Source: a virus | Virus record (IMG/VR): IMGVR_UViG_3300027917_000019 | Location: 1 to 64,000 of that record | Strand: one strand, 5' to 3' | DNA length: 64,000 bases | Position numbers and translations under genes: made by a program | In this document: positions 1-64,000 of the stretch, piece by piece | Layout of the letters: each line of letters opens with the position of its first letter | Position numbering within the stretch: the first letter of the stretch is position 1 | Notes under the pieces: generated by a model | What the model was told of the DNA's origin: nothing | Seen by the model: only the letters and a program-made list of their open reading frames with translations | The model's database searches: none

Positions 1-10
1 CAGAGGAGGA

Positions 11-34
11 GGCTGGGGTCGGTTGACCCCAGCC
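11..34. terminator. Perfect 10-bp hairpin, possible terminator of the leftward gene
   Basis: GGCTGGGGTC, loop GGTT, GACCCCAGCC. It lies just past the 3' end of the leftward gene at 82-381 but has no T-run, so terminator function is uncertain. Related GGGGTC-N4-GACCCC palindromes occur near 1689-1727, so this may instead belong to a repeat family. Confidence 0.5.
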
Positions 35-81
35 CCCTACCCTGCCCGCCGGCCGGAGCCGACGGGTGGGGTGTGTAGACC

Positions 82-381
82 CTAGCAGGGGCGCAGGGCT
101 TCGAGGGTGGCCAGGATCTCCCGGGCGCCGTCCACGTCTCCCGCCTCCTCGGCGGCCATGTAGTCCACGAGGAGGCTCTGGATCTCCTTTTCGCTGGCGT
201 TCCGGGCCTTCCGGTAGTTGCGGCGGATGTTGAAGCCGCGCGACTTTCCGGCCGAATCGCCAGCCTTGCGAGCCTGCACACACTCGGGGACGGTTCCGAC
301 GCGATCGGAGGTATCGGAATCGTGGTCAGGGGTCACGGGGGCGAGAACGGCGAGGGAATCGGTCTGGTGAAGTACGGTCAT
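82..381 (-). CDS. Small hypothetical protein, 99 aa
   Basis: I do not recognise this protein. The ATG at 381 has a good ribosome-binding site upstream on the minus strand (TAGGAGAG, about 7 nt away). The middle is basic (GKSRGFNIRRNYRKARN) and the C-terminal half is acidic and helical, ending in a predicted amphipathic helix. It is the only convincing gene in the first 3.4 kb and is transcribed leftward, out of the repeat region. Confidence 0.6.
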   Translation of the reverse strand: MTVLHQTDSLAVLAPVTPDHDSDTSDRVGTVPECVQARKAGDSAGKSRGFNIRRNYRKARNASEKEIQSLLVDYMAAEEAGDVDGAREILATLEALRPC

Positions 382-398
382 TTTCTCTCTCCTAGTTT

Positions 399-485
399 CG
401 TGGCGACATTGCCACGGTATTTGATGCGAAAGGTTGGGGCGATTACCTTTCGCGTCAAATACCGGGGCAACCTTGCCAGGGTTGC
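399..485. repeat. Three consecutive hairpins upstream of the first gene
   Basis: The stems are CGTGGC/GCCACG (399-416), a 20-bp stem with one G:T pair (415-434 with 445-464, loop 10 nt) and GGCAACC/GGTTGCC (466-485). No reading frame explains them. The long middle stem is strong enough to form in RNA or as a DNA cruciform. Confidence 0.75.
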
Positions 486-670
486 CTATACCGGTTCGCT
501 ACTCTCACAAAGAAGGTTGACTATTTGCTCTGTGATTTTGCTGTTTCCACTGGGAATGCTGTTAGGCTCATCTCCCGCCGTTACTTTGTCCCTTTGTTTC
601 TTTCCTTTCTTTGGGCTTCCCGTTTTAGGCGTTCAGTGGCAGGGCTTTGTCCGTTTTCACGGTACCCCTA

Positions 671-819
671 GGATCACAGTGTGATCCCCAACACTTGTTC
701 CATGTATCACGCCTAGGAATGTTTCCCAACATTCCCCGTTGCGACTGCGCTCCCTGTATATTCCTACCTGCTTTTATGTTTGATCGTCGGTCCTACCTTC
801 CGGGGTTATCTAGTAACCC
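671..819. repeat. Three further hairpins in the gene-free leader
   Basis: GGATCACA-G-TGTGATCC (671-687), GGAATGTT-TCCC-AACATTCC (716-735) and GGGTTA-TCTAG-TAACCC (803-819). I see no supported gene from 382 to 3490. Open frames at 322-1645 lack ribosome-binding sites and contain repeats. Confidence 0.7.
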
Positions 820-1956
820 TGCCGGGGCGGTATCGATCCACGTTAGAAAAGCAGGCCAGGGATTCCCTTCCCATAACCCGCGCAGAATGCGTGATTAGAA
901 ACCGTGTTTGATTGTCAATGGAAAAACCCCGACTGCAAACCAGGATACAGGGGCGGCCCGTCCACCTGGCGACCATCGGGGAATCACTGAACAAATGGCC
1001 CCACCGTTTTTTACCACCCTGTCAAAAAACGCCAAGGGGCGCCAGGGTCGCGGGGCCGGCCGGAGCCGGGCTGGCGAGCACCCCTATTCGGGGGCCGGAG
1101 CCACCCCAAACCTCTGCAGCACCCGTGCCAGCGCCAAATTCCCTAATGATTTCAAGCACTTACGAGCGGCCCGTAAGTATGCGGAATCATTGAGGAATTT
1201 GGGCATGACCTAAGTATGCGGAATCATTGAGGAATTCGGGAAACTACTGCGCTTTAGTTCAGTGTCTTGTGAACAAAGGTTTACAGAAGGCGTGTGAACA
1301 AAGGTTTACGAGCCAAATTCCCTAATGATTTCAAGGGTTTGCATGACCATACATCCTAAGTATGCGGAATCATTAGGGAATTCGGCCCCATGCGAGCTCG
1401 CGGGCGACAAATTCCCTAATGATTTCAAGGGTTTAGATATATGGTCACGTAAGTATGCGGAATCATTAGGGAATTTTGACCTTACCCTCCGCGCGCCCGC
1501 ATGCGAGAGGGCCGAATTCCCTAATGATTTCAAGGGTTTAGATGTATGGTCACGTAAGTATGCGGAATCATTGGGTTTTTGGCCCTACGCGCGCGTGCGC
1601 GCTCGCCCAGCCGCAGCGAATTCCGTAATGATTTCGGGGGTTTAGATGTATGGTCACGTAAGTATGCGGAATCATTGAGCTTTTCAGCTGGGGTCTAGAG
1701 ACCCCAGGCGGGGTCGGCTGACCCCATATAACTTTGCATGAATTAAGCTAATTCATGGGGACAAGTAGCCCCAGTGAGCTAAGTATGCGGAATCATTGAG
1801 CTTTTTGGTGGAGACTTTTGTACCCACCCGTAAACCCTTGAAATCATTGAGCTTTCGGCAAACACTGCACAAATGTTCAGGAAAACCGCCGGCCCGGGGA
1901 GCTGGCGCCGAATTCCCCAATGATTTCGCATACTGAACAAAATACTGAACAAAACC

Positions 1957-2547
1957 CTGAACAAGTGTTCAACGCTAAGTATGCGGAATCATTACACTTT
2001 TCGGTTTCAGCGAGCTAAACCCTTGAAATCATTGAGCTTTCGGCGATTGATCCAGATCAACCGCGCCGGCCGGCGTTTTACTGAACCTTTGTTCAGGCTA
2101 ATCCGCTAAGTACTTGAAATCATTGCACTTTTTAAGGGTATACCCCGAAAACCTCAATGATTTCGAGCACTTACCGTAACACTATAATCCAGTGTCACTG
2201 TAACCCCGCCGCGCGGCCGTGACACTGAACACTTGTTCAGTAGGGTGTAAAAATACACTCTCACTGTAACCACGGCGCGCGGCCGAAACCTGGAAAGTCT
2301 GGAATGGCCCTATGTGACCCTATGTGACCCTATGTGACCATACATGCGAGTGACCATACATGCGAGTGACCATACATGGCCCTATGTGGCCCTATGTGAC
2401 AGCCTGTCACACCCTATGAAAAGTTTGCAGAGCAGCCCCGAATTCCGCAGTGATATCAAACACTTACAAGACCCTTTCCCGAATTCCTCAATGATATCAA
2501 GTACTTAGAATTCTGCACAAATACTGGATCTTTGAACATTTGTTCAG
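1957..2547. promoter_or_regulatory. Four GAAC-N4-GTTC palindromes
   Basis: CTGAAC-AAGT-GTTCAA (1957-1972), CTGAAC-CTTT-GTTCAG (2081-2096), CTGAAC-ACTT-GTTCAG (2225-2240) and TTGAAC-ATTT-GTTCAG (2532-2547). Half-sites (CTGAACA) also occur near 1932-1950. The pattern matches the Gram-positive LexA box GAAC-N4-GTTC. LexA binding is inference. Confidence 0.55.
2306..2400. repeat. Tandem short repeats CCCTATGTGA / CCATACATG
   Basis: Three CCCTATGTGA-like units are followed by two copies of CCATACATGCGAGTGA, then CCATACATGG and two CCCTATGTG units. The same CCATACAT word appears inside the spacers of the AATCATT repeats and again at 2925-3333. Confidence 0.75.
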
Positions 2548-2924
2548 GTATATATGGCAACTTTTCTTGAATGATTCCGCATACTTACATGTATGGCAAT
2601 CTCTAAGGCCCGGAAATGACCCCCCCTGGTACCACCCTACCAGCGACCCCCCGAAACGCCTTAGACGGGCTGCTAGGGCCCTTTACGTGGAAAGTAGTAT
2701 TCTACCCTTGTATTCTACTAGGTGACTAATCTAACCCCTCGAAATCACTACGCTTTTCCCGAAACTGGCCAATCGGCCTAACGAATTCCACAATGATTTC
2801 CTACGCCGCGCCGCGTCAATTCCCTAACCCCGCGATATTACACACTTTTTCGACGTACCCCTCCATAACTACGCGAAATCATTACCCTTTTCCCGATACC
2901 CCTATATGGGGACTATGATCCCAA

Positions 2925-3333
2925 TGTCAGACCATACGGACATCCGTGTCATGCGTGTCAAAAAGTACACGGACATCTATGTCATAGTAACCTACTATTC
3001 ACAGTGTAAACCCTTGTTCACGTATGATCCAAATGTCGTACCATGTATGGTCAAACCACGACATTTATGTCATACCCCCTATATGGGGTGGCTACTGGCA
3101 TAGCCTGTACAAAGGTTCAGAGTATCCATATGGGGACTACCCACCCCGTGCCCGCGTGACCATATGTGACCATACATGGCCCTATATGGCCATACCCGCG
3201 CGTGACCATGCGTGACGCTACGTGACCATACGTGGCCATGCCCCTATGTGACCATACATGGCCCTACGCGCGCCCCTGGGGGCTGCCCTACGTGACCCTA
3301 TGTGCCGTGACCATACATGTAGTGTATGGTCAC
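2925..3333. repeat. TGACCATACAT repeat field ending in an 11-bp palindrome
   Basis: Many variants of GTGACCATACATG, CCCTATATGG and GACCATACG lie in both orientations. At 3307-3333 GTGACCATACA and TGTATGGTCAC form a perfect 11-bp stem with loop TGTAG. No supported reading frame covers the region. Confidence 0.7.
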
Positions 3334-3490
3334 AGGCGGCCGGCCAGGGGCACTGAACGGGCGTGCAGTGTGGCCCCACGGCACACCCCCAAATAGGGTG
3401 TATCCAATAGGCCACACTGAACAAGCACGCAGGGGGTTTCCTTACGTAGTAGGCGCCTAACAGGTAACCATCTGAGCCTCTATACCTTTT

Positions 3491-3724
3491 TCAGAAAATT
3501 AATTCAGAATTTTCGTAGAAAAGGTTCAACTCTATATTGAAGAGGTAGTAGACCAGAATCCTGATAACACCCCTCTCATAGTTCGAAAGACACCCGTTGA
3601 GACTCACTAGCTGGTCAGCCTCTACTACTAGCTGTCTTTGAAGGTCATCTACGTTCAGGAGCAGACGACCATCGCAGCTATCTTGACCAAGCCAACCTTC
3701 ACAGTAGTATTCGTATTCAGTCAT
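3491..3724 (-). CDS. Tandem-array small protein, member 21 (77 aa)
   Basis: This is the last gene of the leftward operon. It carries the family pattern: N-terminal YEYYC..W, a central LVVE box, then a YERxV..LxxYLFN helix. It has the longest N-terminal spacer of the left-end members plus an extra tail. It shares 1 nt with the preceding gene. Function is unknown. Confidence 0.75.
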   Translation of the reverse strand: MTEYEYYCEGWLGQDSCDGRLLLNVDDLQRQLVVEADQLVSLNGCLSNYERGVIRILVYYLFNIELNLFYENSELIF

Positions 3725-3915
3725 TAGTGTCCACAGTCGACATCAAAGAGATAATCAATCAGAAATCGTAGAGCACTCCTTTCGTAGTTCTCACGATGCC
3801 GTTTATAGAATGCTACTTGAAAAGCCTCTACGACTAGCTGCTTTTCAAGAGTCTCGTACAGGTATCGCAGCTCATACCTCACGTAGCTTTCACAAAAGTA
3901 TTCGTAGTCACTCAT
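3724..3915 (-). CDS. Tandem-array small protein, member 20 (63 aa)
   Basis: It shows the full family pattern: YEYFC at the N-terminus, KQLVVEAFQ in the middle and YERSALRFL..YLFD at the C-terminus. It abuts member 19. Close in length and sequence to member 19, it is probably a recent duplicate. Function is unknown. Confidence 0.78.
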   Translation of the reverse strand: MSDYEYFCESYVRYELRYLYETLEKQLVVEAFQVAFYKRHRENYERSALRFLIDYLFDVDCGH

Positions 3916-4107
3916 TTAGATTCCGCAATCTATATCGAAGAGGTAGCGGATCAGAATCCGGATGACGTTTCTTTCAAAGTATCTGTGATACCTTTTAAGC
4001 GTGATCAGCTGCGAAGGCTCTATTACTAGTTTGTTTTGTAGGACTGGTATTAGGCGCTGAAGTGTGTAATCTGACCAAACTGCACAAAGGCGTTCATATT
4101 CAGTCAT
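3916..4107 (-). CDS. Tandem-array small protein, member 19 (63 aa)
   Basis: Family pattern YERLC..W, NKLVIEPSQL, FERNVIRILIRYLFD, ending DIDCGI (member 20 ends DVDCGH). It overlaps the end of member 18 by 8 nt, suggesting translational coupling. Function is unknown. Confidence 0.78.
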   Translation of the reverse strand: MTEYERLCAVWSDYTLQRLIPVLQNKLVIEPSQLITLKRYHRYFERNVIRILIRYLFDIDCGI

Positions 4108-4321
4108 GGTTCACTTCGACGGGGACGGGATAGTACTTTGGGAGTGTGGTATCGAAGAGATATTGAACTATGAGCCAGACGACGTTTCTCTCGTAACACT
4201 CAAGACCAAACTGAAAACGCATTAGCTGATCTTTCTCTATGACTAGTTGATTCTCGTTTTCAACTAATTCGTACTCTACCCAGTGTGCGCAGTAGAACTC
4301 GTAGTCAGTTTCCCATTTCAT
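4100..4321 (-). CDS. Tandem-array small protein, member 18 (73 aa)
   Basis: Family pattern YEFYC..W, NQLVIEKDQL, YERNVVWLIVQYLFD, followed by a proline-rich tail. The start has the best ribosome-binding site of the array (TAGGAG, 4 nt before ATG), so translation may re-enter here. Function is unknown. Confidence 0.8.
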   Translation of the reverse strand: MKWETDYEFYCAHWVEYELVENENQLVIEKDQLMRFQFGLECYERNVVWLIVQYLFDTTLPKYYPVPVEVNHD

Positions 4322-4342
4322 AGGACTCCTAAACGGGGTGGT

Positions 4343-4573
4343 TCATCCTCGATACTCATACCAGTCGCGTGCGCCCGTAGCTGATACTTTCACGTCCCAG
4401 AAGAATAGAACTAGGATATATATGACGTGAATCTCCCAGGACCTGATATCAGCGTAAAGCCTTCTTCGTTCTAGACCTTCTTCTAGGACTAGATTGTCCT
4501 TGAGAGCTTCTAGGTCTTGTTCTATCCAGTTTTCGTAGTAGGACTTATATTCGTAGTACTTATATTTAGACAT
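4343..4573 (-). CDS. Tandem-array small protein, member 17 (76 aa)
   Basis: A divergent member: tyrosine-rich N-terminus, DNLVLEEGLE box, WEIHVIYILVLFFWD helix (FWD in place of LFD). A 21-nt gap separates it from member 18. Function is unknown. Confidence 0.75.
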   Translation of the reverse strand: MSKYKYYEYKSYYENWIEQDLEALKDNLVLEEGLERRRLYADIRSWEIHVIYILVLFFWDVKVSATGARDWYEYRG

Positions 4574-4584
4574 AGATTACGACA

Positions 4585-4797
4585 TCAGCGTTGGCTTAAG
4601 TAGTCTGGGACGTTGAAAGCGCCGTATGCGTTGACGTCCCAGAGGTACATAACTAAGAGCCATATAACACCTCTCTCAAAGTTCCCGACGTTACTTACAA
4701 GCCATGCTACTTGATTAGCCTCTACAACTAGTTGGCCTTCAATGGCATTAAGAGGGTGGTTTACCCAACCTTCGCAGTGGTACTCGTATTCAGTCAT
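4585..4797 (-). CDS. Tandem-array small protein, member 16 (70 aa)
   Basis: MTEYEYHCEGW resembles the start of member 21. It has the GQLVVEANQV box and FERGVIWLLVMYLWD helix. It overlaps member 15 by 8 nt. Function is unknown. Confidence 0.78.
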   Translation of the reverse strand: MTEYEYHCEGWVNHPLNAIEGQLVVEANQVAWLVSNVGNFERGVIWLLVMYLWDVNAYGAFNVPDYLSQR

Positions 4798-5008
4798 TCT
4801 GATGATATTTCCAGTATTCGTCCAAAGTAACGTCTATATTTGCATTAAAGAGGTAGTAGATTAGAACGAGGAGTACGTGGAGTTCAAAGTTGTTAATATC
4901 ACTCGTAAGGAGTGCCCATTGACCAGGCTCTATTACTAGCTGTTTTTCAACGACTCTTACGTCGTCTCGTATCCAGCGTTGGTAATAAGGTTTGTATGTT
5001 AACGTCAT
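4790..5008 (-). CDS. Tandem-array small protein, member 15 (72 aa)
   Basis: MTLTYKPYYQRWI start, KQLVIEPGQW box, FELHVLLVLIYYLFN helix. It is closely similar to member 14 at the N-terminus (local duplication) and overlaps it by 4 nt. Function is unknown. Confidence 0.78.
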   Translation of the reverse strand: MTLTYKPYYQRWIRDDVRVVEKQLVIEPGQWALLTSDINNFELHVLLVLIYYLFNANIDVTLDEYWKYHQND

Positions 5009-5232
5009 GGTATGTTGTTCAAGAACTGGTCTTCAGTGTAGTCTGAAATGTATTCAGCAACTGTAATATCGAAGAGGTAAGAAAACAGACAGTAGAGGAC
5101 TTGGCGTTCAAAACACCTAATATCATGCCGGAGATCCGCTAGGTCGTCGTGCTCTATTACTAGACCACATTTGATTATATCTAAGTGGTTTTCTATCCAG
5201 CGTTGATGGTAAGATTTGTATGTTAGTGACAC
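5005..5232 (-). CDS. Tandem-array small protein, member 14 (75 aa)
   Basis: MSLTYKSYHQRWI start, CGLVIEHDDL box, FERQVLYCLFSYLFD helix, acidic tail. It overlaps member 15 by 4 nt. Function is unknown. Confidence 0.78.
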   Translation of the reverse strand: MSLTYKSYHQRWIENHLDIIKCGLVIEHDDLADLRHDIRCFERQVLYCLFSYLFDITVAEYISDYTEDQFLNNIP

Positions 5233-5233
5233 A

Positions 5234-5428
5234 CTACTTCCAAAGATCTAGGTCTATATCAAAGAGAAACCGAACAACTGTAAATAGGGAATGTTTTTCA
5301 AAGTGTTTCTTATAGGATTTGATTACGGCCAACTCCACGGCTTCTACTACTAATTCATCGGCAGCACTCCATACATACCTTTGTAAGAAGGCGAGGTAGT
5401 CTTTGTTGTAGCTGTAACGAATTATCAT
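5234..5428 (-). CDS. Tandem-array small protein, member 13 (64 aa)
   Basis: DELVVEAVEL box, then FEKHSLFTVVRFLFD. The N-terminus is YNKDYLAFLQRYVW. It is separated from member 14 by 1 nt. Function is unknown. Confidence 0.76.
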   Translation of the reverse strand: MIIRYSYNKDYLAFLQRYVWSAADELVVEAVELAVIKSYKKHFEKHSLFTVVRFLFDIDLDLWK

Positions 5429-5443
5429 ACAGTATCTCCAGAC

Positions 5444-5635
5444 TTATATAGCCGTATCGAAGAGATACCAAACAAGACAAAACAAGGTATATGCTTCATA
5501 GTTTTTCTTGTAGTACTTAATTGTAGTCAACAAGTCTGTTTCTATCACCAAACTGTTAGAAGCTAAAGCTGTTTCTACAAGCTCCTGTAATTGGTCCTGA
5601 TAATAAGAGCTGTACCTAATCGCGTTATCGTACAT
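5444..5635 (-). CDS. Tandem-array small protein, member 12 (63 aa)
   Basis: NSLVIETDLL box, YEAYTLFCLVWYLFD helix. It has the same length and layout as member 13. Function is unknown. Confidence 0.76.
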   Translation of the reverse strand: MYDNAIRYSSYYQDQLQELVETALASNSLVIETDLLTTIKYYKKNYEAYTLFCLVWYLFDTAI

Positions 5636-5677
5636 GTCTAAGGCGCCTAAAGGATTGGAATTTAATCGGCATGAGTA

Positions 5678-5863
5678 CTATTCTCGTAGAAAACACAAAA
5701 AGTTGACGAAAAGTCGCACGATAGCTTCGTTACGAAGAGATAGTTCTTGTTTGATCCGAGACAATGCTTCTTCCTCTATGACTAGGCGCCCCTGGATCTC
5801 CCTTACGGAGCTTTTAAGCCACCACTCGTAATAGTTGTAAGAAAAACTACGTAGACCAGCCAT
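5678..5863 (-). CDS. Tandem-array small protein, member 11 (61 aa)
   Basis: GRLVIEEEAL box, but the final helix reads AIVRLFVNFLCFLRE and so lacks the usual LFD. A 42-nt gap follows. Function is unknown. Confidence 0.72.
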   Translation of the reverse strand: MAGLRSFSYNYYEWWLKSSVREIQGRLVIEEEALSRIKQELSLRNEAIVRLFVNFLCFLRE

Positions 5864-5868
5864 ATCTT

Positions 5869-6093
5869 TCAGATTCGAATTCGAATTCGATTATCAAACA
5901 AAAACAATACGAGGACTTGTATAACGTGCTGACTAAGCCAACGTTGATATGTTTCGAGGTTGTCCAATTGCTGTTCTTCTACTACCAATCCAGGAGATAC
6001 TATTTCAATCTCCATTTTTAACCACCTCTGGTAAACAGGGTCATACTGAAGGGGGAGTATTGAGGACCGCATGCGCTCCAACATGTTGTTCAT
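5869..6093 (-). CDS. Tandem-array small protein, member 10 (74 aa)
   Basis: PGLVVEEQQLDNL box and HVIQVLVLFLFD helix. The C-terminus NRIRIRI is encoded by a short ATTCGA repeat (about 5874-5890), a likely slippage site. It is joined to member 9 by an ATGA overlap. Function is unknown. Confidence 0.75.
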   Translation of the reverse strand: MNNMLERMRSSILPLQYDPVYQRWLKMEIEIVSPGLVVEEQQLDNLETYQRWLSQHVIQVLVLFLFDNRIRIRI

Positions 6094-6290
6094 TCGAACC
6101 CCGCAGGAAAGTATATGTGTTCACCAAAACAGAAGGAGAATACAACCCCAACTACGTGAATTTCATACCAATCTTTGCAGCTGTAGATACTATCTAATTG
6201 CTGTTCTTCTATTACCAACTGCGTAGAAGCTTGGTCGAGGTGCGCTGCTAGTACTCTTTTGTAGACACGCATGTTGGAAAGATAGTCCAT
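6090..6290 (-). CDS. Tandem-array small protein, member 9 (66 aa)
   Basis: TQLVIEEQQLDSI box (nearly the same as member 10) and IHVVGVVFSFCFG helix. I chose the ATG at 6290, 1 nt after the member 8 stop. A longer frame starting at 6338 would overlap member 8 by 47 nt. Function is unknown. Confidence 0.7.
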   Translation of the reverse strand: MDYLSNMRVYKRVLAAHLDQASTQLVIEEQQLDSIYSCKDWYEIHVVGVVFSFCFGEHIYFPAGFE

Positions 6291-6291
6291 A

Positions 6292-6510
6292 TTACCAGTC
6301 TGCTCCATAAGGCAGTTCACAACCAAAGAGAATGGCAACTACTTTCTTGATGTAAGCTTTTTCCAAATCACAACGCAACCCTACCAACATCCTTACCGTC
6401 GCATCTTCTACAACCAGCTGATATGAACATTCTTCAATGATGCTCTCAATACTCCTTTCAAGAATATTGTTATACCAACGTATTTGGTCAATGTCTACCG
6501 TGCCCATCAT
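6292..6510 (-). CDS. Tandem-array small protein, member 8 (72 aa)
   Basis: YQLVVEDATV box and AYIKKVVAILFG helix. The ATG at 6510 forms an ATGA overlap with the member 7 stop and is preferred to the TTG at 6519. Function is unknown. Confidence 0.72.
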   Translation of the reverse strand: MMGTVDIDQIRWYNNILERSIESIIEECSYQLVVEDATVRMLVGLRCDLEKAYIKKVVAILFGCELPYGADW

Positions 6511-6755
6511 AGCCACCAAGGATGGCCAGTAAAGTCTATGTTAGTATCGTTGAATAGGTATCGGAACAACATCATTACCAAAAGCCCATTTACATGCATA
6601 AGTGCCGATTGTATGTCAACAAGGTCTTTTTCTTCTACTGCTAGATAATCTTCTACCCTCTGCATTAGAAGGTTAAGATTCTCGACCTCTGTCTCCATTC
6701 GATACTGAATGATGCATACATCTATGTAAAAAGTAGCGTTGTTGTAGTCACTCAT
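6507..6755 (-). CDS. Tandem-array small protein, member 7 (82 aa)
   Basis: DYLAVEEKDL box and LLVMMLFRYLFN helix. The start MSDYNNATF at 6755 follows a GAGAAG ribosome-binding site, so the upstream TTG at 6764 is rejected. It has a longer N-terminal region than its relatives. Function is unknown. Confidence 0.74.
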   Translation of the reverse strand: MSDYNNATFYIDVCIIQYRMETEVENLNLLMQRVEDYLAVEEKDLVDIQSALMHVNGLLVMMLFRYLFNDTNIDFTGHPWWL

Positions 6756-6764
6756 ACTTCTCAA

Positions 6765-6944
6765 CTAAGGGCAAGTATCAAAGAGGTAGTAAATCAGAAC
6801 GCGAATGATATGTTTTTCAAAATTCTCTTTCTCTCTTTCAATAATCCTCAAAAGCCTCTTTTCTACTACCAGTGAGTCTTTGACTGCCTGCACGTCCTGA
6901 TTTAGCCAGTACTGATAGTGTGGGGAATATACCTCGTATTTCAT
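6765..6944 (-). CDS. Tandem-array small protein, member 6 (59 aa)
   Basis: A short gene that is easily missed. It begins MKYEVYSPHYQYW, has DSLVVEKRLL as its box and ends NFEKHIIRVLIYYLFDTCP, all typical of the family. Its ATG forms an ATGA overlap with the stop of member 5, which strongly supports translation. It is the smallest intact member. Confidence 0.78.
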   Translation of the reverse strand: MKYEVYSPHYQYWLNQDVQAVKDSLVVEKRLLRIIEREKENFEKHIIRVLIYYLFDTCP

Positions 6945-7153
6945 GAGTTTTCATCCAAGGTGCACAGGAAGTCTGCAACGCTCTGCACCCACCACTCCAT
7001 AGCGTGCTTGTGGAGGTTTCTGAGGCGTCTAACATCGGGTTGCTCTAGGACCAGCTGCTGACCGTTTAGGAGGCGGTGCGTGGCTTTTAGGGCCCTTGTT
7101 TCGTGAACTAGAGCCCACCGCACTGCAGTGCTGGCTGGGTCATAATCAGTCAT
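6941..7153 (-). CDS. Tandem-array small protein, member 5 (70 aa)
   Basis: QQLVLEQPDVRRL box, WWVQSVADFLCTLDE end. More divergent, with no LFD motif. It overlaps member 4 by 8 nt and member 6 by 4 nt. Function is unknown. Confidence 0.72.
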   Translation of the reverse strand: MTDYDPASTAVRWALVHETRALKATHRLLNGQQLVLEQPDVRRLRNLHKHAMEWWVQSVADFLCTLDENS

Positions 7154-7340
7154 TTAGTATTTTCTCAAGAAATTCAACAAAGATATATACCCACTCAGTA
7201 GCAATTGTTTCTCTACAATCCTCTATAAATTTCACTTGGCCCTGTTCCACGACAAGCACTGCTTTGAGTAGCACATGCCAGGTCTCTATTATCACTTGAT
7301 AACTGTGTATGATTTGTTTTCGTCGTGAGGAATAGTACAT
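7146..7340 (-). CDS. Tandem-array small protein, member 4 (64 aa)
   Basis: AVLVVEQGQVKFI box, TEWVYIFVEFLEKIL helix. It shares 1 nt with member 3. Function is unknown. Confidence 0.72.
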   Translation of the reverse strand: MYYSSRRKQIIHSYQVIIETWHVLLKAVLVVEQGQVKFIEDCRETIATEWVYIFVEFLEKILND

Positions 7341-7573
7341 TACTCTTCTCTAAGGTACTCAAGAACTCCTTGAAAAAGCGCAACCCATCCACGATTTATT
7401 AGTTCTTTATTAAACCGTAGGTCATTTATGTCAAGATGCTCAAGCGTCAATCGCCTACCGTTTTTTAACCTAGAAATATACTGAACGAGTTGGTCTTCTC
7501 TATCCGTCACCCAGTCAACGTTTCCAAACACAGGATGACCTCGATATACACCAATCTGTCGAAGTGTGCCCAC
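7340..7573 (-). CDS. Tandem-array small protein, member 3 (77 aa, GTG start)
   Basis: A distant member: RRLTLEHLDINDL takes the place of the LVVE box and GWVALFQGVLEYLREE the final helix. The GTG at 7573 has a weak ribosome-binding site, so the start is uncertain. Function is unknown. Confidence 0.62.
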   Translation of the reverse strand: MGTLRQIGVYRGHPVFGNVDWVTDREDQLVQYISRLKNGRRLTLEHLDINDLRFNKELINRGWVALFQGVLEYLREE

Positions 7574-7586
7574 AGCAATACCATAA

Positions 7587-7620
7587 GGCCGAATTGGGTA
7601 AGTGCAATCCCAATTCGGCC
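7587..7620. terminator. Perfect 12-bp hairpin inside the array
   Basis: GGCCGAATTGGG, loop TAAGTGCAAT, CCCAATTCGGCC, between members 2 and 3. No T-run follows on the minus strand, so it may be a processing or attenuation structure instead of a simple terminator. Confidence 0.6.
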
Positions 7621-7646
7621 CTTACATATACCCTCATAGGTATAGG

Positions 7647-7892
7647 CTACAGAAACAACCACTTAAGTAGATAGTACACTACTTGTTGTTCACCGAGTTT
7701 CGCATGTTCTGTACAAACACCTAGTGTTTCTAAATCAACATGCTCTGCAACCAGCTTATCATCGTAAGCTTCTACTCGCTCTTTAAGCGTAAGCTTCCTA
7801 GCACGCCAGGTAGTAATCCAGTATGACAACGAGTCGTCGAGCAGCGCATGGAGAATGGTTTGGCCATGCTTAGTGACGATAACCTTACTCAT
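7647..7892 (-). CDS. Tandem-array small protein, member 2 (81 aa)
   Basis: Extended basic N-terminus, then DKLVAEHVDLETL and QQVVYYLLKWLFL. It overlaps member 1 by 8 nt. Function is unknown. Confidence 0.72.
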   Translation of the reverse strand: MSKVIVTKHGQTILHALLDDSLSYWITTWRARKLTLKERVEAYDDKLVAEHVDLETLGVCTEHAKLGEQQVVYYLLKWLFL

Positions 7893-8097
7893 CTAAGCTC
7901 CACTCTAATATTTCCTGCAGCGCATATATCCACCGCTGATTAATGCACTCTTTTCCGTTCTCAAGCACCAAAAGATCATAGCCTTCTGTAACAAGCTGAT
8001 TTTCTACACGCACTACATTATCATGTAAATCTTGTGTGTAGTTAAGGGCCCATCGGGTCCAATAGCTTATCCATGCTAATCTAGGTTCCCTTTTCAC
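7885..8097 (-). CDS. Tandem-array small protein, member 1 (70 aa, GTG start)
   Basis: The first family member in transcription order. It has the NQLVTEGYDLLVL box and WIYALQEILEWSLDE end. The final EWSL recalls the WSLL tails of nearby proteins but is followed by DE. Function is unknown. Confidence 0.7.
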   Translation of the reverse strand: MKREPRLAWISYWTRWALNYTQDLHDNVVRVENQLVTEGYDLLVLENGKECINQRWIYALQEILEWSLDE

Positions 8098-8102
8098 GAA
8101 AA

Positions 8103-8183
8103 CTAACCATAGCTAAGCCAAGTCCCCAGAACAACTAGAGAAACAAACAAAACAGCATTCAGGTAGTATTCTACTGGATTCAT
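8103..8183 (-). CDS. 26-aa membrane micropeptide
   Basis: It starts MNPVEYYL, then has one hydrophobic helix (NAVLFVSLVVLGTW) and ends LSYG. The ATG forms an ATGA overlap with the stop of the upstream gene, which supports translation. It is probably a single-pass inner-membrane peptide. Function is unknown. Confidence 0.6.
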   Translation of the reverse strand: MNPVEYYLNAVLFVSLVVLGTWLSYG

Positions 8184-8389
8184 AGCTTGGTAGAAAGCCT
8201 GCGATTGATATTCAGTGCAACAATACCCTCCAACACTGCAACAGTCGCAGACTCATATTCCTCATGAACCTGATAGTTCGTCTTGTCATCGATAGCTACA
8301 AGACCAATCTTCCCGTTTTCCTTCTCGATGATGTGTAGTGTGAAACTAGAAAGTGTTTGGTCTTCGCGCTTCTCTTCAGACTTTGTCAT
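8180..8389 (-). CDS. Hypothetical protein, 69 aa
   Basis: The ATG at 8389 overlaps the upstream stop as ATGA, so this start is preferred to 8401. It is charged at the N-terminus (MTKSEEKRED) and then beta-rich. It does not belong to the LVVE family. Function is unknown. Confidence 0.65.
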   Translation of the reverse strand: MTKSEEKREDQTLSSFTLHIIEKENGKIGLVAIDDKTNYQVHEEYESATVAVLEGIVALNINRRLSTKL

Positions 8390-8583
8390 AGTAGATTCCA
8401 TTCTCCGGCCTCCTCGTCGATGTATGGTCTAGTGTCCTTTGGAGGGACTTGAACCCATTTATATCCAAGCGCCGTTTTTTCAGTCTTGTGGTACGTAATA
8501 TTGAAAGTACTGGTGTTATAGTGATCAGGATTTCCCCAAGCTGCCGCGCTGTAATCAACACCGCCAATATAAAGGTCACTCAC
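8386..8583 (-). CDS. Hypothetical protein with C-terminal EWNLL tail, 65 aa
   Basis: The GTG at 8583 overlaps the upstream TGA (GTGA), preferred to the GTG at 8595. The body is beta-rich. It ends DEEAGEWNLL, a variant of the (E/D)WSLL tail found on four other proteins in this window. Function is unknown. Confidence 0.66.
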   Translation of the reverse strand: MSDLYIGGVDYSAAAWGNPDHYNTSTFNITYHKTEKTALGYKWVQVPPKDTRPYIDEEAGEWNLL

Positions 8584-8921
8584 AACAAGCTCCACTCTCC
8601 CTCTTCACTAGGGTCGTACAATTCAAGCTCTGTCAGGTCTACAAACGTAATAACCCCACGAGCTTCTACATTTACCCCAAAGTAGTTGCTGTCCACAGTA
8701 TATCCAGATCCATGGTCAGATACAGACGCTGTGTGCTTCTTAGCAACCAAGCGCTCTTCAGATTTCGTCCCATCCGGCCAGCGAACTTTTACTATCTGCC
8801 CCGCAATCAAGGTGATACCACGAGAACGAGACGCAGTACCTGCAGTTGATAGGCCCTCGCCGCTATAGGCGTAATAGATGTAGCCCCAATCATCGAACCT
8901 TTCAATCTTCCTATAACTCAC
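8580..8921 (-). CDS. Hypothetical protein with C-terminal EWSLL tail, 113 aa
   Basis: Beta-rich, with IVKVRWPDG and a glycine- and serine-rich centre, possibly a small SH3-like barrel. It ends PSEEGEWSLL. It is coupled by a 4-nt overlap to the next gene, which carries the related tail. Function is unknown. Confidence 0.68.
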   Translation of the reverse strand: MSYRKIERFDDWGYIYYAYSGEGLSTAGTASRSRGITLIAGQIVKVRWPDGTKSEERLVAKKHTASVSDHGSGYTVDSNYFGVNVEARGVITFVDLTELELYDPSEEGEWSLL

Positions 8922-8924
8922 ATG

Positions 8925-9119
8925 TCACCCACAGCCGGCGCCTGTCTGGCGAGGCTCCTCTTTCTCCTCGGACGGGTGGTCTACCGTAGCGCGTAATTCG
9001 TTGACAGCAGCAGTCAGGTCTTCAATCAGTACCTGTAAAATGACAAGGTCAGCCTTAACGTTGTTCAATTCGGCTCGCATGCACGTCAAGTCTAGTTGTG
9101 TAAAGTCCATCGCCCGCAT
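8925..9119 (-). CDS. Coiled-coil hypothetical protein, 64 aa
   Basis: First gene of the leftward operon. The ATG at 9119 follows an AGGAAGG ribosome-binding site; the longer frame from 9182 is less likely. Leucine and valine heptads run through the middle, followed by an acidic tail and a terminal GAGCG. Function is unknown. Confidence 0.6.
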   Translation of the reverse strand: MRAMDFTQLDLTCMRAELNNVKADLVILQVLIEDLTAAVNELRATVDHPSEEKEEPRQTGAGCG

Positions 9120-9489
9120 CGTAAGCACCTTCCTGCACGTCGTCAAGAGGTTATGAAAGGGATCGTTTTGAAAACGAAGCATTCAAGGTGTAAACTAACA
9201 TCAGAATAGACCCTTAAATAAGTACTTGTCTGTGAATAGATCACCATTTCTAGCTTGTTTTCACAAAACGAGGTGTTAGAATGGTGCTGAAGACTGCTCA
9301 GAATGGCCCTATTTGGTGTTGACAGGGGTTATGGTAGTGCTTATTTGGTACCTAACTAGGTATTACGAGTACGTGGAGAGATCCGGGCTGGTCTGACGGC
9401 CTGAAATTATGCCCCGTGGGTATACCTATCTTGTATGCGGGCCGTTGTCCGGACCAAAATAGGGACAGACTTTAAAAGAGGGACAGTAC
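9120..9489. other. Divergent intergenic control region
   Basis: This lies between the leftward small-gene operon and the rightward genes. A sigma70-like site TTGACA-N17-TATTTG lies at 9319-9347 and a weaker TTGTTT-N16-TAGAAT near 9258-9285. I see no gene here and no clear leftward promoter. Confidence 0.5.
9319..9347 (+). promoter_or_regulatory. Sigma70-type promoter
   Basis: TTGACA, 17 bp, TATTTG. It faces the rightward genes beginning at 9490. The -10 box is imperfect. Confidence 0.5.
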
Positions 9490-9855
9490 ATGAGTGAGGA
9501 CCAAGACATTTGTCGAATAGTTCTACATCTGATTGAACCTGATGAAACGTTAGAGTTCGCGGTGGTTAGATCTGAAGTAGTACACTTTCTATCTGTGGTT
9601 AACAACCTGAACACAGTGTTCGTAAACATAAATGGAACAGGTATTCCAATCCGCCGCATCGCCTCCTATAATGAAGAAGACATGAACGGTGAGAGTGTTT
9701 ACAATAAGGCATTTATCTACACATCCCTGCCTATTCAAACAGTCGTACTTCCCCCAGCAACAGGATCCCCCCCATCGTTACCAAACGTCACAACAAGCGA
9801 GGACTGGTATCTGCACGCAGGTGACATAGGTCCCCTAAAGAAGGAAGGCTTCTGA
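9490..9855 (+). CDS. Hypothetical protein, 121 aa
   Basis: I do not recognise it. It starts MSEDQDICR, with mixed alpha/beta composition and a proline-rich segment near residues 85-95. It is first in a run of rightward small genes and its stop overlaps the next start (TGATG). Confidence 0.65.
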   Translation: MSEDQDICRIVLHLIEPDETLEFAVVRSEVVHFLSVVNNLNTVFVNINGTGIPIRRIASYNEEDMNGESVYNKAFIYTSLPIQTVVLPPATGSPPSLPNVTTSEDWYLHAGDIGPLKKEGF

Positions 9856-10157
9856 TGGCTATTCGAGCAACGACACATTCACCCCGTAGGACTAATAAGC
9901 CTACCTCTAAGGATGTCGATGTAGTAAAGATGATCGTAACTCTACACTCTGGTGCTGAGTTTGAGGCTGTCGGCGGCCGTGACGACGCTATTGATTTTCA
10001 CAGGCGTTTCAAAAAGTGGGTAGACGGTCAAGTTCACAAAACAGATAACCACAAGATTGTATTCTTTGGTGGTATTTACTTTGCCGCGAATGCTGTCGCT
10101 GTATATTCTGCTGAAGATATGGATGGGAAGAAGGTAGACCTTGGCCCCGCACATTGA
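9855..10157 (+). CDS. Hypothetical protein, 100 aa
   Basis: A basic N-terminus (about 20 residues) precedes a compact alpha/beta region. The start overlaps the previous stop. The segment IASYNEEDMNGESV in the upstream protein resembles VAVYSAEDMDGKKV here, so the two may be distant paralogues. Function is unknown. Confidence 0.62.
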   Translation: MAIRATTHSPRRTNKPTSKDVDVVKMIVTLHSGAEFEAVGGRDDAIDFHRRFKKWVDGQVHKTDNHKIVFFGGIYFAANAVAVYSAEDMDGKKVDLGPAH

Positions 10158-10548
10158 TGTGCCTGAAGGTAAAGACGTAATAGACGTTTTCCACAAGTGG
10201 CACGCAAAGCTTGACAGTGAAAACAGAGAGATAATCTTCTCTGTATCTACACAATATTATTTGGAAGAAGGACAGGCTGATCTTCTTGACCCAGAAGATG
10301 AGACGAAGTGGACCAAGGTTTTGGTACTACCTTTTCCTAAGGATAATGTTGTAACCGAGAAAGGTGAGATGTTAGTCGGCGCGTCTGTTCCTACTTTCTT
10401 TGACACAGAACAGCTCAAAAAACGGTTCATCCCTATAGACGACTTTGTACAAGTCGTCTATAAGATGGTTGAACAGATAAACGCCGATTTAGAAAACGCA
10501 ATGCTATTGCAGCAAATGGAAGATAACGCTGAGTGGAGTCTTCTGTAG
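10141..10548 (+). CDS. Hypothetical protein with C-terminal EWSLL tail, 135 aa (TTG start)
   Basis: The TTG at 10141 has AAGAAGG spaced 6 nt before it. GTG at 10159 is the alternative. It is acidic, with a C-terminal helix ending MEDNAEWSLL. Function is unknown. Confidence 0.62.
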   Translation: MAPHIDVPEGKDVIDVFHKWHAKLDSENREIIFSVSTQYYLEEGQADLLDPEDETKWTKVLVLPFPKDNVVTEKGEMLVGASVPTFFDTEQLKKRFIPIDDFVQVVYKMVEQINADLENAMLLQQMEDNAEWSLL

Positions 10549-10562
10549 TTATTTGTTAGGGG

Positions 10563-10591
10563 TTGACAAACAGAAATGTTTGACGTGGATA
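10563..10591 (+). promoter_or_regulatory. Promoter TTGACA-N17-TGGATA
   Basis: The predicted transcription start falls within a few bases of the ATG at 10596, so the message may be leaderless or nearly so. Confidence 0.5.
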
Positions 10592-10595
10592 CCTA

Positions 10596-11030
10596 ATGAT
10601 AATAGTCAATGATTTCATATTTATCAAAGTGTTTCCAGACTTATTCTGGGCACAGTGTGGAGATGGTTGGTTACTGCTTGGGGCTGAGTCATTAGCACAA
10701 GACCCCCACATCCTAGCAGCGGTGACGTATGATTCTGAAGTTAAAACAGGAAGGTTTGTACATCTGGTAAAGGCAGACATGCGTCTGAAGGCTGACAAGA
10801 TTTCTGGCGATGACGTGTACTATTCAACAGGTCAAACAAGCCCTCGTGCTCTTATGACAACATATCCAGACTTTGTGTACATAGTACAAGCCGATAACAG
10901 TGATGATCTAAAAGGGCACATTCTAGAACTACTATTCAGGAGTGATGTTCCTACTCCTAGTGTACCTTCTGAAAAAGTAGACCGTCGCCCAAGTTTTGAA
11001 GATCTTGAGGGAGATTGGTCCCTTCTGTGA
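10596..11030 (+). CDS. Hypothetical protein with C-terminal DWSLL tail, 144 aa
   Basis: Begins MIIVNDFIFIKVF, mixed alpha/beta. The last residues are EDLEGDWSLL. No ribosome-binding site precedes the ATG, consistent with a leaderless transcript from the promoter at 10563. Function is unknown. Confidence 0.62.
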   Translation: MIIVNDFIFIKVFPDLFWAQCGDGWLLLGAESLAQDPHILAAVTYDSEVKTGRFVHLVKADMRLKADKISGDDVYYSTGQTSPRALMTTYPDFVYIVQADNSDDLKGHILELLFRSDVPTPSVPSEKVDRRPSFEDLEGDWSLL

Positions 11031-11556
11031 TCTTTCTTCACTTTCTTTCCTCACACCCATTGACAACCCTTGGTATTACCCCCAATTTAGATCAGACGGT
11101 TTAAGGGTAAGGCTTAATTCTCAGACTAAAGAGTTAGTAGTTATGTACGGTGAAGATATAGATGCTATTGACGTAGTAGACTGTGTATTCGAGTACTATG
11201 ATAAATACGGTAAGCGTATTACATTTGACGACCTAATAGAACTAGAAGACGACCAGAAATACGGTATAGTCGGTGTGTGGGTAAACTGGGTAGGAGAAGA
11301 AGTTATTACTACCACTTGGAATGGTGTACCTGTCTATCCTATAGAGGAGAAGGAAGGTCCTGACCCTCTCATCTTTGAGACTGTCTGTCATCGGGAAGAT
11401 CGGTACCGAAATATCATTCGTAGGTACTCTACACTGGATAGGGCTATAGAGGGGCATCGAACCGCTGTTTTGCAAGCAGGTGGTGATCCTGATTCAAATT
11501 ACGACAACATGCCTGACTGGATGCCTCCGTACTTCCTAGACTCGGATTTTTACTGA
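10996..11556 (+). CDS. Hypothetical protein of the W(D/N)W-GE family, up to 186 aa
   Basis: The start is uncertain: TTG at 10996 would overlap the previous gene by 35 nt, and the next ATG is at 11143. The C-terminal half (VGVWVNWVGEEVITT, later EGH, GGDPD, PDWMPPY) is homologous to the next two genes, which are shorter. Function is unknown. Confidence 0.6.
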   Translation: MKILREIGPFCDLSSLSFLTPIDNPWYYPQFRSDGLRVRLNSQTKELVVMYGEDIDAIDVVDCVFEYYDKYGKRITFDDLIELEDDQKYGIVGVWVNWVGEEVITTTWNGVPVYPIEEKEGPDPLIFETVCHREDRYRNIIRRYSTLDRAIEGHRTAVLQAGGDPDSNYDNMPDWMPPYFLDSDFY

Positions 11557-11557
11557 G

Positions 11558-11833
11558 ATGACTAACACATATGTTGCTCCCTCAGGGTATATACTTGTAA
11601 AAGCTTGGGTAGACTGGCTTGGAGAGACTGTGGTTGAAACTTCAAGGGCACGTGAAAAAGGAAGGTATATTACGTTTGTGTCTACAAAGAACGGGCCGAT
11701 AGGCCCTGTTGCTTTCTATGACACGCTTGAAGACGCCGAAAAGGGGCATGACCTTGAAGTTAAATCTCATGGTGGTGACCCCGAAGGTTTTTACCCTCGT
11801 CCAGATTGGTATATCAAACGAGTGTGTGGGTGA
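11558..11833 (+). CDS. W(D/N)W-GE family protein, 91 aa
   Basis: It carries VKAWVDWLGETVVET near the start and GDPEGFYPRPDWYIK at the end. It is a tandem paralogue of the next gene: 11605-11631 and 11915-11941 are identical DNA. Tryptophan-rich and probably beta. Function is unknown. Confidence 0.65.
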   Translation: MTNTYVAPSGYILVKAWVDWLGETVVETSRAREKGRYITFVSTKNGPIGPVAFYDTLEDAEKGHDLEVKSHGGDPEGFYPRPDWYIKRVCG

Positions 11834-11837
11834 ACTA

Positions 11838-12191
11838 GTGCCTTATTTTGATATCAACACTCTAGATATTCATAAGGACTATCTGTCTCCTACAGGTTAC
11901 CAAGTTATAAACGTTTGGGTAGACTGGCTTGGAGAGACTGTAATTGAGACTGTCTTTGATAGTGCTTCGAATGCCAGGATTGAGTACACTTCTGAGTATA
12001 CTCCTACCTTGTTTTACACGTATGTGGCTACACATAAGGGGGCTATAACTTCTCTTAATGATTACTTGACTGTGCAGGAAGCTAAGGACGGGCATGTTGC
12101 TTTAGTTAGGGCTCATGGAGGCAATCCTGAAGGTTTTTACCCTCGTCCAGATTGGTACATCAAAAGTGTCGCTAACATCGTTCGTTTTTAA
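11838..12191 (+). CDS. W(D/N)W-GE family protein, 117 aa (GTG start)
   Basis: Second copy of the family, with NVWVDWLGETVIET and GNPEGFYPRPDWYIK plus an insertion of about 25 residues in the middle. The GTG at 11838 follows the previous stop by 4 nt. A frame open from 11709 is only the extension of this one. Confidence 0.62.
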   Translation: MPYFDINTLDIHKDYLSPTGYQVINVWVDWLGETVIETVFDSASNARIEYTSEYTPTLFYTYVATHKGAITSLNDYLTVQEAKDGHVALVRAHGGNPEGFYPRPDWYIKSVANIVRF

Positions 12192-12372
12192 GGGTTTGGT
12201 AATATTGCTGGTAGGTTGTGGCTCTACCATCACTATGACCCTTCCTAACTTGCAGAAGGGTACTTGTACTGGTGACGAGAATGTTCGCTACTGTGTTGAA
12301 GCAAATGGTACCTCTTGGTTGTGCACCCGCTCTGGTACGTGGTGGGAGTGTACGGTGACCCCTAATGACTAA
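12166..12372 (+). CDS. Putative small lipoprotein, about 68 aa
   Basis: A hydrophobic stretch ends in a lipobox (LVILLVGC), followed by a cysteine-rich domain (CTGDENVRYC, WLC, WWEC), suggesting a lipid-anchored, disulfide-stabilised surface protein. The start codon is uncertain (GTG 12166 proposed). It overlaps its neighbours at both ends. Function is unknown. Confidence 0.5.
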   Translation: MSLTSFVFKGLVILLVGCGSTITMTLPNLQKGTCTGDENVRYCVEANGTSWLCTRSGTWWECTVTPND

Positions 12373-12601
12373 CGCGGAAATTCGTGAATGGTTTACGCCT
12401 GCAGAGGATTGTGTTCCTAACAGACATGCGGTCATCACTTATGAGACAGACTGCTGGTGTGTTCTAGTAGAAGAGTACATTGTTTCCACAAAGACTCCTC
12501 GGAAGATTGTACACAGTGCTCATGGGTATGGGTCAACCGTTTGGGAGGCACTAGTTAATGCTATAGCGGAGTGGGGCCGCACTAGGTGTGGTGCCATTTA
12601 G
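12365..12601 (+). CDS. Hypothetical protein, 78 aa
   Basis: ATG at 12365 overlaps the end of the preceding lipoprotein frame. A conserved-looking C-terminal segment (GSTVWEALVNAIAEWG) resembles the domain found in small phage proteins that act on one substrate sample, but I cannot assign it. It is last in the operon, before a terminator. Confidence 0.6.
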   Translation: MTNAEIREWFTPAEDCVPNRHAVITYETDCWCVLVEEYIVSTKTPRKIVHSAHGYGSTVWEALVNAIAEWGRTRCGAI

Positions 12602-12620
12602 CTCAATGTTGTCAAAATAA

Positions 12621-12640
12621 AACCCCGCGCTTGCGGGGTT
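12621..12640. terminator. Hairpin terminator
   Basis: AACCCCGC-GCTT-GCGGGGTT, 8-bp stem, A-rich before and AT-rich after. It ends the 9490-12601 gene run. Confidence 0.7.
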
Positions 12641-12951
12641 TACAAATTAAAGACACTGATTTGTGCGTTACGTGGTTTGTTATATATAAGAACTGCTTTG
12701 AACTATCTCAGATAGCTGGTGCTGCTAACAGATAGCTCGATATTTGAAAATTATCAATACACCTAATGCGACACATTCCGGGCTTGTGCTAGATTTATCG
12801 GTACCAGGGTTATACATGGTAGTTGCAACTATACGCTCCACAGAGCAGATAGTTGCAAATAATATTGTTTTTATTTAGTTATGTTTTTTCCACAATACCG
12901 TTATACCTTCGCTGCGCGTTGTTATGTACAATCTCTGTTATCAGGATAGGT
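12641..12951. other. Gene-free stretch with a repeated TAGTTGCAA motif
   Basis: The palindrome TAGTTGCAACTA at 12820-12831 is followed by TAGTTGCAA at 12850-12858, and AGATAGCT occurs twice near 12709-12736. These could be operators for the promoter at 12952. I see no gene here. Confidence 0.45.
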
Positions 12952-12980
12952 TTGACAAGTGTGATGTTCTCAGTTACACT
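12952..12980 (+). promoter_or_regulatory. Promoter TTGACA-N17-TACACT
   Basis: Near-consensus. The -10 box ends 5 nt before the GTG start of the metalloprotease, so the transcript would be leaderless. Confidence 0.7.
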
Positions 12981-12985
12981 AAAGT

Positions 12986-13657
12986 GTGTCCAGATGGTTG
13001 AATTTCTTAGGATTTCTGGTATTGGCCCTGTTTATCGAGGCATGCATACCAACATCCTTGAAACTAGATAGTGGTCCCATGCTGGTCCCTATAACGCAAG
13101 CAGGTTACCACTGGACTCCTGACCGCTTCCCTATTCCAGTATATGTACATCCGCAGATGGACCCTATCCGCAAGTTGGCTGTATTACTAGCCATAGACCA
13201 GTGGAACGAGTCTGTAGGTGGTGACGTGTTTGAGTACATAGACGCTCCTCCCAACTGGCCCATGTTTGAAGAGAACGGAGCGTTTACAGCATTGGGATTT
13301 GTTAGTGTGGAGGAAGGGCTTGTTGGTGTTGACCCAGATATGAACGTACAGCGTAATGCGTGGGCAGCTGTTTCTCTCAGACCTGGAAGGTACGAACTTC
13401 TAGGTGAGATTCATGGGGCTAGGGTTATGATTGGTACACACGTATCCGGTCTAGAAGACGCCGCTCGGATCACATTCCATGAGCTTGGGCACTGTTTAGG
13501 CTTGGCACATGATGGAAATGATCGTACAAGCATCATGTACTATAGCGCCACTCTTTCTATGAGTCAGCATCTACAGGAAGAGGATTTGGCCTATGTTAGA
13601 CAACAAGTGGGGACTTGGACTGCTGTCGAGGTCTTCCGTGAGTCACTCCAACTCTGA
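12986..13657 (+). CDS. Metzincin-type zinc metalloprotease lipoprotein, 223 aa
   Basis: A lipoprotein signal peptide with a hydrophobic core and cysteine at residue 20 (LFIEAC-IP) precedes a matrixin-like domain. The zinc site HELGHCLGLAH lies near residues 166-176, with a downstream Met-turn (SIMYY). This predicts an extracellular, membrane-anchored endopeptidase of the M10 type. The GTG start sits directly at the predicted transcription start. Its target is unknown; it may modify the host surface during infection. A second lipoprotein protease lies at 29278-29988. Confidence 0.8.
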   Translation: MSRWLNFLGFLVLALFIEACIPTSLKLDSGPMLVPITQAGYHWTPDRFPIPVYVHPQMDPIRKLAVLLAIDQWNESVGGDVFEYIDAPPNWPMFEENGAFTALGFVSVEEGLVGVDPDMNVQRNAWAAVSLRPGRYELLGEIHGARVMIGTHVSGLEDAARITFHELGHCLGLAHDGNDRTSIMYYSATLSMSQHLQEEDLAYVRQQVGTWTAVEVFRESLQL

Positions 13658-13853
13658 GTTATGGCATTTGCTGTTTGATCTTCAAATTCTCGTAAACGGG
13701 CATTGTGACGTTACAACTACTCCAGAATACGATGATGCAGTAGAAGCTTTTGATCCAGAACATGATGAAAGATACAGAGCGGCCATGTTGAAGGCTCGGG
13801 AGGCTTGTCCAGCAACGATTGACGATGAGGAGGGAGATTGGAGCCTCCTCTGA
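13638..13853 (+). CDS. Hypothetical protein with C-terminal DWSLL tail, 71 aa
   Basis: The GTG at 13638 has GAGG at the right spacing and overlaps the protease end by 20 nt; a longer frame from 13593 is possible. It is acidic and helical, ending DDEEGDWSLL, the most conserved version of the shared tail. Function is unknown. Confidence 0.62.
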   Translation: MSHSNSELWHLLFDLQILVNGHCDVTTTPEYDDAVEAFDPEHDERYRAAMLKAREACPATIDDEEGDWSLL

Positions 13854-13854
13854 C

Positions 13855-13883
13855 TTGACAAGTATGAGGATTGGTCTTATGTT
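13855..13883 (+). promoter_or_regulatory. Promoter TTGACA-N17-TATGTT
   Basis: It sits directly after the preceding stop codon and drives the HAD phosphatase gene and probably the RNR genes. Confidence 0.7.
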
Positions 13884-13886
13884 CAG

Positions 13887-13911
13887 GACACGCAGTTTAT
13901 GCGTGTCTTTT
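13887..13911 (+). promoter_or_regulatory. 5' hairpin plus T-run in a leader
   Basis: GACACGCA-GTTTA-TGCGTGTC then TTTT. It lies at the predicted 5' end of the transcript, so it could protect the end or attenuate transcription before the gene at 13925. Confidence 0.6.
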
Positions 13912-13924
13912 CAATTGAGGAACT

Positions 13925-14518
13925 ATGAAGACAGTATTTGTTATCGACATCGACACATCGATTGCGAACAACGATGAGAGAGCTAAGCTCCTCGATAAAG
14001 AATGCATGGTGTGTTTAGCTAAGATTGGTGAGCACAAACCAGATAAGTGCCCTACATGTGGCTCATCTGATTTTAAGGTGTCTCAGTCTTCTTGGGATTC
14101 TTTCTTATCTCCGTCTGTGATGAAGACGGATACTCCAGTGCCAAAGGCTCAGGTTGCTATCCGCAGGATGCGTGAACTCGGTATGGAGTTTCACTTCATT
14201 ACCGGACGTGGTGAGAATCTGAGAAAGGTCACTGAAGAGTGGTTGCAAGAACATTTCGGTTGGGACCCAGCCAGAGAAGCTCTGTACATGAGGGGCATAG
14301 AAGACGAAGGTGTTGCAGCTTCTGTGTACAAGGAGGGTGCTCTTAAGCGCCTGATCAAAGAGTACGGGTTGCAGGATTCTAGGTTTATCTTCATGGAGGA
14401 CGACAAACACGTGTTTCGAATGTTTCAACAGTACGGGATAGTCATTCAATGTCCAGAGGGTTGGGAGCATTGGGTTCCTGATGTTGCTTCTGGTGTGGAG
14501 CCTACGTGGAAACGATGA
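13925..14518 (+). CDS. HAD-superfamily phosphatase with zinc-ribbon insertion, 197 aa
   Basis: HAD motif I is DIDTS (D8, D10), motif II TGRG, a lysine lies in VYKEGALKR and motif IV is EDDKHV. An inserted zinc ribbon uses CMVC (27-30) and CPTC (42-45) in the cap position. The fold is that of nucleotide or polynucleotide 3'-phosphatases of phages. The substrate is not determined; an end-healing or nucleotide role is plausible beside the RNR. GAGG lies before the ATG. Confidence 0.75.
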   Translation: MKTVFVIDIDTSIANNDERAKLLDKECMVCLAKIGEHKPDKCPTCGSSDFKVSQSSWDSFLSPSVMKTDTPVPKAQVAIRRMRELGMEFHFITGRGENLRKVTEEWLQEHFGWDPAREALYMRGIEDEGVAASVYKEGALKRLIKEYGLQDSRFIFMEDDKHVFRMFQQYGIVIQCPEGWEHWVPDVASGVEPTWKR

Positions 14519-14616
14519 ACATGGAATCTTTTCTTTTCTTCTTAGGGCTGTGGGTTGTCATACTAGCTTTCCCAGTTATTTGGTTCATGTATAATGACTA
14601 CAAGCAACGTAAGTAG
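14515..14616 (+). CDS. 33-aa membrane micropeptide
   Basis: MNMESFLFF, then one transmembrane helix (LGLWVVILAFPVIWFM), then YNDYKQRK. It is coupled by ATGA to the phosphatase stop. Probably a single-pass membrane protein with a basic cytoplasmic tail. Confidence 0.55.
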   Translation: MNMESFLFFLGLWVVILAFPVIWFMYNDYKQRK

Positions 14617-14926
14617 TGTTAAGTGTGCGTATGATGAGGGGAACTACTCGTTTACTCTACAGCAGCTTGGTTACCCTGCGTTTGTAGTACCAGAAGGTTA
14701 CCTACAGCGACTTGTTGATGTGTTCCTGGAACCAAGTGAATATGAATTGTCTGAGAGCCTTTGGAACACTTTTCGCGTGACAGAAGCTGAACAATCTCTT
14801 ATACTTGAACGATCCAGCAAGGGCAAGTCCGTGCTGTTGATGAAGCTGTCCAAATCAGCCGCTAAGCAGTTGGCTGAGAAGATAGAAAGTATCCACGGGT
14901 CTGTGATTCGTTCTTATACTTGGTAG
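14594..14926 (+). CDS. Hypothetical protein, 110 aa
   Basis: Mixed alpha/beta with a C-terminal helix (SKSAAKQLAEKIESIHG). It overlaps the micropeptide before it and abuts the RNR gene, so it may be co-expressed with it. I do not recognise the family. Confidence 0.62.
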   Translation: MTTSNVSSVKCAYDEGNYSFTLQQLGYPAFVVPEGYLQRLVDVFLEPSEYELSESLWNTFRVTEAEQSLILERSSKGKSVLLMKLSKSAAKQLAEKIESIHGSVIRSYTW

Positions 14927-14934
14927 GGAAGAGT

Positions 14935-16908
14935 ATGCGAGATTTCAAGCTTTCCGCTGGGTTCCTCGATCAATTTCGAGGACGCCAGCCGGAGTGGGGC
15001 CCTGTTGGGTATGTTTCATACAAGCGCACATACGCCAGACAAAAAGACGACGGTACTGTTGAGGAGTTTTGGGAGACCTGTGCTAGAGTCGTTGAAGGTG
15101 TCTACAGTGCTCAGAAGAGACACTGCAGAGAGCTGAAGCTTCCCTGGAAGAACGAGAAGTCTCAGAGATCTGCACAAGAGATGTTCACGAGGATGTGGGA
15201 GTTCAAATGGCTCCCTCCCGGACGTGGCCTCTGGATGATGGGCACAGACTATGTCGACCGTGTAGGCGGTGCGGCATTGAACAGTTGTGGATTCGTCTCT
15301 ACGAAGGGTATAACCGAAGACTTCGCAGATCCCTTCGTGTGGATGATGGACATGCTCATGCTTGGCGTTGGTGTTGGCTTTGACACCAAGGGTGCGGGGC
15401 TTGTTCGCATTCAGGAACCAAGGAAGGGGGATGACATTCATGTTGTTGAAGATTCGAGAGAAGGTTGGATCGATCTCGTTAGGAGAGTACTTACTGCATA
15501 CTCTGGGCGCGGTAATCTTCCTAACAGTGTTGACTGGAGTTTGGTTCGCCCCTTGGGCAGCCCTATTCGTGGATTTGGAGGCACTGCCTCTGGACCCGGT
15601 CCTTTGGATGAGTTGGTAACGTCTATACAGGAAATTCTCAATGAACTGGTCGGAAAAACGATCACTTCAGAAGCTATTGTGGATCTTTGTAATCTCATCG
15701 GCAGGTGTGTTGTCTCTGGTAACGTGCGACGCTCTGCTGAAATAGCTTTTGGCGATCCACATGATCAAAGCTTTTTGGAGTTGAAAGACCCCCGTAAGCA
15801 CCGTATAGCTTTGAAACACCACAGGTGGGCATCAAACAACTCTATCTTTGCCGACGTTGGGATGGACTACTCAATCGTTGCAGAGATGACCGCCAAGAAT
15901 GGTGAGCCTGGCTATGAATGGCTAGAGAACGCTCAGGACTATGGCAGAATGGGAGGACTTCCGAACTATCGCGACAAGCGCGCGATGGGTGGAAATCCTT
16001 GCCTTGAGCAGACTCTTGAGGATAGAGAGTTGTGTTGCCTGGTTGAAACGTTCCCCAGTCGTCATGATAGCTACGAAGACTACGAAAAAACACTCAAGTA
16101 CGCCTACTTGTACGCCAAGAGTGTCACACTAGTCTCTACGCATGATTTTCGAACCAATGCAGTGATGATGAGGAATCGCCGCATTGGTTGTTCCATGTCT
16201 GGAATTTCAGAGGCTATGGCTAAGCAAGGTCGCCGCGAGTTCTTCACGTGGTGCGATCAAGGGTACAACTACCTTGAAGAGCTTGACGATGTTTACTCCG
16301 AGTGGCTTTGTATCCCTAGGAGTATCAAGAAGACCTCTGTCAAGCCTTCTGGTACTGTATCTCTTCTCCCGGGCGTTACACCGGGCATCCATTATCCACA
16401 CGCTGAGTACTACATTCGTAGGATCCGTTTTCAAGAGGACCATCCGATCGTTGATGCCCTCTATCAGTGTGGGTACACTATAGAGAAGGACACGTATAGT
16501 CCGAATACAGTTGTAGTGGAGTTCCCTGTACAGTCTAGTCGTTACGACCGTAGTAAGGACGAAGTAAGTATGTGGGAACAGCTTGAGAATGCGGCTCAGA
16601 TGCAGCAGTACTGGGCTGACAATCAGGTAAGCGTTACAGTTACTTTCAAGCCTGAAGAGGCTAAAGACATCAAATATGCTCTAGAATTGTACGAAGTGCG
16701 TTTGAAGGGTGTGAGCTTTTTGCCTGTGGAAGAGCACGGCTACGAACAAGCTCCGTACGAAACAATCACTGCAGAACAGTATTATGAGCGAGCCTCTAGG
16801 TTGGACTACGAAAAGCTTCCCAAGATACTTCAGGCTCAACAGACTCTCCACGATACAACAGAAAGATTCTGTGATGGAGATTCTTGTGTAGTAGTTCGCA
16901 AAGCTTGA
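14935..16908 (+). CDS. nrdJ: Class II (adenosylcobalamin-dependent) ribonucleoside-triphosphate reductase, 657 aa
   Basis: Makes deoxynucleotides from ribonucleotides. The monomeric Lactobacillus-type enzyme is recognised by NSCGF (first active cysteine, about 117-120), NPCLEQ (thiyl-radical cysteine, about 353-358), ELCCLVE and PSGTVSLLPGVTPGIHYPHA in the barrel. The C-terminal redox pair is CDGDSC (about 645-650). Length is slightly below that of cellular forms (about 720-740). The ATG at 14935 follows AGGGAAGAG; an upstream TTG at 14920 is less likely. Use of B12 suggests a host that imports or makes cobalamin. Confidence 0.93.
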   Translation: MRDFKLSAGFLDQFRGRQPEWGPVGYVSYKRTYARQKDDGTVEEFWETCARVVEGVYSAQKRHCRELKLPWKNEKSQRSAQEMFTRMWEFKWLPPGRGLWMMGTDYVDRVGGAALNSCGFVSTKGITEDFADPFVWMMDMLMLGVGVGFDTKGAGLVRIQEPRKGDDIHVVEDSREGWIDLVRRVLTAYSGRGNLPNSVDWSLVRPLGSPIRGFGGTASGPGPLDELVTSIQEILNELVGKTITSEAIVDLCNLIGRCVVSGNVRRSAEIAFGDPHDQSFLELKDPRKHRIALKHHRWASNNSIFADVGMDYSIVAEMTAKNGEPGYEWLENAQDYGRMGGLPNYRDKRAMGGNPCLEQTLEDRELCCLVETFPSRHDSYEDYEKTLKYAYLYAKSVTLVSTHDFRTNAVMMRNRRIGCSMSGISEAMAKQGRREFFTWCDQGYNYLEELDDVYSEWLCIPRSIKKTSVKPSGTVSLLPGVTPGIHYPHAEYYIRRIRFQEDHPIVDALYQCGYTIEKDTYSPNTVVVEFPVQSSRYDRSKDEVSMWEQLENAAQMQQYWADNQVSVTVTFKPEEAKDIKYALELYEVRLKGVSFLPVEEHGYEQAPYETITAEQYYERASRLDYEKLPKILQAQQTLHDTTERFCDGDSCVVVRKA

Positions 16909-16933
16909 CGAAGAATACCTAGTACGCTACAAT
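16905..16933 (+). promoter_or_regulatory. Promoter TTGACG-N17-TACAAT
   Basis: The -35 overlaps the RNR stop codon (TGA within TTGACG). It drives the tail-fibre-like operon from 16976. Confidence 0.82.
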
Positions 16934-16975
16934 TTGAATACCTTTAGACTACGTTATTAGTGTAGGAAGTGTGAT

Positions 16976-17329
16976 ATGAATCCTGTTGTTGCAAGTACAA
17001 TTTTGGCCCCTTCTGGAGATTCTCCGGACGCTTCTGGTAACTACACTAGAGATTTACAGACACTGTCAGGGACGGGAACTGCTGAGTCTCATAATGCACG
17101 AAAGCTGACCGCCGGTTCAATGGCGACCCTCGTTGTAGGGGAAGCTTCCGTACGGGTTGTCTTTAGATCCGCTGCGGGTCTTGCTGATGTAGTAGCTATA
17201 GACTCTATGATTTTTGCTGCTGGCAGTACGTTCACATGGACAGTGGATAAGTACACACGCCACGTTTACGTTGAAGCGGCTAATGGAACCTCTCCTTATG
17301 AGGCTTGGGTGTGGAGATCTAGTACATGA
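16976..17329 (+). CDS. Probable structural beta protein, 117 aa
   Basis: ATG after AGGAAG. It is rich in serine, threonine, glycine and beta-forming residues, with no cysteines. It precedes the large fibre-like protein and overlaps it by ATGA. Probably a small tail or decoration protein. Confidence 0.6.
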   Translation: MNPVVASTILAPSGDSPDASGNYTRDLQTLSGTGTAESHNARKLTAGSMATLVVGEASVRVVFRSAAGLADVVAIDSMIFAAGSTFTWTVDKYTRHVYVEAANGTSPYEAWVWRSST

Positions 17330-19620
17330 GCTTTGTTTTCCCGCAGTCTCGTAGACATTCCTCTTCAGGACTGATCTATAGAGGCAGAGGTTTGATCCAG
17401 GAGGTTGATGCTAGCCCCGTCTTGTTCAAGATATCTGACGGGTTTCAGTCTCGTGCGTCTACAGCCTGGTGGGTAAGTGATGACGGTACAGAGGTTTTAG
17501 AGTTTCCTGCTGGGTATCCTAGGCTGGTAAACGGCTACGTTGTCATTGAGGGTCCCGTGAATAACCTCATCGATGACAATCCGAAGGATATTACAACTAC
17601 TGGAGGATGGGCTCCGGTCGACGTTTCAGGTGATTACACAGTTGATCGCAACGCGGGGGTAGCGCCAGATGGTACTACCACTGCCGCCCGCCACAACTTC
17701 GGCGCAAATTTTTCCGACCGGGTCTCCACCGACAACGTCGGCGGCCTCATGGTGGCGAACGCTACTTACGTTTTCGAAGTCTGGGCTAGGACGGAAAGCG
17801 GAACGAAGAATTTCCGGATTTCTCTCACCAACGGCGTTGGTGGACAGATAACGAGCGGACATAACCTGGCTACAACTACATGGCAGAGATTCACCTTTGA
17901 ATCAACCATGCCGGCGTCTCCTGTCGCGGCGAATATGCGGGCCTGGTTGTACAATGCCTCTACAGCAGACGCCGGTTCCGTTCTGTTTTGGGGAGCAACG
18001 TGTCAATATGCACTAGACGATCTCCACCCTGCACCGGTACTTGAGGCTAGTGCAACTAAACCGCTAGATGTATATGACTTCAATCCGTCTATTGGAGAGG
18101 TTCCACAGAGTTTTTTTGACGACGGCTTTGTTTTGGTGACCCGCCCTTACTATGCAGCATCAGAACATATCACACAAGGCAATAGTGAGTATCTCATTGA
18201 TTGGAATACTTCTAACGCACAACTGCTGTTGAACAACGGTAGCAGTACCTTCAGATTTCGCGATACTGCAGGTACAATCTTTACAACAGGATCTTGTGCT
18301 TGGAATGAGCGTGACATAGTAACTCACGTCGTTGATTTCGACGAACTCATGTATCGAGTGTTGGTTAACGGTGTGCTAGATGAGCAGGTATCTATAGGCC
18401 CTTCATCTAGCGTTCTTTGGGATGCTGCATCGGCTTATACTCAAATGCGTATAGGGGCTGAGACTGCAGCTGGATCAGCACCAGCGTATGTGGAGTTTTT
18501 GGATAACGTACAACCCATTTCAGAATCTTCGTACGTCAAGGGTCAGATACTTATTGATTGGGCGGCAGATTGGGATAGTTATTCTCGTGCTGGTGAAGCC
18601 AGCTATATGTTTTCTGAAACTGAAATGAGGTGGGCTCCTGCTGGTGTTTTGCGTGATGATACCTTAGATTATCGTTGTTCTGAGAATGGTGGCGGGGGTG
18701 TTTTTCTTGAAAGTGCATCTACAAACCTACTTACGGACGATCCTATGGATCAAAGAGGGTGGGCTGTATCTGGTGCTACTAGAACAGATGGAACATCAGG
18801 AAGTTTTTTGGACGGCTCCACCCCGACTGAGGTTACTTGGTTAACCGGTGCTGGGTCTAATAGGTTGATAGGAGACTTTACTGGAGCAGCTAGCACTGAT
18901 TACATCATTAGTGCTTATGTTAGAGCTAAATCAGGGAATCCAAACATACAGTTGGCACTGTTTGATGACATTACCGGTGTACAGAAAGGGTCTGTTGAAA
19001 CCGCATTAGTGGGTGAGTGGTTGCGTTTTGATACTATAGCCACAACCGGAGCAGGTTCAACTTCTTTTGAAATTCGTTTGTATTGTGACGGATCTGGTGT
19101 GGGGGTTGTGGAAGTGAGTGGCTTTCAAGTAGAAATCAAACCTTCAGGAGATAGTGCTCCTACTTCACTAATTCGTACGGCAGGAGCTACTAGACCTGTT
19201 GACTTGTTGGGCATAGCTAATACATCCCTTCCTGTTAGGCATGGTGTAGAACTTACTTATCGTCCGATTTATTCAAATACAGAAGCTACGAGTAACTTCG
19301 GTGTTTTTGTCACGTCCTATATCGCTGGAAATCAGGGCTATGCCGAACGCAAAAATAATGGGGGTCTCATGCTCCGAGATACCGGCGGGATTCGAGCAGT
19401 GACCGGCGCACTTACCTACAGCCGCGATCAGTTACTTACTTACCGTATGTTCGAGAATTCTGAGATTCGCGCGATAGGTCACACGTCAGGTGACGGAATC
19501 AATACTTCGGCGGCGTGGGATTTCAACTCTGATGATGTGACGGCTGATTGGTATCCACACAGCTCCTCTAGTGGTGCGGGTGCTGTGTCAGGTATTTTTT
19601 ATCCCATGAGGCAAATGTGA
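17326..19620 (+). CDS. Tail-fibre-like protein with two carbohydrate-binding-type domains, 764 aa
   Basis: Two internally similar jelly-roll-type regions begin NLIDDNPKDITTTGGW (about 83) and NLLTDDPMDQRGWAV (about 465). Each runs to a strand reading F-W-G-A or V-S-G-F-Q and is followed by a second beta segment. This layout is typical of receptor-binding or fibre proteins that contact host polysaccharide. It is coupled to the genes on both sides. The assignment rests on composition and repeats. Confidence 0.65.
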   Translation: MSFVFPQSRRHSSSGLIYRGRGLIQEVDASPVLFKISDGFQSRASTAWWVSDDGTEVLEFPAGYPRLVNGYVVIEGPVNNLIDDNPKDITTTGGWAPVDVSGDYTVDRNAGVAPDGTTTAARHNFGANFSDRVSTDNVGGLMVANATYVFEVWARTESGTKNFRISLTNGVGGQITSGHNLATTTWQRFTFESTMPASPVAANMRAWLYNASTADAGSVLFWGATCQYALDDLHPAPVLEASATKPLDVYDFNPSIGEVPQSFFDDGFVLVTRPYYAASEHITQGNSEYLIDWNTSNAQLLLNNGSSTFRFRDTAGTIFTTGSCAWNERDIVTHVVDFDELMYRVLVNGVLDEQVSIGPSSSVLWDAASAYTQMRIGAETAAGSAPAYVEFLDNVQPISESSYVKGQILIDWAADWDSYSRAGEASYMFSETEMRWAPAGVLRDDTLDYRCSENGGGGVFLESASTNLLTDDPMDQRGWAVSGATRTDGTSGSFLDGSTPTEVTWLTGAGSNRLIGDFTGAASTDYIISAYVRAKSGNPNIQLALFDDITGVQKGSVETALVGEWLRFDTIATTGAGSTSFEIRLYCDGSGVGVVEVSGFQVEIKPSGDSAPTSLIRTAGATRPVDLLGIANTSLPVRHGVELTYRPIYSNTEATSNFGVFVTSYIAGNQGYAERKNNGGLMLRDTGGIRAVTGALTYSRDQLLTYRMFENSEIRAIGHTSGDGINTSAAWDFNSDDVTADWYPHSSSSGAGAVSGIFYPMRQM

Positions 19621-20090
19621 TTGTAGTTTTACGAAATCGAGATACAGTTGATTTCGGTCCTCCAAGTGGTGAGGCTCCGGATCTTATTCCTACGCCACAG
19701 CTGCCCGGTACTTGGACACAAATAGTACAAGGGCATACAGGGTGGGTTTACCTTACAGACCCTGATGGGGATAACTTCTGGTGGTATACTGCTCTTGATG
19801 GTTCAGATTTCGGGTATCCGACGAAGATTGTAGGGATGGTTACTGCTACAACTCCTGCCGGACGTGCGAAGCTCAAGGCGTTTGCACTGGCTAGTGACAG
19901 CGCGTGGTCTCTCAAAGAACTACGCGCGGATGTAGGTGTTCAGGCTACAGCTATCAAGACCGCTTGGAAAATGTCTCGTCGTAACAGCGCTGGGGATGTT
20001 ATTGAGGCAATTGCAATGTCAAGGACAATCGCAGGGTTTAATTACCAACAAGAGGCTGAAGACCTCAATACTGTGGAGGATCTTCCGTGA
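19617..20090 (+). CDS. Tail-fibre-associated protein, 157 aa (GTG start)
   Basis: GTG overlaps the previous stop. It has a proline-rich start, a beta domain and a C-terminal helix with many alanines. The position suggests a fibre accessory or chaperone. The family was not recognised. Confidence 0.55.
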   Translation: MIVVLRNRDTVDFGPPSGEAPDLIPTPQLPGTWTQIVQGHTGWVYLTDPDGDNFWWYTALDGSDFGYPTKIVGMVTATTPAGRAKLKAFALASDSAWSLKELRADVGVQATAIKTAWKMSRRNSAGDVIEAIAMSRTIAGFNYQQEAEDLNTVEDLP

Positions 20091-20497
20091 CTGAAAAGTT
20101 TGACCCCATGCACCTTCTACTTGAGATCAAGGAGGGGCTTGAAAATACCAATTCCAGCTTCGAACAGCATATGAAAGACGCTGAGATTGACCGTGCCCAC
20201 TTGACATATCTATGTGATCAAGTTCATTCATTGAGTAGAATGATCATGTATGATAACGGTAAAGACTCCATATTGACTAAACTCAATAAACTAAACTCTG
20301 AAGTATCAGCAGTACGTGAAGATACTGTAGAGAATAGAGACAACATTCGATCTTTGGTGAACTCTCTACTAAGCAGAACTCCTGAACCTTCATTCGCATC
20401 TGTCACTCGTGCGCGTTGGATAGCTATTGGTAAGATTGCAGGGTTGCTAGCTTTAGCTATTCCAGGCTTGTTAGCCTTTTTTTCTAACTTTGGTTGA
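20087..20497 (+). CDS. Coiled-coil protein with C-terminal membrane helix, 136 aa
   Basis: GTG start overlapping the previous stop. A long heptad-rich region (residues about 10-95) is followed by one transmembrane segment (IGKIAGLLALAIPGLLAFF). This is the layout of XhlA-type or holin-accessory proteins, so a lysis role is possible. Function is inferred. Confidence 0.55.
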   Translation: MTEKFDPMHLLLEIKEGLENTNSSFEQHMKDAEIDRAHLTYLCDQVHSLSRMIMYDNGKDSILTKLNKLNSEVSAVREDTVENRDNIRSLVNSLLSRTPEPSFASVTRARWIAIGKIAGLLALAIPGLLAFFSNFG

Positions 20498-20503
20498 ACT
20501 GAT

Positions 20504-20866
20504 GTGAACAACTCTAAGTTACTGCTATTTTGGATCCCGTTGGTGTCTGTGCTTTTGATGGTCATCTGGGGGTTTGTGGGCTGGTTTAGTCTTGGTATTG
20601 AGAAGGCGGGAGTTTTAGGAGACGCTATGTCTCCTATTTCTGCGCTCATTACTGCCTTTGCCCTAGGCGCTGCCTTGTATTCTTTGGATGTTCAGCGTAA
20701 AGCTTTCGAGACTCACAAATCAGAACAAGAGAAGCTGAGAGAGCAGTCTACAGAGGCTGAGAAGTTTGATAGATTCATACACAGGCTTGAACAGCTGGAT
20801 TCACAACACCACATTTCGGCACAATGTCCGTGGTGCGATTTGCTGGAAAAAGCGAAACAAAAGTAA
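20504..20866 (+). CDS. Two-helix membrane protein, 120 aa
   Basis: Transmembrane segments at about 6-30 and 40-60 are followed by a charged coiled coil and a CPWC pair near the C-terminus. GTG start. It may act with the preceding membrane protein, for example in lysis or membrane remodelling. The function is not certain. Confidence 0.6.
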   Translation: MNNSKLLLFWIPLVSVLLMVIWGFVGWFSLGIEKAGVLGDAMSPISALITAFALGAALYSLDVQRKAFETHKSEQEKLREQSTEAEKFDRFIHRLEQLDSQHHISAQCPWCDLLEKAKQK

Positions 20867-20885
20867 GTATGACGACGTGTGAGGG

Positions 20886-20914
20886 TTGACGTCTGCGATT
20901 CTCATACTTATGTT
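20886..20914 (+). promoter_or_regulatory. Promoter TTGACG-N17-TATGTT
   Basis: It lies 31 bp before the ATG of the phosphoesterase gene. Confidence 0.72.
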
Positions 20915-20944
20915 GTCATACGCAGGTCTTTGAGAGGAAATTAT

Positions 20945-22309
20945 ATGCCCAGACCCCTAGACTATGTTCATAAGGAAATTCTTCGTGTAGCTGCCGAATT
21001 GGAGATAGATCCAAGAGGTTCAGATTACACACGCAGAACTTTTCTTCGTCATGGCCGCAGCGCTTCCTTGGAGTGGACAGAAGGGCCCGACGGTTCTCTA
21101 GTAGCTACTCCAGATGAATTGGGGCATAGAGCTTCTGCTGTAACCAAGCATGACCTTGAAATTTTGGGAGGTTGGGCTAAAGTTCGGCATGATGCTGCGC
21201 ACGTAGCCGGAATTCCTGCAGAAAAGAATCTCGCCGCTGTTCGTGGCGTTGAGCTTCGAAATCTATACGTTCGAAGGCTGGAACGAAAAGTAGGAACTGC
21301 GGAGTATTTTCAAGGACTTCTTTCTGAGGTCTTTGAGGATGTTTTTTCTAAGAACGTAGTTGCCTTAACTACAAGTAGTTATGTCAAGCAGAAGAAAGAC
21401 CCCAAGAAGATTTTGACTCTGCTTTGGTCTGACCTACACTTTGGTGTGGATGTTCATGATTATGAGGTGCTTGAAAGCCGCTTTAACTGGAAGGTTGCTT
21501 CAAGAAGGTTGGCTAAGCTGTGTCAAGAAGCAGTTGAATGGGGAGATCCTCTAAATACGCATCTTCGTGTGATTTTGAACGGTGACATCATGCAGGGGGT
21601 AATTCACCTCAATGATGCAAACATTCGTCCCATGACAGAGCAGATTTGGGGAGCTACTGCCATTCTTACTAGTGCTTTGGATTTTCTTCGTCGTCATTTT
21701 GGTAGGGTTACTGTAGAGTGTCTTCCAGGTAACCATGACCGCATGACGTATAGAGATTCGAGTCGTTCTACTACACAGCGTTGGGATTCTCACTCCCATT
21801 CTGTGTATCTTGCGCTGAAGCAGGCGTTTAGGAACGATAAGGGGATTGTTTTTAACGTTCCTACTACTGGCATCAGCTTGTCTAGCGATATGAACAGTGG
21901 TTACATTCTTGCAACTCATGGAGATGTTGAACCTGATCCTAAGAACGTCTCTAAGAAGATAGACACTGAACGCTTGGCTATAAAGCTCTTGAAACTCAAA
22001 GAGGGTGAGGCTGTTGATCAAAAGGTTAGTGTTGCGCTATTTGGACACTGGCACACCCCTACAATTCAGATGTTGCCTACAGGCACGTGGATTATCGTCA
22101 ATGGTTCTCTCATTGGGGCTGAGTTGTTTGGTCAGAATGTGATTGGGGAGTTTAAGTCACAGTCAGCACAGGTGATGTTCGATTCTGTCCCTGGAGAACC
22201 TTTGAACAAGATTCGTATCGTAAAGGTAGGGGACGCTGATGATGTTGATGACTACAACAAAATCATTCCAGTTCCCGCTATCATTGAGGAAGGTCAACTT
22301 GTAGTCTAA
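20945..22309 (+). CDS. Calcineurin-like metallophosphoesterase, 454 aa
   Basis: Metal-binding motifs appear in order: SDLHFG, NGDIMQG, GNHDR, THGD and GHWHTP. This is the signature of binuclear phosphoesterases acting on phosphodiesters or phosphomonoesters. About 160 N-terminal residues carry a separate helical region. The ATG at 20945 follows GAGAGG and the promoter; an upstream GTG frame from 20879 would start inside the promoter. The substrate is unknown; DNA or nucleotide cleavage is likely. Confidence 0.85.
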   Translation: MPRPLDYVHKEILRVAAELEIDPRGSDYTRRTFLRHGRSASLEWTEGPDGSLVATPDELGHRASAVTKHDLEILGGWAKVRHDAAHVAGIPAEKNLAAVRGVELRNLYVRRLERKVGTAEYFQGLLSEVFEDVFSKNVVALTTSSYVKQKKDPKKILTLLWSDLHFGVDVHDYEVLESRFNWKVASRRLAKLCQEAVEWGDPLNTHLRVILNGDIMQGVIHLNDANIRPMTEQIWGATAILTSALDFLRRHFGRVTVECLPGNHDRMTYRDSSRSTTQRWDSHSHSVYLALKQAFRNDKGIVFNVPTTGISLSSDMNSGYILATHGDVEPDPKNVSKKIDTERLAIKLLKLKEGEAVDQKVSVALFGHWHTPTIQMLPTGTWIIVNGSLIGAELFGQNVIGEFKSQSAQVMFDSVPGEPLNKIRIVKVGDADDVDDYNKIIPVPAIIEEGQLVV

Positions 22310-22318
22310 GGGGACTTG

Positions 22319-22834
22319 ATGACTATTATTGTGCTAGACACAGATAAGACCTCAGTGGTGTTAGCTGCTGACCAAATGTGGGTTGAAGCTGAACTAATAA
22401 CCAAATATAGCTCCAAGCTCGTGCCCATCATGAGAGGTACTAGAGTAATTGGAATGATAGGGACTGCTGGCAGTGCTAGAAAAGGCATGCAGTTTGAGCA
22501 ACTAATCCTTTCTGAGTTCAGGAAGTCCACGGCTAGTGCTAATCCCTTGGAACTTTTGCGCACTGTTATAGACACTTCTTGGGAGGCTAAGAAGTGTCCG
22601 CAAGCAATTGTGGTCTTGCGGGGTGTGGGCTACGTTGTAGACGAAGACGGATTGGTAACTCAACAGGATAGGTTTGCAATAGGCACTGGAGCGCATATTG
22701 CTCTTGGTGCGATGTGGGGGCGCAAGGGGACGGCTGCCCGGCTCGCTAAATTTGGGTGTGAGGCTGCATGCGCGCTAATTACCAACTGTGGGGGTAAAAT
22801 AGACGTGTTTGAAATGCCTAGACAATCTTCTTGA
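22319..22834 (+). CDS. HslV / proteasome-beta-like Ntn hydrolase, 171 aa
   Basis: MTIIV places a threonine right after the initiator methionine, so removal of Met exposes a Thr1 nucleophile as in HslV. An aspartate matches D17 (AADQ), a lysine near 32 (SSKL) matches K33, and FAIGTGAHIALGA matches the GSGGNYALSA segment; the length is close to HslV (about 175 aa). The protein would form a barrel protease. No HslU-like ATPase is in the window. The ATG after AAGGGG is preferred to the TTG before it. Confidence 0.7.
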   Translation: MTIIVLDTDKTSVVLAADQMWVEAELITKYSSKLVPIMRGTRVIGMIGTAGSARKGMQFEQLILSEFRKSTASANPLELLRTVIDTSWEAKKCPQAIVVLRGVGYVVDEDGLVTQQDRFAIGTGAHIALGAMWGRKGTAARLAKFGCEAACALITNCGGKIDVFEMPRQSS

Positions 22835-22858
22835 CACTCACACTTAGTATGATAGACT
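22831..22858 (+). promoter_or_regulatory. Promoter TTGACA-N16-TAGACT
   Basis: The -35 overlaps the stop codon of the HslV-like gene. It drives the ribbon-helix-helix gene. Confidence 0.6.
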
Positions 22859-22890
22859 CCAGTTATTACTTTATTCCCACTTGAGGGCTT

Positions 22891-23040
22891 ATGACTACTG
22901 ACAAGAAAAACAAGGTGCGTACTAGCATCACAATCGACCCTGATCTTTTGGCCTCCGTTAGAAAGGACGCAGAACACTCTGTAAGTGCTTACATTGAGGA
23001 CGCCCTTAGATTTTACAGAAAGTCAAGGGGTGAAGAGTGA
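22891..23040 (+). CDS. Ribbon-helix-helix DNA-binding protein, 49 aa
   Basis: A short gene. Basic N-terminus, then a beta strand TSITIDPDLLASV and two helices (VRKDAEHSVSAYIEDALRFY), the CopG/Arc fold. It probably dimerises and represses transcription, perhaps of its own promoter. GAGGG lies before the ATG and the next gene overlaps its stop (GTGA). Confidence 0.78.
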   Translation: MTTDKKNKVRTSITIDPDLLASVRKDAEHSVSAYIEDALRFYRKSRGEE

Positions 23041-23486
23041 CCATAGGAAATGAGGAGTACATCTCCACGCTTGAGGATTTGTCTAGCGACCTGGAGAAGG
23101 GCTACGCTCGCGGAGAGGGGGGATTCCAGCTAGAGGCTTTAGAGGCCGCTCAAGAAGCGCTAGCGTTCGGACAAGCCCTTTGGAACCTCTTTGAGGATCA
23201 GGCGTTGCACACAGGAGATAAGGCTCCAGATTATGATATGATGCTTAATTATATCGATGCTCTAAATGGTGAGCTTGCGGCTGCGGTATTGTTTTTGGTA
23301 AACAACAAGGTGGATGCTACTAGGGCGCTCAACATGGCTGCAGACAACCTTGAAAAGATGGAAACAGAATCGGTGGAAATTCCCTTGGTAGTGCTCAAGG
23401 GATACCGTAGGCTCGCTAAGCGTGTTAAGAATACTCAAGCAATCTTGAATGCGCGCAATATTACAAAGCTAGTACCATCTAAGTAG
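23037..23486 (+). CDS. Helical hypothetical protein, 149 aa
   Basis: GTG overlaps the RHH stop. Almost entirely helical, with many alanines and leucines and a basic C-terminus. It could be a partner of the RHH protein, or unrelated. Function is unknown. Confidence 0.6.
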   Translation: MTIGNEEYISTLEDLSSDLEKGYARGEGGFQLEALEAAQEALAFGQALWNLFEDQALHTGDKAPDYDMMLNYIDALNGELAAAVLFLVNNKVDATRALNMAADNLEKMETESVEIPLVVLKGYRRLAKRVKNTQAILNARNITKLVPSK

Positions 23487-23490
23487 CTTA

Positions 23491-23519
23491 TTGACTGGAT
23501 CATGTCGGCATGATAAAAT
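23491..23519 (+). promoter_or_regulatory. Promoter TTGACT-N17-TAAAAT
   Basis: A strong match with a 26-nt leader before the first beta-helix gene. Confidence 0.82.
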
Positions 23520-23545
23520 TCCTGGTGTAAACCAAGGGTTTTATC

Positions 23546-24973
23546 ATGCCGTCTCCAATTACAGACATAGATCGAAGTATTCGCAGACTCGAAGGTAAGG
23601 TTGTCATCAGAACAACCGCCCCTCTGGATATCTATGTGAACGGAGTTACTGGAGATGATAGTAACCCTGGCACTGCTGAAGCACCTCTAGAGACCATCGG
23701 TGCTGCATATCAACTGATTCCAGATCGTGTCTCGAACCGCGTGATTGTCCATCTTGGGCCACACAGTGGTGATGGGTACCGAATACCGCTTCTTCGTAAC
23801 AGATTTACGGACAAGAACATCTATGTGGTGGGTGAAGTAGACACGGTTCTATACACAGGTACAGTGGCTGCGGGCAGTGATGACCACACGCTGGTAGATA
23901 GCGTTGGTGGTTTCACTACCGACGAGTATATGACCAGATCTATTGAGATCTTGACAGGAGCAGCTGCCGGTGATCGTCGTACTGTATTTGGACACGATGC
24001 TACTACCATAACGCCTCTAGCTCAGTTTAGTGCCGCCTTGCAGGCTGGAGATACGTATAGAATCTTCGAACCTGCTGTGATTGTACGAGAACCCGGCCCT
24101 GATAAGAGCATCTACTGGGCAGAGGGTGTTCGTGGTAGCTCTACTGGAAAGCATGATCTTTATACTGGAATCTTCTTTGTAAACCTGACTGTTTCTTTGT
24201 ATAACATTCTAGGAGACCAGAACTTAGTCAATACTAACAGTGTAACTGGGTTTTATGGTTGTAACACTCGCTACAACGGTCTAGCGTCGGTGGGTAGCCA
24301 CGATTCAGTTTTCCTGGCTGGTATGGACCAAAATATCAATGGAGTAGGTGCAGTAGCTCTTGGTCCTGAAGCGGATTTTGACTTGCCCAGCAGAACAAGC
24401 TGGAGGGGTTGGGGTTTGGCTTATGCTCAAGACAATCTAGATGATAGTTACATGGCTGGAGGATTCCACAGTGGCTATTGGATTTTTGGAGACTTGGGGC
24501 ACATCATCAGGTCGGGGAACGTCACTATCTGGAACTGTAGGTGTCCAGGTAGGATTGGTGTACTAAACAACTCTGAAGACCCTGTTATCATTCGTATTTA
24601 CGGGGTCTATAACAAGATTCCTGCTGAAATTGAAAACTACCTGGATGTTGATGGTCCTAATGTTGATTTGACTTTGAGCGTCGTCAACATCACTACTACA
24701 ACTAACCCAGGAATTAAGGCTCAGCGCGGCGCACATGTGTATATAGCAGGGGCTACAACAATCGATTCTGGTTCTCAAATAGGGATTTTGGCACAAACCG
24801 GTGCTGTTGTAACGTTTTCAGGTGCTGCAGCCCCAACTATTACTACTACTGGAAATGATACTGAAGTTGTAAATGCCGAGGGTGTTAATGCAACTCGTGC
24901 CATGTCTGGATACGACGCGCTAGGTAAACATATTGCTGCTCCAGATGGAACTGTAATCAAGAGAGTGTTCTAA
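23546..24973 (+). CDS. Beta-helix tail protein, copy 1, 475 aa
   Basis: N-terminal anchor ITDIDRSIRRLEG is followed by LDIYVNGVTGDDSNPGT, the usual start of right-handed beta-helix (pectate-lyase-like) phage proteins, then parallel beta repeats. The C-terminus ATRAMSGYDALGKHIAAPDG is shared with the next gene. Probably a receptor-binding or depolymerase protein. Confidence 0.75.
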   Translation: MPSPITDIDRSIRRLEGKVVIRTTAPLDIYVNGVTGDDSNPGTAEAPLETIGAAYQLIPDRVSNRVIVHLGPHSGDGYRIPLLRNRFTDKNIYVVGEVDTVLYTGTVAAGSDDHTLVDSVGGFTTDEYMTRSIEILTGAAAGDRRTVFGHDATTITPLAQFSAALQAGDTYRIFEPAVIVREPGPDKSIYWAEGVRGSSTGKHDLYTGIFFVNLTVSLYNILGDQNLVNTNSVTGFYGCNTRYNGLASVGSHDSVFLAGMDQNINGVGAVALGPEADFDLPSRTSWRGWGLAYAQDNLDDSYMAGGFHSGYWIFGDLGHIIRSGNVTIWNCRCPGRIGVLNNSEDPVIIRIYGVYNKIPAEIENYLDVDGPNVDLTLSVVNITTTTNPGIKAQRGAHVYIAGATTIDSGSQIGILAQTGAVVTFSGAAAPTITTTGNDTEVVNAEGVNATRAMSGYDALGKHIAAPDGTVIKRVF

Positions 24974-26403
24974 TGGGTACCACAGACATAGACAGGCGTA
25001 TAGATATACTGGAAGGGCGTACTCTTCATTCGACCACAGGTACCCTTGACATCTATGTCTCTGGTGTAAGTGGAGATGACTCAGCCGCAGGCACTGAGAG
25101 TGCTCCTATTGCTACTATCGCTGAGGCTTACCGACGGACCCCTGACATAGTTAGAGATCCTGTTCGTATTCATTTGGGGCCTCATGCAGGTGCTGGGTAC
25201 GAGATTCCAACTTTTCAAAACAAGAAGCTGTATAACAACGTTTATGTATTCAGTGACGAGACTACAACACTTTCCACAGGTATTGCAGATGCGGGAGGTA
25301 GTGTAAACGCTCTTGTAGACACCGTTGGAGGGTTTACAGTAGACGAGCATCTTGGTGTCTCTATCGAGATCCTGACTGGTGATGCAGCCGGAGACCGTAG
25401 AATGGTGACAGCAAACACTGCTGACACTTTTACACCCTCTGCTCCGTTCAGTGCTGCTATTTCTGCTGGAGACACCTATCGTTTGTTTGAACCTTCTGTA
25501 GTAGTTTTCTGTGAAGAAGGATTACCAGCAACTCCTGGTTCTGGTTTGGTTGCTAAGAACGCAGGTAACTTCGGAAGACTTGGAGATTCCCTTTCTCCCT
25601 TTGGTATTGATGATGGTCGCGGGATGTTGGTGTTTGCTAACCTGATCTGGGACACTACATCAGTTGAAGGCGGTTTGGCTTCTTCTACTATAGCTTTTTG
25701 GGGGATAAAGATAACCGGAGATGATTGGCAGCCTATTTCTCAAGGTGATTCGCTAGTACTGATGGGAATGGATGTATCTCAACCGAGTGCGTTTGCCCCG
25801 ATGTATGATTTGGGAGCAAAAAGCAGCACAAGCTGGAAAGGATGGGGAGTTTCCCAAACCAACGCACCTGGAGGTATGTCATTCTTTACAAAAGCTAGTG
25901 GCTACATAATTTCAGGGCCTGCTGGAACGCTGGGAATTCAACAAAGTGCTCAGGTTGTCCTTTACGGGGGACGAATTCTAGCTGGACTTATTTCTTTTTC
26001 TCCCGGGCAATTGCCTAACCCACACAGCATGTTGATTAAGGGAGCGTCTGCATCACTTCCGTTCATAATAGACGGCAAAGTGACCCTACAAGGGCTTAAC
26101 GTAAAAGCACAGTTTCTCTGGTGTACTATAGATTCTGCTGAAGATGGTGTTGCTGTATTGGACGGTGCTGAGTGCAGGCTTGGGTCCACTACCATTACAG
26201 TGACTGGAACCAACGATGGTATAGTAGCTAGTACTCAAGGAAAGGTTACGTTTTCCAACGTAACTGTGAATGTGGCTACAGGTGTAGAGACTCGCGTAAC
26301 GGACGCAGAGGGTGTTGACGTTACTAGGACAATTGCTGCATACGATGCTAAAGGGAAGTACATTGCAGTCTCAGACGGTACTGTTATCCAAAGGGTAATC
26401 TAA
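24973..26403 (+). CDS. Beta-helix tail protein, copy 2, 476 aa
   Basis: Tandem paralogue of copy 1: the same anchor (TDIDRRIDILEG), LDIYVSGVSGDDSAAGT, and C-terminus VTRTIAAYDAKGKYIAVSDG. The middle is diverged, which suggests alternative receptor specificity. It overlaps copy 1 by 1 nt. Confidence 0.75.
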   Translation: MGTTDIDRRIDILEGRTLHSTTGTLDIYVSGVSGDDSAAGTESAPIATIAEAYRRTPDIVRDPVRIHLGPHAGAGYEIPTFQNKKLYNNVYVFSDETTTLSTGIADAGGSVNALVDTVGGFTVDEHLGVSIEILTGDAAGDRRMVTANTADTFTPSAPFSAAISAGDTYRLFEPSVVVFCEEGLPATPGSGLVAKNAGNFGRLGDSLSPFGIDDGRGMLVFANLIWDTTSVEGGLASSTIAFWGIKITGDDWQPISQGDSLVLMGMDVSQPSAFAPMYDLGAKSSTSWKGWGVSQTNAPGGMSFFTKASGYIISGPAGTLGIQQSAQVVLYGGRILAGLISFSPGQLPNPHSMLIKGASASLPFIIDGKVTLQGLNVKAQFLWCTIDSAEDGVAVLDGAECRLGSTTITVTGTNDGIVASTQGKVTFSNVTVNVATGVETRVTDAEGVDVTRTIAAYDAKGKYIAVSDGTVIQRVI

Positions 26404-26984
26404 TGACTGGTAGTCTAGGATCTTTGAATTTGACTCCCGAGCTTACTGAAGCTTTGGAGAAGGCGTGTGGTGCTGTCTATGAACTAGAACGTATACACGT
26501 CCCCGCAGTCACTCCTTCTGCAGCTTCAAACTCTCCCGGAAAACAACCAACCGTTGTTTTGGTGAATGCTTCTATTCTTGGGCTAGCAATGACCGTAGAT
26601 ACTGATGATGCTTTGCGGTTGTACAAGCTACCCTTTAGTTATGCGGGTAACGCTTCATTCCATGTACATTGGACTAAATCTACCAATACAGACGATTCTG
26701 GAAAGACAGTTCGTTGGAGAATTAGTTATACTGTTTTCGACGGTAAGACTGAAGAGGTTACTGGAGCACCAGCTACTGTTGAGTACGAAGATACCTATGT
26801 AGACTCTGGAACAACTACTCGCTATGTATATTGTACTCCAGACATCCTTGTTGATGGTGAATTTGAATCGGCGCACTATGTGGGTGTGAAGATTGAGGCT
26901 ATTTCCCCCTCTGCAGGTACGCCGTTGACAGACCCCGTCGTTGTTTCATTGGATCTGGTTTACGATCAACAGATTCACCTTTGA
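26403..26984 (+). CDS. Structural beta protein, 193 aa
   Basis: An N-terminal helix precedes a beta-sandwich-type region with FHVHWTKS and YVGVKIEAIS. It follows the beta-helix pair with a 1-nt overlap and may attach or cap them. Confidence 0.6.
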   Translation: MTGSLGSLNLTPELTEALEKACGAVYELERIHVPAVTPSAASNSPGKQPTVVLVNASILGLAMTVDTDDALRLYKLPFSYAGNASFHVHWTKSTNTDDSGKTVRWRISYTVFDGKTEEVTGAPATVEYEDTYVDSGTTTRYVYCTPDILVDGEFESAHYVGVKIEAISPSAGTPLTDPVVVSLDLVYDQQIHL

Positions 26985-26996
26985 GTAAAAAAAGGC

Positions 26997-27024
26997 TTGA
27001 CGGTACCTATAGGTATGCTATCAT
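26997..27024 (+). promoter_or_regulatory. Promoter TTGACG-N16-TATCAT
   Basis: It lies 7 nt before the ATG of the small gene at 27032. Confidence 0.65.
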
Positions 27025-27031
27025 GAGGGAT

Positions 27032-27157
27032 ATGTTGTCTAAGCGCTATACATCTTTGTCGAAATCCCTAGCCTTCCTCGCAGAAGGACAGGGATGGTGC
27101 GCCTTTGTACAACCAATTCATGTGCGCGATAATAACACGGAGGACGGCTCCGCATAG
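27032..27157 (+). CDS. Small protein, 41 aa
   Basis: MLSKRYTSLSKSLAF start; single cysteine in GWCAF. It has its own promoter and terminator, so it is an isolated unit. The predicted transcription start lies at the ATG. Function is unknown. Confidence 0.5.
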   Translation: MLSKRYTSLSKSLAFLAEGQGWCAFVQPIHVRDNNTEDGSA

Positions 27158-27182
27158 ACTTACAGGTAGGTCATATTGCAAC

Positions 27183-27213
27183 GCCGTCCCGGATTTCCGA
27201 GACGGCTTTTTTT
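27183..27213 (+). terminator. Intrinsic terminator
   Basis: GCCGTC-C-CGG, loop ATTT, CCG-A-GACGGC, followed by seven T. It separates the tail genes from the tRNA island. Confidence 0.85.
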
Positions 27214-27223
27214 GTTTGTGGGG

Positions 27224-27252
27224 TTGACAAGAGGTTCGAGGGTACCTAGATT
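27224..27252 (+). promoter_or_regulatory. Promoter TTGACA-N17-TAGATT of the tRNA island
   Basis: The predicted transcription start is about 4 nt before the first tRNA. Confidence 0.75.
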
Positions 27253-27262
27253 CCCTCCACAC

Positions 27263-27335
27263 GCTGTCGAAGCTAAACAGGCGAAGCACCTGGTTCTTAC
27301 CCAGGCAATAGGGGGTTCGAGTCCCTCCGGCAGTA
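27263..27335 (+). tRNA. tRNA-Lys(CTT)
   Basis: Acceptor GCTGTCG/CGGCAGT, loop TTCTTAC, canonical T-loop TTCGAGT. No CCA is encoded. Confidence 0.88.
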
Positions 27336-27336
27336 C

Positions 27337-27412
27337 TCGGGATTAGCTCAGCGGTAGAGCGACGGTCTCTGACACCGTGTCAGCGGGGGTTCGAATCCCT
27401 CATCCCGGACCA
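27337..27412 (+). tRNA. tRNA-Gln(CTG)
   Basis: Acceptor TCGGGAT/ATCCCGG, loop CTCTGAC, encoded CCA. Confidence 0.9.
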
Positions 27413-27413
27413 T

Positions 27414-27489
27414 TGTAGGGTAGGCTAACTGGGAAGCCGCCTGACTGTTACTCAGGAAGATGCAGGTTCGAAGCCTGCCCCTACAGCCA
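27414..27489 (+). tRNA. tRNA-Asn(GTT), copy 1
   Basis: Acceptor TGTAGGG/CCCTACA, loop CTGTTAC, encoded CCA. Confidence 0.9.
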
Positions 27490-27492
27490 CCC

Positions 27493-27521
27493 TTGACAGG
27501 GTTTGTGATCGTGACTATGTT
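27493..27521 (+). promoter_or_regulatory. Promoter TTGACA-N17-TATGTT
   Basis: An internal promoter that would feed the segment with aberrant tRNAs and Y-like RNAs. Confidence 0.6.
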
Positions 27522-27610
27522 GCGATACTTGACAACTCAATAGGTAGATTTTCGTGCTTCCTTAGGAAGTACTGTCAGTGCGGCCCAATTACGGTCGACG
27601 ACTGACTTAT

Positions 27611-27733
27611 GCCTGGGTAGTATAAAGTCCAGCCGTGCCCAATGTCCGGTTATACGCCGATTGAAGCGGATGGTGAGAAAGTACACTTGAACTTAGAATT
27701 CAAGAGGTGGTGGTTTGAATCCATCCCCGGGAG
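27611..27733 (+). tRNA. Aberrant tRNA-like RNA (Leu/Ser-like)
   Basis: The 3' part has a T-arm GGTGG-TTTGAAT-CCATC and acceptor strand CCCGGGA that pairs imperfectly with GCCTGGG at 27611. The D-loop is expanded. A stem CTTGAA/TTCAAG with loop CTTAGAA looks like a Leu(TAG) anticodon arm but sits where a variable arm would be. About 120 nt in all. Probably not a normal decoder. Confidence 0.4.
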
Positions 27734-27762
27734 ACACTTTTGAGAGTCTTTAGGCTCTCTAT

Positions 27763-27833
27763 ACCGAAGCAGCTCTGGCAGAGCACCCACACATGGTGGG
27801 AGGTCGGTGGTTTAAATCCATCCTTCGGTGCCA
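27763..27833 (+). tRNA. Aberrant tRNA-like RNA (CAT-containing loop)
   Basis: Acceptor ACCGAAG/CTTCGGT and D-arm are good and CCA is encoded. The anticodon stem CCCAC/GTGGG encloses only 5 nt (ACATG) and the T-loop is TTTAAAT. Decoding is doubtful. Confidence 0.5.
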
Positions 27834-27837
27834 TTAT

Positions 27838-27921
27838 GGGACAGTAGCTCAGGATAGAGCGCTTGTATCCGTCATCGAGCGTGACAAGAGGTCGGAGAGT
27901 CGACACCTCCCTGTCCCCCCA
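27838..27921 (+). tRNA. Aberrant tRNA-like RNA with 17-nt anticodon loop
   Basis: Acceptor GGGACAG/CTGTCCC, normal D-arm and encoded CCA, but CTTGT/ACAAG encloses 17 nt and the T-loop is GTCGACA with an A:C pair. No anticodon can be assigned. Confidence 0.5.
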
Positions 27922-27925
27922 TTTT

Positions 27926-27990
27926 TGGTGAATGCAACAGCGATTACATCAAACCATACTGAACAAATATCACTGTTATTTTTGTCACCG
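27926..27990 (+). ncRNA. Y-RNA-like element A
   Basis: Outer stem TGGTGA/TCACCG, inner stem ACAG-C-GAT / ATC-A-CTGT, loop starting TACATC, and 3' internal loop TATTTTTG. It lies 4 nt after a tRNA-like CCA and 5 nt before tRNA-Trp. Elements B, C and D share this layout with different stem sequences that preserve pairing. The proposed partner is the Ro60 protein at 38873. Confidence 0.65.
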
Positions 27991-27995
27991 CTTTT

Positions 27996-28069
27996 ACGTC
28001 GTAGAGTCATGGCGACCAAACTGCCTCCAAAACAGTTCTGAGAGGGTTCGATTCCTTCACGGCGTGCCG
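27996..28069 (+). tRNA. tRNA-Trp(CCA)
   Basis: Acceptor ACGTCGT/ACGGCGT, anticodon loop CTCCAAA, C:A pair at positions 31-39, short D-loop, canonical T-loop. The 3' end is encoded as CCG. Confidence 0.78.
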
Positions 28070-28070
28070 A

Positions 28071-28205
28071 CAGTTTAGAGAATGCCTGAGTTGGGATTAC
28101 ATCGCTTGAACACGACGATTGCAGGTTCGATTCCTGTCCACTCCACCATATGGGGTGGCCTATGGTAGGTAGAAAAACATCTCTCTCGCTTTTGTCTCTA
28201 AACTG
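28071..28205 (+). ncRNA. yrlA-like: YrlA-type Y RNA with permuted tRNA-like module (element D)
   Basis: Outer stem CAGTTTAGAGA/TCTCTAAACTG (11 bp), internal loop with TCGCTTTTG on the 3' side, inner stem GGGAT/ATCTC, then TACATC. Inside, in permuted tRNA order, are a T-arm (GCAGG-TTCGATT-CCTGT, 28121-28137), acceptor strand CCACTCC, ACCA, TAT, acceptor strand GGGGTGG (28152-28158) and a D-arm-like CCTA-TGG-TAGG. YrlA RNAs have this design, with the Ro-binding stem in place of the anticodon arm. It lies 1 nt after tRNA-Trp and 5 nt before tRNA-Arg. Confidence 0.78.
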
Positions 28206-28210
28206 CATTT

Positions 28211-28286
28211 GCTCCGGTAGCTCAGAGGAAGAGCACAACGCTACGAACGTTGGATTGCGGGGGTTCGAATCCCTCTCGGAGTGCCA
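28211..28286 (+). tRNA. tRNA-Arg(ACG)
   Basis: Acceptor GCTCCGG/TCGGAGT, loop CTACGAA, encoded CCA directly followed by element B. Confidence 0.9.
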
Positions 28287-28370
28287 TGGTGGATGCGATT
28301 TGTGATTACATCTCTGAGTAAGTGATCTTGAGCTACGGCTCATGCAAACATCACAGTCATTTTGCCACCA
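28287..28370 (+). ncRNA. Y-RNA-like element B
   Basis: Outer stem TGGTGG/CCACCA and inner stem TGTGAT/ATCACA, both compensated relative to A and C. The loop starts TACATC and holds a hairpin TGAGC-TACG-GCTCA. The 3' internal loop is GTCATTTTG. It begins at the base after the upstream CCA and ends 5 nt before the next tRNA-like gene. Confidence 0.65.
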
Positions 28371-28375
28371 ACTAT

Positions 28376-28442
28376 TACGCGGTAGACTAAATGCAAGTTG
28401 CCCTAAGGGGAGATGGTGGGTCGCATCCATCCCGCGTAGCCA
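28376..28442 (+). tRNA. Mini tRNA-like RNA without a normal anticodon arm
   Basis: Perfect acceptor TACGCGG/CCGCGTA with encoded CCA, D-stem GACT/AGTT, T-arm GGTGG-GTCGCAT-CCATC. Only 14 nt separate the D and T arms, room for a CCC-TAA-GGG stub. At 67 nt it cannot decode normally. Confidence 0.55.
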
Positions 28443-28443
28443 A

Positions 28444-28518
28444 GCTTCGGTAGCTCAGTGGTAGAGCGCTTGCCTGAAGAGCAGGGCGTCGGGGGTTCAA
28501 TTCCCTCTCGAAGCACCA
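28444..28518 (+). tRNA. tRNA-Phe(GAA)
   Basis: Acceptor GCTTCGG/TCGAAGC, loop CTGAAGA, encoded CCA directly followed by element C. Confidence 0.9.
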
Positions 28519-28590
28519 CGGTGAATAGATAAATGATTACATCGCTGTTTTGGTTAACTGCTATCCTACGTCATTGTCGTTTTGTCACCG
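28519..28590 (+). ncRNA. Y-RNA-like element C
   Basis: Outer stem CGGTGA/TCACCG, inner stem AATGAT/GTCATT, loop starting TACATC, 3' internal loop GTCGTTTTG. It begins at the base after the tRNA-Phe CCA and ends 3 nt before tRNA-Asp. Confidence 0.65.
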
Positions 28591-28593
28591 TCT

Positions 28594-28667
28594 GCTACGT
28601 TGTGCATCTGGGATGCAGATCGGCTGTCTACCGGTTGAGATGGGTTCGATTCCCATACGTAGCGCCA
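28594..28667 (+). tRNA. tRNA-Asp(GTC)
   Basis: Acceptor GCTACGT/ACGTAGC, loop CTGTCTA, short 5-nt D-loop, encoded CCA. Confidence 0.85.
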
Positions 28668-28743
28668 CGGAATATAGCTGAGGCTGGTTTAGCACCACGT
28701 TAGGGGCGTGGAGACATCGGTTCGAATCCGGTTATTCCGACCA
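28668..28743 (+). tRNA. tRNA-Pro(AGG)
   Basis: Acceptor CGGAATA/TATTCCG, loop TTAGGGG, encoded CCA. Its last two bases are also the first two of the next tRNA. Confidence 0.88.
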
Positions 28744-28817
28744 GGGTATAGCTGAGGTTGGTTTAGCACCGCGTTCGGGGCGCGGAGACGGGGGTTCGAA
28801 TCCCTCTACCTTGACCA
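28742..28817 (+). tRNA. tRNA-Pro(CGG)
   Basis: Acceptor CAGGGTA/TACCTTG, loop TTCGGGG, encoded CCA. It overlaps the preceding tRNA by 2 nt. Confidence 0.88.
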
Positions 28818-28818
28818 T

Positions 28819-28876
28819 GGGTATAATGGCTCGGCCCTAAAATGAGCACGCAGCCACGGGCGCATCGTGGCACTTG
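28819..28876 (+). pseudogene. 5'-half tRNA remnant
   Basis: GGGTATA acceptor strand, D-arm GCTC/GAGC and a hairpin GCCACG-GGCGCAT-CGTGGC, then no T-arm. It abuts the Tyr tRNA, whose 3' acceptor strand could pair with it. Confidence 0.4.
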
Positions 28877-28964
28877 GGGTGCTTCGCACGTTGGCAGTGC
28901 AGCCTGTCTGTAAAACAGGTCGGGACATAGATCCTAGGGGTTTCGACTACCTCAGTACCCACCA
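28877..28964 (+). tRNA. tRNA-Tyr(GTA)
   Basis: Acceptor GGGTGCT/AGTACCC, loop CTGTAAA, long variable arm, T-arm GGGGT-TTCGACT-ACCTC, encoded CCA. Confidence 0.85.
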
Positions 28965-28965
28965 T

Positions 28966-29040
28966 TCACAGGTAACTCAGTGGTAGAGTGTCTGGCTGTT
29001 AACCAGGTCGTCGCGGGTTCGATTCCTGCCCTGTGAGCCA
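28966..29040 (+). tRNA. tRNA-Asn(GTT), copy 2
   Basis: Acceptor TCACAGG/CCTGTGA, loop CTGTTAA, encoded CCA. Confidence 0.9.
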
Positions 29041-29041
29041 T

Positions 29042-29116
29042 TGTCCTGTCGTCTAACGGTGAAGGCGTCCGGCTGATAACCGGAAAACGAAGGTTCAACT
29101 CCTTCCAGGACAACCA
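29042..29116 (+). tRNA. tRNA-Ile(GAT)
   Basis: Acceptor TGTCCTG/CAGGACA, loop CTGATAA, encoded CCA. Confidence 0.9.
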
Positions 29117-29117
29117 C

Positions 29118-29203
29118 ACAGGTGTGGCGGAATGGCAGACGCGCTAGACTAAGGATCTAGTGTCCGAAAGGACGTGGAGGTTCGACTCCTCTCATCTGTA
29201 CCA
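29118..29203 (+). tRNA. tRNA-Leu(AAG)
   Basis: Acceptor ACAGGTG/CATCTGT, loop CTAAGGA, long variable arm GTCC/GGAC, encoded CCA. Confidence 0.9.
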
Positions 29204-29210
29204 AATTATG

Positions 29211-29285
29211 GTGGCTGTAGTGTAACGGTTAGCACAACTGGTTGTGGTCCAGTTAGTGAGGGTTCAAATCCCTCCAGTCACACCA
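29211..29285 (+). tRNA. tRNA-His(GTG)
   Basis: Acceptor GTGGCTG/CAGTCAC, loop TTGTGGT, encoded CCA. A G precedes position 1, as expected for His. Its 3' end overlaps the protease gene on the other strand. Confidence 0.9.
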
Positions 29286-29988
29286 CTCCGGGCACAACAC
29301 CACGGCGTCTGAGAACCTCTTCAACAGACGTTCTGTGTACGATACCTACCATATTCCAGGCGCCACGTCGCCATCCCCAAGAGACTAGCCCAACAATCTC
29401 TCCGGAATCGTTGAAAACGGGTCCACCACTCATTCCAGGGTACACAACAGCATTGATGAGTGTGTACGGCATTCCGTCGGATCCGGATCTAAGTGGGGAT
29501 ACTACTTGTCCACGACTGAAGTAGAAGACGTAACCAATGGGGTTTCCAAAAGCCTGGACAGAGTCTCCATAAGTCACGTCAGTAGTTGACACGGAAGCTG
29601 TGCCGTGGTGGGCTCTAGACAGTACAGAGTCTGGTGAAAGTAGAGCAACATCCTCTACGTCCCACACAATCTCTGGATGAAACAGATACGTGTTTGAAAA
29701 CTTTCCGGTGGCTACGTCATAATCTTGAAACGTACCAATCAACACTTCATCATTAACGTTGCCGTCAAAGTCTATGACACAGTGTGCGGCAGTTACAACG
29801 TAAGAATGTACAAAGGCACCAGAACAATAAGGGCGTAGTTCTCCAGATTCAGTTTTGAAAACTAATGTAGCAACGGTATCAAAATTGTCGAGTATGGATT
29901 GTTCGGGAGTAACTGGGGTAGTAACTACTTGCGTAGGAACGCAGGAAAGTAGTACTGAAGATAGGAAGACCAATAGTGCCTTGTGCAT
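29278..29988 (-). CDS. Trypsin-like serine protease lipoprotein, 236 aa
   Basis: The lipobox LLSC places the lipidated cysteine at residue 16. The catalytic triad is H69 (TAAHC), D113 (DVEDVALL) and S187 (GMSGGP), the chymotrypsin/S1 fold. It would be anchored outside the membrane. It is the only leftward gene in the tRNA island, with TAGGAG before its ATG. Its C-terminus overlaps tRNA-His. The target is unknown; surface-protein cleavage or superinfection exclusion are possibilities. Confidence 0.85.
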   Translation of the reverse strand: MHKALLVFLSSVLLSCVPTQVVTTPVTPEQSILDNFDTVATLVFKTESGELRPYCSGAFVHSYVVTAAHCVIDFDGNVNDEVLIGTFQDYDVATGKFSNTYLFHPEIVWDVEDVALLSPDSVLSRAHHGTASVSTTDVTYGDSVQAFGNPIGYVFYFSRGQVVSPLRSGSDGMPYTLINAVVYPGMSGGPVFNDSGEIVGLVSWGWRRGAWNMVGIVHRTSVEEVLRRRGVVPGVV

Positions 29989-30004
29989 TTACAACTCCTA
30001 CCCC

Positions 30005-30033
30005 TCGACATTTCAAGTAAAACCTAGTATCAT
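30005..30033 (+). promoter_or_regulatory. Promoter TCGACA-N17-TATCAT
   Basis: It precedes tRNA-Gln(TTG) by 13 nt and is divergent from the serine protease gene. Confidence 0.6.
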
Positions 30034-30046
30034 TGTAGCAGCTTAT

Positions 30047-30120
30047 TCCCGGTTCGTCTAATGGTAAGACGCTAGGCTTTGACCCTGGCTACGTGGGTTC
30101 GATTCCTACACCGGGTACCA
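30047..30120 (+). tRNA. tRNA-Gln(TTG)
   Basis: Acceptor TCCCGGT/ACCGGGT with a U:U first pair (weak first pairs are usual for Gln), loop CTTTGAC, encoded CCA. Confidence 0.87.
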
Positions 30121-30123
30121 TAT

Positions 30124-30200
30124 GGGTCCGTAGCTCAATCAGGCAGAGCATCCGGCTTTTAACCGGGCGGTTGTGGGTTCAATTCCCTCCGGGCCTACCA
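30124..30200 (+). tRNA. tRNA-Lys(TTT)
   Basis: Acceptor GGGTCCG/CGGGCCT, loop CTTTTAA, encoded CCA. Confidence 0.9.
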
Positions 30201-30201
30201 A

Positions 30202-30289
30202 GCTAGGGTGGCGAAATAGGCAGACGCGCCAGACTTAGGATCTGGTATCTTAATCAGATGTGCAGGTTCGATTCCTGTCCCTAGTACCA
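30202..30289 (+). tRNA. tRNA-Leu(TAG)
   Basis: Acceptor GCTAGGG/CCCTAGT, loop CTTAGGA, long variable arm, encoded CCA. Confidence 0.9.
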
Positions 30290-30300
30290 ATGTAATATTT

Positions 30301-30377
30301 GGGCCCTTAGCTCACGTTGGGAGAGCGCTGGCCTTGCAAGCCGGAGGTAGAGGGATCGTCACCCTCAGGGTCCACCA
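30301..30377 (+). tRNA. tRNA-Ala(TGC)
   Basis: Acceptor GGGCCCT/AGGGTCC, loop CTTGCAA, T-loop ATCGTCA (unusual), encoded CCA. Confidence 0.85.
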
Positions 30378-30382
30378 AATAT

Positions 30383-30456
30383 GCGGGATTAGCTGAGAGG
30401 CTTAGCACTACGTTTACACCGTGGAGACGGGGGTTCGATTCCCTCATCCCGTACCA
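30383..30456 (+). tRNA. tRNA-Val(TAC)
   Basis: Acceptor GCGGGAT/ATCCCGT, loop TTTACAC, encoded CCA. Confidence 0.88.
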
Positions 30457-30457
30457 T

Positions 30458-30532
30458 GCCCTTCTAGTACAGTGGTTAGTACACCTCTTTGGTATAGAGG
30501 AAAGCAGAGTTCGATTCTCTGGCAGGGCTCCA
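30458..30532 (+). tRNA. tRNA-Thr(GGT)
   Basis: Acceptor GCCCTTC/GCAGGGC (one mismatch), loop TTGGTAT, encoded CCA. Confidence 0.85.
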
Positions 30533-30533
30533 T

Positions 30534-30617
30534 GGTCGAGGGTCTCACTGCCCGTAGCAGTATCCGTAAAGGACTCCGTTACGCCAGCGGGTCGGAACAC
30601 CCGGCCCTCGACCACCA
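30534..30617 (+). ncRNA. Cloverleaf RNA with CCA end but no tRNA consensus bases
   Basis: Acceptor GGTCGAG/CTCGACC (extendable to 9 bp) then ACCA. Arms: CTGC-CCGTA-GCAG, CGTAA-9 nt-TTACG, and GGTCG-GAACACC-CGGCC. It has no GG in the D-loop, no normal 7-nt anticodon loop and no TTCRA T-loop. It sits between two ordinary tRNAs with 1-2 nt gaps. It could be a degenerate tRNA or a tRNA mimic. Confidence 0.5.
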
Positions 30618-30619
30618 AT

Positions 30620-30712
30620 GGAAGGGTCGTCACGGATGGTAGAGTGTGGCCGCCTGGAAAGCGGTTTGGCGTAATAAGCGTCATGTGGGTTCGAATCCCT
30701 CCCCTTCCGCCA
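30620..30712 (+). tRNA. tRNA-Ser(GGA)
   Basis: Acceptor GGAAGGG/CCCTTCC, loop CTGGAAA, long variable arm, encoded CCA. Confidence 0.9.
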
Positions 30713-30717
30713 AGTTT

Positions 30718-30792
30718 GCTCCTGTAGCATAACGGAAATGTAGGCGGCTTCTAACCGCTTGGATGGGGGTTCGACTCCCTCCAGGAGTGCCA
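30718..30792 (+). tRNA. tRNA-Arg(TCT)
   Basis: Acceptor GCTCCTG/CAGGAGT, loop CTTCTAA, encoded CCA. Confidence 0.9.
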
Positions 30793-30793
30793 C

Positions 30794-30869
30794 AGTCCTG
30801 TAGCTCAGCGGAAGAGCACCGACCTCCTAAGTCGGGATAGCGAGGGTTCGATTCCCTCCAGGACTGCCA
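30794..30869 (+). tRNA. tRNA-Arg(CCT)
   Basis: Acceptor AGTCCTG/CAGGACT, loop CTCCTAA, encoded CCA. Confidence 0.9.
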
Positions 30870-30879
30870 AGGAGTGGAC

Positions 30880-31095
30880 ATGAAATATCTGGGTATACTG
30901 TTTGTACTAGTAATGATCGGCTGTTCTGGTATTAATGCGTGGGAATCATCTCGCGCAGTAGATCATTGTCTTGAATTGAGAGACAATATAAAGTACCACT
31001 CTCATCGTTGTGCGAGTGCAATATTAAACGAGTCTTTCAAACACTGCAAAGCAGCAGAAGACGCGATTGTTACGTATCGCACGTACTGTTTGTGA
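30880..31095 (+). CDS. Small cysteine-rich lipoprotein, 71 aa
   Basis: MKYLGILFVLVMIGC is a lipoprotein signal with the lipobox MIGC. The mature part has four further cysteines (HCLEL, RCASA, HCKAA, YCL) and would be a lipid-anchored, disulfide-bonded helical domain. AGGAG lies 5 nt before the ATG. A surface role is likely; exact function unknown. Confidence 0.72.
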   Translation: MKYLGILFVLVMIGCSGINAWESSRAVDHCLELRDNIKYHSHRCASAILNESFKHCKAAEDAIVTYRTYCL

Positions 31096-31099
31096 TTTA

Positions 31100-31174
31100 G
31101 CGCCTGTAACTCAGCGGTAGAGTGCTTGCTTGACTCGCAGGAAGTCAGGGGTTCGAATCCCTTCGGGCGCACCA
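31100..31174 (+). tRNA. tRNA-Val(GAC)
   Basis: Acceptor GCGCCTG/CGGGCGC, loop TTGACTC, encoded CCA. Confidence 0.9.
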
Positions 31175-31195
31175 CTCTTATAGCGGAGAGTTACT

Positions 31196-31600
31196 ATGAC
31201 TGAAACTGATTTCGTAATCTTCGTTGGAATCACTGGAGTTATTCTAGGATTCGCTCTTCTCTGGTTCATGACTCAATTTGCTGGCGATGATTCAGAGACT
31301 GTCAAGCCGACAGAAGTACCACAGCTTAGTGAAGACGATGCAGAAGAAGCATCTGTTGCTAAGTTGGTGTTTGGTTGGGGTGCTTTTGCCTGGCTGGTAG
31401 GGATTATCGGTGGCGGGGTGTTTTTTGGGCTCGTAGGAGCCCTGCTTGGTGCTTTGATCGCTTCGGTTGCCGGGGCGCTTGGTGTTTCAGCGTATATGCT
31501 ACTTAGTGAGCGTTGGGCAGCAAGGAAGGTTGCGCTGGCAGTTGAGACCTCAGAAGAGGAAGAGTCTGAGGTATTGGTCTGTCAGACAGAACGTAGCTGA
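31196..31600 (+). CDS. Membrane protein with three predicted helices, 134 aa
   Basis: Hydrophobic segments at about 6-27, 58-78 and 80-102; glycine-rich (GGGVFFGLVGALLGALI). Acidic linker and acidic C-terminus. GGAG lies before the ATG. Function is unknown. Confidence 0.65.
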   Translation: MTETDFVIFVGITGVILGFALLWFMTQFAGDDSETVKPTEVPQLSEDDAEEASVAKLVFGWGAFAWLVGIIGGGVFFGLVGALLGALIASVAGALGVSAYMLLSERWAARKVALAVETSEEEESEVLVCQTERS

Positions 31601-31607
31601 GAATTCC

Positions 31608-31665
31608 ACACTCACTAGTTACTGTGTTCTTGCGCCGCGTCGGTGAGAGTAGAACTAGTGAGTGT
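31608..31665. repeat. 13-bp inverted repeat with 32-nt loop
   Basis: ACACTCACTAGTT and AACTAGTGAGTGT, between the membrane protein and tRNA-Leu. It has no T-run. It could be an RNA structure or a recombination or protein site. Confidence 0.65.
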
Positions 31666-31671
31666 AGATTT

Positions 31672-31758
31672 GGGGTTGTGGCGGAATTGGCAGACGCGCC
31701 GGTCTCAAAAGCCGGTGCCAGAAATGGCGTGTGGGTTCGAGTCCCACCGGCCCTACCA
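31672..31758 (+). tRNA. tRNA-Leu(CAA)
   Basis: Acceptor GGGGTTG/CGGCCCT, loop CTCAAAA, long variable arm, encoded CCA. Confidence 0.88.
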
Positions 31759-31803
31759 AATCTAAGTTAAGCTATAAGATATTTACGTTATTAGGAGTTT
31801 CCT

Positions 31804-32193
31804 GTGGAAAAGTTTTAGGAAATCAATTCAAACCAAAAGCTGTATGTTGTAACTCGTCGAGACCTCCCAGCCGGAGTTCAAGCAGTACAGGCGGGACACG
31901 CTCTAGTTGGTTACAGCCTAAATAATAAGACAATGTTTGAGAACTGGGCCACAGTCTCAAACTACTTGTGTTATCTATCCGTTTCGGATGAAAAGTCTCT
32001 AGCAGCCTTGTGTGATGAGGCTGAACGTCGCGGTATCAAGTTCTACGCTTTTCGAGAATCCGATCTAGATGATGCCTTGACAGCGGTCTGCTTCGAACCT
32101 ACGTTAGAAACTCGCAAGCTCATGTCGGGTTTGCCTCTCGCATTTCGCGAGTTTGTGGGTGAAGCGACTTTACGAGTTCAAAGGCAGCCCTAA
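31804..32193 (+). CDS. Peptidyl-tRNA hydrolase 2-like protein with in-frame UAG at codon 5
   Basis: KLYVVTRRDLPAGVQAVQAG followed by HALVGYSL is the N-terminal signature of the PTH2 family, which releases peptides from dropped-off peptidyl-tRNA. The only good start is GTG 31804, 6 nt after TTAGGAG, reading MEKF then TAG (31816) then EINSNQKLYVV. No ATG, GTG or TTG occurs in frame between the TAG and 31933, which lies inside the domain. The gene is therefore broken or read through. A tRNA with anticodon CTA lies 53 nt downstream. Length with read-through is 129 aa, normal for PTH2. Confidence 0.7.
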
Positions 32194-32245
32194 ATGCGTT
32201 TAGCAACTCGTCCTTTAGATTGTTGAAAATCTGCAATTTGGAGGA

Positions 32246-32317
32246 GCCCTATTAGCTCAGTGGTAGAGCAGCGGCCTCTAAAACCGTGGTGGGTGGGTTC
32301 GAATCCCTCATGGGGCG
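32246..32317 (+). tRNA. Amber-suppressor tRNA, anticodon CTA
   Basis: Acceptor GCCCTAT/ATGGGGC, D-arm GCTC-AGTGGTA-GAGC, anticodon loop CTCTAAA with C:A at 31-39, T-loop TTCGAAT with one T:T mismatch in the stem, discriminator G, then CTA in place of CCA. Loop and C:A pair match the phage tRNA-Trp (CTCCAAA) except for one base, suggesting descent from it. Confidence 0.75.
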
Positions 32318-32336
32318 CTAAAGATGATATACTAAT

Positions 32337-32411
32337 GGACCCGTCGTCTAGTGGTGAGGGCATGCGTCTTATACGCGCAAGATGAAGGTTCGATTCCTTC
32401 CGGGTCTACCA
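32337..32411 (+). tRNA. tRNA-Ile(TAT)
   Basis: Acceptor GGACCCG/CGGGTCT, loop CTTATAC, encoded CCA. Confidence 0.87.
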
Positions 32412-32412
32412 T

Positions 32413-32492
32413 GCTGGCGTAGCCCAATCCAGGCAGAGGCAGCCGCCTTAAAACCGGTAACAGTGTGGGTTCGACTCCCTCCGTCAGCACCA
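32413..32492 (+). tRNA. tRNA with anticodon TAA (Leu codon UUA), short variable loop
   Basis: Acceptor GCTGGCG/CGTCAGC, loop CTTAAAA, C:C at 31-39, T:T in the T-stem, encoded CCA. Leu tRNAs normally have a long variable arm and this one does not, so amino-acid identity is uncertain. Confidence 0.65.
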
Positions 32493-32534
32493 ACCGTTAT
32501 AGCAAGAGGTATCTACATGTTTTAGGAGTCTACT

Positions 32535-33071
32535 ATGTCTGCGCACGCAACCCTACTTCTCAACTCAACTTACGAACCTCTCAAGATTATTCCTTGGCAG
32601 AGGGCTATCACTATGTGGTGGTCAGACAAGGTTGAAATTGTTGAGGAGTATGATGATTTTGATCTAAAGTCAATGTCTATCACAATGAAGTGCCCGGCTG
32701 TTGTGCGTTTGTTGAAGTACGTTAAGGGAAATCGTAACAAGGTAAAGTTCTCTCGTATCAACGTGTTTGCACGAGACAACTTCACCTGTCAGTACTGTGG
32801 AACGCAGCCTGGCACGAGGAACTTGACGTATGACCACGTGCTTCCTAAGTCTCGTGGTGGTAAGACTATTTGGGATAACATCGTCACTTGTTGCTTATCT
32901 TGTAACAGCAAGAAGGCTGACAGTACGCCACAAGAGGCTCACATGAAGCTAAAGAAGCTTCCTACAAAGCCTCGCCAGCGTCCGGAACTCAAGTTGACTT
33001 TCAACATCCCAAAGACTCCTGATGCCTGGAGGAGCTACCTCTACTGGAATCAGGAATTAGAGCATGACTGA
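32535..33071 (+). CDS. HNH endonuclease, 178 aa
   Basis: Zinc pair C85-C88 (CQYC), HNH core with D100-H101 (TYDHVLPKSRGG), N115, and CLSCN at 120-124. This is the common free-standing phage and actinobacterial HNH form, preceded by a helical N-terminal domain with LLLNSTYEPLKII. It probably nicks or cuts DNA. TTTAGGAG lies before the ATG. Nothing marks it as inserted in another gene. Confidence 0.85.
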   Translation: MSAHATLLLNSTYEPLKIIPWQRAITMWWSDKVEIVEEYDDFDLKSMSITMKCPAVVRLLKYVKGNRNKVKFSRINVFARDNFTCQYCGTQPGTRNLTYDHVLPKSRGGKTIWDNIVTCCLSCNSKKADSTPQEAHMKLKKLPTKPRQRPELKLTFNIPKTPDAWRSYLYWNQELEHD

Positions 33072-33375
33072 TAAGACAGTATGGCTTGAGTGTAAGTGCA
33101 GCGTACCTGAGCATGCGGTTCGTGTTTCATTGGCCAAGTGGGGCGGCCGTGAAGATGACGTAGAGTTGTGGATTGAACCGCAGCTCAGGCTCGCTGACGT
33201 TGGATTTTTCAAGAGAGTTTGGTGGGCAATCAAGATTTTGTTCGGGTATGATCCTGCTTGTTTCACTGAGTGTATCGTTTCTGAGGAATCTCTTGACGAG
33301 TTGTCTACAATCATTGTATCTTACAGGTTGATTAGGAAGTTGAGAAAAGCCCGAGAAGGAAAGTCTAGCCGATAG
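33064..33375 (+). CDS. Hypothetical protein, 103 aa
   Basis: It overlaps the HNH gene by 8 nt. CKC near the start, an amphipathic WWAIKILFGY segment and a basic C-terminus. Its last codons form the 5' acceptor strand of tRNA-Ser(GCT). Function is unknown. Confidence 0.6.
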   Translation: MTDKTVWLECKCSVPEHAVRVSLAKWGGREDDVELWIEPQLRLADVGFFKRVWWAIKILFGYDPACFTECIVSEESLDELSTIIVSYRLIRKLRKAREGKSSR

Positions 33376-33450
33376 TTGGCGACGGCAACGGTTTGCTAAA
33401 CCGTCGAGGATGAAAGTCCCTTATGGGTTCGACCCCCATACTTTCCGCCA
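33358..33450 (+). tRNA. tRNA-Ser(GCT)
   Basis: Acceptor GGAAAGT/ACTTTCC, loop TTGCTAA, long variable arm, encoded CCA. It overlaps the end of the preceding gene by 18 nt. Confidence 0.9.
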
Positions 33451-33454
33451 TTCT

Positions 33455-33559
33455 GGAGGGGTAACTCAGTGAGCGTTTACGTAATCATGAGTGCGTTGCG
33501 CGTGGTAGAGTATCGGGTATTTAACCCGGAAGTCGCTGGTTCGACTCCAGCCCCCTCCC
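33455..33559 (+). tRNA. tRNA-like (Lys TTT-like) with large D-loop insertion
   Basis: Acceptor GGAGGGG/CCCCTCC and T-arm GCTGG-TTCGACT-CCAGC are perfect. D-stem ACTC/GAGT encloses about 40 nt where 7-9 are normal. The anticodon arm TCGGG-TATTTAA-CCCGG lacks U33. No CCA follows (CCTA). Confidence 0.5.
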
Positions 33560-33583
33560 CTAACGTTTGATAGTGAGGGTGAT

Positions 33584-33934
33584 ATGATTAGTGATAAGAC
33601 CATTTCTGCCGTAGTGTCTAAGGCGATGGAGCAGCATGCAAAGAAGGTTGCAGCCTCAGCAGTAGAGGGTGCAATTGAGCGTAAGGTAAAGGGCCTCATC
33701 GACGAAGAAGTTGATAAGCAACTAAAGAATCTGCAAAAGACAATTGCAGCTGAGGTACCTAAGGCCCTCAAAGCGTATCTACACACGAAGACAGGCGATA
33801 GGTATAGTGGTAAGAAGACTCCCCTACAGCGAGCAATTGAGCGTAAGATTAGGGTAAAGGATCTTGACGCGGCTGTTGATGAATTCTTCAATGGATATGA
33901 ACTAGCGTTTGTAGAGTCAGAAGAAACTGAATAG
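33584..33934 (+). CDS. Basic helical protein, 116 aa
   Basis: Strongly helical and lysine- and alanine-rich (AMEQHAKKVAASAVEGAIER), with a basic middle. GAGGGTGAT lies before the ATG. The small gene at 34579 has similar composition. Possibly nucleic-acid binding; unproven. Confidence 0.6.
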   Translation: MISDKTISAVVSKAMEQHAKKVAASAVEGAIERKVKGLIDEEVDKQLKNLQKTIAAEVPKALKAYLHTKTGDRYSGKKTPLQRAIERKIRVKDLDAAVDEFFNGYELAFVESEETE

Positions 33935-33940
33935 TTTAAT

Positions 33941-34030
33941 GGTAGGTCAAGCAAATTGGCGATTGCACCCGGTTTGAACCCGGACGAGGTGTAGAAGCCC
34001 TTGGGGGTTCGACTCCCTCACCTACCGCCA
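33941..34030 (+). tRNA. tRNA-Ser(TGA)
   Basis: Acceptor GGTAGGT/ACCTACC, loop TTTGAAC, long variable arm, encoded CCA. Confidence 0.9.
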
Positions 34031-34037
34031 GGTAAAT

Positions 34038-34256
34038 ATGAAGTGTCCAAGTTGTGGCTCACAGGGTGCAGAAGTATTGTTTACCAGTGTTTCTTGCCCA
34101 AATGAGGAATGCCAGTGGTATGACGAGTCAGTACTGAAGAGTATTGCTGAACGGGCACTTGTATTAGACGAGTTTATAAAGACACTATTGGATGTAGAGG
34201 AAGAGGATACGGACAAGACGCCAGTGTGGCACCCAACCCTTCCTTTTATCGACTAG
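34038..34256 (+). CDS. Zinc-ribbon protein, 72 aa
   Basis: MKCPSCGSQGAEVLF then CPNEEC form a four-cysteine zinc ribbon; the rest is acidic. AGG lies before the ATG, 7 nt after tRNA-Ser. Function is unknown. Confidence 0.68.
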   Translation: MKCPSCGSQGAEVLFTSVSCPNEECQWYDESVLKSIAERALVLDEFIKTLLDVEEEDTDKTPVWHPTLPFID

Positions 34257-34278
34257 GAGATACTGCCATGCTTTAATT

Positions 34279-34458
34279 ATGGCACGTACACATCACCACA
34301 ATCGTGGTTGGGCTAAACGTCGAATGAACAAGGATCACAAAGAAGATCGTCGTTTGTGTCAAAGACGTTTTCGTAGTATACAGAGAGGGATGATACATCA
34401 CGAACGTTGGGATGATATTCCAAGGTTCCGTAGAGACAGTGGGTGGTTGACATGGTAG
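34279..34458 (+). CDS. Very basic small protein, 59 aa
   Basis: Begins MARTHHHNRGWAKRRMNKDH, rich in Arg and His. It probably binds nucleic acid or phosphate. The nearest ribosome-binding site (AGGAGA) serves a three-codon frame ATG CTT TAA at 34268, so re-initiation may be used. Confidence 0.5.
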   Translation: MARTHHHNRGWAKRRMNKDHKEDRRLCQRRFRSIQRGMIHHERWDDIPRFRRDSGWLTW

Positions 34459-34578
34459 AAAGCATTTTGACCAGCGTCACGACTACGCAGTGAATCACAA
34501 GACCGGTAAGCAGATTTGCTACAAAGCCTATTGCAAGGGGCACGTTTCGGACTTATGGTGATGCGGAAGGAGACACGT

Positions 34579-34833
34579 ATGGACTTTGAGAAGGAAATTA
34601 CAAAGGCTCAGAAGACTGCAGCCCAAAAGGCTATGAAGGAAGCGGCTGCTCGAACACTCAACGATCTTGCAACGGATCTTGGTAAGAAAGTTGCTGCTAC
34701 ATGGTTTAAGACTCACCGCAAAGAACTGGAGCAAGAACTAGCAGAAGCTCTAGAAGAGCTTTGGCCGGGGATTCTTGAAAAGACTGCACAACGTTGGGCG
34801 AAGGAAGCTGAACTAACGGTGGATGGTTGGTGA
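34579..34833 (+). CDS. Helical protein, 84 aa
   Basis: The ATG follows AAGGAG. Charged helices rich in Ala, Lys and Glu, with WFKTHRKELEQELAEALEELW. Coupled to the next gene (TGATG). Function is unknown. Confidence 0.62.
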   Translation: MDFEKEITKAQKTAAQKAMKEAAARTLNDLATDLGKKVAATWFKTHRKELEQELAEALEELWPGILEKTAQRWAKEAELTVDGW

Positions 34834-35063
34834 TGAAAATTGTAGCAACAAACGAACAGCTGTATCTGGTGGATATCTATGATCTCGGGGATATCGGTGA
34901 AGAAACACCAGATCAGCAGCGCTTCAACAGGGATATCACGGTCCCTAGTAACCTTTTGTTCATGGAGTATGCTGAGTACCTGCAGACTCTCTATTCACAG
35001 GCAGCTGGGGAACGAGAGTTTCAAGAAAGGCGTGATTCCATGAAGGTTGTGGTGTCTGGATGA
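34833..35063 (+). CDS. Hypothetical protein, 76 aa
   Basis: The start overlaps the previous stop. Acidic, mixed alpha/beta. Its end overlaps the deformylase start (ATGA), so these genes are translationally coupled. Function is unknown. Confidence 0.6.
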   Translation: MKIVATNEQLYLVDIYDLGDIGEETPDQQRFNRDITVPSNLLFMEYAEYLQTLYSQAAGEREFQERRDSMKVVVSG

Positions 35064-35572
35064 CTGTTCGTTCCATCAGTGTGTGGCCTCACGAGGTTTT
35101 GCGTGAGGTAGCAGAAGCTGTAGAGGATGTGCATGCTGAAGAGGTTGTGCAACTGGTCAAAGACCTTCGTGACACGACAACGGCTTACAGGGCCCACGGT
35201 GTTGCTGCTCCACAGATAGGTGTGTCAAAGCGGGTCATTATCGTACGAGACGGTGAGATACATAGGGTCCTAATTAACCCAGAGTATCTCACCACCTCTG
35301 CAGTCCCCATTACTTCGTTTGAAGGTTGTTTGTCCTTTCCTGGCGTAAGAGTGAAGATTAAGCGTGCAGATTCTGTGCATATTTCGTACTTAGATGAACA
35401 TGGACACGCTCATTCTTGGGAAGCAGAAGGTTTGTCTGCGGTGGCGGTTCAACACGAGATTGATCACCTGAATGGCGTTGTCATGATAGATCATCTTTCA
35501 AAGTTGGAGCGCAACATAGCTCTACGGCGCCTCAAGAAGGTTAAGAAGAGGTTGGGAGCATACGCTGCATGA
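35060..35572 (+). CDS. def: Peptide deformylase, 170 aa
   Basis: Removes the formyl group from new proteins. The three conserved motifs are GVAAPQIG (47-54), EGCLS with metal ligand C90, and QHEIDHLNG with ligands H132 and H136 and catalytic E133. Full length for a bacterial enzyme. Phage deformylases occur in several large phages. It fits the initiator tRNA and other translation genes nearby. Confidence 0.95.
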   Translation: MTVRSISVWPHEVLREVAEAVEDVHAEEVVQLVKDLRDTTTAYRAHGVAAPQIGVSKRVIIVRDGEIHRVLINPEYLTTSAVPITSFEGCLSFPGVRVKIKRADSVHISYLDEHGHAHSWEAEGLSAVAVQHEIDHLNGVVMIDHLSKLERNIALRRLKKVKKRLGAYAA

Positions 35573-35769
35573 ACTTTGATATCGTGGCTATTACTCGACA
35601 GGCTGAATCTCGGGGGTGGAAAGTAAAGCCAACTAAGAGCGGTCATTACTGTTTCTTGGCTCCTGACAAGAGTATTCGGCCAATATATGTCTCATCTACT
35701 CCTAGTGATTGGAGAGCTATTCACAAGATTAAGGCACAGTTTCGGCGGGCAGGGTTGGAGTTGAGTTGA
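35569..35769 (+). CDS. HicA-like small RNA-binding protein, 66 aa
   Basis: The pattern RGWKVKPTKSGHYCFLAPD matches the HicA/dsRBD-like fold (GW, G-H, K), with a C-terminal helix. It is coupled to the deformylase. No antitoxin partner of HicB type is beside it, so a toxin role is uncertain. Confidence 0.65.
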   Translation: MNFDIVAITRQAESRGWKVKPTKSGHYCFLAPDKSIRPIYVSSTPSDWRAIHKIKAQFRRAGLELS

Positions 35770-35939
35770 TGAACACCAAGGATGTTAAAAAACACGGGGA
35801 TCCGTTGCCATGTTGTAATGGTTACATCTACTATGACGGCCGCTGTGGTGATGGTCCGATACCAATCCACGAAAAAACGTGTCCTGTCGGCAAGCGCGAG
35901 GAGGCTGAGTGGGCATATTGGAGTCGCGAGCGCAGATAG
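35769..35939 (+). CDS. Small cysteine protein, 56 aa
   Basis: MNTKDVKKHG, then CC, C and C in LPCCNGYIYYDGRCG and KTCPVG. It overlaps the previous stop by 1 nt. Probably zinc-binding. Function is unknown. Confidence 0.6.
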   Translation: MNTKDVKKHGDPLPCCNGYIYYDGRCGDGPIPIHEKTCPVGKREEAEWAYWSRERR

Positions 35940-35948
35940 GATTAACAC

Positions 35949-35976
35949 TTGACAACACCGTAAAAGGTGTTACACT
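35949..35976 (+). promoter_or_regulatory. Promoter TTGACA-N16-TACACT with palindromic spacer
   Basis: The spacer reads AACACC-GTAAAA-GGTGTT including its edges, a 6-bp inverted repeat that could be an operator. It faces tRNA-Glu(CTC). Confidence 0.65.
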
Positions 35977-35986
35977 GAGGCTCTTC

Positions 35987-36063
35987 GGCCCTATCGTCTA
36001 CGTTGGTTAGGACGCTAGCCTCTCACGCTGGAAAACCCGGATCGTCGCCGGGTAGGGTCACCA
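35987..36063 (+). tRNA. tRNA-Glu(CTC)
   Basis: Acceptor GGCCCTA/TAGGGTC, loop CTCTCAC, T-loop ATCGTCG, encoded CCA. Confidence 0.87.
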
Positions 36064-36072
36064 AGGGGTATC

Positions 36073-36678
36073 ATGCAAAAGATCAAGTATCTACTTTCAG
36101 TTTTGAAGCTTTTCTATAGGTATATACGTGCCTTTTCTACGGGTTGGACACCGTATGATTATCGTCAGGCTGGAAGGCTTCTTAAGGAACAATACTTGGG
36201 TACTGCTGTTGAGCTTTTTCATGACGGTAAGTTCTCTAGGTTGGATTTGTTGAAGCTGGATTCATGTTTGCCTATGAGTGATGAGGGAATTGCTGCGTTG
36301 AAGAATCCGGAAAAGGCGCCTCTTCTACCGGATCCTTATCGCAAACACAGCGGGACCGGAATTGCCGATCTACCCCTACCGCCGTATCCGATAGAACCAC
36401 CTGCTCCTGGAGTTGGTCCAAACTATTCAAATGTACCGAGGCGTTCAAAGGGCCTTTCTAAGGCAGCGTTTCAGCAACTAGCTGGAGGGTATGTTTCTCG
36501 AAGCGGTGGCGTCAATGAGCTTGAACGAGTTTCTTTTGAGTTAGAGAATGCTAAGAAGATCCTTGCAGTGGCACAAGAGCGTTATGATAAGGTACTAGAG
36601 CAACACATTCCCATAACTGTTGCTGAATATTACGAGCGCCTTGACAAGTCTGATACAGACCCACAGAATTCTCATTGA
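36073..36678 (+). CDS. Hypothetical protein, 201 aa
   Basis: A basic, aromatic N-terminus (LLSVLKLFYRYIRAF) could be a membrane anchor. It is followed by a proline-rich linker (near 95-115) and a C-terminal coiled coil. AGGGG lies before the ATG. Function is unknown. Confidence 0.6.
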   Translation: MQKIKYLLSVLKLFYRYIRAFSTGWTPYDYRQAGRLLKEQYLGTAVELFHDGKFSRLDLLKLDSCLPMSDEGIAALKNPEKAPLLPDPYRKHSGTGIADLPLPPYPIEPPAPGVGPNYSNVPRRSKGLSKAAFQQLAGGYVSRSGGVNELERVSFELENAKKILAVAQERYDKVLEQHIPITVAEYYERLDKSDTDPQNSH

Positions 36679-36683
36679 AATTT

Positions 36684-36763
36684 CGCGGGGTAGGGGAGTT
36701 AGGTCGTCCCCGCTAGGCTCATACCCTGGAGATCGCAGCGTTCGAATCCTGCCCCCGCAACCA
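36684..36763 (+). tRNA. Initiator tRNA-fMet(CAT)
   Basis: CGCGGGG/CCCCGCA with the C1:A72 mismatch typical of bacterial initiators, loop CTCATAC, encoded CCA. The anticodon stem lacks the full GGG:CCC set, with AGG/CCT. Confidence 0.85.
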
Positions 36764-36764
36764 A

Positions 36765-36839
36765 GGCCCGGTCGTCTAGCGGCTAGGACAACAGCCTTTC
36801 AAGCTGTGAACCGGAGTTCGATTCTCCGTCGGGTCACCA
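36765..36839 (+). tRNA. tRNA-Glu(TTC)
   Basis: Acceptor GGCCCGG/TCGGGTC, loop CTTTCAA, encoded CCA. Confidence 0.9.
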
Positions 36840-36840
36840 T

Positions 36841-36915
36841 GGCAACACACTCGGGATGAGTACGCGACTCTCATAAGGTCGTCGGCATAGAGTTCGAGTC
36901 TCTTCGTTGCTACCA
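36841..36915 (+). tRNA. tRNA(CAT), elongator Met or Ile2
   Basis: Acceptor GGCAACA/CGTTGCT with one mismatch, loop CTCATAA, short D-loop, encoded CCA. Met versus lysidine-modified Ile cannot be told from sequence here. Confidence 0.78.
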
Positions 36916-37159
36916 TGAATGTGCGTTGTGGTGAGATACACAAGTTCTTTGAGGAGCTTGCCAGAGTTTTTCCCTTCAAAGTCCTATACGTAACGAACCT
37001 CCTGGCAGAGGGGTGGCCGTTAGAATCGGCCCACATTCAGCAGTTTGTCTAGAACGAGTGTGGTCCTCCTACCATAATCGCTAGAGTGCTACAGTCCGCG
37101 CCTACCCGGCGTGGCGTCCTATGAGGGCACGGGACGAAAAAAAACAGAGGCCCTCATTT

Positions 37160-37234
37160 GCGGCTATAGTTCAGTGGTAGAACGTCACGTTGCCAACGTG
37201 AATGTCGCGGGTTCGAATCCCGCTTGCCGCTCCA
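37160..37234 (+). tRNA. tRNA-Gly(GCC)
   Basis: Acceptor GCGGCTA/TTGCCGC (one mismatch), loop TTGCCAA, encoded CCA. Confidence 0.88.
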
Positions 37235-37419
37235 ATACCCACAAACCTTTCGGATATGTGCCGGACCAGTTGAAGGCAGGGTATTTCTTCGGTCCAATCG
37301 CGGCTCTTATGACCTAAAAAGACTGAGTATGCGGTGTTGCTTTTTGACCCACTCAAGAAGATAAATCCTATGGCTCTGCAGAAGAGGAGTTGTAGGTGGA
37401 CTGCTTAGCGGTAGTCTTT

Positions 37420-37442
37420 GAGGGGCTTAGCGGCTCCTCTTT
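37420..37442 (+). terminator. Hairpin between Gly tRNAs
   Basis: GAGGGGC-TTAGCG-GCTCCTC then TTTG, a weak terminator or processing site. Confidence 0.5.
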
Positions 37443-37516
37443 GCGGGTGTGATGTAGTGGTAACATGGAAGCCTTCCAAGCTTTTCTCATGGGTTCGAAT
37501 CCCTTCACCCGCTCCA
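37443..37516 (+). tRNA. tRNA-Gly(TCC)
   Basis: Acceptor GCGGGTG/CACCCGC, loop CTTCCAA, encoded CCA. Confidence 0.88.
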
Positions 37517-37517
37517 T

Positions 37518-37590
37518 GACACGGTCCATCTGGGATGGTGTTTGGTTGCAACCCAAATTGAGGTCGGTTCGATTCCGACTCGTGTCTCCA
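37518..37590 (+). tRNA. tRNA-Cys(GCA)
   Basis: Acceptor GACACGG/TCGTGTC, loop TTGCAAC, encoded CCA. Confidence 0.88.
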
Positions 37591-37709
37591 TGTCCTTAGA
37601 AGCGCTTATAGTAGGTCCCGCTATTGTGGTTGGTTTTGTAGTTGGCACCGTGATTATTTACGGCGGGGCGTTTTTAATGGGAAGGTTGTTGTACAGATGG
37701 CTGTCCTGA
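37590..37709 (+). CDS. 39-aa membrane peptide
   Basis: MSLEALIVGPAIVVGFVVGT starts a single hydrophobic helix with small residues, then RLLYRWLS. It overlaps the next gene by 13 nt. No ribosome-binding site is visible, so support is moderate. Confidence 0.42.
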   Translation: MSLEALIVGPAIVVGFVVGTVIIYGGAFLMGRLLYRWLS

Positions 37710-38293
37710 TTCCAGGAAAGTTTCTATATCTAGCAACACCACACACAGCCTCGGTCGCTACTACTCACGCTCTTGCACAACTCCCCGAAGCAAAGACTAC
37801 TCGTTTGGGTGGTTTGGAGAAGTTTGGGCATCTTCCTGTAGCACATCACGCAACTAGAAAAGATGTGGAACCCTACTTGACAGGTACTGAGGTAGTGGTT
37901 ACTACGATACGGAATCCACATGACTTAGTAGTAACGTGGTGGGTTCGTCAGCAAGGGGCCGTCAAGCATTACCTAGGTCCTGGTGCCACTTTCTTAGACT
38001 TTGTGAAAAACGTAGACAAAGTGATTGGCCCGTCGGGTCCTTTTCTACAGGATGGGCAGTTGTTTTGGCACGACGTAGATCGCGTGCTCAGATATGAAAA
38101 CTTAGAGACAGATTTGAACAGTCTTCTTGTAGAACTAAATCTACCTATTGTAACGTTAGAATTAAAGAACGTAACTAAAGACAAAGAACATTGGCGTTCT
38201 TACTACGATGAAGAGAGCTTTGAGGTAGTTAGGGCTCGCTTCGAAAAGGAACTAAAACATTTCGGGGGTGAACTGGTTTCGCCAAGGGAGTAG
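37697..38293 (+). CDS. Sulfotransferase-like protein, 198 aa
   Basis: TPHTASVATTHAL resembles the PAPS 5'-phosphate loop, TTIRNPHDLVVTWW the 3'-phosphate segment, and the C-terminal FEVVRARFEKELKHFG the usual closing helix of sulfotransferase-like proteins. Similar proteins occur in phages. The acceptor is unknown. The last 30 nt are also the 5' end of the tmRNA gene. Confidence 0.65.
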   Translation: MAVLIPGKFLYLATPHTASVATTHALAQLPEAKTTRLGGLEKFGHLPVAHHATRKDVEPYLTGTEVVVTTIRNPHDLVVTWWVRQQGAVKHYLGPGATFLDFVKNVDKVIGPSGPFLQDGQLFWHDVDRVLRYENLETDLNSLLVELNLPIVTLELKNVTKDKEHWRSYYDEESFEVVRARFEKELKHFGGELVSPRE

Positions 38294-38548
38294 ACGGTAA
38301 AGACTCGTGCCGGGGCGCCGCTGGCCCCGTAAAAAGCGGCAACCAATAACTGCAGATAACGCAGCCCTTCCTCTCGCGGCCTGATCGCGGAGGCGCTCTA
38401 TAGGTAACGTCTGTCAGTACCTAACCTAATTAGAGTGTCATTCAGAACTGACTTTGTCTTAATTTGAGCTTCTCTTAGTTATTCTACGCACGTCAACCCT
38501 TTACTTGAGCTTTTTTGTACCCGGGTTCGATTCCCGGCACCTCCACCA
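38264..38548 (+). ncRNA. ssrA: Phage tmRNA, tag ADNAALPLAA
   Basis: Rescues stalled ribosomes by tagging unfinished proteins. Acceptor GGGGGTG/CACCTCC, T-arm with GGGTTCGATTCCC, then ACCA. The 5' domain has the hallmark CCCCGTAAAAAGCGGC. The tag frame runs from GCA 38352 to TGA 38382, giving ADNAALPLAA, with the actinobacterial-type LAA end. The first 30 nt overlap the sulfotransferase-like gene. Confidence 0.92.
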
Positions 38549-38549
38549 A

Positions 38550-38624
38550 GCCTTAGTCGTATAATGGCAAATACTTCGCTTTCGTACTGCGAAAATGGGG
38601 GTTCGATTCCTCTCTAAGGCTCCA
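38550..38624 (+). tRNA. tRNA-Thr(CGT)
   Basis: Acceptor GCCTTAG/CTAAGGC, loop TTCGTAC with T:T at 31-39, CCA followed by a second CCA. Confidence 0.83.
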
Positions 38625-38626
38625 CC

Positions 38627-38809
38627 ATGAAACTAACTGGTAGTAAGGCAATCTTTCGAGAGAAAGCTGGTGTGATCAGCGAAGGTCCCATATGGGTCTT
38701 TACCGACACTAAGGGTTGGCTATATCTACACGAGAGTTTCTTTGGACTGTTGTGGCAAGTACTAACTGAATGGCGACACGATCGCCACTTGGTTGGTTTT
38801 CTGCCTTGA
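38627..38809 (+). CDS. Hypothetical protein, 60 aa
   Basis: Beta-rich with many aromatic residues (PIWVFTDTKGWLYLHESFFG). It starts at the second CCA after tRNA-Thr, without a clear ribosome-binding site. Function is unknown. Confidence 0.5.
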   Translation: MKLTGSKAIFREKAGVISEGPIWVFTDTKGWLYLHESFFGLLWQVLTEWRHDRHLVGFLP

Positions 38810-38833
38810 CACACGTGAAATCGTAACTATACT
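38806..38833 (+). promoter_or_regulatory. Promoter TTGACA-N16-TATACT
   Basis: A near-consensus promoter dedicated to the Ro60 gene, with a 33-nt leader carrying ATAGGAG. Confidence 0.82.
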
Positions 38834-38872
38834 GCACCCACTTGTCTCCCATGAAGGGAATAGGAGAATATC

Positions 38873-40483
38873 ATGGCAAATCAGCAGCTTTTCAGCAACA
38901 AGGGTAAGACCCCTAAGACCGATACCGTAAACCGTGCTGGCGGAAAGGCGTATGAGCTAGAGGCGAAGGCCGCTCTTGCGCAGTACGCTGCAACGGGAAT
39001 GTTGGGATCTACCTTCTACGCGAAGGCAGAGGACCATCTTGATGCTGTCTTGGAGCTTGCAAAGGCAGTTCCTCCGAAGTATCTTGCACAGGTGGCTGTG
39101 TACGCTCGCCGTACCGCTCACTTGAAGGATATGCCTGCACTGTTGCTTTCAGTGCTTGCAACTCGTGACACTGAACTTTTCAAGCAGGTTTTCCCGTTGG
39201 TTATCGACAACGGACGTATGGTGAGGAACTTCGTTCAGATCATGCGCTCTGGTGCCGTGGGTCGTACTTCTTTGGGCTCTGCTCCGAAGAAGGCTGTACA
39301 AACCTGGCTTCGCAACCAGTCTGATGAGTACATCTTCAAGGCATCTGTGGGTAATTCTCCGTCCCTTGCTGACGTGATTCGCCTTGTACACCCGCGTCCG
39401 AAGACGAAGTCTCGTGAGGCTCTTTATCGCTATCTTATTGGGCTTCCCATGAAGGGCTACAAGTCCAAGCTTCCGAAGATCGTCAAGGAATTTGAGAAGT
39501 TCAAGACTCAGAAGGCCGAGAAGCGCCAGATTCCTGACGTGCCTTTCCAGATGCTCACCGCTCTAGATCTTTCTGAGGCTGAGTGGTCTAAGATCGCTGA
39601 GAACGGTGCTTGGCAGTTTACGCGCATGAACCTCAACACGTTTGAGCGTCATGGTGTATTCAAGGACTCAAACATGGTGAAGATGATTGCCGATCGTCTT
39701 CAGGATGAGGGACTTGTACTGAAGTCTCGTAACTATCCTTACCAGATGTTTACGTCCTTCAAGGCTACTTCTTCCAAGATTCCTGCGAAGGTTCGTAACG
39801 CTTTGCAGACTGCTTTGGACCACTCTTTCAAGAACGTTCCCGACTACTCAACCATTCTTGACAAGCCGGACGTACATGTGCTTGTAGACGTGTCTGCGTC
39901 TATGGGTGGCCCGGTTTCTGGTCACGGGTACCACACCACTTCTGAGCAGGTAGCACACGTTGATGTGGGTGCTCTGTTCGCAGCGGCTATTCGCGTTCAG
40001 AACGACGAGGGTTTGGTTATTGCATTCAATAACCATGCTCAGGAAGTAGACCTAAACGCGCGTGACTCAATCATCACCAATGCAACAAAGGTTCGTGAGT
40101 GTCTCGGCGGTGGAACCGACTGCTCTGCTCCTCTGCGTTACTTGAATATCAAGAAGGCAACGGGGGATTTGGTGGTTATGATCAGTGACTATGAATCTTG
40201 GTACTCCGTTCAGTCAAAGCACCACAGCGGTCCTGGTTTCATGTCTGGGTCTACTGACATGATGCAGGAGTGGAAGAAGTACAAGAATCGCAACCCGAAG
40301 GCTGTTTTGGTTTGCATCGATACGATTCCTCAGTGCACGACTCAGGCTGTTGGAAAGGACGTACTACTTGTAGGCGGCTTCAACGACAAGGTCTTTGACG
40401 TAATCGCGACTTTCCTTGAGGCCGGTGGGGATGATACCCATTGGGTAAAGGAAATCGAGAAGACTTCTCTTAAGGTAAACTAA
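38873..40483 (+). CDS. rsr: Ro60/TROVE-domain RNA-binding protein, 536 aa
   Basis: An N-terminal HEAT-like TROVE ring (about 1-325) is followed by a von Willebrand A domain with the MIDAS site DVSAS (about 338-342), GGGTDCS and ISDYES. Cellular orthologues (Ro60/Rsr) bind misfolded RNAs and Y RNAs and work with exonucleases such as PNPase in RNA decay and rRNA maturation. Codon use is strongly biased (AAG, GAG, CGT), suggesting high expression. It has its own promoter. The four Y-like RNAs at 27926-28590 are the likely partners. Confidence 0.92.
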   Translation: MANQQLFSNKGKTPKTDTVNRAGGKAYELEAKAALAQYAATGMLGSTFYAKAEDHLDAVLELAKAVPPKYLAQVAVYARRTAHLKDMPALLLSVLATRDTELFKQVFPLVIDNGRMVRNFVQIMRSGAVGRTSLGSAPKKAVQTWLRNQSDEYIFKASVGNSPSLADVIRLVHPRPKTKSREALYRYLIGLPMKGYKSKLPKIVKEFEKFKTQKAEKRQIPDVPFQMLTALDLSEAEWSKIAENGAWQFTRMNLNTFERHGVFKDSNMVKMIADRLQDEGLVLKSRNYPYQMFTSFKATSSKIPAKVRNALQTALDHSFKNVPDYSTILDKPDVHVLVDVSASMGGPVSGHGYHTTSEQVAHVDVGALFAAAIRVQNDEGLVIAFNNHAQEVDLNARDSIITNATKVRECLGGGTDCSAPLRYLNIKKATGDLVVMISDYESWYSVQSKHHSGPGFMSGSTDMMQEWKKYKNRNPKAVLVCIDTIPQCTTQAVGKDVLLVGGFNDKVFDVIATFLEAGGDDTHWVKEIEKTSLKVN

Positions 40484-40498
40484 GAGGGGATGGTGACA

Positions 40499-40514
40499 GC
40501 CGGGAAAGACCGGC
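40499..40514 (+). other. Small hairpin before tRNA-Thr(TGT)
   Basis: GCCGG-GAAAGA-CCGGC, right after the Ro60 gene; possibly a processing or weak termination signal. Confidence 0.45.
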
Positions 40515-40519
40515 ACTAA

Positions 40520-40595
40520 GCCTCAGTAGCTCAATGGCTAGAGCACCTGCCTTGTAAGCAGGGGGTTATGAGTTCGACTCTCATCTGAGGCTCCA
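40520..40595 (+). tRNA. tRNA-Thr(TGT)
   Basis: Acceptor GCCTCAG/CTGAGGC, loop CTTGTAA, encoded CCA. Confidence 0.9.
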
Positions 40596-40661
40596 AAGCA
40601 CTCTAACTACTTGTGCTTTGACACTATACCTAAAGGTTACTTAATCGTTAAGTAAAGTGGA

Positions 40662-40696
40662 CCCCTGCTAGGCTATAAGCTTAGCGGGGGTTTTTA
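40662..40696 (+). terminator. Intrinsic terminator of the tRNA island
   Basis: 12-bp stem from 40662-40673 with 40679-40690, loop TATAA, then TTTTT-A-TTT. Confidence 0.85.
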
Positions 40697-40702
40697 TTTA
40701 GG

Positions 40703-40731
40703 TTGCTACTATTGCCTATATTTGCTAAACT
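40703..40731 (+). promoter_or_regulatory. Promoter TTGCTA-N17-TAAACT
   Basis: The -10 ends 6 nt before the GTG at 40738, predicting a leaderless message for the head operon's first gene. Confidence 0.68.
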
Positions 40732-40737
40732 CACGGT

Positions 40738-41037
40738 GTGCTTACTGTGGCTTGGCCTAGTACGACAGACTGCAACGCTCAGGTCTGGAGGATTTTAGAC
40801 TTGAGCGGTATGACTAAAAGTGTGAGAGAATCCAAGAACTTTACCCGCGCAGGGTTTGTGTACTTGGATGGTGTGCGTGTATCTGGGTTTAAGACTACAG
40901 TTGCTACAGGTTCGTTGTTTGTCTTGGAAATTCGCTTTCCTAATGGTAAGATAGTATCTAGAGAAATTCGCTTGGTTACTTCAACGCCTCCGAGACAACA
41001 AAGAAACCCCAACCCTACCAACAACTACCGTGGCTGA
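40738..41037 (+). CDS. S4-like RNA-binding domain protein, 99 aa
   Basis: MTKSVRESKNFTRAGFVYLD followed by GVRV has the spacing of S4 domains (R...I..G.V.V.G). S4 proteins bind structured RNA, often rRNA or tRNA. GTG start at the predicted transcription start. It belongs functionally with the translation island, though it precedes the head genes. Confidence 0.58.
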   Translation: MLTVAWPSTTDCNAQVWRILDLSGMTKSVRESKNFTRAGFVYLDGVRVSGFKTTVATGSLFVLEIRFPNGKIVSREIRLVTSTPPRQQRNPNPTNNYRG

Positions 41038-41225
41038 TGTATAAACCACACGTTATATGCCCTTACTGTGGGACAACCATAGAAGCTAAGGTAAGTGGTA
41101 CTACCTTGGATGGCCTTGCACACGGCTATCAGCCGGCTTGTTCCTGTGCTGAAAGTCAGCGTGCGTGGGAACTAGAACATCGTGCGCGCATAGAAGCCCG
41201 TAAACGAGCTAAGAGAGGCAAATGA
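41037..41225 (+). CDS. Zinc-finger protein, 62 aa
   Basis: CPYC and CSC (ICPYCGT, ACSCAES) suggest one zinc site; the C-terminus is a basic helix (RARIEARKRAKRGK). Overlaps both neighbours. Function is unknown. Confidence 0.62.
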   Translation: MYKPHVICPYCGTTIEAKVSGTTLDGLAHGYQPACSCAESQRAWELEHRARIEARKRAKRGK

Positions 41226-41758
41226 AAATAGGAAAGTATATAACTTACCTATGGACGTGGCCATTTGATGTTTTTGTATGGCTCGTGTGGGTGCTACCGT
41301 TTCGCGCGTTGTGGGGTGAGAACTTGCGTTGGGAGGAGGGGTCTCTTGTATTCAATCTTACTGAAGACAGTTGGCCGTCCAGAACGTGGTATAAGGATTG
41401 GCTGGGTACGTCTATTTGTCATGCAATAATGTACTCACACAACACACCACAGGATCAAATTCCACCACACAGAATAGTTGTACATGAGCAACACCATGTG
41501 AAGTGGTTTGAGGGGATAGTGCTTTCGGCACTAGTTTTGGCGCTTGTGGTTCTTGGTGTTCTAGGGGCAGCTGGTTTGTGGACCTACGCTCTTGTTTGTG
41601 GTTTTCTTATATATAGTTTGAGCTACCCACTACAGTTTCTAGGAAATTTCTTTGTGGCGTGGTTGCTTACTGGAAGACCATATCGTGACAGCTTTCATGA
41701 ACAAGCAGCCTATGCAGTAGACTTTAAGTACCAACGTACTGGAAAGAGGGACACATGA
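41222..41758 (+). CDS. Membrane protein with HExxH-type motif, 178 aa
   Basis: Three hydrophobic segments, one near the N-terminus and two after residue 95. Between them lies VVHEQHHVKWFEG, a possible zinc site, with a second HEQAAY near the end. It may be a membrane metallopeptidase or only metal-binding. Overlaps the next gene as ATGA. Confidence 0.58.
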   Translation: MKIGKYITYLWTWPFDVFVWLVWVLPFRALWGENLRWEEGSLVFNLTEDSWPSRTWYKDWLGTSICHAIMYSHNTPQDQIPPHRIVVHEQHHVKWFEGIVLSALVLALVVLGVLGAAGLWTYALVCGFLIYSLSYPLQFLGNFFVAWLLTGRPYRDSFHEQAAYAVDFKYQRTGKRDT

Positions 41759-42441
41759 GATCAGTTTCAAAGAAGAGACCGTCAGTTAATCCTAGAGCGC
41801 TCCCGAAGGTTTCTAGAAGTCGTCGAAAGTACCAAGACTCTGTTGAGGTAGCAGGCAACCGTGAGCGCACTAACCAAGGCTATCGTATTGCGGGAACCAC
41901 TTGTGCTGATTATGAAACATTCTTTGAGTACGTCAGTGAAGGACAAGTTACGGATAAGGTTGTTAGTAAGGACAAAATTAGAACGTACCGAATAATGAGT
42001 GGGCAGGGTTTTGCTATTCTAGAGAAGAATGGTGTGCAGAAGTCCGTTGTTCTTGTTGCGGGGCAGGAACTTACTGTAGAAGCCGGTATTGCTCACCAAC
42101 TGATTACCACATCAACAAACGAGTTGGAGATTGTTGTAATCCAATCTTCTAAGTATGAAGACAGCATTACTGTTCTTGAGAAGTCTTCAACAACTGCTCA
42201 GCTGGCCGCAAAATTGATGAAGTCTACGTCTAACGAGGAGGCTGTTCAAAAGACAGTCAACTCAGTGCGTCGTAGTAGATCAAAGGCTGCAGAGCAACAA
42301 GCTCAACTTGCTGCAGAGCGTGGACGTCGTGCCCCGACGCCGCCTCCAGATGTTCAAACCGCTGCAGCAGCTGGAGACCCCACCTTTTCTGTGAATTTGC
42401 CTCCTTCATTTGGACGTGATCTAAGAGGAGCAGACGGCTGA
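41755..42441 (+). CDS. Cupin-like protein, 228 aa
   Basis: The middle (about 45-145) has cupin features: RTYRIMSGQGFAILE, VLVAGQELTVEAGIAHQL, and short beta strands. The N-terminus is basic; the C-terminal third is a charged helix with an alanine- and proline-rich linker. It opens the head-gene cluster; a structural or assembly role is possible. Confidence 0.58.
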   Translation: MRSVSKKRPSVNPRALPKVSRSRRKYQDSVEVAGNRERTNQGYRIAGTTCADYETFFEYVSEGQVTDKVVSKDKIRTYRIMSGQGFAILEKNGVQKSVVLVAGQELTVEAGIAHQLITTSTNELEIVVIQSSKYEDSITVLEKSSTTAQLAAKLMKSTSNEEAVQKTVNSVRRSRSKAAEQQAQLAAERGRRAPTPPPDVQTAAAAGDPTFSVNLPPSFGRDLRGADG

Positions 42442-42443
42442 TA

Positions 42444-45400
42444 ATGAACCGATTGTACATTTCCACAGATCTGGTCAAGGCAGTGGGTGCTCGCTACGGT
42501 AAGACTGTCCCTCCCAAGGGTGCTCCTACTGATGCACCCGCTGTTCCTAAGGCTCCTGCTCCAGGTGCCGGCCAGGAAGTGGATTACGTACAATCAGACA
42601 AGCCACCCCCCGGTAACCTCGGAAGGACTGAGGGAGGCTATTGGCGTGTTCCTAAGGGGGCGGTGAGTCCCAAGTCTGGAAAGGTTGAAGACGAGAAGGT
42701 CAAGCGAGAGGCTGCCAAGGAGGAGATGTCCAAGGACCCTCTGAAGACAGATGAGGACCCTCCCAAGGAGGCAGATGTTGAAGGCGCTGCAAAGATCCAG
42801 GAGCAGGCTACACAGCCTGACGTAGATCCTCTCAAGGAGGGTGCTCCTGAGGGAGAGGATGGCCCTGCTCAAATGCAGGCTATGATTACTAGGGACATGC
42901 GGCAGCAGCTTGCTGACCTTGGTCACGATAAAGACGCTGTGGGACGTATGACTCCACAAGAAGCAGCGGACCACATAGCCTCTGGAAAGACTGTAGGTAA
43001 GGAGCCTGGTGGGGGTGCTCCTACCATCGCAGAGCCTGATAAGCCTTTTCCTGGAAAGGAACCGCTAACCCTCAAGGACCCGCAGGCTACGTTTGCTACT
43101 ATGGACCCCGAGGCACATGCCAGCACAGACCCCATGGGGCATTATGTCCACGCTGGAATTGCAGAGAAGCTTGGAGACAAGAAGCTTGCACACTTCCATC
43201 GTGAACAGGCTCGCTCAAAGGTTGGAGCGGAGGAAGAAGATCCTAACCGCCGTGGTATTTACCACCACGAGTTGGCTACTAAGCTTCAAGCTGCTGGAAT
43301 GCACGAGGAAGCTGCACACCACAGAGATGCTGCGGCACGTGCAGTCGAGGCTCGCGTGGCTGCTGAAGCTGCTACCCAAAAAGACGCATCTAAGGTTACA
43401 GATGTTGAAGGAATAGCTTCTAAGCGTCAAGCTGAGAAAATGAGGCAAGAGGCTGAGCTTGGTGTTGCGGATACTATGCTGAAGCCCCCTGCTGAAGGTG
43501 CGCCTAAGGCAGCAGAGGCTAAGGCTGAGCCACCTAGTGGTGCTGAGCCCCCTGCTCCTAAAGGATCAGCTACAACGACACAACAAGACAAGGGGCAAAC
43601 TCAGCCTGGTGTTGATACGCTTAGACAACAACAAATGGCCGCTCAGAAGCGCGCTATTGAGGAATTCCATGAGGCAGGCCAGAAGCATGAAAAGGCTTCC
43701 GCTGACTATAAGAAGAAAGTTTCTGAGTATGAGGCTAAGCTCAAGGAACATGCGGATGCTAGAAAGGAGCACGCTGCTGACTTGAAGAAGGTTAGCCAGA
43801 AGCTGAAGGATGTTCGTGATAACAAGCCTGTAAAGGACGACAGTGAGCTTAACAAGTTGAAGAAGAAAATGAAGGCTGTTCGTATGGAGGCGGCTCGTCA
43901 TAAGGACGAGCTGTCTCCTCAGCATGAGAAGCATGCGAAGGCTATTGAGAAGGTTAAGCAGAGTATTGCTAGTCACCAAAAGAAGCTCAGCGCTGCTGAA
44001 AAGAAGTTGAAGGCCCACCAAAAGAAGAAGCTAGTTCGTGGTGAGATGTCAAAGGATGCTTTTGAAACTGCGTCTAAGAATCACCACGCGGCAGGTGTTA
44101 AACTACAAGATAAGTACGATAAGCTAAAGCAGAAGGGCGCAGATCTGTCTGCTCAACACAAGGTCATTAAGCAAGCCAGCGACTCTTACAAGGCAGACCA
44201 CAAGAAGCAGCAAGTTACCTATCGTGAGAAGCTTCGTAAGATGCAGGAGAAGCACGACAAGTTGAAGGAAACTATCGGCGCCAAGCACGCCAAGGCTGTA
44301 GAAGCACACAAGAAGAAGCTAAAGACCGCTCAAGCCGCTGTGGACAAGCATAAGGCTAAGAAGGATAAGCTCCCTGAGAAGCCCAAGAAGGTTTCAGGAA
44401 AGCCTCCGGAAGCTCCGGCTGGTAAGCCTAAGTCTGATGAAGAGAAGATGGCACACAGCGAGCACCAGGCAAGTGCTCGTAAGATGCGAGAGAATATCGA
44501 ATCTCACCTGCGGGATAACCCGGATCTGGACCCGGCTGCTAAGAGTAAGTTGATGAAGCTTCATGAGATGGCAGCACGGCATGAACATATCCAAAATGTT
44601 CCCACCTCAGACCAGAAGAAGGAGATGAGAGACTTGAGTTCTCGTGCTAAGGAGCACGGAGCCGATCGTCATCACTCAGAGGTCAAGGCTGAGCAGGATG
44701 CAAAGGCTGCTAAGGAGCAAGAAAAGGCTGACAAGCAGAAGGCTCGTGAAGATAAGGAATTCGCGCGCAAGCGTGCTGACGCTGAAAAGCGTGTACAAGC
44801 AGAGCATGCTAACACCCCCAGACCTCCTGAGAATGAGTTTGAACAGGCAGAGGTACTACAACACGCAGGAGCAGCCGAAACGGCTCTTGAAAATATACAG
44901 TCACATCTCGATGATGGAGATCTCGATGACGAGACTAGGGCTAACCTAGAAGAGATGGTTTCTAAGCTGGAAGAACATTCAAAGCTTGATACGGTTCCCA
45001 CAGAAGACCAAAAGGCAGAACTGAAGAAGATTCAGAGTCTTACAAAGCAACACGGTAGTAAGCACTTCCACGATACCGCTGAAGGCAAGCAGGCTGTTGC
45101 CGGGGCTGCTCCTATTAAGAAGGAGTCTGCACCTTCGCGTGTCGCGACGACTGGAAGGCGTGGTACTGGTTTGTCTAGCATCTATCGCAGGGCCTCTGCG
45201 TTTGGAAGTAAGATGGGAGCGGCAGCTGCATCCCCGTACGGCGGTGCCGGTTCGTTTGCAGACACTCTAGACTATGCCGGCCAAGGTGCAGCTACAGGCG
45301 GTCATTATCTCCTGAACAGTGGGAAGAAAAAGCCCACCAGTAAGCCAGTAGGAAAGCCTGCAGGAGATACAAAGGTGTCTCCTTCGGAAGAAAAAGACAT

Positions 45401-45494
45401 GGCCAGGTTGTCTAGTAAGCGTGCAAAGGCGAAAGACCAGTCCAAGACTCAGAAGAGTATAAACAGCAATCCTAGTCTTTGGGTAAGAAAGTAA
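42444..45494 (+). CDS. Large charged coiled-coil head-cluster protein, 1016 aa
   Basis: It starts with LYISTDLVKAV, then an EVDYVQSDKPP...TEGGYW-VPKG module shared with the MuF protein. A very long Lys/Glu/Ala coiled coil follows (about 380-640 and 690-860), with a final glycine- and alanine-rich segment. Two similar stretches (ESHLRDNPDLD and QSHLDDGDLD) point to internal duplication. The position between cupin and portal suggests an internal-head or scaffold-associated protein. Function is unproven. Confidence 0.6.
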   Translation: MNRLYISTDLVKAVGARYGKTVPPKGAPTDAPAVPKAPAPGAGQEVDYVQSDKPPPGNLGRTEGGYWRVPKGAVSPKSGKVEDEKVKREAAKEEMSKDPLKTDEDPPKEADVEGAAKIQEQATQPDVDPLKEGAPEGEDGPAQMQAMITRDMRQQLADLGHDKDAVGRMTPQEAADHIASGKTVGKEPGGGAPTIAEPDKPFPGKEPLTLKDPQATFATMDPEAHASTDPMGHYVHAGIAEKLGDKKLAHFHREQARSKVGAEEEDPNRRGIYHHELATKLQAAGMHEEAAHHRDAAARAVEARVAAEAATQKDASKVTDVEGIASKRQAEKMRQEAELGVADTMLKPPAEGAPKAAEAKAEPPSGAEPPAPKGSATTTQQDKGQTQPGVDTLRQQQMAAQKRAIEEFHEAGQKHEKASADYKKKVSEYEAKLKEHADARKEHAADLKKVSQKLKDVRDNKPVKDDSELNKLKKKMKAVRMEAARHKDELSPQHEKHAKAIEKVKQSIASHQKKLSAAEKKLKAHQKKKLVRGEMSKDAFETASKNHHAAGVKLQDKYDKLKQKGADLSAQHKVIKQASDSYKADHKKQQVTYREKLRKMQEKHDKLKETIGAKHAKAVEAHKKKLKTAQAAVDKHKAKKDKLPEKPKKVSGKPPEAPAGKPKSDEEKMAHSEHQASARKMRENIESHLRDNPDLDPAAKSKLMKLHEMAARHEHIQNVPTSDQKKEMRDLSSRAKEHGADRHHSEVKAEQDAKAAKEQEKADKQKAREDKEFARKRADAEKRVQAEHANTPRPPENEFEQAEVLQHAGAAETALENIQSHLDDGDLDDETRANLEEMVSKLEEHSKLDTVPTEDQKAELKKIQSLTKQHGSKHFHDTAEGKQAVAGAAPIKKESAPSRVATTGRRGTGLSSIYRRASAFGSKMGAAAASPYGGAGSFADTLDYAGQGAATGGHYLLNSGKKKPTSKPVGKPAGDTKVSPSEEKDMARLSSKRAKAKDQSKTQKSINSNPSLWVRK

Positions 45495-45497
45495 CCC

Positions 45498-46247
45498 ATG
45501 AAGCTATACATCGATTTGAATAAAGCAGTCAGTCAGACACCCAACACTGGGGTAGATACTCCGTTGGAAGACCAATCTGTTGAAGAGTATAAGACCTCCT
45601 TTGCTCGCCGCCCGGTAGGTGTAGCTGCTGGCGAAGAAAATGATCCTGATGATCCCAAGGTTGGTAAGCGTTGGAATCGCGCTTCTGACACTGAGGTATC
45701 CGAGCGTAAGGCTAGACAGAAGAAGCGTACAGCAGACGCAGCAGCGGAAGGGTTGATTAAGCCTCCAATTAAGAAGGCACAACCTTTTGATGGTGGGTTT
45801 ACAAGAGAAGAAGCTGAGCGTGCTGCCGACAGTTTGAAGGTTGATTTTAGTGAAGAGAAGTTTGGTCTTAGTGAATTTGTCGCAGGAATTAACGTAGAGC
45901 GCGAGCATGCTGACGTTAGTAAGGATGCTTCAACACTAGGTAAGATTACTCTTGCACACCTTCGTGAAACTCCAGACTACTACAAGAAACTCAAGCAAGT
46001 AGAGAAGAGTGTTGATATTCTAAAGAGTATTAACAACAAGCTTGCTACCGAAAAAGCTAGGCGAATGCCTAACATACGAGAGCAAGAGTTTTTGATGGAT
46101 GTCCTTGGGTATTCTCAGGAAGACATCACCAAGGGTGTTGCTGTCATTACCGGACGTAATAGGCGTTTGTTCAATAGGTGGTTGTGTGATAGACTAGCTA
46201 ATTCCACCTCTGACCTGCTAAAGTCCGTAGGAGCTGACATTGGCTAA
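45498..46247 (+). CDS. Head-cluster hypothetical protein, 249 aa
   Basis: Starts MKLYIDLNKAVSQ, similar to the start of the previous protein (LYISTDLVKAV). Acidic and helical, with a compact C-terminal domain. It overlaps the portal gene by 8 nt. Function is unknown. Confidence 0.6.
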   Translation: MKLYIDLNKAVSQTPNTGVDTPLEDQSVEEYKTSFARRPVGVAAGEENDPDDPKVGKRWNRASDTEVSERKARQKKRTADAAAEGLIKPPIKKAQPFDGGFTREEAERAADSLKVDFSEEKFGLSEFVAGINVEREHADVSKDASTLGKITLAHLRETPDYYKKLKQVEKSVDILKSINNKLATEKARRMPNIREQEFLMDVLGYSQEDITKGVAVITGRNRRLFNRWLCDRLANSTSDLLKSVGADIG

Positions 46248-47973
46248 CGACTACGAAAGTTGGAATGACCATATCAAGCAGTGGCGCGATGCAACTGCAA
46301 ACGTACCCGTATTGGTTCGTGAAGACATTCTGAAGGGGAAATATCGTCCTAGTAAGCCTACAGAGGGTATTCGTGCCCTCATGGAAGATCCGCTTTCCAT
46401 TCAATACTCTCTGGGGTATAAGGATCGCAAATATTCTCTTACGTACGATGTACTAAAGCAGACGGTCCAGAATCTAGCAATTTTGTCTGCAATCGTACAG
46501 ACGCGCACTCATCAGGTAGCTTCGTTTGCAGTACCGTTTAGATCTTCAAAGAGCCTTGGGTATGTTATCAAGCACAAGGATTCAACCAGAGAGACCACTA
46601 AGAGTGAGCGCCAGATGATCCAGGATATGGAGAAGTTCATCTATAATTGCGGCGCAGCAGAGCCAAATCCACACAACAAAGGCTTTGTAAGAGATGATTT
46701 TGAAACATTCCTGAAGAAGATTGTAAGAGACTCTCTTGTTTACGACCAGTGTTGTTTTGAAATTGTTCCAGACCGCTCTGGACAGCCATATGAGTTCATG
46801 GCTGTAGATGCCAGCACTATTAGGTTGGCTGCACAGAATCAGGTATTCGGTCCCAATAATACATGGTTTGACCGTCCACCTGTGGCAAATAACAAAGCCC
46901 GCCATACGAATCTCTCTAATCCGTACACTACCTTGCGTATGTATGGTAAGGATGCGCGAAAGAAGGCGGCGTTCGTACAGCTTATAAATGGGCAGATTGA
47001 GAACGTTTTCGCTAGAGATGAGCTTGCTTTTGGTGTGCGTAATCCACGTTCTGACATCTACATCCAAGGGTACGGATACGGTGAGATTGAGCAGCTGATT
47101 ACCATTATCACTGCACATCTGTATGCTGAAGAATACAACAGACGTTTCTTCATGCAGGGCAGCGCTCCCAAGGGTTTGTTGAATTTGAAGGGTGATGCTA
47201 TGACGCCGGACCAGCTTGAAGGTTTCCGACGTCAGTGGCGTGCTAATCTTGAAGGTGTTGAAAACGCTTGGCGCACTCCCATTCTTCAGGCCGAACAGGG
47301 TATTGATTGGATTAACCTCAACCCCACTAACCGTGAAATGGAATACGGGCAGTGGATGGAATATCTAATTAAGATTACTTGTGGAGTGTTTCTTATCGAC
47401 CCTGCTGAGTTGAACTTTGACCTTGCCGGAGGAGTTCAACAGACCCCCTTGTTTGAGTCCAGTTCTGAGTGGAAACTCAAGGCATCTCGTGACAGGGGTC
47501 TTCGTCCGCTTCTTCGCTTCATTGCGAAGATGATCAATGATAATATCATCGCAAAGATTGATGACCACTTTGTCTTTGATTTTGTAGGACTTGATGAGCT
47601 TACTGAGCAAGAAAAACACGAGCTTCGCAAGGAGCAGGTCGCTTCCTACATGACTCTTAATGAGATTCGTGATGCAGAAGATCTGCCGCGCGTGCTGGGT
47701 GGAGATATGATTCTCAACCCAACATATACTCAAGCACTTCAGGTCATGCAGCAGATGCAGCAGGCTGAGCAGGCACAACAAGGTCAAGAGCAGCCTGGAC
47801 AAGCACCACAGCAAGCTGCCCCTGCCGGTGGAGAAGAAGAGAGCGCTCCTGAGCCTTCTCCAGACTACTCCGACAACTTTACGAAGTCTTTGTCTAGAGA
47901 TAGGCCCATTCTGGAGATTTCTGTAGGGGAAGATTATGACGAGTGGCTAGAGGTATGGCGTGATGACTCGTAA
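46240..47973 (+). CDS. Portal protein, 577 aa (TTG start)
   Basis: Forms the dodecameric DNA gate at the capsid vertex. Helical start, then the portal core (LSAIVQTRTHQVASF, FLKKIVRDSLVYDQCCFEI and FMAVDASTIRL), the crown helices and a glutamine-rich C-terminus. TTG has TAGGAG at 7 nt, the best signal available. This fits HK97-type portals, upstream of MuF, protease and capsid as usual. Confidence 0.85.
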   Translation: MANDYESWNDHIKQWRDATANVPVLVREDILKGKYRPSKPTEGIRALMEDPLSIQYSLGYKDRKYSLTYDVLKQTVQNLAILSAIVQTRTHQVASFAVPFRSSKSLGYVIKHKDSTRETTKSERQMIQDMEKFIYNCGAAEPNPHNKGFVRDDFETFLKKIVRDSLVYDQCCFEIVPDRSGQPYEFMAVDASTIRLAAQNQVFGPNNTWFDRPPVANNKARHTNLSNPYTTLRMYGKDARKKAAFVQLINGQIENVFARDELAFGVRNPRSDIYIQGYGYGEIEQLITIITAHLYAEEYNRRFFMQGSAPKGLLNLKGDAMTPDQLEGFRRQWRANLEGVENAWRTPILQAEQGIDWINLNPTNREMEYGQWMEYLIKITCGVFLIDPAELNFDLAGGVQQTPLFESSSEWKLKASRDRGLRPLLRFIAKMINDNIIAKIDDHFVFDFVGLDELTEQEKHELRKEQVASYMTLNEIRDAEDLPRVLGGDMILNPTYTQALQVMQQMQQAEQAQQGQEQPGQAPQQAAPAGGEEESAPEPSPDYSDNFTKSLSRDRPILEISVGEDYDEWLEVWRDDS

Positions 47974-48823
47974 CGTATTACCCATAAGGCTATTGATAGC
48001 TCTTGATACTTCTGCTAGAATTCCTAACACCACTAGTGTATCTAAGAGTGTTGACTCCGCTATGGAAAAGGTTCCTGAAAAGGACAAGATTTCGAAGCCA
48101 TTCCAGTCTGAAGCTCAGCGGGGTAAATTCTATGCCATGGCAGAACAGGGTAAGATCTCTGAGGAAACTGTGGAAGAGTGGGAGCATGCAACTCCAAAAG
48201 GTAAGAAGCTCCCAAGGAAGAAAAAGATGAATAAGGCTCTAACAGACGCGATTGAGATTTTGAAGGCAGTTGCCTGTATGCCAGTTTCTGGCGACAAGCT
48301 AGAGAAGGACGCTACTGAGAAGGGCGTTTCTAAGGCGGCAGGGGCTCCTCCAGTGGGCGGTGAAGAGCGCAGGGTGTCTAAGCCTGTAGCTCCAAAGGTG
48401 GCCCCGGGAGCGTCTCCTGTGGGCGGCGAAGCTAAGAGAACGCCTGGTGCTTCAAGTTATGGTTCAAAGGGGACTAGCTACAACCCCATGAATAAGAGTG
48501 CTGAAGATGAGGATGTTGACAAGGCTCTTAAGTCTTCGGCAATTGTAGGCATTGCCCGCCGCATGCGGCTGCACGACTATTCTGCCGGCGTTGCTGGTGA
48601 TCAGCCCGTTATCGGTACAAACCGTGTGAGGAACGATCATGAACCTCCGGTAGTTCCTGTTCGTAGGGTTGAGACTCCAGAGCCTACGAAGGTTGTTGTA
48701 GACACATTTGTAGATTGTGAGCAGTGTGGTTGCGTATATAAGAGTTTAGGCAAGTGCCCTAAGTGTTCTAAAATTTCAGAATTGGGCGGCGAAGCGATTC
48801 CGTTTCATTTCCGAGGTCGTTGA
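47963..48823 (+). CDS. Head-cluster protein with zinc finger, 286 aa
   Basis: Contains FQSEAQRGKFYAMAEQGKIS followed by WEHATPKGKKLP, a module seen in many phage head-cluster proteins. It also has two copies of APPVGGE/ASPVGGEA, and a C-terminal CEQCGC...CPKC zinc site. It overlaps the portal end. Probably an assembly or minor capsid factor. Confidence 0.6.
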   Translation: MTRNVLPIRLLIALDTSARIPNTTSVSKSVDSAMEKVPEKDKISKPFQSEAQRGKFYAMAEQGKISEETVEEWEHATPKGKKLPRKKKMNKALTDAIEILKAVACMPVSGDKLEKDATEKGVSKAAGAPPVGGEERRVSKPVAPKVAPGASPVGGEAKRTPGASSYGSKGTSYNPMNKSAEDEDVDKALKSSAIVGIARRMRLHDYSAGVAGDQPVIGTNRVRNDHEPPVVPVRRVETPEPTKVVVDTFVDCEQCGCVYKSLGKCPKCSKISELGGEAIPFHFRGR

Positions 48824-49233
48824 TGTTGTACCTGCGTCACGATCTCATAAAGGGTGACTCTTCCACCAAGCCTGAGAAGGCTAAGAAAGAAGGAGGAGCC
48901 TCATCCAAAACCGGTGAGCAGCGTGGAGGCAAGTATGTTGCCCGCGTTCAAACTGGTTATGAGAAGGACGGTAGTCCTCGATATAAGTACTTTGATACTC
49001 TAGAAGAAAGAGATAAGTACTTACAGAGTCGTGGTACTAGTGGTGACGGAAAGAAGCGTCTTAAGGACAAGCTCACTGATGAGCAAAAAGAAGCAAAGCA
49101 AAAACAGAAAGTTAGCCATGGTAAGGTAGAGTCCGGCAAGCTTTTTGTAGCCAAGGACAAAAAAGAAAAGAAGGAATCGGAGGAAGATACTAAGAAGAGT
49201 ATTTCCGTTTTCATCTGGAGGCTAGAAGAATGA
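48823..49233 (+). CDS. Head-cluster hypothetical protein, 136 aa
   Basis: Starts MLYLRHDLIKGD (the N-terminal motif again) and ends KKSISVFIWRLEE. The middle is a lysine- and glutamate-rich coil. Overlaps both neighbours. Function is unknown. Confidence 0.58.
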   Translation: MLYLRHDLIKGDSSTKPEKAKKEGGASSKTGEQRGGKYVARVQTGYEKDGSPRYKYFDTLEERDKYLQSRGTSGDGKKRLKDKLTDEQKEAKQKQKVSHGKVESGKLFVAKDKKEKKESEEDTKKSISVFIWRLEE

Positions 49234-49703
49234 GTCATTTCCCGCGTAAGCCTGTTCGTTTCATTGAGGCGAATGATGAGCTATTGGACATACAAAAGGC
49301 CGTAGCCTCAGATATGCGTACTTCCACAGATTATGGTGGGCCTACTGAAACTGCATACCCTGCACAGTCAGAACCGCAGTATCGTACGCCCCATGATCGT
49401 GTTAGCGGTAACGAGATGTTTCGTAGGTACCCAGACGGAAGCCTTGATTATGCATATGCTAAAGACAAGGTAGTAGAAGCTGTACATAAGGTGCGTGATG
49501 GGGGTGTCTTGACGTCCGTGGAGCGTGTAGCTCTTAGTTGCATGTTTCCTCACATGTTTTCTGGTGTAGACTCTGGTGTATCTGCAGCAGTTCGCGCTGT
49601 AAATCTACGCCTTTCTGCAGAAGAGTCTATGAAGGTTGCCTTGTTGGTTGCTAAGCATCTCAGCCAGGAAATGTCCTTCATGCACTCTAGCCACGCACGA
49701 TGA
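49230..49703 (+). CDS. Head-cluster hypothetical protein, 157 aa
   Basis: The N-terminal half is extended and polar; the C-terminal half is helical. ATGA coupling on both sides. No family recognised. Confidence 0.58.
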   Translation: MSHFPRKPVRFIEANDELLDIQKAVASDMRTSTDYGGPTETAYPAQSEPQYRTPHDRVSGNEMFRRYPDGSLDYAYAKDKVVEAVHKVRDGGVLTSVERVALSCMFPHMFSGVDSGVSAAVRAVNLRLSAEESMKVALLVAKHLSQEMSFMHSSHAR

Positions 49704-49915
49704 AGATTAGGACAAACCTATCTCCTGAACAGTTGGAGAATATTGCTAAAGGCATTAAGGTCGCTGCTGATAAACAGCGCGTTAGACCGTATGTTCCGGA
49801 AAACAACGCAGAGTCTGAGTTGCTTAGAAAAGCAGACAGTGCCCTTGATCTAATGCTAGACAGTTTACAAGAAGAAGTAGCAAACATATTGCTAGATAAG
49901 GAACACAATGAGTGA
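49700..49915 (+). CDS. Hypothetical protein, 71 aa
   Basis: Helical and charged, between two head-cluster genes that overlap it. Function is unknown. Confidence 0.55.
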   Translation: MKIRTNLSPEQLENIAKGIKVAADKQRVRPYVPENNAESELLRKADSALDLMLDSLQEEVANILLDKEHNE

Positions 49916-50366
49916 ATGGTGGAGTCCGAAGCCTCGCCGCGAATTGAACAAGTCCGGCCTCTTTTCCTACGATGAGGGAGAAGTGAAGATCGAAAAGAGT
50001 CAACCTAATCGCTGGAAGCAGCAACGTGACGCTGACGGAACTCCGCACACTCGTGGTGGTCCCAGCGCGCTTGCGCCTCCTCTTGCAGGCCCTGCGTTGT
50101 TCATTGCTGACATGGAGAAGGCCACCTCTGGAGATGATGGTCCACAGCCGAGGATAGAAGACGCGGAAAAGGTCGTTAAGGCATACTTGGAACTTTCCCA
50201 AGATCTTATCGCTAAGGGATTTGGGGATACTGTTAGAGCCGCAGGAAAGCAAATCAGTGCTGGTGCTAAGGAAGGTGCTAGTGCTGTCAATAAGCTGACA
50301 AATGTCGTTTCAAAGGTAAGTCCTGGAGCAAAGTCTTGCTCCGCAGATGACGACGACGACGAATAA
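49908..50366 (+). CDS. Head-cluster hypothetical protein, 152 aa
   Basis: Begins MSEWWSPKPRRELNKSGLF. A proline- and glycine-rich middle (GGPSALAPPLAGPALF) is followed by helices and an acidic end DDDDDE. It precedes the MuF gene by 7 nt. Confidence 0.58.
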   Translation: MSEWWSPKPRRELNKSGLFSYDEGEVKIEKSQPNRWKQQRDADGTPHTRGGPSALAPPLAGPALFIADMEKATSGDDGPQPRIEDAEKVVKAYLELSQDLIAKGFGDTVRAAGKQISAGAKEGASAVNKLTNVVSKVSPGAKSCSADDDDDE

Positions 50367-50373
50367 GGGTTGA

Positions 50374-53055
50374 ATGCCGCTAACGAAGGGTAAACTGGAG
50401 AAGCTACGCCAGGCGGTAAAGCTTCATGTGAACTGGTTTGTCGCGGCTATCTTAGGAGAGGACGCGCTTACAGCACAGGAGCGTGCTGAGCTTGAGAAGT
50501 TTAAGAAGCTTCCTAAGCAGGCTCTAAGCTTAATTGAGCGTGGATTTGTCCTTGGGCGTCTTAAGTCCATCTTCAAAAAGAAAGAATGGAAGGGCCTTTC
50601 TTGGGAAGACTTTATAGATTTAGCCAAGCGTCAATCTCTTTCACCTCTAGAGAAGCTCGTATTGCAGCAGGCTAAGCTGTCAGCGGCTCAGCACATCAAA
50701 GGTCTCGCCGACGACATCGCCGCTGGCGTTTTCAACCAGCTAGCAAAGACTACCAATCAGGTCGTCAGCGAGGCGTCTCTCAAACAAATCATCAGTGATG
50801 AAGTTCAGCTTGCAGTTCTAGAGAAGAAGTCCTACACACAACTCGCTTCAAGTCTAGCGGCAAAGACAAAGACGCAGTATGGGTACAAGTGGGAACAAAT
50901 CTCTAGGACAGAACTCCACTCTGCTAAGACTCACGGACTTGCTCAGGCGATTATCAACAAGGTAGATGTCTACAAGCACAGTAAGGGCATCGATTCCATG
51001 GTTTCCCTCGTTCCAAAGCCTGGAACTTGTCCAGACTGTGCAAGGCACTATCTAGATAAGAGCGGAAATCCTAGGGTATTCTCACTGAGACAGTTGATGG
51101 GGGCAGGGTCTAACGCTGATCCTGGTGTTGTTCATAAGAAGACAAAGGGTGTGCATTTGCAATGGAAGACTACACTTCCGCCGTTGCACCCAAACTGTCG
51201 TTGTGAGTTGGTGTTCATTCCTCCTGGGTATACGTGGGTGAACGCACAGCTTACACTGACCAATCCAAGCGTACTAAAGAAGGCCATCGGGGATTCTAAG
51301 CTTAGTGGAACAGTAAAGCCGCAAGGGCCTGCGAGTGCAAAGGCATCTGGACCTGTCAATCCTCCAACTATCCCCGGTATCAAGAGTCCTGGGCAGGCTG
51401 ACAACGGTGGCCGTCCTGCGGCTCCTAAGTCTGCTTGGGCAGGCATGGAAGTTGACTACATTCCTAAAGCAGGGACAGCAGAGAAGCCTGAGGGTGCTGT
51501 TGGAGACACTGAGTCTAGTTGGGTTGTCCCGAAGGGCTTTAGACCGGGTAAGGCTCTCACCCCTGAGCAGGAAGCTCAGAAGAAGCAATTGGAGAAGCAA
51601 GCAGCCATTGAGTATGGTAAGGCAGACAATCCGCACGCTGAGATTCTAAGCCACCTAAGCAAGGGTGAGTTTACCGATATGCGCCAGCTTTCTGGGGATG
51701 AAGCTGGGCTATCAGGGATGGCTACATATCTTGTGCAGTTTAAGGATGGCCCCCGAGGGCTGTTGAAGGCGACTACTAAGAAGCTATATGCCAACTCTGG
51801 AGACCCTGAGCTGCTTCAAATTGGTGAGGGAACAACTATTCCTGGAACAGGCCCACAACGCGAAGCAGCTGCATACAACATGCATATGCAGTTTGGTTTG
51901 AAAGACCATGTTCCTCCTACAACAACGCGAATACACAATGGGGCTAATCACTCCATTCAAAGTTGGGCAGAAGGATTTGGACCTGCCAGAAGCATGCTCA
52001 GTTCTGCAGAAAAAGAAGAATCTGGCGTGGTGGTTGCTGGAGAAGGGGCTAAGAAGTCCACAGCAACTAATGAAGTAAAGAGCTTGTTGGAGAGGTGCCC
52101 TGCAGATAAGAAGGAGGCTCTAAAGCAGAAGCTCTTCGAAGGGGCTACTATGAACATCGTCTGCAACAACGGAGACGGGCATAACGGTAATATTCTCGTC
52201 AAAGAAGACTTCAGTGATGTTCGCTTCATAGACAACTCCGCTAGTTTTGGGCACGGCATGGTAGGTGTGTCTAGTGAAATCCACGGAGACATGCACAACG
52301 CTGGAATGAAGCTGAAAGTTCCGGACCACCTCATGGAGAAGTTCTCAAAGACTTCTTACGGAGATATACAAAAGGCTACAAAGGGACTTGACGATAGAGA
52401 ATCTGCTCAGACGTTTCTTCGTATGCGTTACGTTCAGCATTTGATGGATACTGAGGGACATCTTGATTTTGAAAAGTTTCGTCCAGAAGTCATGGGTCCC
52501 GGTGGTGGTGGTCCCCGTATTGGTATGTGGAATGGCTCAGGCTTTGAACAAGTTCTTGATTATGCAAAGAGGCGTGAGAAGGGAGAGCTTGCGCACGATC
52601 AGTTTGTTGCGTTTGCCAAGGATTTCATATCCTCTGCACAAGATGAGAACCACCCCGACAACAAGTCTGTTAGTGCTATGTTTGCTAAACAGTCTCCGCA
52701 AGATGTTCTTATTAGTGGGGAGGAGTTTTACGACAAGCATGTGGTTCCTAACTCTGAGGCAGGAGAACACCCTTCTGTAGCTGCTGAGCGTAAGAAGATG
52801 GAGCGCGCACATACACTACAAGACGCTCCCGGCTCTTCGGCTCCTTCTGGAAAGAAGTCTGAGTTTGAACCAAAACGCACACAAGTCTCTACCAAAGAGT
52901 GGATGGCTGCTTCAAAACCAGTGAGCACTAAAGCACAGAGCCCTAAAGCACACAAGACTTCTGCAGAACCAATTGGCACTAAAGCAGCCAAGCCTTCACG
53001 CATTAAGAAGTCACTATCTCTCTACATTGACGACCCAGGTCGACCTTGGTCTTGA
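50374..53055 (+). CDS. MuF head-morphogenesis protein fused to a kinase-like domain, 893 aa
   Basis: The MuF domain (about 130-290) is seen from ISRTELHSA, GTCPDCARH and LPPLHPNCRCEL. A linker carries the EVDYI...VPKG module. The C-terminal half (about 420-740) has PI3K/HipA-like kinase features: a lysine in GLLKATTKK, a catalytic loop NGDGHNGNILV and a metal-binding RFIDNS. MuF proteins can carry effector domains packaged with DNA. The end reads KKSLSLYIDDPG. Kinase activity is inferred. Confidence 0.75.
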   Translation: MPLTKGKLEKLRQAVKLHVNWFVAAILGEDALTAQERAELEKFKKLPKQALSLIERGFVLGRLKSIFKKKEWKGLSWEDFIDLAKRQSLSPLEKLVLQQAKLSAAQHIKGLADDIAAGVFNQLAKTTNQVVSEASLKQIISDEVQLAVLEKKSYTQLASSLAAKTKTQYGYKWEQISRTELHSAKTHGLAQAIINKVDVYKHSKGIDSMVSLVPKPGTCPDCARHYLDKSGNPRVFSLRQLMGAGSNADPGVVHKKTKGVHLQWKTTLPPLHPNCRCELVFIPPGYTWVNAQLTLTNPSVLKKAIGDSKLSGTVKPQGPASAKASGPVNPPTIPGIKSPGQADNGGRPAAPKSAWAGMEVDYIPKAGTAEKPEGAVGDTESSWVVPKGFRPGKALTPEQEAQKKQLEKQAAIEYGKADNPHAEILSHLSKGEFTDMRQLSGDEAGLSGMATYLVQFKDGPRGLLKATTKKLYANSGDPELLQIGEGTTIPGTGPQREAAAYNMHMQFGLKDHVPPTTTRIHNGANHSIQSWAEGFGPARSMLSSAEKEESGVVVAGEGAKKSTATNEVKSLLERCPADKKEALKQKLFEGATMNIVCNNGDGHNGNILVKEDFSDVRFIDNSASFGHGMVGVSSEIHGDMHNAGMKLKVPDHLMEKFSKTSYGDIQKATKGLDDRESAQTFLRMRYVQHLMDTEGHLDFEKFRPEVMGPGGGGPRIGMWNGSGFEQVLDYAKRREKGELAHDQFVAFAKDFISSAQDENHPDNKSVSAMFAKQSPQDVLISGEEFYDKHVVPNSEAGEHPSVAAERKKMERAHTLQDAPGSSAPSGKKSEFEPKRTQVSTKEWMAASKPVSTKAQSPKAHKTSAEPIGTKAAKPSRIKKSLSLYIDDPGRPWS

Positions 53056-53079
53056 CTCCTCCCACATAGGTGATATCAT
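53052..53079 (+). promoter_or_regulatory. Promoter TTGACT-N16-TATCAT
   Basis: The -35 overlaps the MuF stop codon and the -10 ends 6 nt before the ATG at 53086. Confidence 0.65.
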
Positions 53080-53085
53080 ACTACC

Positions 53086-53310
53086 ATGCCACGAGAACAC
53101 GAACACGAACTCTTCGACAATACAAAAGGTAAGTCTTTAGGCAAAGCCTGGTGGAATCCTGACACTGAGAAGATTGAGTGCAGCAACCACACTGTGTTGA
53201 AGATGATTTTCAACAACCACTCTCTTGCTTCTAAATCTGACAAAGCTTTGATTAGCAATCTAGCTCGGGCCTTCAAGTCAGGTTACATAACTGCGAGGTT
53301 GGTCAAGTGA
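53086..53310 (+). CDS. Hypothetical protein, 74 aa, probably leaderless
   Basis: Begins MPREHEHELFDN, basic in the C-terminal half. The ATG coincides with the predicted transcription start and has no ribosome-binding site. Function is unknown. Confidence 0.58.
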   Translation: MPREHEHELFDNTKGKSLGKAWWNPDTEKIECSNHTVLKMIFNNHSLASKSDKALISNLARAFKSGYITARLVK

Positions 53311-53825
53311 GTGACTATATTCGTGTGTTTGAACTGAAGGGATTGGATGAGAACTTTGATGACGATCTGTCAAAGTCAATTCTAGAAATTCACCTAGATA
53401 AAGCATTGCACCCACAAGAAGCTGTTGAGAAGTCTCTGTACAACTTCGATTTAGATACGCCAGACGGCGTAGATCGCCTGTTAGAGCTTCTCCCAATACT
53501 AGACCCCGAGATTATAAACGAGGTTTATCAAGAGATTTTTCCTGGGTATCCTGTGGATACCCTCGCTCCGCGTATGGCTCGTTTAGAGTTGCGGGGTTAT
53601 TTAATGGACTACTTGGCGAATAATGGAACACAAGAAGGACAAGGAGCTGGAGAAGAAGCGGCAACTGCAGGAGGACCTGGATCGCCTGGCGAAGAGCCGC
53701 GATCTGAGGTACCAGGAGCCCAGCCTTCTGAGGAAGCTGGGGCAGCGGGTGTTCCTCCAGAACCTGAGCCTGGTGCCCAAGCTGACGAAGCTGAAGTTGT
53801 TGAGCCTGGGGCTGCACCCAGCTGA
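53307..53825 (+). CDS. Head-cluster protein with acidic low-complexity tail, 172 aa
   Basis: Residues 1-105 are a helical domain; the rest is Pro/Glu/Gly/Ala-rich. The tail region (53623-53825) is also read in another frame by the next gene. GTG start overlaps the previous stop. Function is unknown. Confidence 0.6.
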   Translation: MSDYIRVFELKGLDENFDDDLSKSILEIHLDKALHPQEAVEKSLYNFDLDTPDGVDRLLELLPILDPEIINEVYQEIFPGYPVDTLAPRMARLELRGYLMDYLANNGTQEGQGAGEEAATAGGPGSPGEEPRSEVPGAQPSEEAGAAGVPPEPEPGAQADEAEVVEPGAAPS

Positions 53826-53925
53826 TATAGATTATCTCCTCAACAAGAAACATCTTGTTGAGGTTCGTGACCCTGTCACCAAAATATGCTACTATTCAGT
53901 CAATATTGATCCAGTAGGTGAGTGA
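53623..53925 (+). CDS. Overlapping-frame coiled-coil protein, 100 aa
   Basis: ATG at 53623, frame +1 relative to the preceding gene for about 200 nt. MEHKKDKELEKKRQLQEDLD begins a basic coiled coil; the C-terminal part HPADIDYLLNKKH continues past the upstream stop. Codon choice in this frame is strongly CTG/AAG/GAG, and it fills what would otherwise be a 92-nt gap, both supporting expression. Confidence 0.55.
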   Translation: MEHKKDKELEKKRQLQEDLDRLAKSRDLRYQEPSLLRKLGQRVFLQNLSLVPKLTKLKLLSLGLHPADIDYLLNKKHLVEVRDPVTKICYYSVNIDPVGE

Positions 53926-55273
53926 TACGTTGCCTGTAGAGGATAACATCAACAAGGCGTTTGGCCTACCTGAAGGAATAGACGCGGACCACGAGTATGT
54001 TTACCGCTCGGGGGAACGTGGTATCTATGATTTCTGGTACAAGGACCGCGCAGGAAACTACTGGAAATATACTAACGCACCGGAGGGCCATCAGGATTAC
54101 GATCCGTATGGTGGCGCTGCGATGCTAATAGCCGACCAGCCCATGCCTCATACCGCTCCTCAGTTTTATTCCGAGGATGGTAGAAAGCTCCATGTGGCTG
54201 TCCCGCAAGGGATGGAACTTACAAGAAACGAAGCATACGACCCTGAGAACCCGCGTAGTGTTTGGTACGGCGTGTACCAATCTGAGGACGGCGAGCCTCG
54301 CTTTGTCTACTACGACGCCGACGTGCGAGAGAATCTAGACCTCTGGGTTCAATATATGCTTCGTGTAACCGACGCTGGCCTAGTGTCTTATCGTAAGTAT
54401 GCATCTAAACTCTTTGAGTCTCCACACCCTAAGGACCGTATTATCGGTGTGATGCTCATGCTGGTCGACCAGGGTTTCTACGATGCATTTGAACTTGCGC
54501 AGGCTAGAGTTGAAGACGTGGAGTATGTCGACAACACCATAAAGTTGTTGAGCCGTAAGTTGGTATGTGACATTGGGCTGGTCGACTTTTTCACGTCAAT
54601 AACGAGTAAGCGCATTCCCAGCGATCCTCTGTTTGTACTAGACACGGTACACGGTAAAGAGCCGCTTGGCGAGCGTCATTTCTACAGCATTTTCAAGGCT
54701 TTGAAGGTGTCTCCACATGTTCTTTTGTACTGGCATGCGTCACAAATGTTTAGTCGTATTGTGCACAGACTTGCTGCCAATCATACACCTCTTGAAGAGG
54801 TAGAAGAGCGTGCATACGCAGAACTTGCTTTGGCATTGAACACGGTAGAAGACGTCACCCACCTTGTTGACTACAAGGTGAAGGAGGCGTTGTTGCGCAA
54901 TTATGAACCAATTGAGGAGCCTGAAGTAAGTGGTGAATCAACCCCTGCGCAAGACGTGGCAGAACAAGAGCCCGTTGCAAAAAGCATTCTTCGTACTGGT
55001 GGTGATAGCTTCGGCGTTGCTACCGTTTGGTCTGATCTTGTTGCTCGTAGACCCGATGAGCAGGAATTCAGTGTCTGGCTTCATGCTACGCCTTTGCACG
55101 ATACTACGGAGGAAGAGCAGGCAGAGATTGAAGAACAGCTAGTCGCTCAGCAGGAAGAAGCAGATCAGGAGGCTCCTCCTGAAGGGGGTGGTGGAGGTCC
55201 TGAAGCGCCCAATATGGGTACGTCTCCTACTCCTTCCGAAGGAAAGTTGCCGGCAGGAGAAGCTAGCGAATGA
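53918..55273 (+). CDS. Head-cluster protein, 451 aa (GTG start)
   Basis: N-terminal aromatic beta region (YDFWYKDRAGNYWKYTNAP), helical middle, then a long Glu/Gly/Pro-rich tail. Overlaps both neighbours. No known family recognised; the position suggests a minor head protein. Confidence 0.6.
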   Translation: MSDTLPVEDNINKAFGLPEGIDADHEYVYRSGERGIYDFWYKDRAGNYWKYTNAPEGHQDYDPYGGAAMLIADQPMPHTAPQFYSEDGRKLHVAVPQGMELTRNEAYDPENPRSVWYGVYQSEDGEPRFVYYDADVRENLDLWVQYMLRVTDAGLVSYRKYASKLFESPHPKDRIIGVMLMLVDQGFYDAFELAQARVEDVEYVDNTIKLLSRKLVCDIGLVDFFTSITSKRIPSDPLFVLDTVHGKEPLGERHFYSIFKALKVSPHVLLYWHASQMFSRIVHRLAANHTPLEEVEERAYAELALALNTVEDVTHLVDYKVKEALLRNYEPIEEPEVSGESTPAQDVAEQEPVAKSILRTGGDSFGVATVWSDLVARRPDEQEFSVWLHATPLHDTTEEEQAEIEEQLVAQQEEADQEAPPEGGGGGPEAPNMGTSPTPSEGKLPAGEASE

Positions 55274-56235
55274 TTTTCGACGCACTAGAAGACATAGTCA
55301 AGGCTCGCAAGGCTAAGGGGCTGGATAGTTGGAAGAAGCTAGATCACCTGAAGGACAAGCTTCAAGGTAAGCAAGCTTCTCACATCACATTCACCACCTG
55401 CTATCCTGGACAGGAGGGAACTAAGAAACACCTCGGTTCTGCTTCTGGAAACCTTCATTTTGTGCTTGGGTACGTTAGCCCTGGTTTTCATGTTGCTCCC
55501 TATCATTGGCAACTAGTCGACCCGAACCTAACTGACCAAGAAGCAGCGGCAAAGAAGCACCCCACAAACCCCAGATACTGGAAAGACTCAGGACTACCGA
55601 TTGAAGATGAGGGAGACTTTGACCTCGGTAAGCCTCACAAGTTGTCACAGAATAGTGCCAACTCAGTGGCAAGAGCTTCTGTTAGAAAGACAGGGGCTAT
55701 GCAGGTCAAGTCTGGGTATGGAAAGTATGTTGCTGTCCCTGGAGAGGGGGCTGTCTACTCTCTTTCTAACGGGCATGTTTACAAGTGGGACGTTATCAAG
55801 GAATCTTTCTTTGCAGCAACTCAGCCTGATGTCACAGAGGCTATGAACGAGTCTGAGGAGGCTCCTGAGGTAGAAAAGAGTCTTAGAGGTCCCAGGGAGC
55901 CTTTCAGTGACTTTGTCTATCCTCTTGTGCGTAGACACTTCCCGAAGCCTGGATCTGTCTTTGACGCCGGTTCTGTAAAAGTACTGGTGAAATCAGACCG
56001 CGTAGTATTTTTCGATGAAAACAAGGACCCTACATACATTAAGGTGTTTGACCGTGTGTATGACCACTTTGATTTGAAAAAAGGTGGTGACATCCACCCA
56101 TCTATCCTGCTACAATTCGCAGTACACTATCTAGGCGTAAATCAACAAGAACTTGCTCAATTTGTTCACAATGAGGAAACTACAACTGGTGACGATTCTT
56201 CTCCTAATGTAATACAGAGGAACTCTAGTGGATAA
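55270..56235 (+). CDS. Head-cluster protein, 321 aa
   Basis: Alpha/beta with YGKYVAVPGEGAVYSLSNG in the middle and an EKSLRGP segment near 202. ATGA-coupled to the previous gene. Function is unknown. Confidence 0.6.
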   Translation: MIFDALEDIVKARKAKGLDSWKKLDHLKDKLQGKQASHITFTTCYPGQEGTKKHLGSASGNLHFVLGYVSPGFHVAPYHWQLVDPNLTDQEAAAKKHPTNPRYWKDSGLPIEDEGDFDLGKPHKLSQNSANSVARASVRKTGAMQVKSGYGKYVAVPGEGAVYSLSNGHVYKWDVIKESFFAATQPDVTEAMNESEEAPEVEKSLRGPREPFSDFVYPLVRRHFPKPGSVFDAGSVKVLVKSDRVVFFDENKDPTYIKVFDRVYDHFDLKKGGDIHPSILLQFAVHYLGVNQQELAQFVHNEETTTGDDSSPNVIQRNSSG

Positions 56236-56449
56236 TGCACTCTGTTGCACGAAATGTGGTGAAGTCGTCATTAAGTCGATGGGTACTTCAACGAAAATCC
56301 GTGCTAAAGTATTAGTGGTTAGAGATAACCAAACATTTGCTGTATGTAAAGGGTGTGACAGCGAGATACCTGTACCGCTCGTAATGAATGAAACTATGGC
56401 AAAGGCTTTAGGAAAAACTGCCAAGCTAAGACTTTACGTTAGAAAATAG
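56228..56449 (+). CDS. Zinc-ribbon protein, 73 aa (GTG start)
   Basis: CTKCGE and CKGCDS form a zinc ribbon separated by a beta hairpin. AGAGGA lies before the GTG. Such small proteins sit near head genes in several phages (Com-like), but the role here is unknown. Confidence 0.65.
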   Translation: MDNALCCTKCGEVVIKSMGTSTKIRAKVLVVRDNQTFAVCKGCDSEIPVPLVMNETMAKALGKTAKLRLYVRK

Positions 56450-56452
56450 TGC

Positions 56453-56481
56453 TTGACAACCTGTTTAGCCTAGACTAAACT
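56453..56481 (+). promoter_or_regulatory. Promoter TTGACA-N17-TAAACT
   Basis: Strong match, facing the protease-scaffold-capsid genes. Confidence 0.82.
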
Positions 56482-56506
56482 TATCAAACGGTTGAATGAA
56501 CTCCAA

Positions 56507-56544
56507 ATAGGGAGATCACCTTCGGGTGGTTTCCCTTTTTTTTT
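56507..56544 (+). terminator. UUCG-capped hairpin with T-run in the leader (attenuator-like)
   Basis: GGGAGATCACC-TTCG-GGTGGTTTCCC, all 11 positions paired counting G:T, then a run of nine T. It lies between the promoter and the protease ATG, so it would end about 50-nt transcripts or attenuate the capsid operon. Confidence 0.82.
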
Positions 56545-56551
56545 AGGTTTT

Positions 56552-57295
56552 ATGGGCTGGATCGATAACGATACTTTTGAATTCTGGATGCCGGCGCAAG
56601 CTATTTCTTTGACGAAGTCTAAGAAAAACGGTGCTGACGCAGAAGGACGACGTTGGGTTCAGGGAATTGCTTCTACTAGCTCTAGAGACCTACAAGGCGA
56701 GATCATTGAACAGCAGGGGATTGATTTCTCTTATTTTGTAAAGCACGGCTTTTTCAACTGGGACCACAAAGAAGGTCCTGATAATAAGGTTGGAGAGCCT
56801 ACTGAGTGTAAACTCACCAAGAACGGGCTTTGGGTCAAGGGTTTTCTTTGGAAGAATAAGGCGAGAGCAGACGACATCTGGGAACAGATGAACTCTATGG
56901 CTTCTTCAGGTTCTTCCCGCAGAATGGGATTCTCCATTCAAGGAAAAGTCAAGAGACGCTCAGGGAACGTTATTAAAGAGTGTTGGATTCAAGACATAGC
57001 AATTACGGCTTGTCCTGTGAATACCTCCACTTGGGCTGAAATCGCCAAGAGCCTGTCTGCACAGACCTGGGATCTCAGCAAGTCCCTAGAGGAAGATGAG
57101 GAAAAGGCGCTTAGCGCGGGCGGTTCTCCGCTGGTTCCTGAATCTCTCGAAGGGAAACAAAAGGACGTCAAGACATTGGATAAGAGTCTTACGTTCGAAG
57201 AATCTGTGGCATGGATTAGTTCCACCACTGGTATGCCTGACGACGCAGCAGAAGCAGCGGCTAGGGTAATTTTCTCAGTACTCACTAAGGAGTGA
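56552..57295 (+). CDS. Prohead protease, 247 aa
   Basis: Processes scaffold and capsid proteins during head maturation. Herpes-assemblin-like fold of HK97 proteases: catalytic H72 (NWDHKEG) and S128 (RRMGFSIQG), with ITACPVN downstream. The ATG at 56552 lies after the hairpin; the longer frame from 56492 would translate through it. Followed by scaffold and capsid genes, the standard order. Confidence 0.88.
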   Translation: MGWIDNDTFEFWMPAQAISLTKSKKNGADAEGRRWVQGIASTSSRDLQGEIIEQQGIDFSYFVKHGFFNWDHKEGPDNKVGEPTECKLTKNGLWVKGFLWKNKARADDIWEQMNSMASSGSSRRMGFSIQGKVKRRSGNVIKECWIQDIAITACPVNTSTWAEIAKSLSAQTWDLSKSLEEDEEKALSAGGSPLVPESLEGKQKDVKTLDKSLTFEESVAWISSTTGMPDDAAEAAARVIFSVLTKE

Positions 57296-57302
57296 AACCG
57301 AC

Positions 57303-58274
57303 ATGAGCGATCAGACTGTAAAGCAGGACGACCTCGCGAAGGCACTCGCTGGACTTCAGGAAATTGCAAAGGGTCATTCTTCTCGTGGTACCGCTACCAC
57401 GAAGGTAGAATCCATGCGCGATTCTGGGGCTGGCGCAGGTTCTGATGCGGGATCTACTCAGGTCTATCACACGCCGTCAAACTCTGAACCCGGAAGCTGG
57501 GCTGGTTCTACTGCTAGAACCGTCCCGGAAGACGGTGCTACCGATTCTGTTGGTCCTGATGGAACAGACTATGTAGCTCAGGGTAAGGTGATGAAGTCCA
57601 TCATCGAAAAGATGGCTAAGGGCCTTCCACTTACTGCGGACGAAGCTTCCTTCTACGCAGCTATTGCTAAGGGCGGCATGCCCGACTTCTTGAAGAAGGA
57701 CGACAAGAAGGACAAGGACGACGCTGAAAAGTCCGTTAAGAAGTCAGATGATGACGACGCGGACGACAAGGATGACAAGATGGGTAAGTCTTTGTCTGAC
57801 CACGCAGCGGAAGACGACACAGTTTCTAAGGGTCTTGAAGTCTCTGAGTTCTTGGCTGGATTCGCATCAGTCATTCACAAGAGCCTCCAGTCTACTGAAG
57901 AGCGTGTTGTTGCTCGCGTTCTCAAGGCACTCGCTAGCGATGCTGAAGGTACGGGCGAGTTCAACAAGTCTCTTGCAGAGGCGGTTGGTCGTCTTGCAGA
58001 GTCCGTGGCGGCAGTTTCTCAGCGTGTAGATCAGGTTGAGTCTCAGCCTGCGCATGCTCCGCGCGCTGCTCACAATGTACAGGTCCTCGAAAAGGGCTCG
58101 TATGATGGTCCTGCGGGGGGAGAACCCCTCAGCAAGGCTCTAGTAGCTGCAACACTTGTCGAACTAGTACAGCGCGGTGAAGCTACCACGCAAGACGTTC
58201 TAAAGTTCGACTCATCCCAGACTCTTTCACCTCGACTTGAGCAGAAGGTTCGTGCTGCTCTCGGCGGGCGCTGA
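57303..58274 (+). CDS. Scaffold protein, 323 aa
   Basis: Acidic and helical, with a highly charged Lys/Asp segment (near 140-165) and a coiled-coil C-terminal half. AAGGAG lies before the ATG. The position between protease and capsid and the composition fit a scaffold protein. Confidence 0.75.
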   Translation: MSDQTVKQDDLAKALAGLQEIAKGHSSRGTATTKVESMRDSGAGAGSDAGSTQVYHTPSNSEPGSWAGSTARTVPEDGATDSVGPDGTDYVAQGKVMKSIIEKMAKGLPLTADEASFYAAIAKGGMPDFLKKDDKKDKDDAEKSVKKSDDDDADDKDDKMGKSLSDHAAEDDTVSKGLEVSEFLAGFASVIHKSLQSTEERVVARVLKALASDAEGTGEFNKSLAEAVGRLAESVAAVSQRVDQVESQPAHAPRAAHNVQVLEKGSYDGPAGGEPLSKALVAATLVELVQRGEATTQDVLKFDSSQTLSPRLEQKVRAALGGR

Positions 58275-58294
58275 TAGAATAGGAGTAATCAGAG

Positions 58295-59746
58295 ATGATT
58301 GGACTTCAGGCGTTCTCTAAGAACAATGGCTATAACGGTCCTGGTACCGCTACTGCTGGCGAGATTGAAGAGCTTGCAAAGGCTCTTGAAGCTGGCTATC
58401 AGGTAGGTGCAGGAAAGACCGGAGGAAGTGCCCTCCGCGTCGAGTCCCTTGAGGCTTCCCTTAAGGTACTTACCTTCACTTCTTCCCATATAAAGCTTTG
58501 GAAGAAGATTCCCAAGTCTCCGGCATATTCAACTGTCGAAGAGTATAACCAGCTTACTGATTACGGTGGACAGGCTACTCCGTGGGTACAGGAAGGTGAA
58601 CTTCCCCAGGCCAGCGATAGCTCCTACGTTCGTCGTACTCAGCTCGTAAAGTTCCTCGGAACAGTTCGAGAGGTAACGCACCAGGCTTCACTTGTGCACC
58701 CTGCACACGGTGACTTGATTGCGCTAGAGAATCACAACGGAATTCTCTACTTGCTTGAGCAGGTAGAAAAGTTCCTCTTCGCTGGTGATTCCTCTCTTGC
58801 TGCTGACGGCGAAGCTGAGCAGTGGGATGGTCTTGACGCCCTTATCGATAGCACGGCAGTGCTCGATCTTGAAGGTAATAGCCTTCAGGAGGCAGATATC
58901 GAAGAGGCTTCTAACCTCATCATTGAGTCTTACGGATTCCCCACGGACATGTTCCTTGGAAACCGTACGCACTCTGACCTTACGAAGACGTTCTATCCGC
59001 GTCAGCGCATTCAGATGCCTGCTCCGGTGAACGGCAAGGTTGGTCTCACTGTTTCTTCCATTGCTACGCAGGGTGGAGACATCGAGTTCAATCCTGACAT
59101 CTTCATTAAGCAGACCCCGCCGCCTCCGTCCGCTGCGTCTTCAGTAAACGCTCCGGCAACTCCGGCATCTATTGCATCCGCATTGAATGCTGGTGCATCT
59201 AATGGTGACCACGAGAAGGGCGCTCCTGCTGGTGATACGGACGTTGCTTATGTCGTTACGGCAGCAAACCGCTTCGGCGAGTCTGCTCCTACGGCGGTGC
59301 AGGGTGCTACCACTCAGCTTACGGCAGCTCAGAAGGCGGCTGGAAACACCATTACTCTTACGGTTACAAACCCTGGAACTATTGGTGCATTCCCTCCGGA
59401 ATACTTCAAGATTTATCGTTCCCGTGCACAGGTAGGAACCACCGTCCCGACGGCGCTCTCATCCTACGCTCTTATCGCAACTGTGCCGGCATCTTCCCAG
59501 CTTGCTTCTGGCACGACTGTGGTTGAGGACGTAAACCTTCAGCTTCCGTTTACTTCCACGGCTTATCTTGGTGAGATGAACCCCAACGTGTTGACCTTCC
59601 GTCAGCTTATGCCCATGATGAAGATGGACCTAGCAGTCCTCTCCCCGGCATTCCGTTGGATGATCCTCCTCTACGGAACGCCCATCATGTTCGCTCCGAA
59701 GAAGTGGCTCCGTCTTATCAACATCGGACAGCTTGACACCCGCTGA
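58295..59746 (+). CDS. Major capsid protein with inserted Ig/FN3-like domain, 483 aa
   Basis: HK97-type capsid: N-terminal arm, P-domain and A-domain segments (LGTVREVTHQASLVHP, VEKFLFAGDS). Residues about 275-425 hold an inserted fibronectin-like domain (VAYVVTAANRFGESAP, PEYFKIYRSRA), then the capsid fold resumes (FRQLMPMMKMDLAVLSPAFR). AGGAG lies before the ATG. High-expression codon use. Confidence 0.88.
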   Translation: MIGLQAFSKNNGYNGPGTATAGEIEELAKALEAGYQVGAGKTGGSALRVESLEASLKVLTFTSSHIKLWKKIPKSPAYSTVEEYNQLTDYGGQATPWVQEGELPQASDSSYVRRTQLVKFLGTVREVTHQASLVHPAHGDLIALENHNGILYLLEQVEKFLFAGDSSLAADGEAEQWDGLDALIDSTAVLDLEGNSLQEADIEEASNLIIESYGFPTDMFLGNRTHSDLTKTFYPRQRIQMPAPVNGKVGLTVSSIATQGGDIEFNPDIFIKQTPPPPSAASSVNAPATPASIASALNAGASNGDHEKGAPAGDTDVAYVVTAANRFGESAPTAVQGATTQLTAAQKAAGNTITLTVTNPGTIGAFPPEYFKIYRSRAQVGTTVPTALSSYALIATVPASSQLASGTTVVEDVNLQLPFTSTAYLGEMNPNVLTFRQLMPMMKMDLAVLSPAFRWMILLYGTPIMFAPKKWLRLINIGQLDTR

Positions 59747-59754
59747 GTTGTGTA

Positions 59755-59781
59755 GGTGAGGGGGAGTAACTCCCCCTCACC
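59755..59781 (+). terminator. 13-bp hairpin after the capsid gene
   Basis: GGTGAGGGGGAGT-A-ACTCCCCCTCACC, then TTCC. It may limit transcription past the capsid gene so that capsid mRNA is most abundant. Confidence 0.72.
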
Positions 59782-59792
59782 TTCCACTTATT

Positions 59793-60365
59793 ATGTCTCA
59801 AAACGGCGCAATTAAGGGCACTAGCGATCTAGTTCTTGCTATGCAAGATAAGGCTGAAGTTGCTAAGCGGCGTGCCGGAAGGCGTTCCATTCAGCAATTG
59901 CAAGCGCGTTTGTATGAGAAGTCTAGAGAAGGTCTGTCCACAAGTTCAGGAAACGACCAAATGAAGAGTTTGAAGGTAAGAAGTAATTTTGCACGAGATC
60001 GTGTTATCGTTCTTGGAAATGGAGAACTTGTTCTCCACTTCGACGGTTCTGGTCTCGCAACATTCCCGGAACACCTTCTTCCTCTTTTGCAAGCAGAAAT
60101 GCGCTCTAGGCCGGGACGCTATAGGCTTGAAGAAATTCCGGTACCCTCTCCTGAGCCTAAGGTAGTTGCACCTGTCAAGGTTGAGGCTAAGGTTGCTGAA
60201 CAAGTACAGGAGCAAGTCAAGGAATTGCTTTCCTCTTTGAAAGCCTCGGAAGAAACAGGAGATGCGGAACCTGTTTCTGAAGAAGTTGAAAAGGCTCCTG
60301 AAGTTAAGAAACAACGTCGCCCTAAGCGTCGTCGAACCCGCAAGAAAGAATCTACGGAGGAATAA
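59793..60365 (+). CDS. Head-cluster protein with basic C-terminus, 190 aa
   Basis: It has a helical start and a small beta domain (RVIVLGNGELVLHFDGSG), followed by an acidic coil and a strongly basic end (KKQRRPKRRRTRKKES). Its function is unknown; the end may bind DNA. Confidence 0.6.
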   Translation: MSQNGAIKGTSDLVLAMQDKAEVAKRRAGRRSIQQLQARLYEKSREGLSTSSGNDQMKSLKVRSNFARDRVIVLGNGELVLHFDGSGLATFPEHLLPLLQAEMRSRPGRYRLEEIPVPSPEPKVVAPVKVEAKVAEQVQEQVKELLSSLKASEETGDAEPVSEEVEKAPEVKKQRRPKRRRTRKKESTEE

Positions 60366-60367
60366 TA

Positions 60368-60685
60368 ATGGCTTTTGTACGTCTTATACAAGGCGACCAG
60401 TCTAGTGCTGAATTCGATCAGCTTCGTAGGACCAGTAACGCATTGCTCCTAGTTCTTGAAAATCTGGCAGGTACTACATTCACTACCTTGGCAGACCTTC
60501 AAGAGGCGTTGGCTAATACGCTAAGCACCGGTACAGATAGTGATTTCACTACAGGTACTAGCGCTGATTCGTATGTCGGCACTGGAGTAGAGCTAGTAGG
60601 ACTGCGTCCGATGAACCGCCATCCGGCGCGACCCGGTAGTGTTGGTCAAACGAAGGCAATGGTAACGGACGACGGCGCCAAGTAA
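60368..60685 (+). CDS. Hypothetical protein, 105 aa
   Basis: GGAGGAATAATA before the ATG gives a good ribosome-binding site. Helical N-terminus, threonine-rich middle. Probably a head or decoration protein. Confidence 0.6.
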   Translation: MAFVRLIQGDQSSAEFDQLRRTSNALLLVLENLAGTTFTTLADLQEALANTLSTGTDSDFTTGTSADSYVGTGVELVGLRPMNRHPARPGSVGQTKAMVTDDGAK

Positions 60686-60716
60686 TCGTTTGAATCTAGC
60701 TTTACGCTCGTTCAAG

Positions 60717-60763
60717 AGGAGTATACTATTGTCCGACTGCAATCGGCATGGTATACTCCTTTT
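60717..60763 (+). terminator. Two-part hairpin with short T-run
   Basis: AGGAGTATAC (60717-60726) with GTATACTCCT (60751-60760), inner CCGA/TCGG, then TTT. It lies before the next structural gene. Confidence 0.7.
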
Positions 60764-60783
60764 GTTGTTATACGGAGACCAAC

Positions 60784-61719
60784 GTGACCCCTCTACTTAT
60801 TCAGAATTCGGCAGGGAGCGTAGTAGTATCTCTTGAGACCACGGGTGGATCTTCCGCACTGGGTCTTAGCACTACGGACGTTCAGGTAGACTTGAAGAAA
60901 GATACTGATGCTTTCTTCTCTAACAAGGCTCTTACCGCTCCTGTAGACGCTACCGCAGCTATCGGCTCCGGTGCAGATGGTACGGTTAACTTGGCTGTGC
61001 CTGGATCTGCAGGAAACTCATATACTGTAGAAGTTACAGTTCCTGGTGGTACTTCTGGACTGGTTGCTGCGAAGACCGGGACGGCTGTGACGGTTGCCCT
61101 TGCAGTTACAGCCGGCGTACCGGCCCCAGCACAAAACACGGCAACACTTGTCGCTGCCGCTATTACCGCGCTAGGTACCGAAGTAACGGCCACCGCCTCT
61201 GGAACAGGGGCAGATGCACTTACAGCTGCAGAAGGTCCTACTGCTTTTACTGGTGGTGTAGATGGCGACTTTACTGCGTTAGGTAGCGGAAGCTACGAAC
61301 TTGACTTGGTTGCGGCCGACACTGACATACTTGGGCAGCTTTTCATTCGCTTCAGTGGTCCGACGATTAGGACTATCGTTATTTCTGCTACTGTTGCAGT
61401 AGCTACTGCTAATCCGCCCACACCAGATCTTACTATTCCAACTACCACAATCTTTGGGTATGTTAGAGATGTTAGTGGTGGTGCTGTGGCTGGTGCTTCG
61501 GTCGGTATTCGTGTTTTGAGTACCCCCACATTGTTGCATCCAACCACTGATGGTGTTTTGGTAACTAGTTCTCTTCTAACCACCACTACAGACTCTACAG
61601 GGTTTTTTACCATAGATTTGGTTACAGGATCACAGGTGGATGTTTTCATACCAAGTGCTTCTTATAGGCGCACTTTCACAGTACCGGCTGTTTCAACCAA
61701 CCTCTTTGATATCCCTTGA
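60784..61719 (+). CDS. Structural beta protein with one IGSGADGTV module, 311 aa
   Basis: GTG at 60784 follows GGAG; the longer frame from 60748 begins in the hairpin. It carries one beta module of about 100 residues (IGSGADGTVNLAVPGSAGNS to AEGPTAFTGG) and a C-terminal carboxypeptidase-regulatory-like segment (GYVRDVSGGAVAGASVGIRV). Two diverged copies of the module occur in the next protein. Confidence 0.65.
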   Translation: MTPLLIQNSAGSVVVSLETTGGSSALGLSTTDVQVDLKKDTDAFFSNKALTAPVDATAAIGSGADGTVNLAVPGSAGNSYTVEVTVPGGTSGLVAAKTGTAVTVALAVTAGVPAPAQNTATLVAAAITALGTEVTATASGTGADALTAAEGPTAFTGGVDGDFTALGSGSYELDLVAADTDILGQLFIRFSGPTIRTIVISATVAVATANPPTPDLTIPTTTIFGYVRDVSGGAVAGASVGIRVLSTPTLLHPTTDGVLVTSSLLTTTTDSTGFFTIDLVTGSQVDVFIPSASYRRTFTVPAVSTNLFDIP

Positions 61720-61734
61720 TAAGGAGCGCTCTAA

Positions 61735-63873
61735 GTGGCTGCACCTACTACTGTCAGCGTATCAATAGATGATACTGAATATTCTCGTTATGAAGAGGCA
61801 AAGAACACGATTACAGCTACAGTTGTAATTAGTGGTGGGGCTCCTTATACTCTTGAACCTATTGTAGTGGAGCTTAGAAAGGCTCGTAGATCTCGTGACG
61901 CTGTAGTAGCCACAGCAGTGCTGTACTATAGCGGGTCTACGGATCCTCAAGAAGCTACTACAACGTTTTACCTACCAGATCTTGTAGATCAAGACCTAAT
62001 CAGTTTGATACGTCATGGTAAGTACTTTATACGTGCTGAGCATGAAACCACGTCTGCTAGTGCAGATATAGGAGGCGGCGTTGACGGAACAGTCACTCTC
62101 ATTGCAGATGAAGGAGCAATTGGAAACACATATTCAGTCGAAGTCGTTGTACCTGCCGGAACATCTCCTCTGTCGGTATCCCGTATCGGTAACGCTATTA
62201 CAGTTGACCTCGCTGTGTCTTCTGGAGTTCCTGTCGCCGGATCAAACAGAGCCATCGATATCAGGAATGCAATTATTGCTGCCTATACGGATGTAACTCC
62301 TGTTGTATCAGGAACGGGGCTAGACCCGTTGACTGCTGCAGAGGGTCCTACCTCATTCACAGGCGGGACAGACGCTATCGTCGCTGAGAGTGGTGACTTT
62401 GATATTCGTATCGTAACTGTAGAGAGGCTAAAGAAGGACTACCTGTTTGGTATTCCTTTGAAGTCCACTAACGTTAAGTTGCCTAAGTTTGATCCTGCGT
62501 CTATAACAGGGGTGACGGTAACAGAAGTCTCTGCAACGCACCCTATTGGGTTTGGAGAGCTTTCGTACAATTACTCTACAAACGATACGGCTAATGCTAC
62601 TGCGACAATAGGCTCCGGCGCTGACGGTACTGTTACAGTGACCGCAGACGAAACTGGAACTACGGCTGGGTCTGCTGGAAACTCTCTCTTTGTAGAGGTG
62701 GTGGTTCCTGCAGGAACAAGCGCGTTGAGTGCTGCTTTGGTTGGAAATGTATTGACCATTTCACTCGACGTAACTGGAGGCGTACCTAACGGAGCTGCTA
62801 ACACAGCAACGCTAGTTGCTGCAGCCATCACCGCCCTTGACGAGTTCTCTGCAACAGCTTCTGGCACAGGAGCTACGTCCTTGTCTGTTGCTGAAGGCCC
62901 CACGCAGCTTACTGGTGGGTTAACTGATACTATCCGCATGTTGAGTTGGAAGGGTGGTCCTCTTGTTTCTATACCAACTGCGGGCACATATATCCTTCGT
63001 TCTGGTTTGACGGGGCCTGCCAAGAAGCTCTCTTGCGATACTGCTGGGTCTAACGACTACATCTGTGTTAGAGTAAGGTCTACAGCCTTACTACCTTCCA
63101 ATAACGTTGCTGAAGAGCTTCTCATTGAAACACAAGAGCTAAACGACGATGCCCTTGGAAAGTACCTAGAACAAGCTATTTGTTGGTTGGAGCAGGACCT
63201 GCTAGCCGTTTATTTGGAACCTACCAACGTAGTAACAGACAGAGACCCAACTACCATTCAGTATTCAGCGGGCGTTAACTCACCGACCCCCATCTTTACA
63301 GATACGGATTACGATTTCATTGTTTCTCCGTTGACGTACTTCGTTCCTCGCTCGTCCGGTTCTTGGGTACAGATTTGGACCCCATACCGTCAGATACTTC
63401 GTGTAGACTCTTTGTTTGGGTCTATCGCCAACACCCGAGTGATTGATATTGATCTAGAGTGGATTGAGCACTCTATCCAAGGCGGGCTGATTCAGTTGGT
63501 TCCGTTTAACCAGGAAGTGGCTTTCAACTTCGTAGGTCTTATTTGGGTGAACGCGATTCGCGGTGCTGCCGAGCTTCCAAACTTCTGGCACTTCAACATG
63601 ATCGTTGGTATCCGAGACCTGTGTGGAGACATCATCGAGATCATAGCGAAGAAGGCTGCTATCGAGGCGCTGACGGCTGCAGCGTTGGCTTTCCGTCCTG
63701 GACTAGGGTCTCTTAGCCTAAGCAGAGACGGCATCTCTGAGAGCGTTTCTTACATGACCTCCCAACAGTATGGTATCTATACTGGTACTATTAATTCATA
63801 CAAGGAATGGATTACTGAAAACCAGAAACTCCTTAGAGCTAAGTATCGTGGTCTTGATTGGATGGTTGTCTAA
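61735..63873 (+). CDS. Structural protein with two IGxGxDGTV modules, 712 aa (GTG start)
   Basis: Modules at about 116-215 (IGGGVDGTVTLIADEGAIGN) and 295-405 (IGSGADGTVTVTADETGTTA) resemble the one in the previous protein. The last third (from about 480) is a compact region with YIDLEW-type and aromatic strands. Probably a head-tail connector or decoration protein. Confidence 0.62.
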   Translation: MAAPTTVSVSIDDTEYSRYEEAKNTITATVVISGGAPYTLEPIVVELRKARRSRDAVVATAVLYYSGSTDPQEATTTFYLPDLVDQDLISLIRHGKYFIRAEHETTSASADIGGGVDGTVTLIADEGAIGNTYSVEVVVPAGTSPLSVSRIGNAITVDLAVSSGVPVAGSNRAIDIRNAIIAAYTDVTPVVSGTGLDPLTAAEGPTSFTGGTDAIVAESGDFDIRIVTVERLKKDYLFGIPLKSTNVKLPKFDPASITGVTVTEVSATHPIGFGELSYNYSTNDTANATATIGSGADGTVTVTADETGTTAGSAGNSLFVEVVVPAGTSALSAALVGNVLTISLDVTGGVPNGAANTATLVAAAITALDEFSATASGTGATSLSVAEGPTQLTGGLTDTIRMLSWKGGPLVSIPTAGTYILRSGLTGPAKKLSCDTAGSNDYICVRVRSTALLPSNNVAEELLIETQELNDDALGKYLEQAICWLEQDLLAVYLEPTNVVTDRDPTTIQYSAGVNSPTPIFTDTDYDFIVSPLTYFVPRSSGSWVQIWTPYRQILRVDSLFGSIANTRVIDIDLEWIEHSIQGGLIQLVPFNQEVAFNFVGLIWVNAIRGAAELPNFWHFNMIVGIRDLCGDIIEIIAKKAAIEALTAAALAFRPGLGSLSLSRDGISESVSYMTSQQYGIYTGTINSYKEWITENQKLLRAKYRGLDWMVV

Positions 63874-64000
63874 TGTCTAAAGTATTTGACGTAGACTGGG
63901 ACTTTGCCCTACTTGAAGAGGTAATCCAAAGCCGTGGCGACGATGTCATTCACGAAACGGGAGTTTCGTGTCCGTGTCGTAGGGAGGATGCTTATGCGTC
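63873..64000 (+). CDS. Partial gene, head-tail region (cut by the window)
   Basis: MSKVFDVDWDFALLEEVIQS starts a protein with CPCRRED near residue 34. It overlaps the previous stop by 1 nt and continues beyond the window. The CPC motif is seen in some phage tail-completion proteins, but this is not enough to name it. Confidence 0.5.
   Translation, partial: MSKVFDVDWDFALLEEVIQSRGDDVIHETGVSCPCRREDAYA

What the first reader, a model, noticed from the sequence alone, without database searches (positions are those of the whole stretch)
3491..8097. Tandem array of 21 tiny paralogous genes of one unrecognised family
Twenty-one leftward genes of 59-82 aa share an N-terminal Tyr/Trp-rich patch, a central LV(V/I)E box and a C-terminal (Y/F)ER-V--L--YLFD helix. 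Many are linked by ATGA or 4-8 nt overlaps, including a 59-aa member at 6765-6944. Members differ strongly in sequence, so they are old duplicates kept under selection. Such diversification suggests binding to many host targets, for example inhibitors of different defence systems or a heteromeric assembly.
Basis: partly seen in the sequence, partly recalled or inferred. Interest (0 to 1): 0.87.

Follow-up and report, generated by a model that had tools for sequence, protein, structure and literature searches.

The report
Phage array of 21 tiny paralogous genes
A large, unclassified bacterial virus carries 21 tiny related genes in a row (and three more elsewhere) that share one predicted two-helix shape but differ almost everywhere on their surface; no relative was found elsewhere, and the best guess is that they are early weapons against different host proteins.

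Summary
All 21 leftward ORFs at 3491-8097 belong to one family: in leave-one-out profile tests each beats 500 shuffles of itself (E 4e-6 to 5e-23). The ORFs cover about 96% of the interval and ten of 20 junctions overlap. Three more members lie at 142.3-143.0 kb of the same 165.8-kb phage record. The C-terminal YLFD box marks only one subtype; four of the five genes nearest the presumed promoter and the distal trio form a second, Trp-containing subtype. Codon-position identities (0.48/0.59/0.40) and the absence of broken copies point to purifying selection on the fold. AlphaFold2 predicts a helical hairpin for both subtypes (pLDDT 88 and 91), with a conserved core and highly variable surface. 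No homologue was found in Pfam, PHROGs, NCBIfam, PADLOC, PDB, SPO1, 80 related phage contigs or, by single-query scans, IMG/VR and GTDB. The phage is a distant environmental relative of SPO1 (capsid protein 43-45% identical). The array sits near the start of a 35-kb leftward arm opposite the late genes, a position like that of SPO1's host-takeover genes. Best reading: an early, tandem-duplicated family diversified to bind different host targets. Function is inferred, not shown.

The parts
3491..8097 (-). whole array of 21 paralogous small genes (three more members lie outside the window at 142,309-142,989 of the 165,819-bp record, minus strand)
7885..8097 (-). member 1 (GTG start), Trp subtype, 70 aa, ends LEWSLDE
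7647..7892 (-). member 2, 81 aa; ends LLKWLFL, groups with member 7
7340..7573 (-). member 3 (GTG start), Trp subtype, 77 aa, weakest homology score of the 21
7146..7340 (-). member 4, Trp subtype, 64 aa
6941..7153 (-). member 5, Trp subtype, 70 aa
6765..6944 (-). member 6, YLFD subtype, 59 aa, consensus-like; AlphaFold2 model: helices 9-21 and 29-56
6507..6755 (-). member 7, 82 aa
6292..6510 (-). member 8, 72 aa from ATG (75 aa from TTG at 6519)
6090..6290 (-). member 9, 66 aa from ATG MDYL (longer starts possible)
5869..6093 (-). member 10, 74 aa
5678..5863 (-). member 11, 61 aa
5444..5635 (-). member 12, 63 aa
5234..5428 (-). member 13, 64 aa
5005..5232 (-). member 14 (GTG start), 75 aa
4790..5008 (-). 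member 15, 72 aa
4585..4797 (-). member 16, 70 aa
4343..4573 (-). member 17, 76 aa
4100..4321 (-). member 18, 73 aa
3916..4107 (-). member 19, 63 aa
3724..3915 (-). member 20, 63 aa
3491..3724 (-). member 21, 77 aa
8180..9182 (-). context: four small non-family leftward genes between the array and the divergent intergenic region (9183-9489); two end in GEWNLL / GEWSLL

Best explanation
The array is an early-expressed accessory gene family of a lytic, SPO1-related environmental phage. One small helical-hairpin protein was duplicated in tandem many times. The copies kept a common hydrophobic core and the conserved LVxE turn while their surfaces diverged widely. Most likely each protein (probably a dimer or hetero-oligomer through the hydrophobic second half of helix 2) binds and inhibits or redirects a different host protein, such as a defence enzyme or part of the transcription, replication or division machinery. 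Shown here: the family, its two subtypes, the three distant copies, constraint on the fold, the predicted hairpin, the place near the start of a leftward arm, and absence from relatives. Inferred: lytic lifestyle, early timing, translational coupling, oligomerisation, and the host-directed function.
For: Leave-one-out homology of all 24 members. Helical hairpin predicted for both subtypes, pLDDT 88 and 91. Conserved core (E28 invariant; L25, V26, L54 at 90% or more) against surface positions with entropy above 3 bits. Codon-position identity 0.48/0.59/0.40 in the closer pairs. The leftward arm runs from about 140 kb through the record end to 9.2 kb, with negative GC skew, opposite the late genes; it carries ligase, AAA and VWA genes. 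The relative G004 holds the same arm with unrelated small genes at its start, and 80 relatives lack the family, so it is a lineage-specific accessory block. In SPO1 the early, mostly small host-takeover genes (26 genes) are clustered, and eight products slow host growth (PMC6873191). Phages are known to amplify anti-defence genes in tandem (PMC9391042, PMC13096335).
Against: No expression, toxicity or binding data. No homology to any known inhibitor or to SPO1 takeover proteins. The SPO1 module is not made of paralogues of one family. Few members have a recognisable Shine-Dalgarno sequence and no promoter stands out above chance, unlike the signals described for SPO1 takeover genes. The record shows no terminal repeat, so a place in a terminal redundancy cannot be claimed.
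Confidence: 0.4

Rival explanations
1. Heteromeric assembly: the paralogues are co-translated subunits that pack through the shared hydrophobic helix into a mixed oligomer or filament (a scaffold, ring or shell-like body inside the infected cell), each subunit specialised for one position.
For: Polycistronic order with 10 of 20 junctions overlapping; positions 46, 47, 49-51 and 53-55 of helix 2 are mostly hydrophobic, more than one hairpin needs; hairpins of this size usually oligomerise (general knowledge).
Against: A fixed assembly would be expected in close relatives too; 80 relatives lack it. Surface positions look little constrained. Three copies lie at the far end of the arm, about 27 kb away across the record ends.
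Confidence: 0.2
2. Arms race with one fast-changing target or one defence that senses phage proteins: the copies are variants of a single inhibitor or decoy, kept as a stock so that some always work, rather than tools for different targets.
For: Tandem amplification of one anti-defence gene is documented in T4-like phages (PMC9391042, PMC13096335). Similarity falls weakly with distance in the array, as tandem duplication predicts.
Against: Identities are mostly 20-35%, far beyond recent dosage amplification; the longest exact DNA match between any two copies is 16 nt.
Confidence: 0.2
3. Virion or ejected proteins: the family is packaged and injected, or is a set of minor structural pieces.
For: Small abundant paralogues occur among internal proteins of some phages (general knowledge).
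Against: The array is on the strand opposite to the structural genes (portal 46240, capsid 58295), and the family is absent from relatives that share the capsid gene.
Confidence: 0.08
4. Drift: a non-functional or marginal tandem expansion that has not yet decayed, possibly an accident of recombination next to the repeat-rich region at 1.1-3.4 kb.
For: The coding score of the array under the phage's own codon model is near zero; surface positions are highly variable.
Against: No stop or frameshift in about 1,490 codons despite 23% mean identity, codon position 2 > 1 > 3 identity and coherent core conservation.
Confidence: 0.05

Closest known systems
[quoted passage not shown]
   Same: Cluster of mostly small genes away from the late genes, in a phage whose capsid protein is a relative (43-45% identity); accessory, early-type position.
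   Different: SPO1 genes are not one family, are not detected by this profile, have promoters and ribosome sites typical of highly expressed genes (PMC6873191), run in both directions, and lie in a terminal redundancy that could not be shown here.
Tandem-amplified anti-defence genes of T4-like phages (tifA; SegB-driven amplification)
   Same: A small phage gene multiplied head to tail (PMC9391042, PMC13096335).
   Different: Those are recent segmental copies selected for dosage; here the copies are mostly 20-45% identical and are separate genes.
Two-helix hairpins in PDB (for example CHMP4B hairpin 4abm, designed oligomers 5j0i and 6dkm)
   Same: General helical-hairpin shape; best Foldseek scores.
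   Different: All E above 1; a hairpin this simple matches many folds, so no relationship is implied.

Membership tests
SPO1-type host-takeover module | Gene cluster located in the terminal redundancy | tested here: inconclusive
   No repeat between the first and last 20 kb of the record; assemblers collapse such repeats, and G004 suggests that the two record ends are adjacent in a continuous arm.
SPO1-type host-takeover module | Homology to SPO1 takeover proteins | tested here: not met
   Profile of 24 members finds nothing in SPO1 at E <= 10 in a whole-record search; only a 0.76 chance hit among its left-end ORFs.
SPO1-type host-takeover module | Strong early promoters and ribosome binding sites | tested here: inconclusive
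   Sigma-70-type promoter scan gives chance numbers and few members have a Shine-Dalgarno match; the host's signals are unknown and expression was not testable.
SPO1-type host-takeover module | Products act on host processes | not testable with these tools
   Needs expression in a host.
Known anti-defence or defence proteins | Match to a curated profile | tested here: not met
   PADLOC none at E <= 1; NCBIfam, Pfam and PHROGs only scattered single-member hits at E >= 0.014. PADLOC holds defence, not anti-defence, families.
One paralogous family (24 members in this phage) | Each member recognised by a profile of the others above shuffles | tested here: met
   0 of 500 shuffles reach the real score for any member; weakest are 7340 and the distal copies at 142,309 and 142,732 (about 13 bits).
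One paralogous family (24 members in this phage) | Same predicted fold in both subtypes | tested here: met
   Helix, LVxE turn, helix in both models.

The most novel reading that the evidence does not exclude
A virus-specific, antibody-like set: one two-helix scaffold multiplied into 24 versions with a fixed core and a free surface, each aimed at a different host protein, or combining through a shared helix into many mixed dimers.
Probability: 0.25. Interest if true: 0.85.

Novelty: new variant of a known kind. Interest (0 to 1): 0.62.

Why it matters
Phages are known to cluster small early genes against the host, but those clusters are normally unrelated genes. A phage that builds such a cluster from two dozen diverged copies of one tiny scaffold would show a natural way to make many binders from one fold, and would give a ready-made panel for finding host targets and defence systems.

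Tried and rejected
Weak database hits were followed and dropped: the tblastn hit in Bacillus phage SRT01hs lies inside a 612-aa protein; the hit in Staphylococcus phage Alsa_2 is partial and mostly outside annotated genes. A terminal repeat was looked for and not found. Searches of the 80 capsid-sharing contigs, SPO1, IMG/VR (six scans with family queries, one with the neighbouring gene 8580-8921, one with the capsid) and GTDB genomes (one scan with a family member, one with the capsid) found no further member; the pattern-based scans only reach close relatives, so distant members may exist. Transmembrane nature was considered: the highest 19-residue hydropathy is 1.64 and most are below 1.4, so integral membrane proteins are unlikely though not excluded. 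Tree support is too low to order the duplications. Literature searches for a described phage array of this kind found none, in an open-access library only. Alignment-based scans failed for lack of a conserved 7-10 residue stretch.

Full report
What was checked. The 21 ORFs exist as described on the minus strand. They cover about 96% of 3491-8097, and ten of 20 junctions overlap by 1-13 nt, several by the ATGA type. A profile made from 20 of them recovers the twenty-first every time, at E (Z=1) from 4e-6 to 5e-23, while none of 500 shuffles of each sequence reaches its score. Mean pairwise identity is 23% and the best pair 45%. Chance and composition are therefore excluded.

The family is larger than reported. 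The window is the first 64 kb of a 165,819-bp virus record. Searching the whole record with the profile found three more members in tandem at 142,309-142,989, minus strand, each supported against shuffles. Two subtypes exist. The downstream members mostly end in (Y/F)-L-(F/W)-(D/N). Members 6941, 7146, 7340 and 7885 near the upstream end of the array, plus the distal trio, have a Trp in helix 2 and endings such as LEWL; the tree puts these seven together with 81/76 support, but its bootstrap had not settled. Across all 24 the Glu of the LVxE box is the only invariant residue.

Coding and selection. Identity by codon position in the closer pairs is 0.48, 0.59 and 0.40 for positions 1, 2 and 3, the order expected when protein sequence is conserved. 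No family remnant with a stop or frameshift was seen between the genes. Similarity falls weakly with distance along the array (Mantel r -0.23, p 0.007), which fits old tandem duplication; the longest exact DNA match between two copies is 16 nt, so there is no sign of recent duplication or conversion. The array fits the phage's average codon usage poorly (scores near zero in frame, strongly negative in other frames).

Structure. AlphaFold2 gives a helix, an LVxE turn and a long second helix for member 6 (pLDDT 88, pTM 0.68) and two long helices for a Trp-subtype member (pLDDT 91, pTM 0.71). Hydrophobic positions recur with helical period in both helices (peak 95 degrees). Core positions are conserved; many others exceed 3 bits of entropy. 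The second half of helix 2 is hydrophobic on most sides, which suggests a further contact, within an oligomer or with a target (inference). Foldseek finds nothing below E 1 in viral models or PDB; a hairpin is too simple to place by shape.

The phage. The capsid protein at 58295-59746 is 43-45% identical to those of the closest SPO1-like phages, and the clade is well represented in environmental contigs. The genome has a rightward arm with structural genes, 38 predicted tRNAs and a tmRNA, and a leftward arm from about 140 kb through the record ends to 9.2 kb with negative GC skew, carrying ligase, AAA ATPases and VWA proteins. The middle of the record (84-136 kb) was searched with the profile but not read. 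In the relative G004 (169 kb) genes of the corresponding arm run in one direction from 118 kb to at least 148 kb and the ATPase homologue lies at 161.7 kb on the same strand (148-161.7 kb not read), so the two ends of our record are probably neighbours in the real genome. The array lies right behind four small genes at the start of this arm, and the distal trio lies near its far end.

Distribution. None of 80 contigs that share the capsid protein, nor SPO1, has a match (with the Trp-subtype profile gave only a stop-containing chance match). G003 and G004, which are long enough to include the arm, have other small genes there. Many of the other contigs are short fragments, so their silence says little. 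Six IMG/VR scans and one GTDB scan with family queries found nothing, and tblastn of four members against 50,697 phage records gave only chance hits. Pfam, PHROGs, NCBIfam and PADLOC give only isolated hits at E >= 0.014. Pattern scans reach close relatives only, so the family may exist elsewhere in diverged form.

Interpretation. Place (start of the non-late arm), size, acidity of most members (net charge down to -9), accessory distribution and a conserved core with a free surface all fit a host-directed early family, in a position like that of the SPO1 host-takeover cluster (PMC6873191). It is not a member of that module by homology, and its promoter and ribosome-site signals are weak. Early timing and host targets are inference. 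Heteromeric assembly and a one-target arms race remain open and would be separated by pairwise multimer prediction and pull-downs.

Limits. Host unknown; no expression data; terminal redundancy could not be tested; low tree resolution; start codons of members 7-9 uncertain.

Noticed in passing
window 1133-2900: Non-coding stretch with about 20 copies, in both orientations, of a motif around TAAGTATGCGGAATCATTGAGG; TATGCGGAATCATT with up to one mismatch occurs 10 times here and once elsewhere in the genome. Candidate origin or regulatory region.
   Followed up: partly
window 2295-2420 and 3147-3315: Tandem repeats of 10-bp period built from CCATACATGG / CCCTATGTGA, close to one helical turn, and five copies of a TGAAC..TTGTTCA-like palindrome at 1866-3022.
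   Followed up: partly
8386-8595 (-), 8580-8921 (-), 10141-10548 (+), 10596-11030 (+), 13593-13853 (+): Apparently unrelated small proteins on both strands share the C-terminal tail (E/D)W(S/N)LL; one small gene of relative G004 ends in EWSLLD. Possibly a sorting, interaction or degradation tag.
   Followed up: partly
window 7573-7647: Inverted repeat GGCCGAATTGGG / CCCAATTCGGCC between members 2 and 3, without a T run: a possible attenuator or processing hairpin.
   Followed up: no
window 11143-12191: Another tandem set of three paralogues (VWVNWVGEEV / AWVDWLGETVVET / VWVDWLGETVIET, ending in PDWY or PDWM), so tandem duplication is common in this phage; likewise two tandem paralogues at 23546-26403.
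   Followed up: no
window 32246-32318: tRNA called Pyl with CTA anticodon among 38 tRNAs, plus a tmRNA with tag ADNAALPLAA; a suppressor tRNA reading TAG is possible.
   Followed up: no
L133 12562-13532 (relative G004): Three tandem paralogues in the relative's corresponding arm ending in GWxxSxxC, a different family from the array.
   Followed up: no

What the first reader, a model, noticed from the sequence alone, without database searches (positions are those of the whole stretch)
8386..13853. A shared C-terminal peptide, (E/D)WSLL, on five unrelated proteins
Proteins at 8386-8583 (EWNLL), 8580-8921 (EWSLL), 10141-10548 (EWSLL), 10596-11030 (DWSLL) and 13638-13853 (DWSLL) end in nearly the same acidic-Trp-Ser-Leu-Leu tail at their last residue. 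Their bodies are not similar and they lie on both strands. Convergent tails of this kind mark a docking or localisation signal. The shape resembles beta-clamp-binding peptides (QLSLF, and MutS QMSLL), so recruitment to the sliding clamp is one possibility; a dedicated phage receptor is another.
Basis: partly seen in the sequence, partly recalled or inferred. Interest (0 to 1): 0.85.

Follow-up and report, generated by a model that had tools for sequence, protein, structure and literature searches.

The report
Shared C-terminal docking tail in phages
A large uncultured phage ends at least seven unrelated proteins with the same five-residue peptide, and other phages do the same with their own peptide on their replication proteins, which suggests a common 'plug' that docks many proteins onto one phage machine, probably at the replication fork.

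Summary
Five proteins with unrelated bodies end in (E/D)W(S/N)LL. Across the 165.8-kb phage, seven C-termini match [DE]W[DSN][LIV][LF] and the motif occurs nowhere inside a protein. Four end in WSLL (0 of 5000 simulations match). The tail also ends a WGR-domain protein (DWDVL), a 35-aa ORF (EWDVL) and, in variant form, two more proteins. In relatives it is kept in orthologues with changed codons (EWDIL), and it occurs on non-homologous proteins at the same locus. Unrelated phages also share a tail within each genome, but the peptide differs between genomes. Brevundimonas phage Poludnitsa has DE[FW]DIL-type tails on primase, exonuclease and small terminase, and the related ADEFQL on SSB. Enc34 has DDEV, RcRudolph and RDJL3 have DP[LT]A, and T7 gp2.5 and gp4 end in DF. 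I read this as a lineage-specific docking motif for a phage-encoded replisome hub, most likely the A-family DNA polymerase, as in T7. No binding was tested. The host beta-clamp is disfavoured: the key Gln is always Asp or Glu, and Gln-to-Glu greatly weakens binding. No clamp gene was found in the phage.

The parts
8386..8583 (-). small protein ending ...YIDEEAGEWNLL (longest ORF starts at 8595)
   Evidence: no Pfam or PHROG family
8386..8403 (-). tail codons GAA TGG AAT CTA CTA TGA (EWNLL*)
8580..8921 (-). 113-aa protein ending ...YDPSEEGEWSLL
   Evidence: no family
8580..8597 (-). tail codons GAG TGG AGC TTG TTG TGA (EWSLL*); overlaps the start of the next gene
10141..10548 (+). 135-aa protein ending ...QQMEDNAEWSLL; TAG stop
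   Evidence: no family
10531..10548 (+). tail codons GAG TGG AGT CTT CTG TAG (EWSLL*)
10596..11030 (+). 144-aa protein ending ...SFEDLEGDWSLL
   Evidence: no relatives in isolate phages or IMG/VR
11013..11030 (+). tail codons GAT TGG TCC CTT CTG TGA (DWSLL*); Ser is TCC, not AGN
13638..13853 (+). small protein ending ...TIDDEEGDWSLL (longest ORF starts at 13593), just upstream of the polynucleotide-kinase-like gene (13925) and class II RNR (14920)
13836..13853 (+). tail codons GAT TGG AGC CTC CTC TGA (DWSLL*)
7885..8097 (-). possible degenerate relative: 70-aa protein ending ...ILEWSLDE; belongs to a different small-protein array, so not counted

Best explanation
The (E/D)W(S/D/N)(L/I/V)(L/F) tail is a C-terminal short linear docking motif. 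It sits on the disordered, often acidic end of otherwise unrelated phage proteins and plugs them into one common phage-encoded receptor at the replicating genome. The most likely receptor is the phage's own A-family DNA polymerase, which lacks the tail, by analogy with T7, where the acidic tails of gp2.5 (SSB) and gp4 (primase-helicase) dock on the A-family polymerase gp5. Shown here: the tail, its non-randomness, its conservation across relatives on several protein families, and the parallel lineage-specific tails on SSB, primase, exonuclease and small terminase of other phages. Inferred: that it binds anything, that the receptor is phage-encoded, and that it is the polymerase.
For: Statistics: 7 C-terminal and 0 internal matches; permutation test 0 of 5000. 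Families: WGR-domain protein (PF05406, 1.7e-14), with DWDVL, EWDLT, YEWDIL and YEWDLF in this phage and three relatives. A protein encoded between primase and CobS-like ATPase ends EWDIL, DWDLS or AEWDFD in all relatives found; its codons differ between relatives while EWDIL is kept, and its tail is disordered in the model (pLDDT <50, residues 131-147). Relative G001 has tailed, non-homologous proteins (YEWDLL, TEWSLLD) at the same PNK-RNR locus. Other phages: Poludnitsa primase DEWDIL, exonuclease DAFDIL, gp2.5-like SSB DEFQL, small terminase DGFDIL, four hypotheticals, but not the polymerase. G023 exonuclease, primase and methyltransferase end [DE]WDI[LI]. Enc34 primase, exonuclease, SSB and TerS end in DDEV or EDEV; RcRudolph primase, SSB and a hypothetical in DPLA; RDJL3 SSB in DDPTA and others in DPLA. 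T7 gp2.5 ends DEDGDF and gp4 SNDTDF; T7 tails dock on gp5 basic patches (PMC12593628; PMC5686142). The phage polymerase and Poludnitsa's both match phrog_17.
Against: In this phage the SSB (ends AALREKMLAAVS), primase (EQWKMAF) and helicase do not carry the tail, so the T7 set of clients is not reproduced. T7 tails are longer and end in Phe. No interaction was or could be tested, and the polymerase was not examined for a binding patch. Most tailed proteins in the window have no known family. The tails of other phages may be a separate convergence. G001 shows no identical C-terminal 4-mers, so its signal rests on the looser motif.
Confidence: 0.5

Rival explanations
1. The tail is a divergent clamp-binding motif that recruits the proteins to the host beta sliding clamp.
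For: EWDLF and EWDIL resemble QLDLF; CBMs can be C-terminal and are often flanked by acidic residues, and the natural delta CBM (AMSLF) lacks Gln (PMC11139829). The set of tailed proteins (exonuclease, primase, methyltransferase, DNA-binding WGR protein) looks like a clamp tool-belt.
Against: Position 1 is Asp or Glu in every member of this phage family; Gln-to-Glu greatly reduces affinity. Position 5 is Ser, Thr or Asp in several members. Other phages use tails unlike any CBM (DDEV, DPLA), although the host clamp pocket is conserved.
Confidence: 0.2
2. The receptor is a divergent phage-encoded clamp or other processivity factor, as in T4, where gp43, gp33 and gp55 share an interchangeable C-terminal motif that binds gp45.
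For: T4 gp43 ends SLDFLFG and gp55 SLDFLYEAND; these motifs are interchangeable (PMC2988020). Hydrophobic-acidic character is shared.
Against: No PF02767 or PF02916 match in this phage or relatives (the second model has little power), no clamp among scanned PHROGs, and the polymerase lacks the tail.
Confidence: 0.08
3. The receptor is a non-replisome phage hub (MoxR/CobS-type ATPase with VWA partner, a compartment scaffold, or a packaging component) and the tail is a localisation tag.
For: CobS-like ATPase and VWA proteins lie beside tailed genes in the replication cluster; small terminases carry the tail in Poludnitsa and Enc34.
Against: CobS and VWA genes were not seen in the annotated parts of Enc34 or RcRudolph, which nevertheless share tails.
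Confidence: 0.12
4. The tail is a C-terminal degron or anti-degron that controls turnover of early proteins.
For: Many carriers are small early-type proteins; hydrophobic C-termini can be protease signals (general knowledge).
Against: Carriers in other phages include SSB, primase, exonuclease and small terminase, which are needed in quantity; the motif does not match known ssrA-like tags, and the phage's own tmRNA tag is ADNAALPLAA.
Confidence: 0.06
5. The similarity comes from DNA: a ribosome-binding site (TGGAG or TGGGA) for an overlapping downstream gene, or shared 3' ends from gene conversion.
For: Some tails overlap the next start codon (8580, 123980, 125501) and contain GGAG or GGGA.
Against: 10531 and 13836 have no gene start within 40 bases, 11013 uses TCC for Ser, and orthologues keep the amino acids while codons change.
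Confidence: 0.02
6. The tail imitates the C-terminal R2 tail of class Ib ribonucleotide reductase (recalled to end DWDF) and docks on a reductase large subunit.
For: Resemblance from memory; several carriers lie next to the phage class II RNR.
Against: A paper search for the recalled peptide found nothing; class II RNR has no R2 partner; carriers elsewhere are replication proteins.
Confidence: 0.02

Closest known systems
T7 replisome acidic C-terminal tails (gp2.5 SSB and gp4 primase-helicase docking on A-family polymerase gp5)
   Same: Several unrelated proteins of one phage share a similar acidic, aromatic-containing C-terminal end; phage with A-family polymerase that itself lacks it; other phages reported here carry such shared tails on a gp2.5-like SSB and the primase.
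   Different: Here the motif is short and specific (E/D-W-S/D-L-L), and its carriers are mostly unknown accessory proteins, a WGR protein and small ORFs; this phage's own SSB and primase lack it.
T4 sliding-clamp-binding motifs on gp43, gp33 and gp55
   Same: One hydrophobic-acidic C-terminal motif repeated on unrelated proteins of one phage (SLDFLF, SLDFLY).
   Different: No clamp gene was found here, and the DNA polymerase does not carry the motif.
Bacterial beta-clamp-binding motif QL[SD]LF
   Same: Hydrophobic residue, then S/D, then L, then L/F; can be C-terminal.
   Different: The important Gln is replaced by Asp or Glu in all members; aromatic Trp at position 2; Ser, Thr or Asp allowed at the end.
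Bacterial SSB C-terminal tip (DDDIPF type, from memory)
   Same: Acidic C-terminal tip with hydrophobic end that recruits many partners.
   Different: Here many different clients carry the tip, rather than one hub protein; sequence differs.

Membership tests
Beta-clamp-binding motif (Q-phi-x-[L/M]-[F/L]) | Gln at position 1 | tested here: not met
   Asp or Glu in every tail of the phage and its relatives
Beta-clamp-binding motif (Q-phi-x-[L/M]-[F/L]) | Leu/Met then Phe/Leu at the last two positions | tested here: inconclusive
   LL, LF, IL and VL in most; FD, LS, LT and LLD in others
Beta-clamp-binding motif (Q-phi-x-[L/M]-[F/L]) | Binds DnaN | not testable with these tools
   no complex prediction available
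T4-type clamp-binding tails | Phage encodes a gp45-type clamp | tested here: inconclusive
   no PF02916 or PF02767 match; PF02916 also found nothing in phages with a B-family polymerase, so it is weak evidence
T4-type clamp-binding tails | Motif on the DNA polymerase | tested here: not met
   polymerase 111867-114065 ends NWASKENI
T7-type replisome tails | Acidic C-terminal end with aromatic/hydrophobic residue shared by two or more proteins | tested here: met
T7-type replisome tails | A-family polymerase that lacks the tail | tested here: met
   phrog_17 hit E 9e-119; C-terminus
T7-type replisome tails | Tail on the phage SSB and primase/helicase | tested here: not met
   not in this phage; met in Poludnitsa, Enc34 and RcRudolph
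T7-type replisome tails | Tail binds the polymerase | not testable with these tools
   needs binding assay

The most novel reading that the evidence does not exclude
Many tailed phages have a lineage-specific C-terminal 'replisome tag': one short peptide, uniform within a phage but different between phages, carried by SSB, primase, exonuclease, small terminase and a changing set of small accessory proteins. The tag evolves in concert with a phage-encoded receptor. In the present phage new small genes join the system simply by acquiring the five-residue tag.
Probability: 0.4. Interest if true: 0.85.

Novelty: new variant of a known kind. Interest (0 to 1): 0.68.

Why it matters
Shared tails on replication proteins are known in T7 and T4 as isolated cases. 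If tails are routinely uniform within a phage and different between phages, reading the last five residues of every protein would identify which unknown phage genes plug into the replication machine, and would point to a co-evolving receptor surface that can be mapped and blocked. It would also explain how small unrelated early proteins are recruited without sharing any fold.

Tried and rejected
(1) Shine-Dalgarno or overlapping-start explanation: rejected by codon variation and by copies with no start nearby. (2) Other hits of the loose pattern in the phage, such as DWRLL at 57875 and the 712-aa tail-fibre-like protein ending DWMVV at 63873: left out (short antisense ORF; different residues). 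(3) A phage clamp: none found. (4) Genes beside the polymerase as clamp candidates: a VWA-like protein (hit to unannotated phrog_7371) and a cysteine-rich protein, not clamps by sequence. (5) DWDLF in a bacterial contig of MAG OFTM19: short antisense ORF, chance. (6) [DE]WSLL pattern scan of IMG/VR: 13 hits, none ending a long ORF, so this scan found WSLL tails in no other phage; a second pattern found nothing. (7) About ten small viral proteins ending AYEWDIL or similar from other contigs: set aside as probably a family whose last helix ends that way; the gp43 of one of their phages has no such tail. (8) Homologous primases and exonucleases of Bradleyvirinae lack a shared tail, so tails are not universal. 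(9) Host search: genome-collection scan gave only a phage-like contig in a deltaproteobacterial MAG; host not established. (10) Structure of the 10596 protein alone: unreliable (pLDDT 35); body of the 104584 family has no solved relative at E<=0.001. (11) RNR-tail idea: no literature support found.
Full report
Observation. The window is the first 64 kb of a 165,819-bp viral record (G000). The bodies are not detectably similar: BLASTP aligns mainly the last residues, and none of the five has a Pfam or PHROG family. Across all predicted proteins of the phage, [DE]W[DSN][LIV][LF] matches 7 C-termini and no internal position in 52,804 residues; the looser [DE]W[DSN][LIVF] within two residues of the end matches 10 C-termini against 0.05 expected. 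Drawing random internal 4-mers never reproduced the six identical C-terminal pairs, 0 of 5000.

More copies in the same phage. Outside the window the tail ends a WGR-domain protein at 123641-123997 (EDDWDVL; PF05406, E 1.7e-14) and a 35-aa ORF at 125411-125518 (SGEWDVL). Variants end the 104584-105015 protein between primase and CobS-like ATPase (AEWDFD) and a basic protein at 149056-149436 (GEWDLS).

Relatives. A polymerase search gave 13 IMG/VR contigs, one of 169 kb (G001). The 104584 family ends EWDIL in G002, G004, G009, G012, G014, G015, G016 and G017, and DWDLS in G001. The WGR family ends EWDLT, YEWDIL and YEWDLF, while a WGR protein in an unrelated phage ends ESWGTW. Codons of the tail differ between relatives while the residues stay. 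In G001 the stretch upstream of the polynucleotide-kinase-like gene and class II RNR, where the window's DWSLL gene sits, also encodes tailed proteins (YEWDLL, TEWSLLD), but with non-homologous bodies. So bodies turn over and the tail stays. An AlphaFold2 model of the 104584 family has an ordered alpha/beta body and a disordered last 17 residues.

Other phages. A degenerate scan of IMG/VR for EWDIL-stop found the tail on two replication proteins of unrelated phages: an exonuclease (phrog_69) in a 71.8-kb phage G023 and a primase (phrog_1156) in an 87.6-kb relative of Brevundimonas phages. G023 has at least five such C-termini, including exonuclease, primase and a DNA methyltransferase. Cultured Brevundimonas phage Poludnitsa carries DEWDIL on primase, DAFDIL on exonuclease, DEFQL on its gp2.5-like SSB, DGFDIL on its small terminase and DEFDIL, TAFDIL, DEFDI or DPFDL on four hypotheticals, but nothing similar on its polymerase. 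In three further phages the same kinds of protein share a different tail: Enc34 primase, exonuclease, SSB, small terminase and two small proteins end in DDEV, EDEV or EEEV; RcRudolph primase, SSB and a hypothetical in DPLA; RDJL3 SSB and a hypothetical in DDPTA, others in DPLA. Sharing is significant in G000, Poludnitsa, G023, RDJL3 and Enc34 (0 of 5000 each) and in annotated RcRudolph genes (1 of 5000); it is not significant in the 119.6-kb phage-like control contig. These other phages were chosen because they were homologous to tail-bearing proteins, not at random, and the Bradleyvirinae examined lack shared tails.

Mechanism. A peptide that is uniform within a phage and different between phages is best explained by a receptor that changes with the phage, that is, a phage protein. 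The clients with known function act on DNA at replication or packaging. In T7, gp2.5 (DEDGDF) and gp4 (SNDTDF) have acidic tails that dock on basic patches of the A-family polymerase gp5 (PMC12593628; PMC5686142). The present phage and Poludnitsa both have an A-family polymerase (phrog_17) without the tail. Hence the polymerase is my first choice of receptor, with roughly one chance in three for the polymerase itself, and about 0.5 for a phage replisome hub in general. The step from shared peptide to docking is inference, and the choice of receptor is analogy.

Against the beta-clamp. The review PMC11139829 defines the motif as Q-phi-x-[L/M]-[F/L] and reports that Gln-to-Glu greatly reduces affinity; position 1 here is always acidic. 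The delta subunit shows that Gln is not absolutely required, so the clamp stays a rival at about 0.2. A T4-type system needs a phage clamp; none was found, though the T4 clamp model has little power here.

Limits. No host is known, no interaction could be modelled, most carriers have no family, and in this phage SSB, primase and helicase lack the tail. The literature was searched only in an open-access library, so the general pattern may have been described elsewhere.

Noticed in passing
window 3491-8097 (- strand): Array of about twenty consecutive small ORFs (59-85 aa) that look like one another (YYxxWL...LVVE...LFxYLFD), i.e. a tandem family of small proteins of unknown function.
   Followed up: no
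window 27263-40595: 38 tRNA genes plus a tmRNA (tag ADNAALPLAA), including a CUA-anticodon (amber-reading) tRNA at 32246-32318 that ARAGORN labels Pyl. TAG is a rare but used stop (13 of 157 predicted genes of 100 aa or more), and it also ends the EWSLL gene at 10548.
   Followed up: partly
window 12986-13657: Secreted or lipoprotein-like metalloprotease with HELGHCLGLAH motif; distant homologues (32%) in relatives.
   Followed up: partly
window 10996-12191: Three neighbouring ORFs share a repeated domain (about 32% identity...GGxPExxYxxxPDW).
   Followed up: no
G000 105460-108692 and 114065-114775: CobS-like AAA ATPase, CobT-like protein and a VWA-like protein inside the replication cluster, together with a class II RNR at window 14920.
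   Followed up: partly
L069 (JAJFLM010000335.1): Phage-like contig in a deltaproteobacterial MAG encodes the nearest RNR found in the genome collection (56%), apparently with an intein-like insertion.
   Followed up: partly
L094, L112, L113, L115, L119, L121, L138, L144: Small (about 50 aa) protein family of other viruses ending AYEWDIL or AQEWDIL; some of these phages have a B-family polymerase; relation to the present tail unclear.
   Followed up: partly
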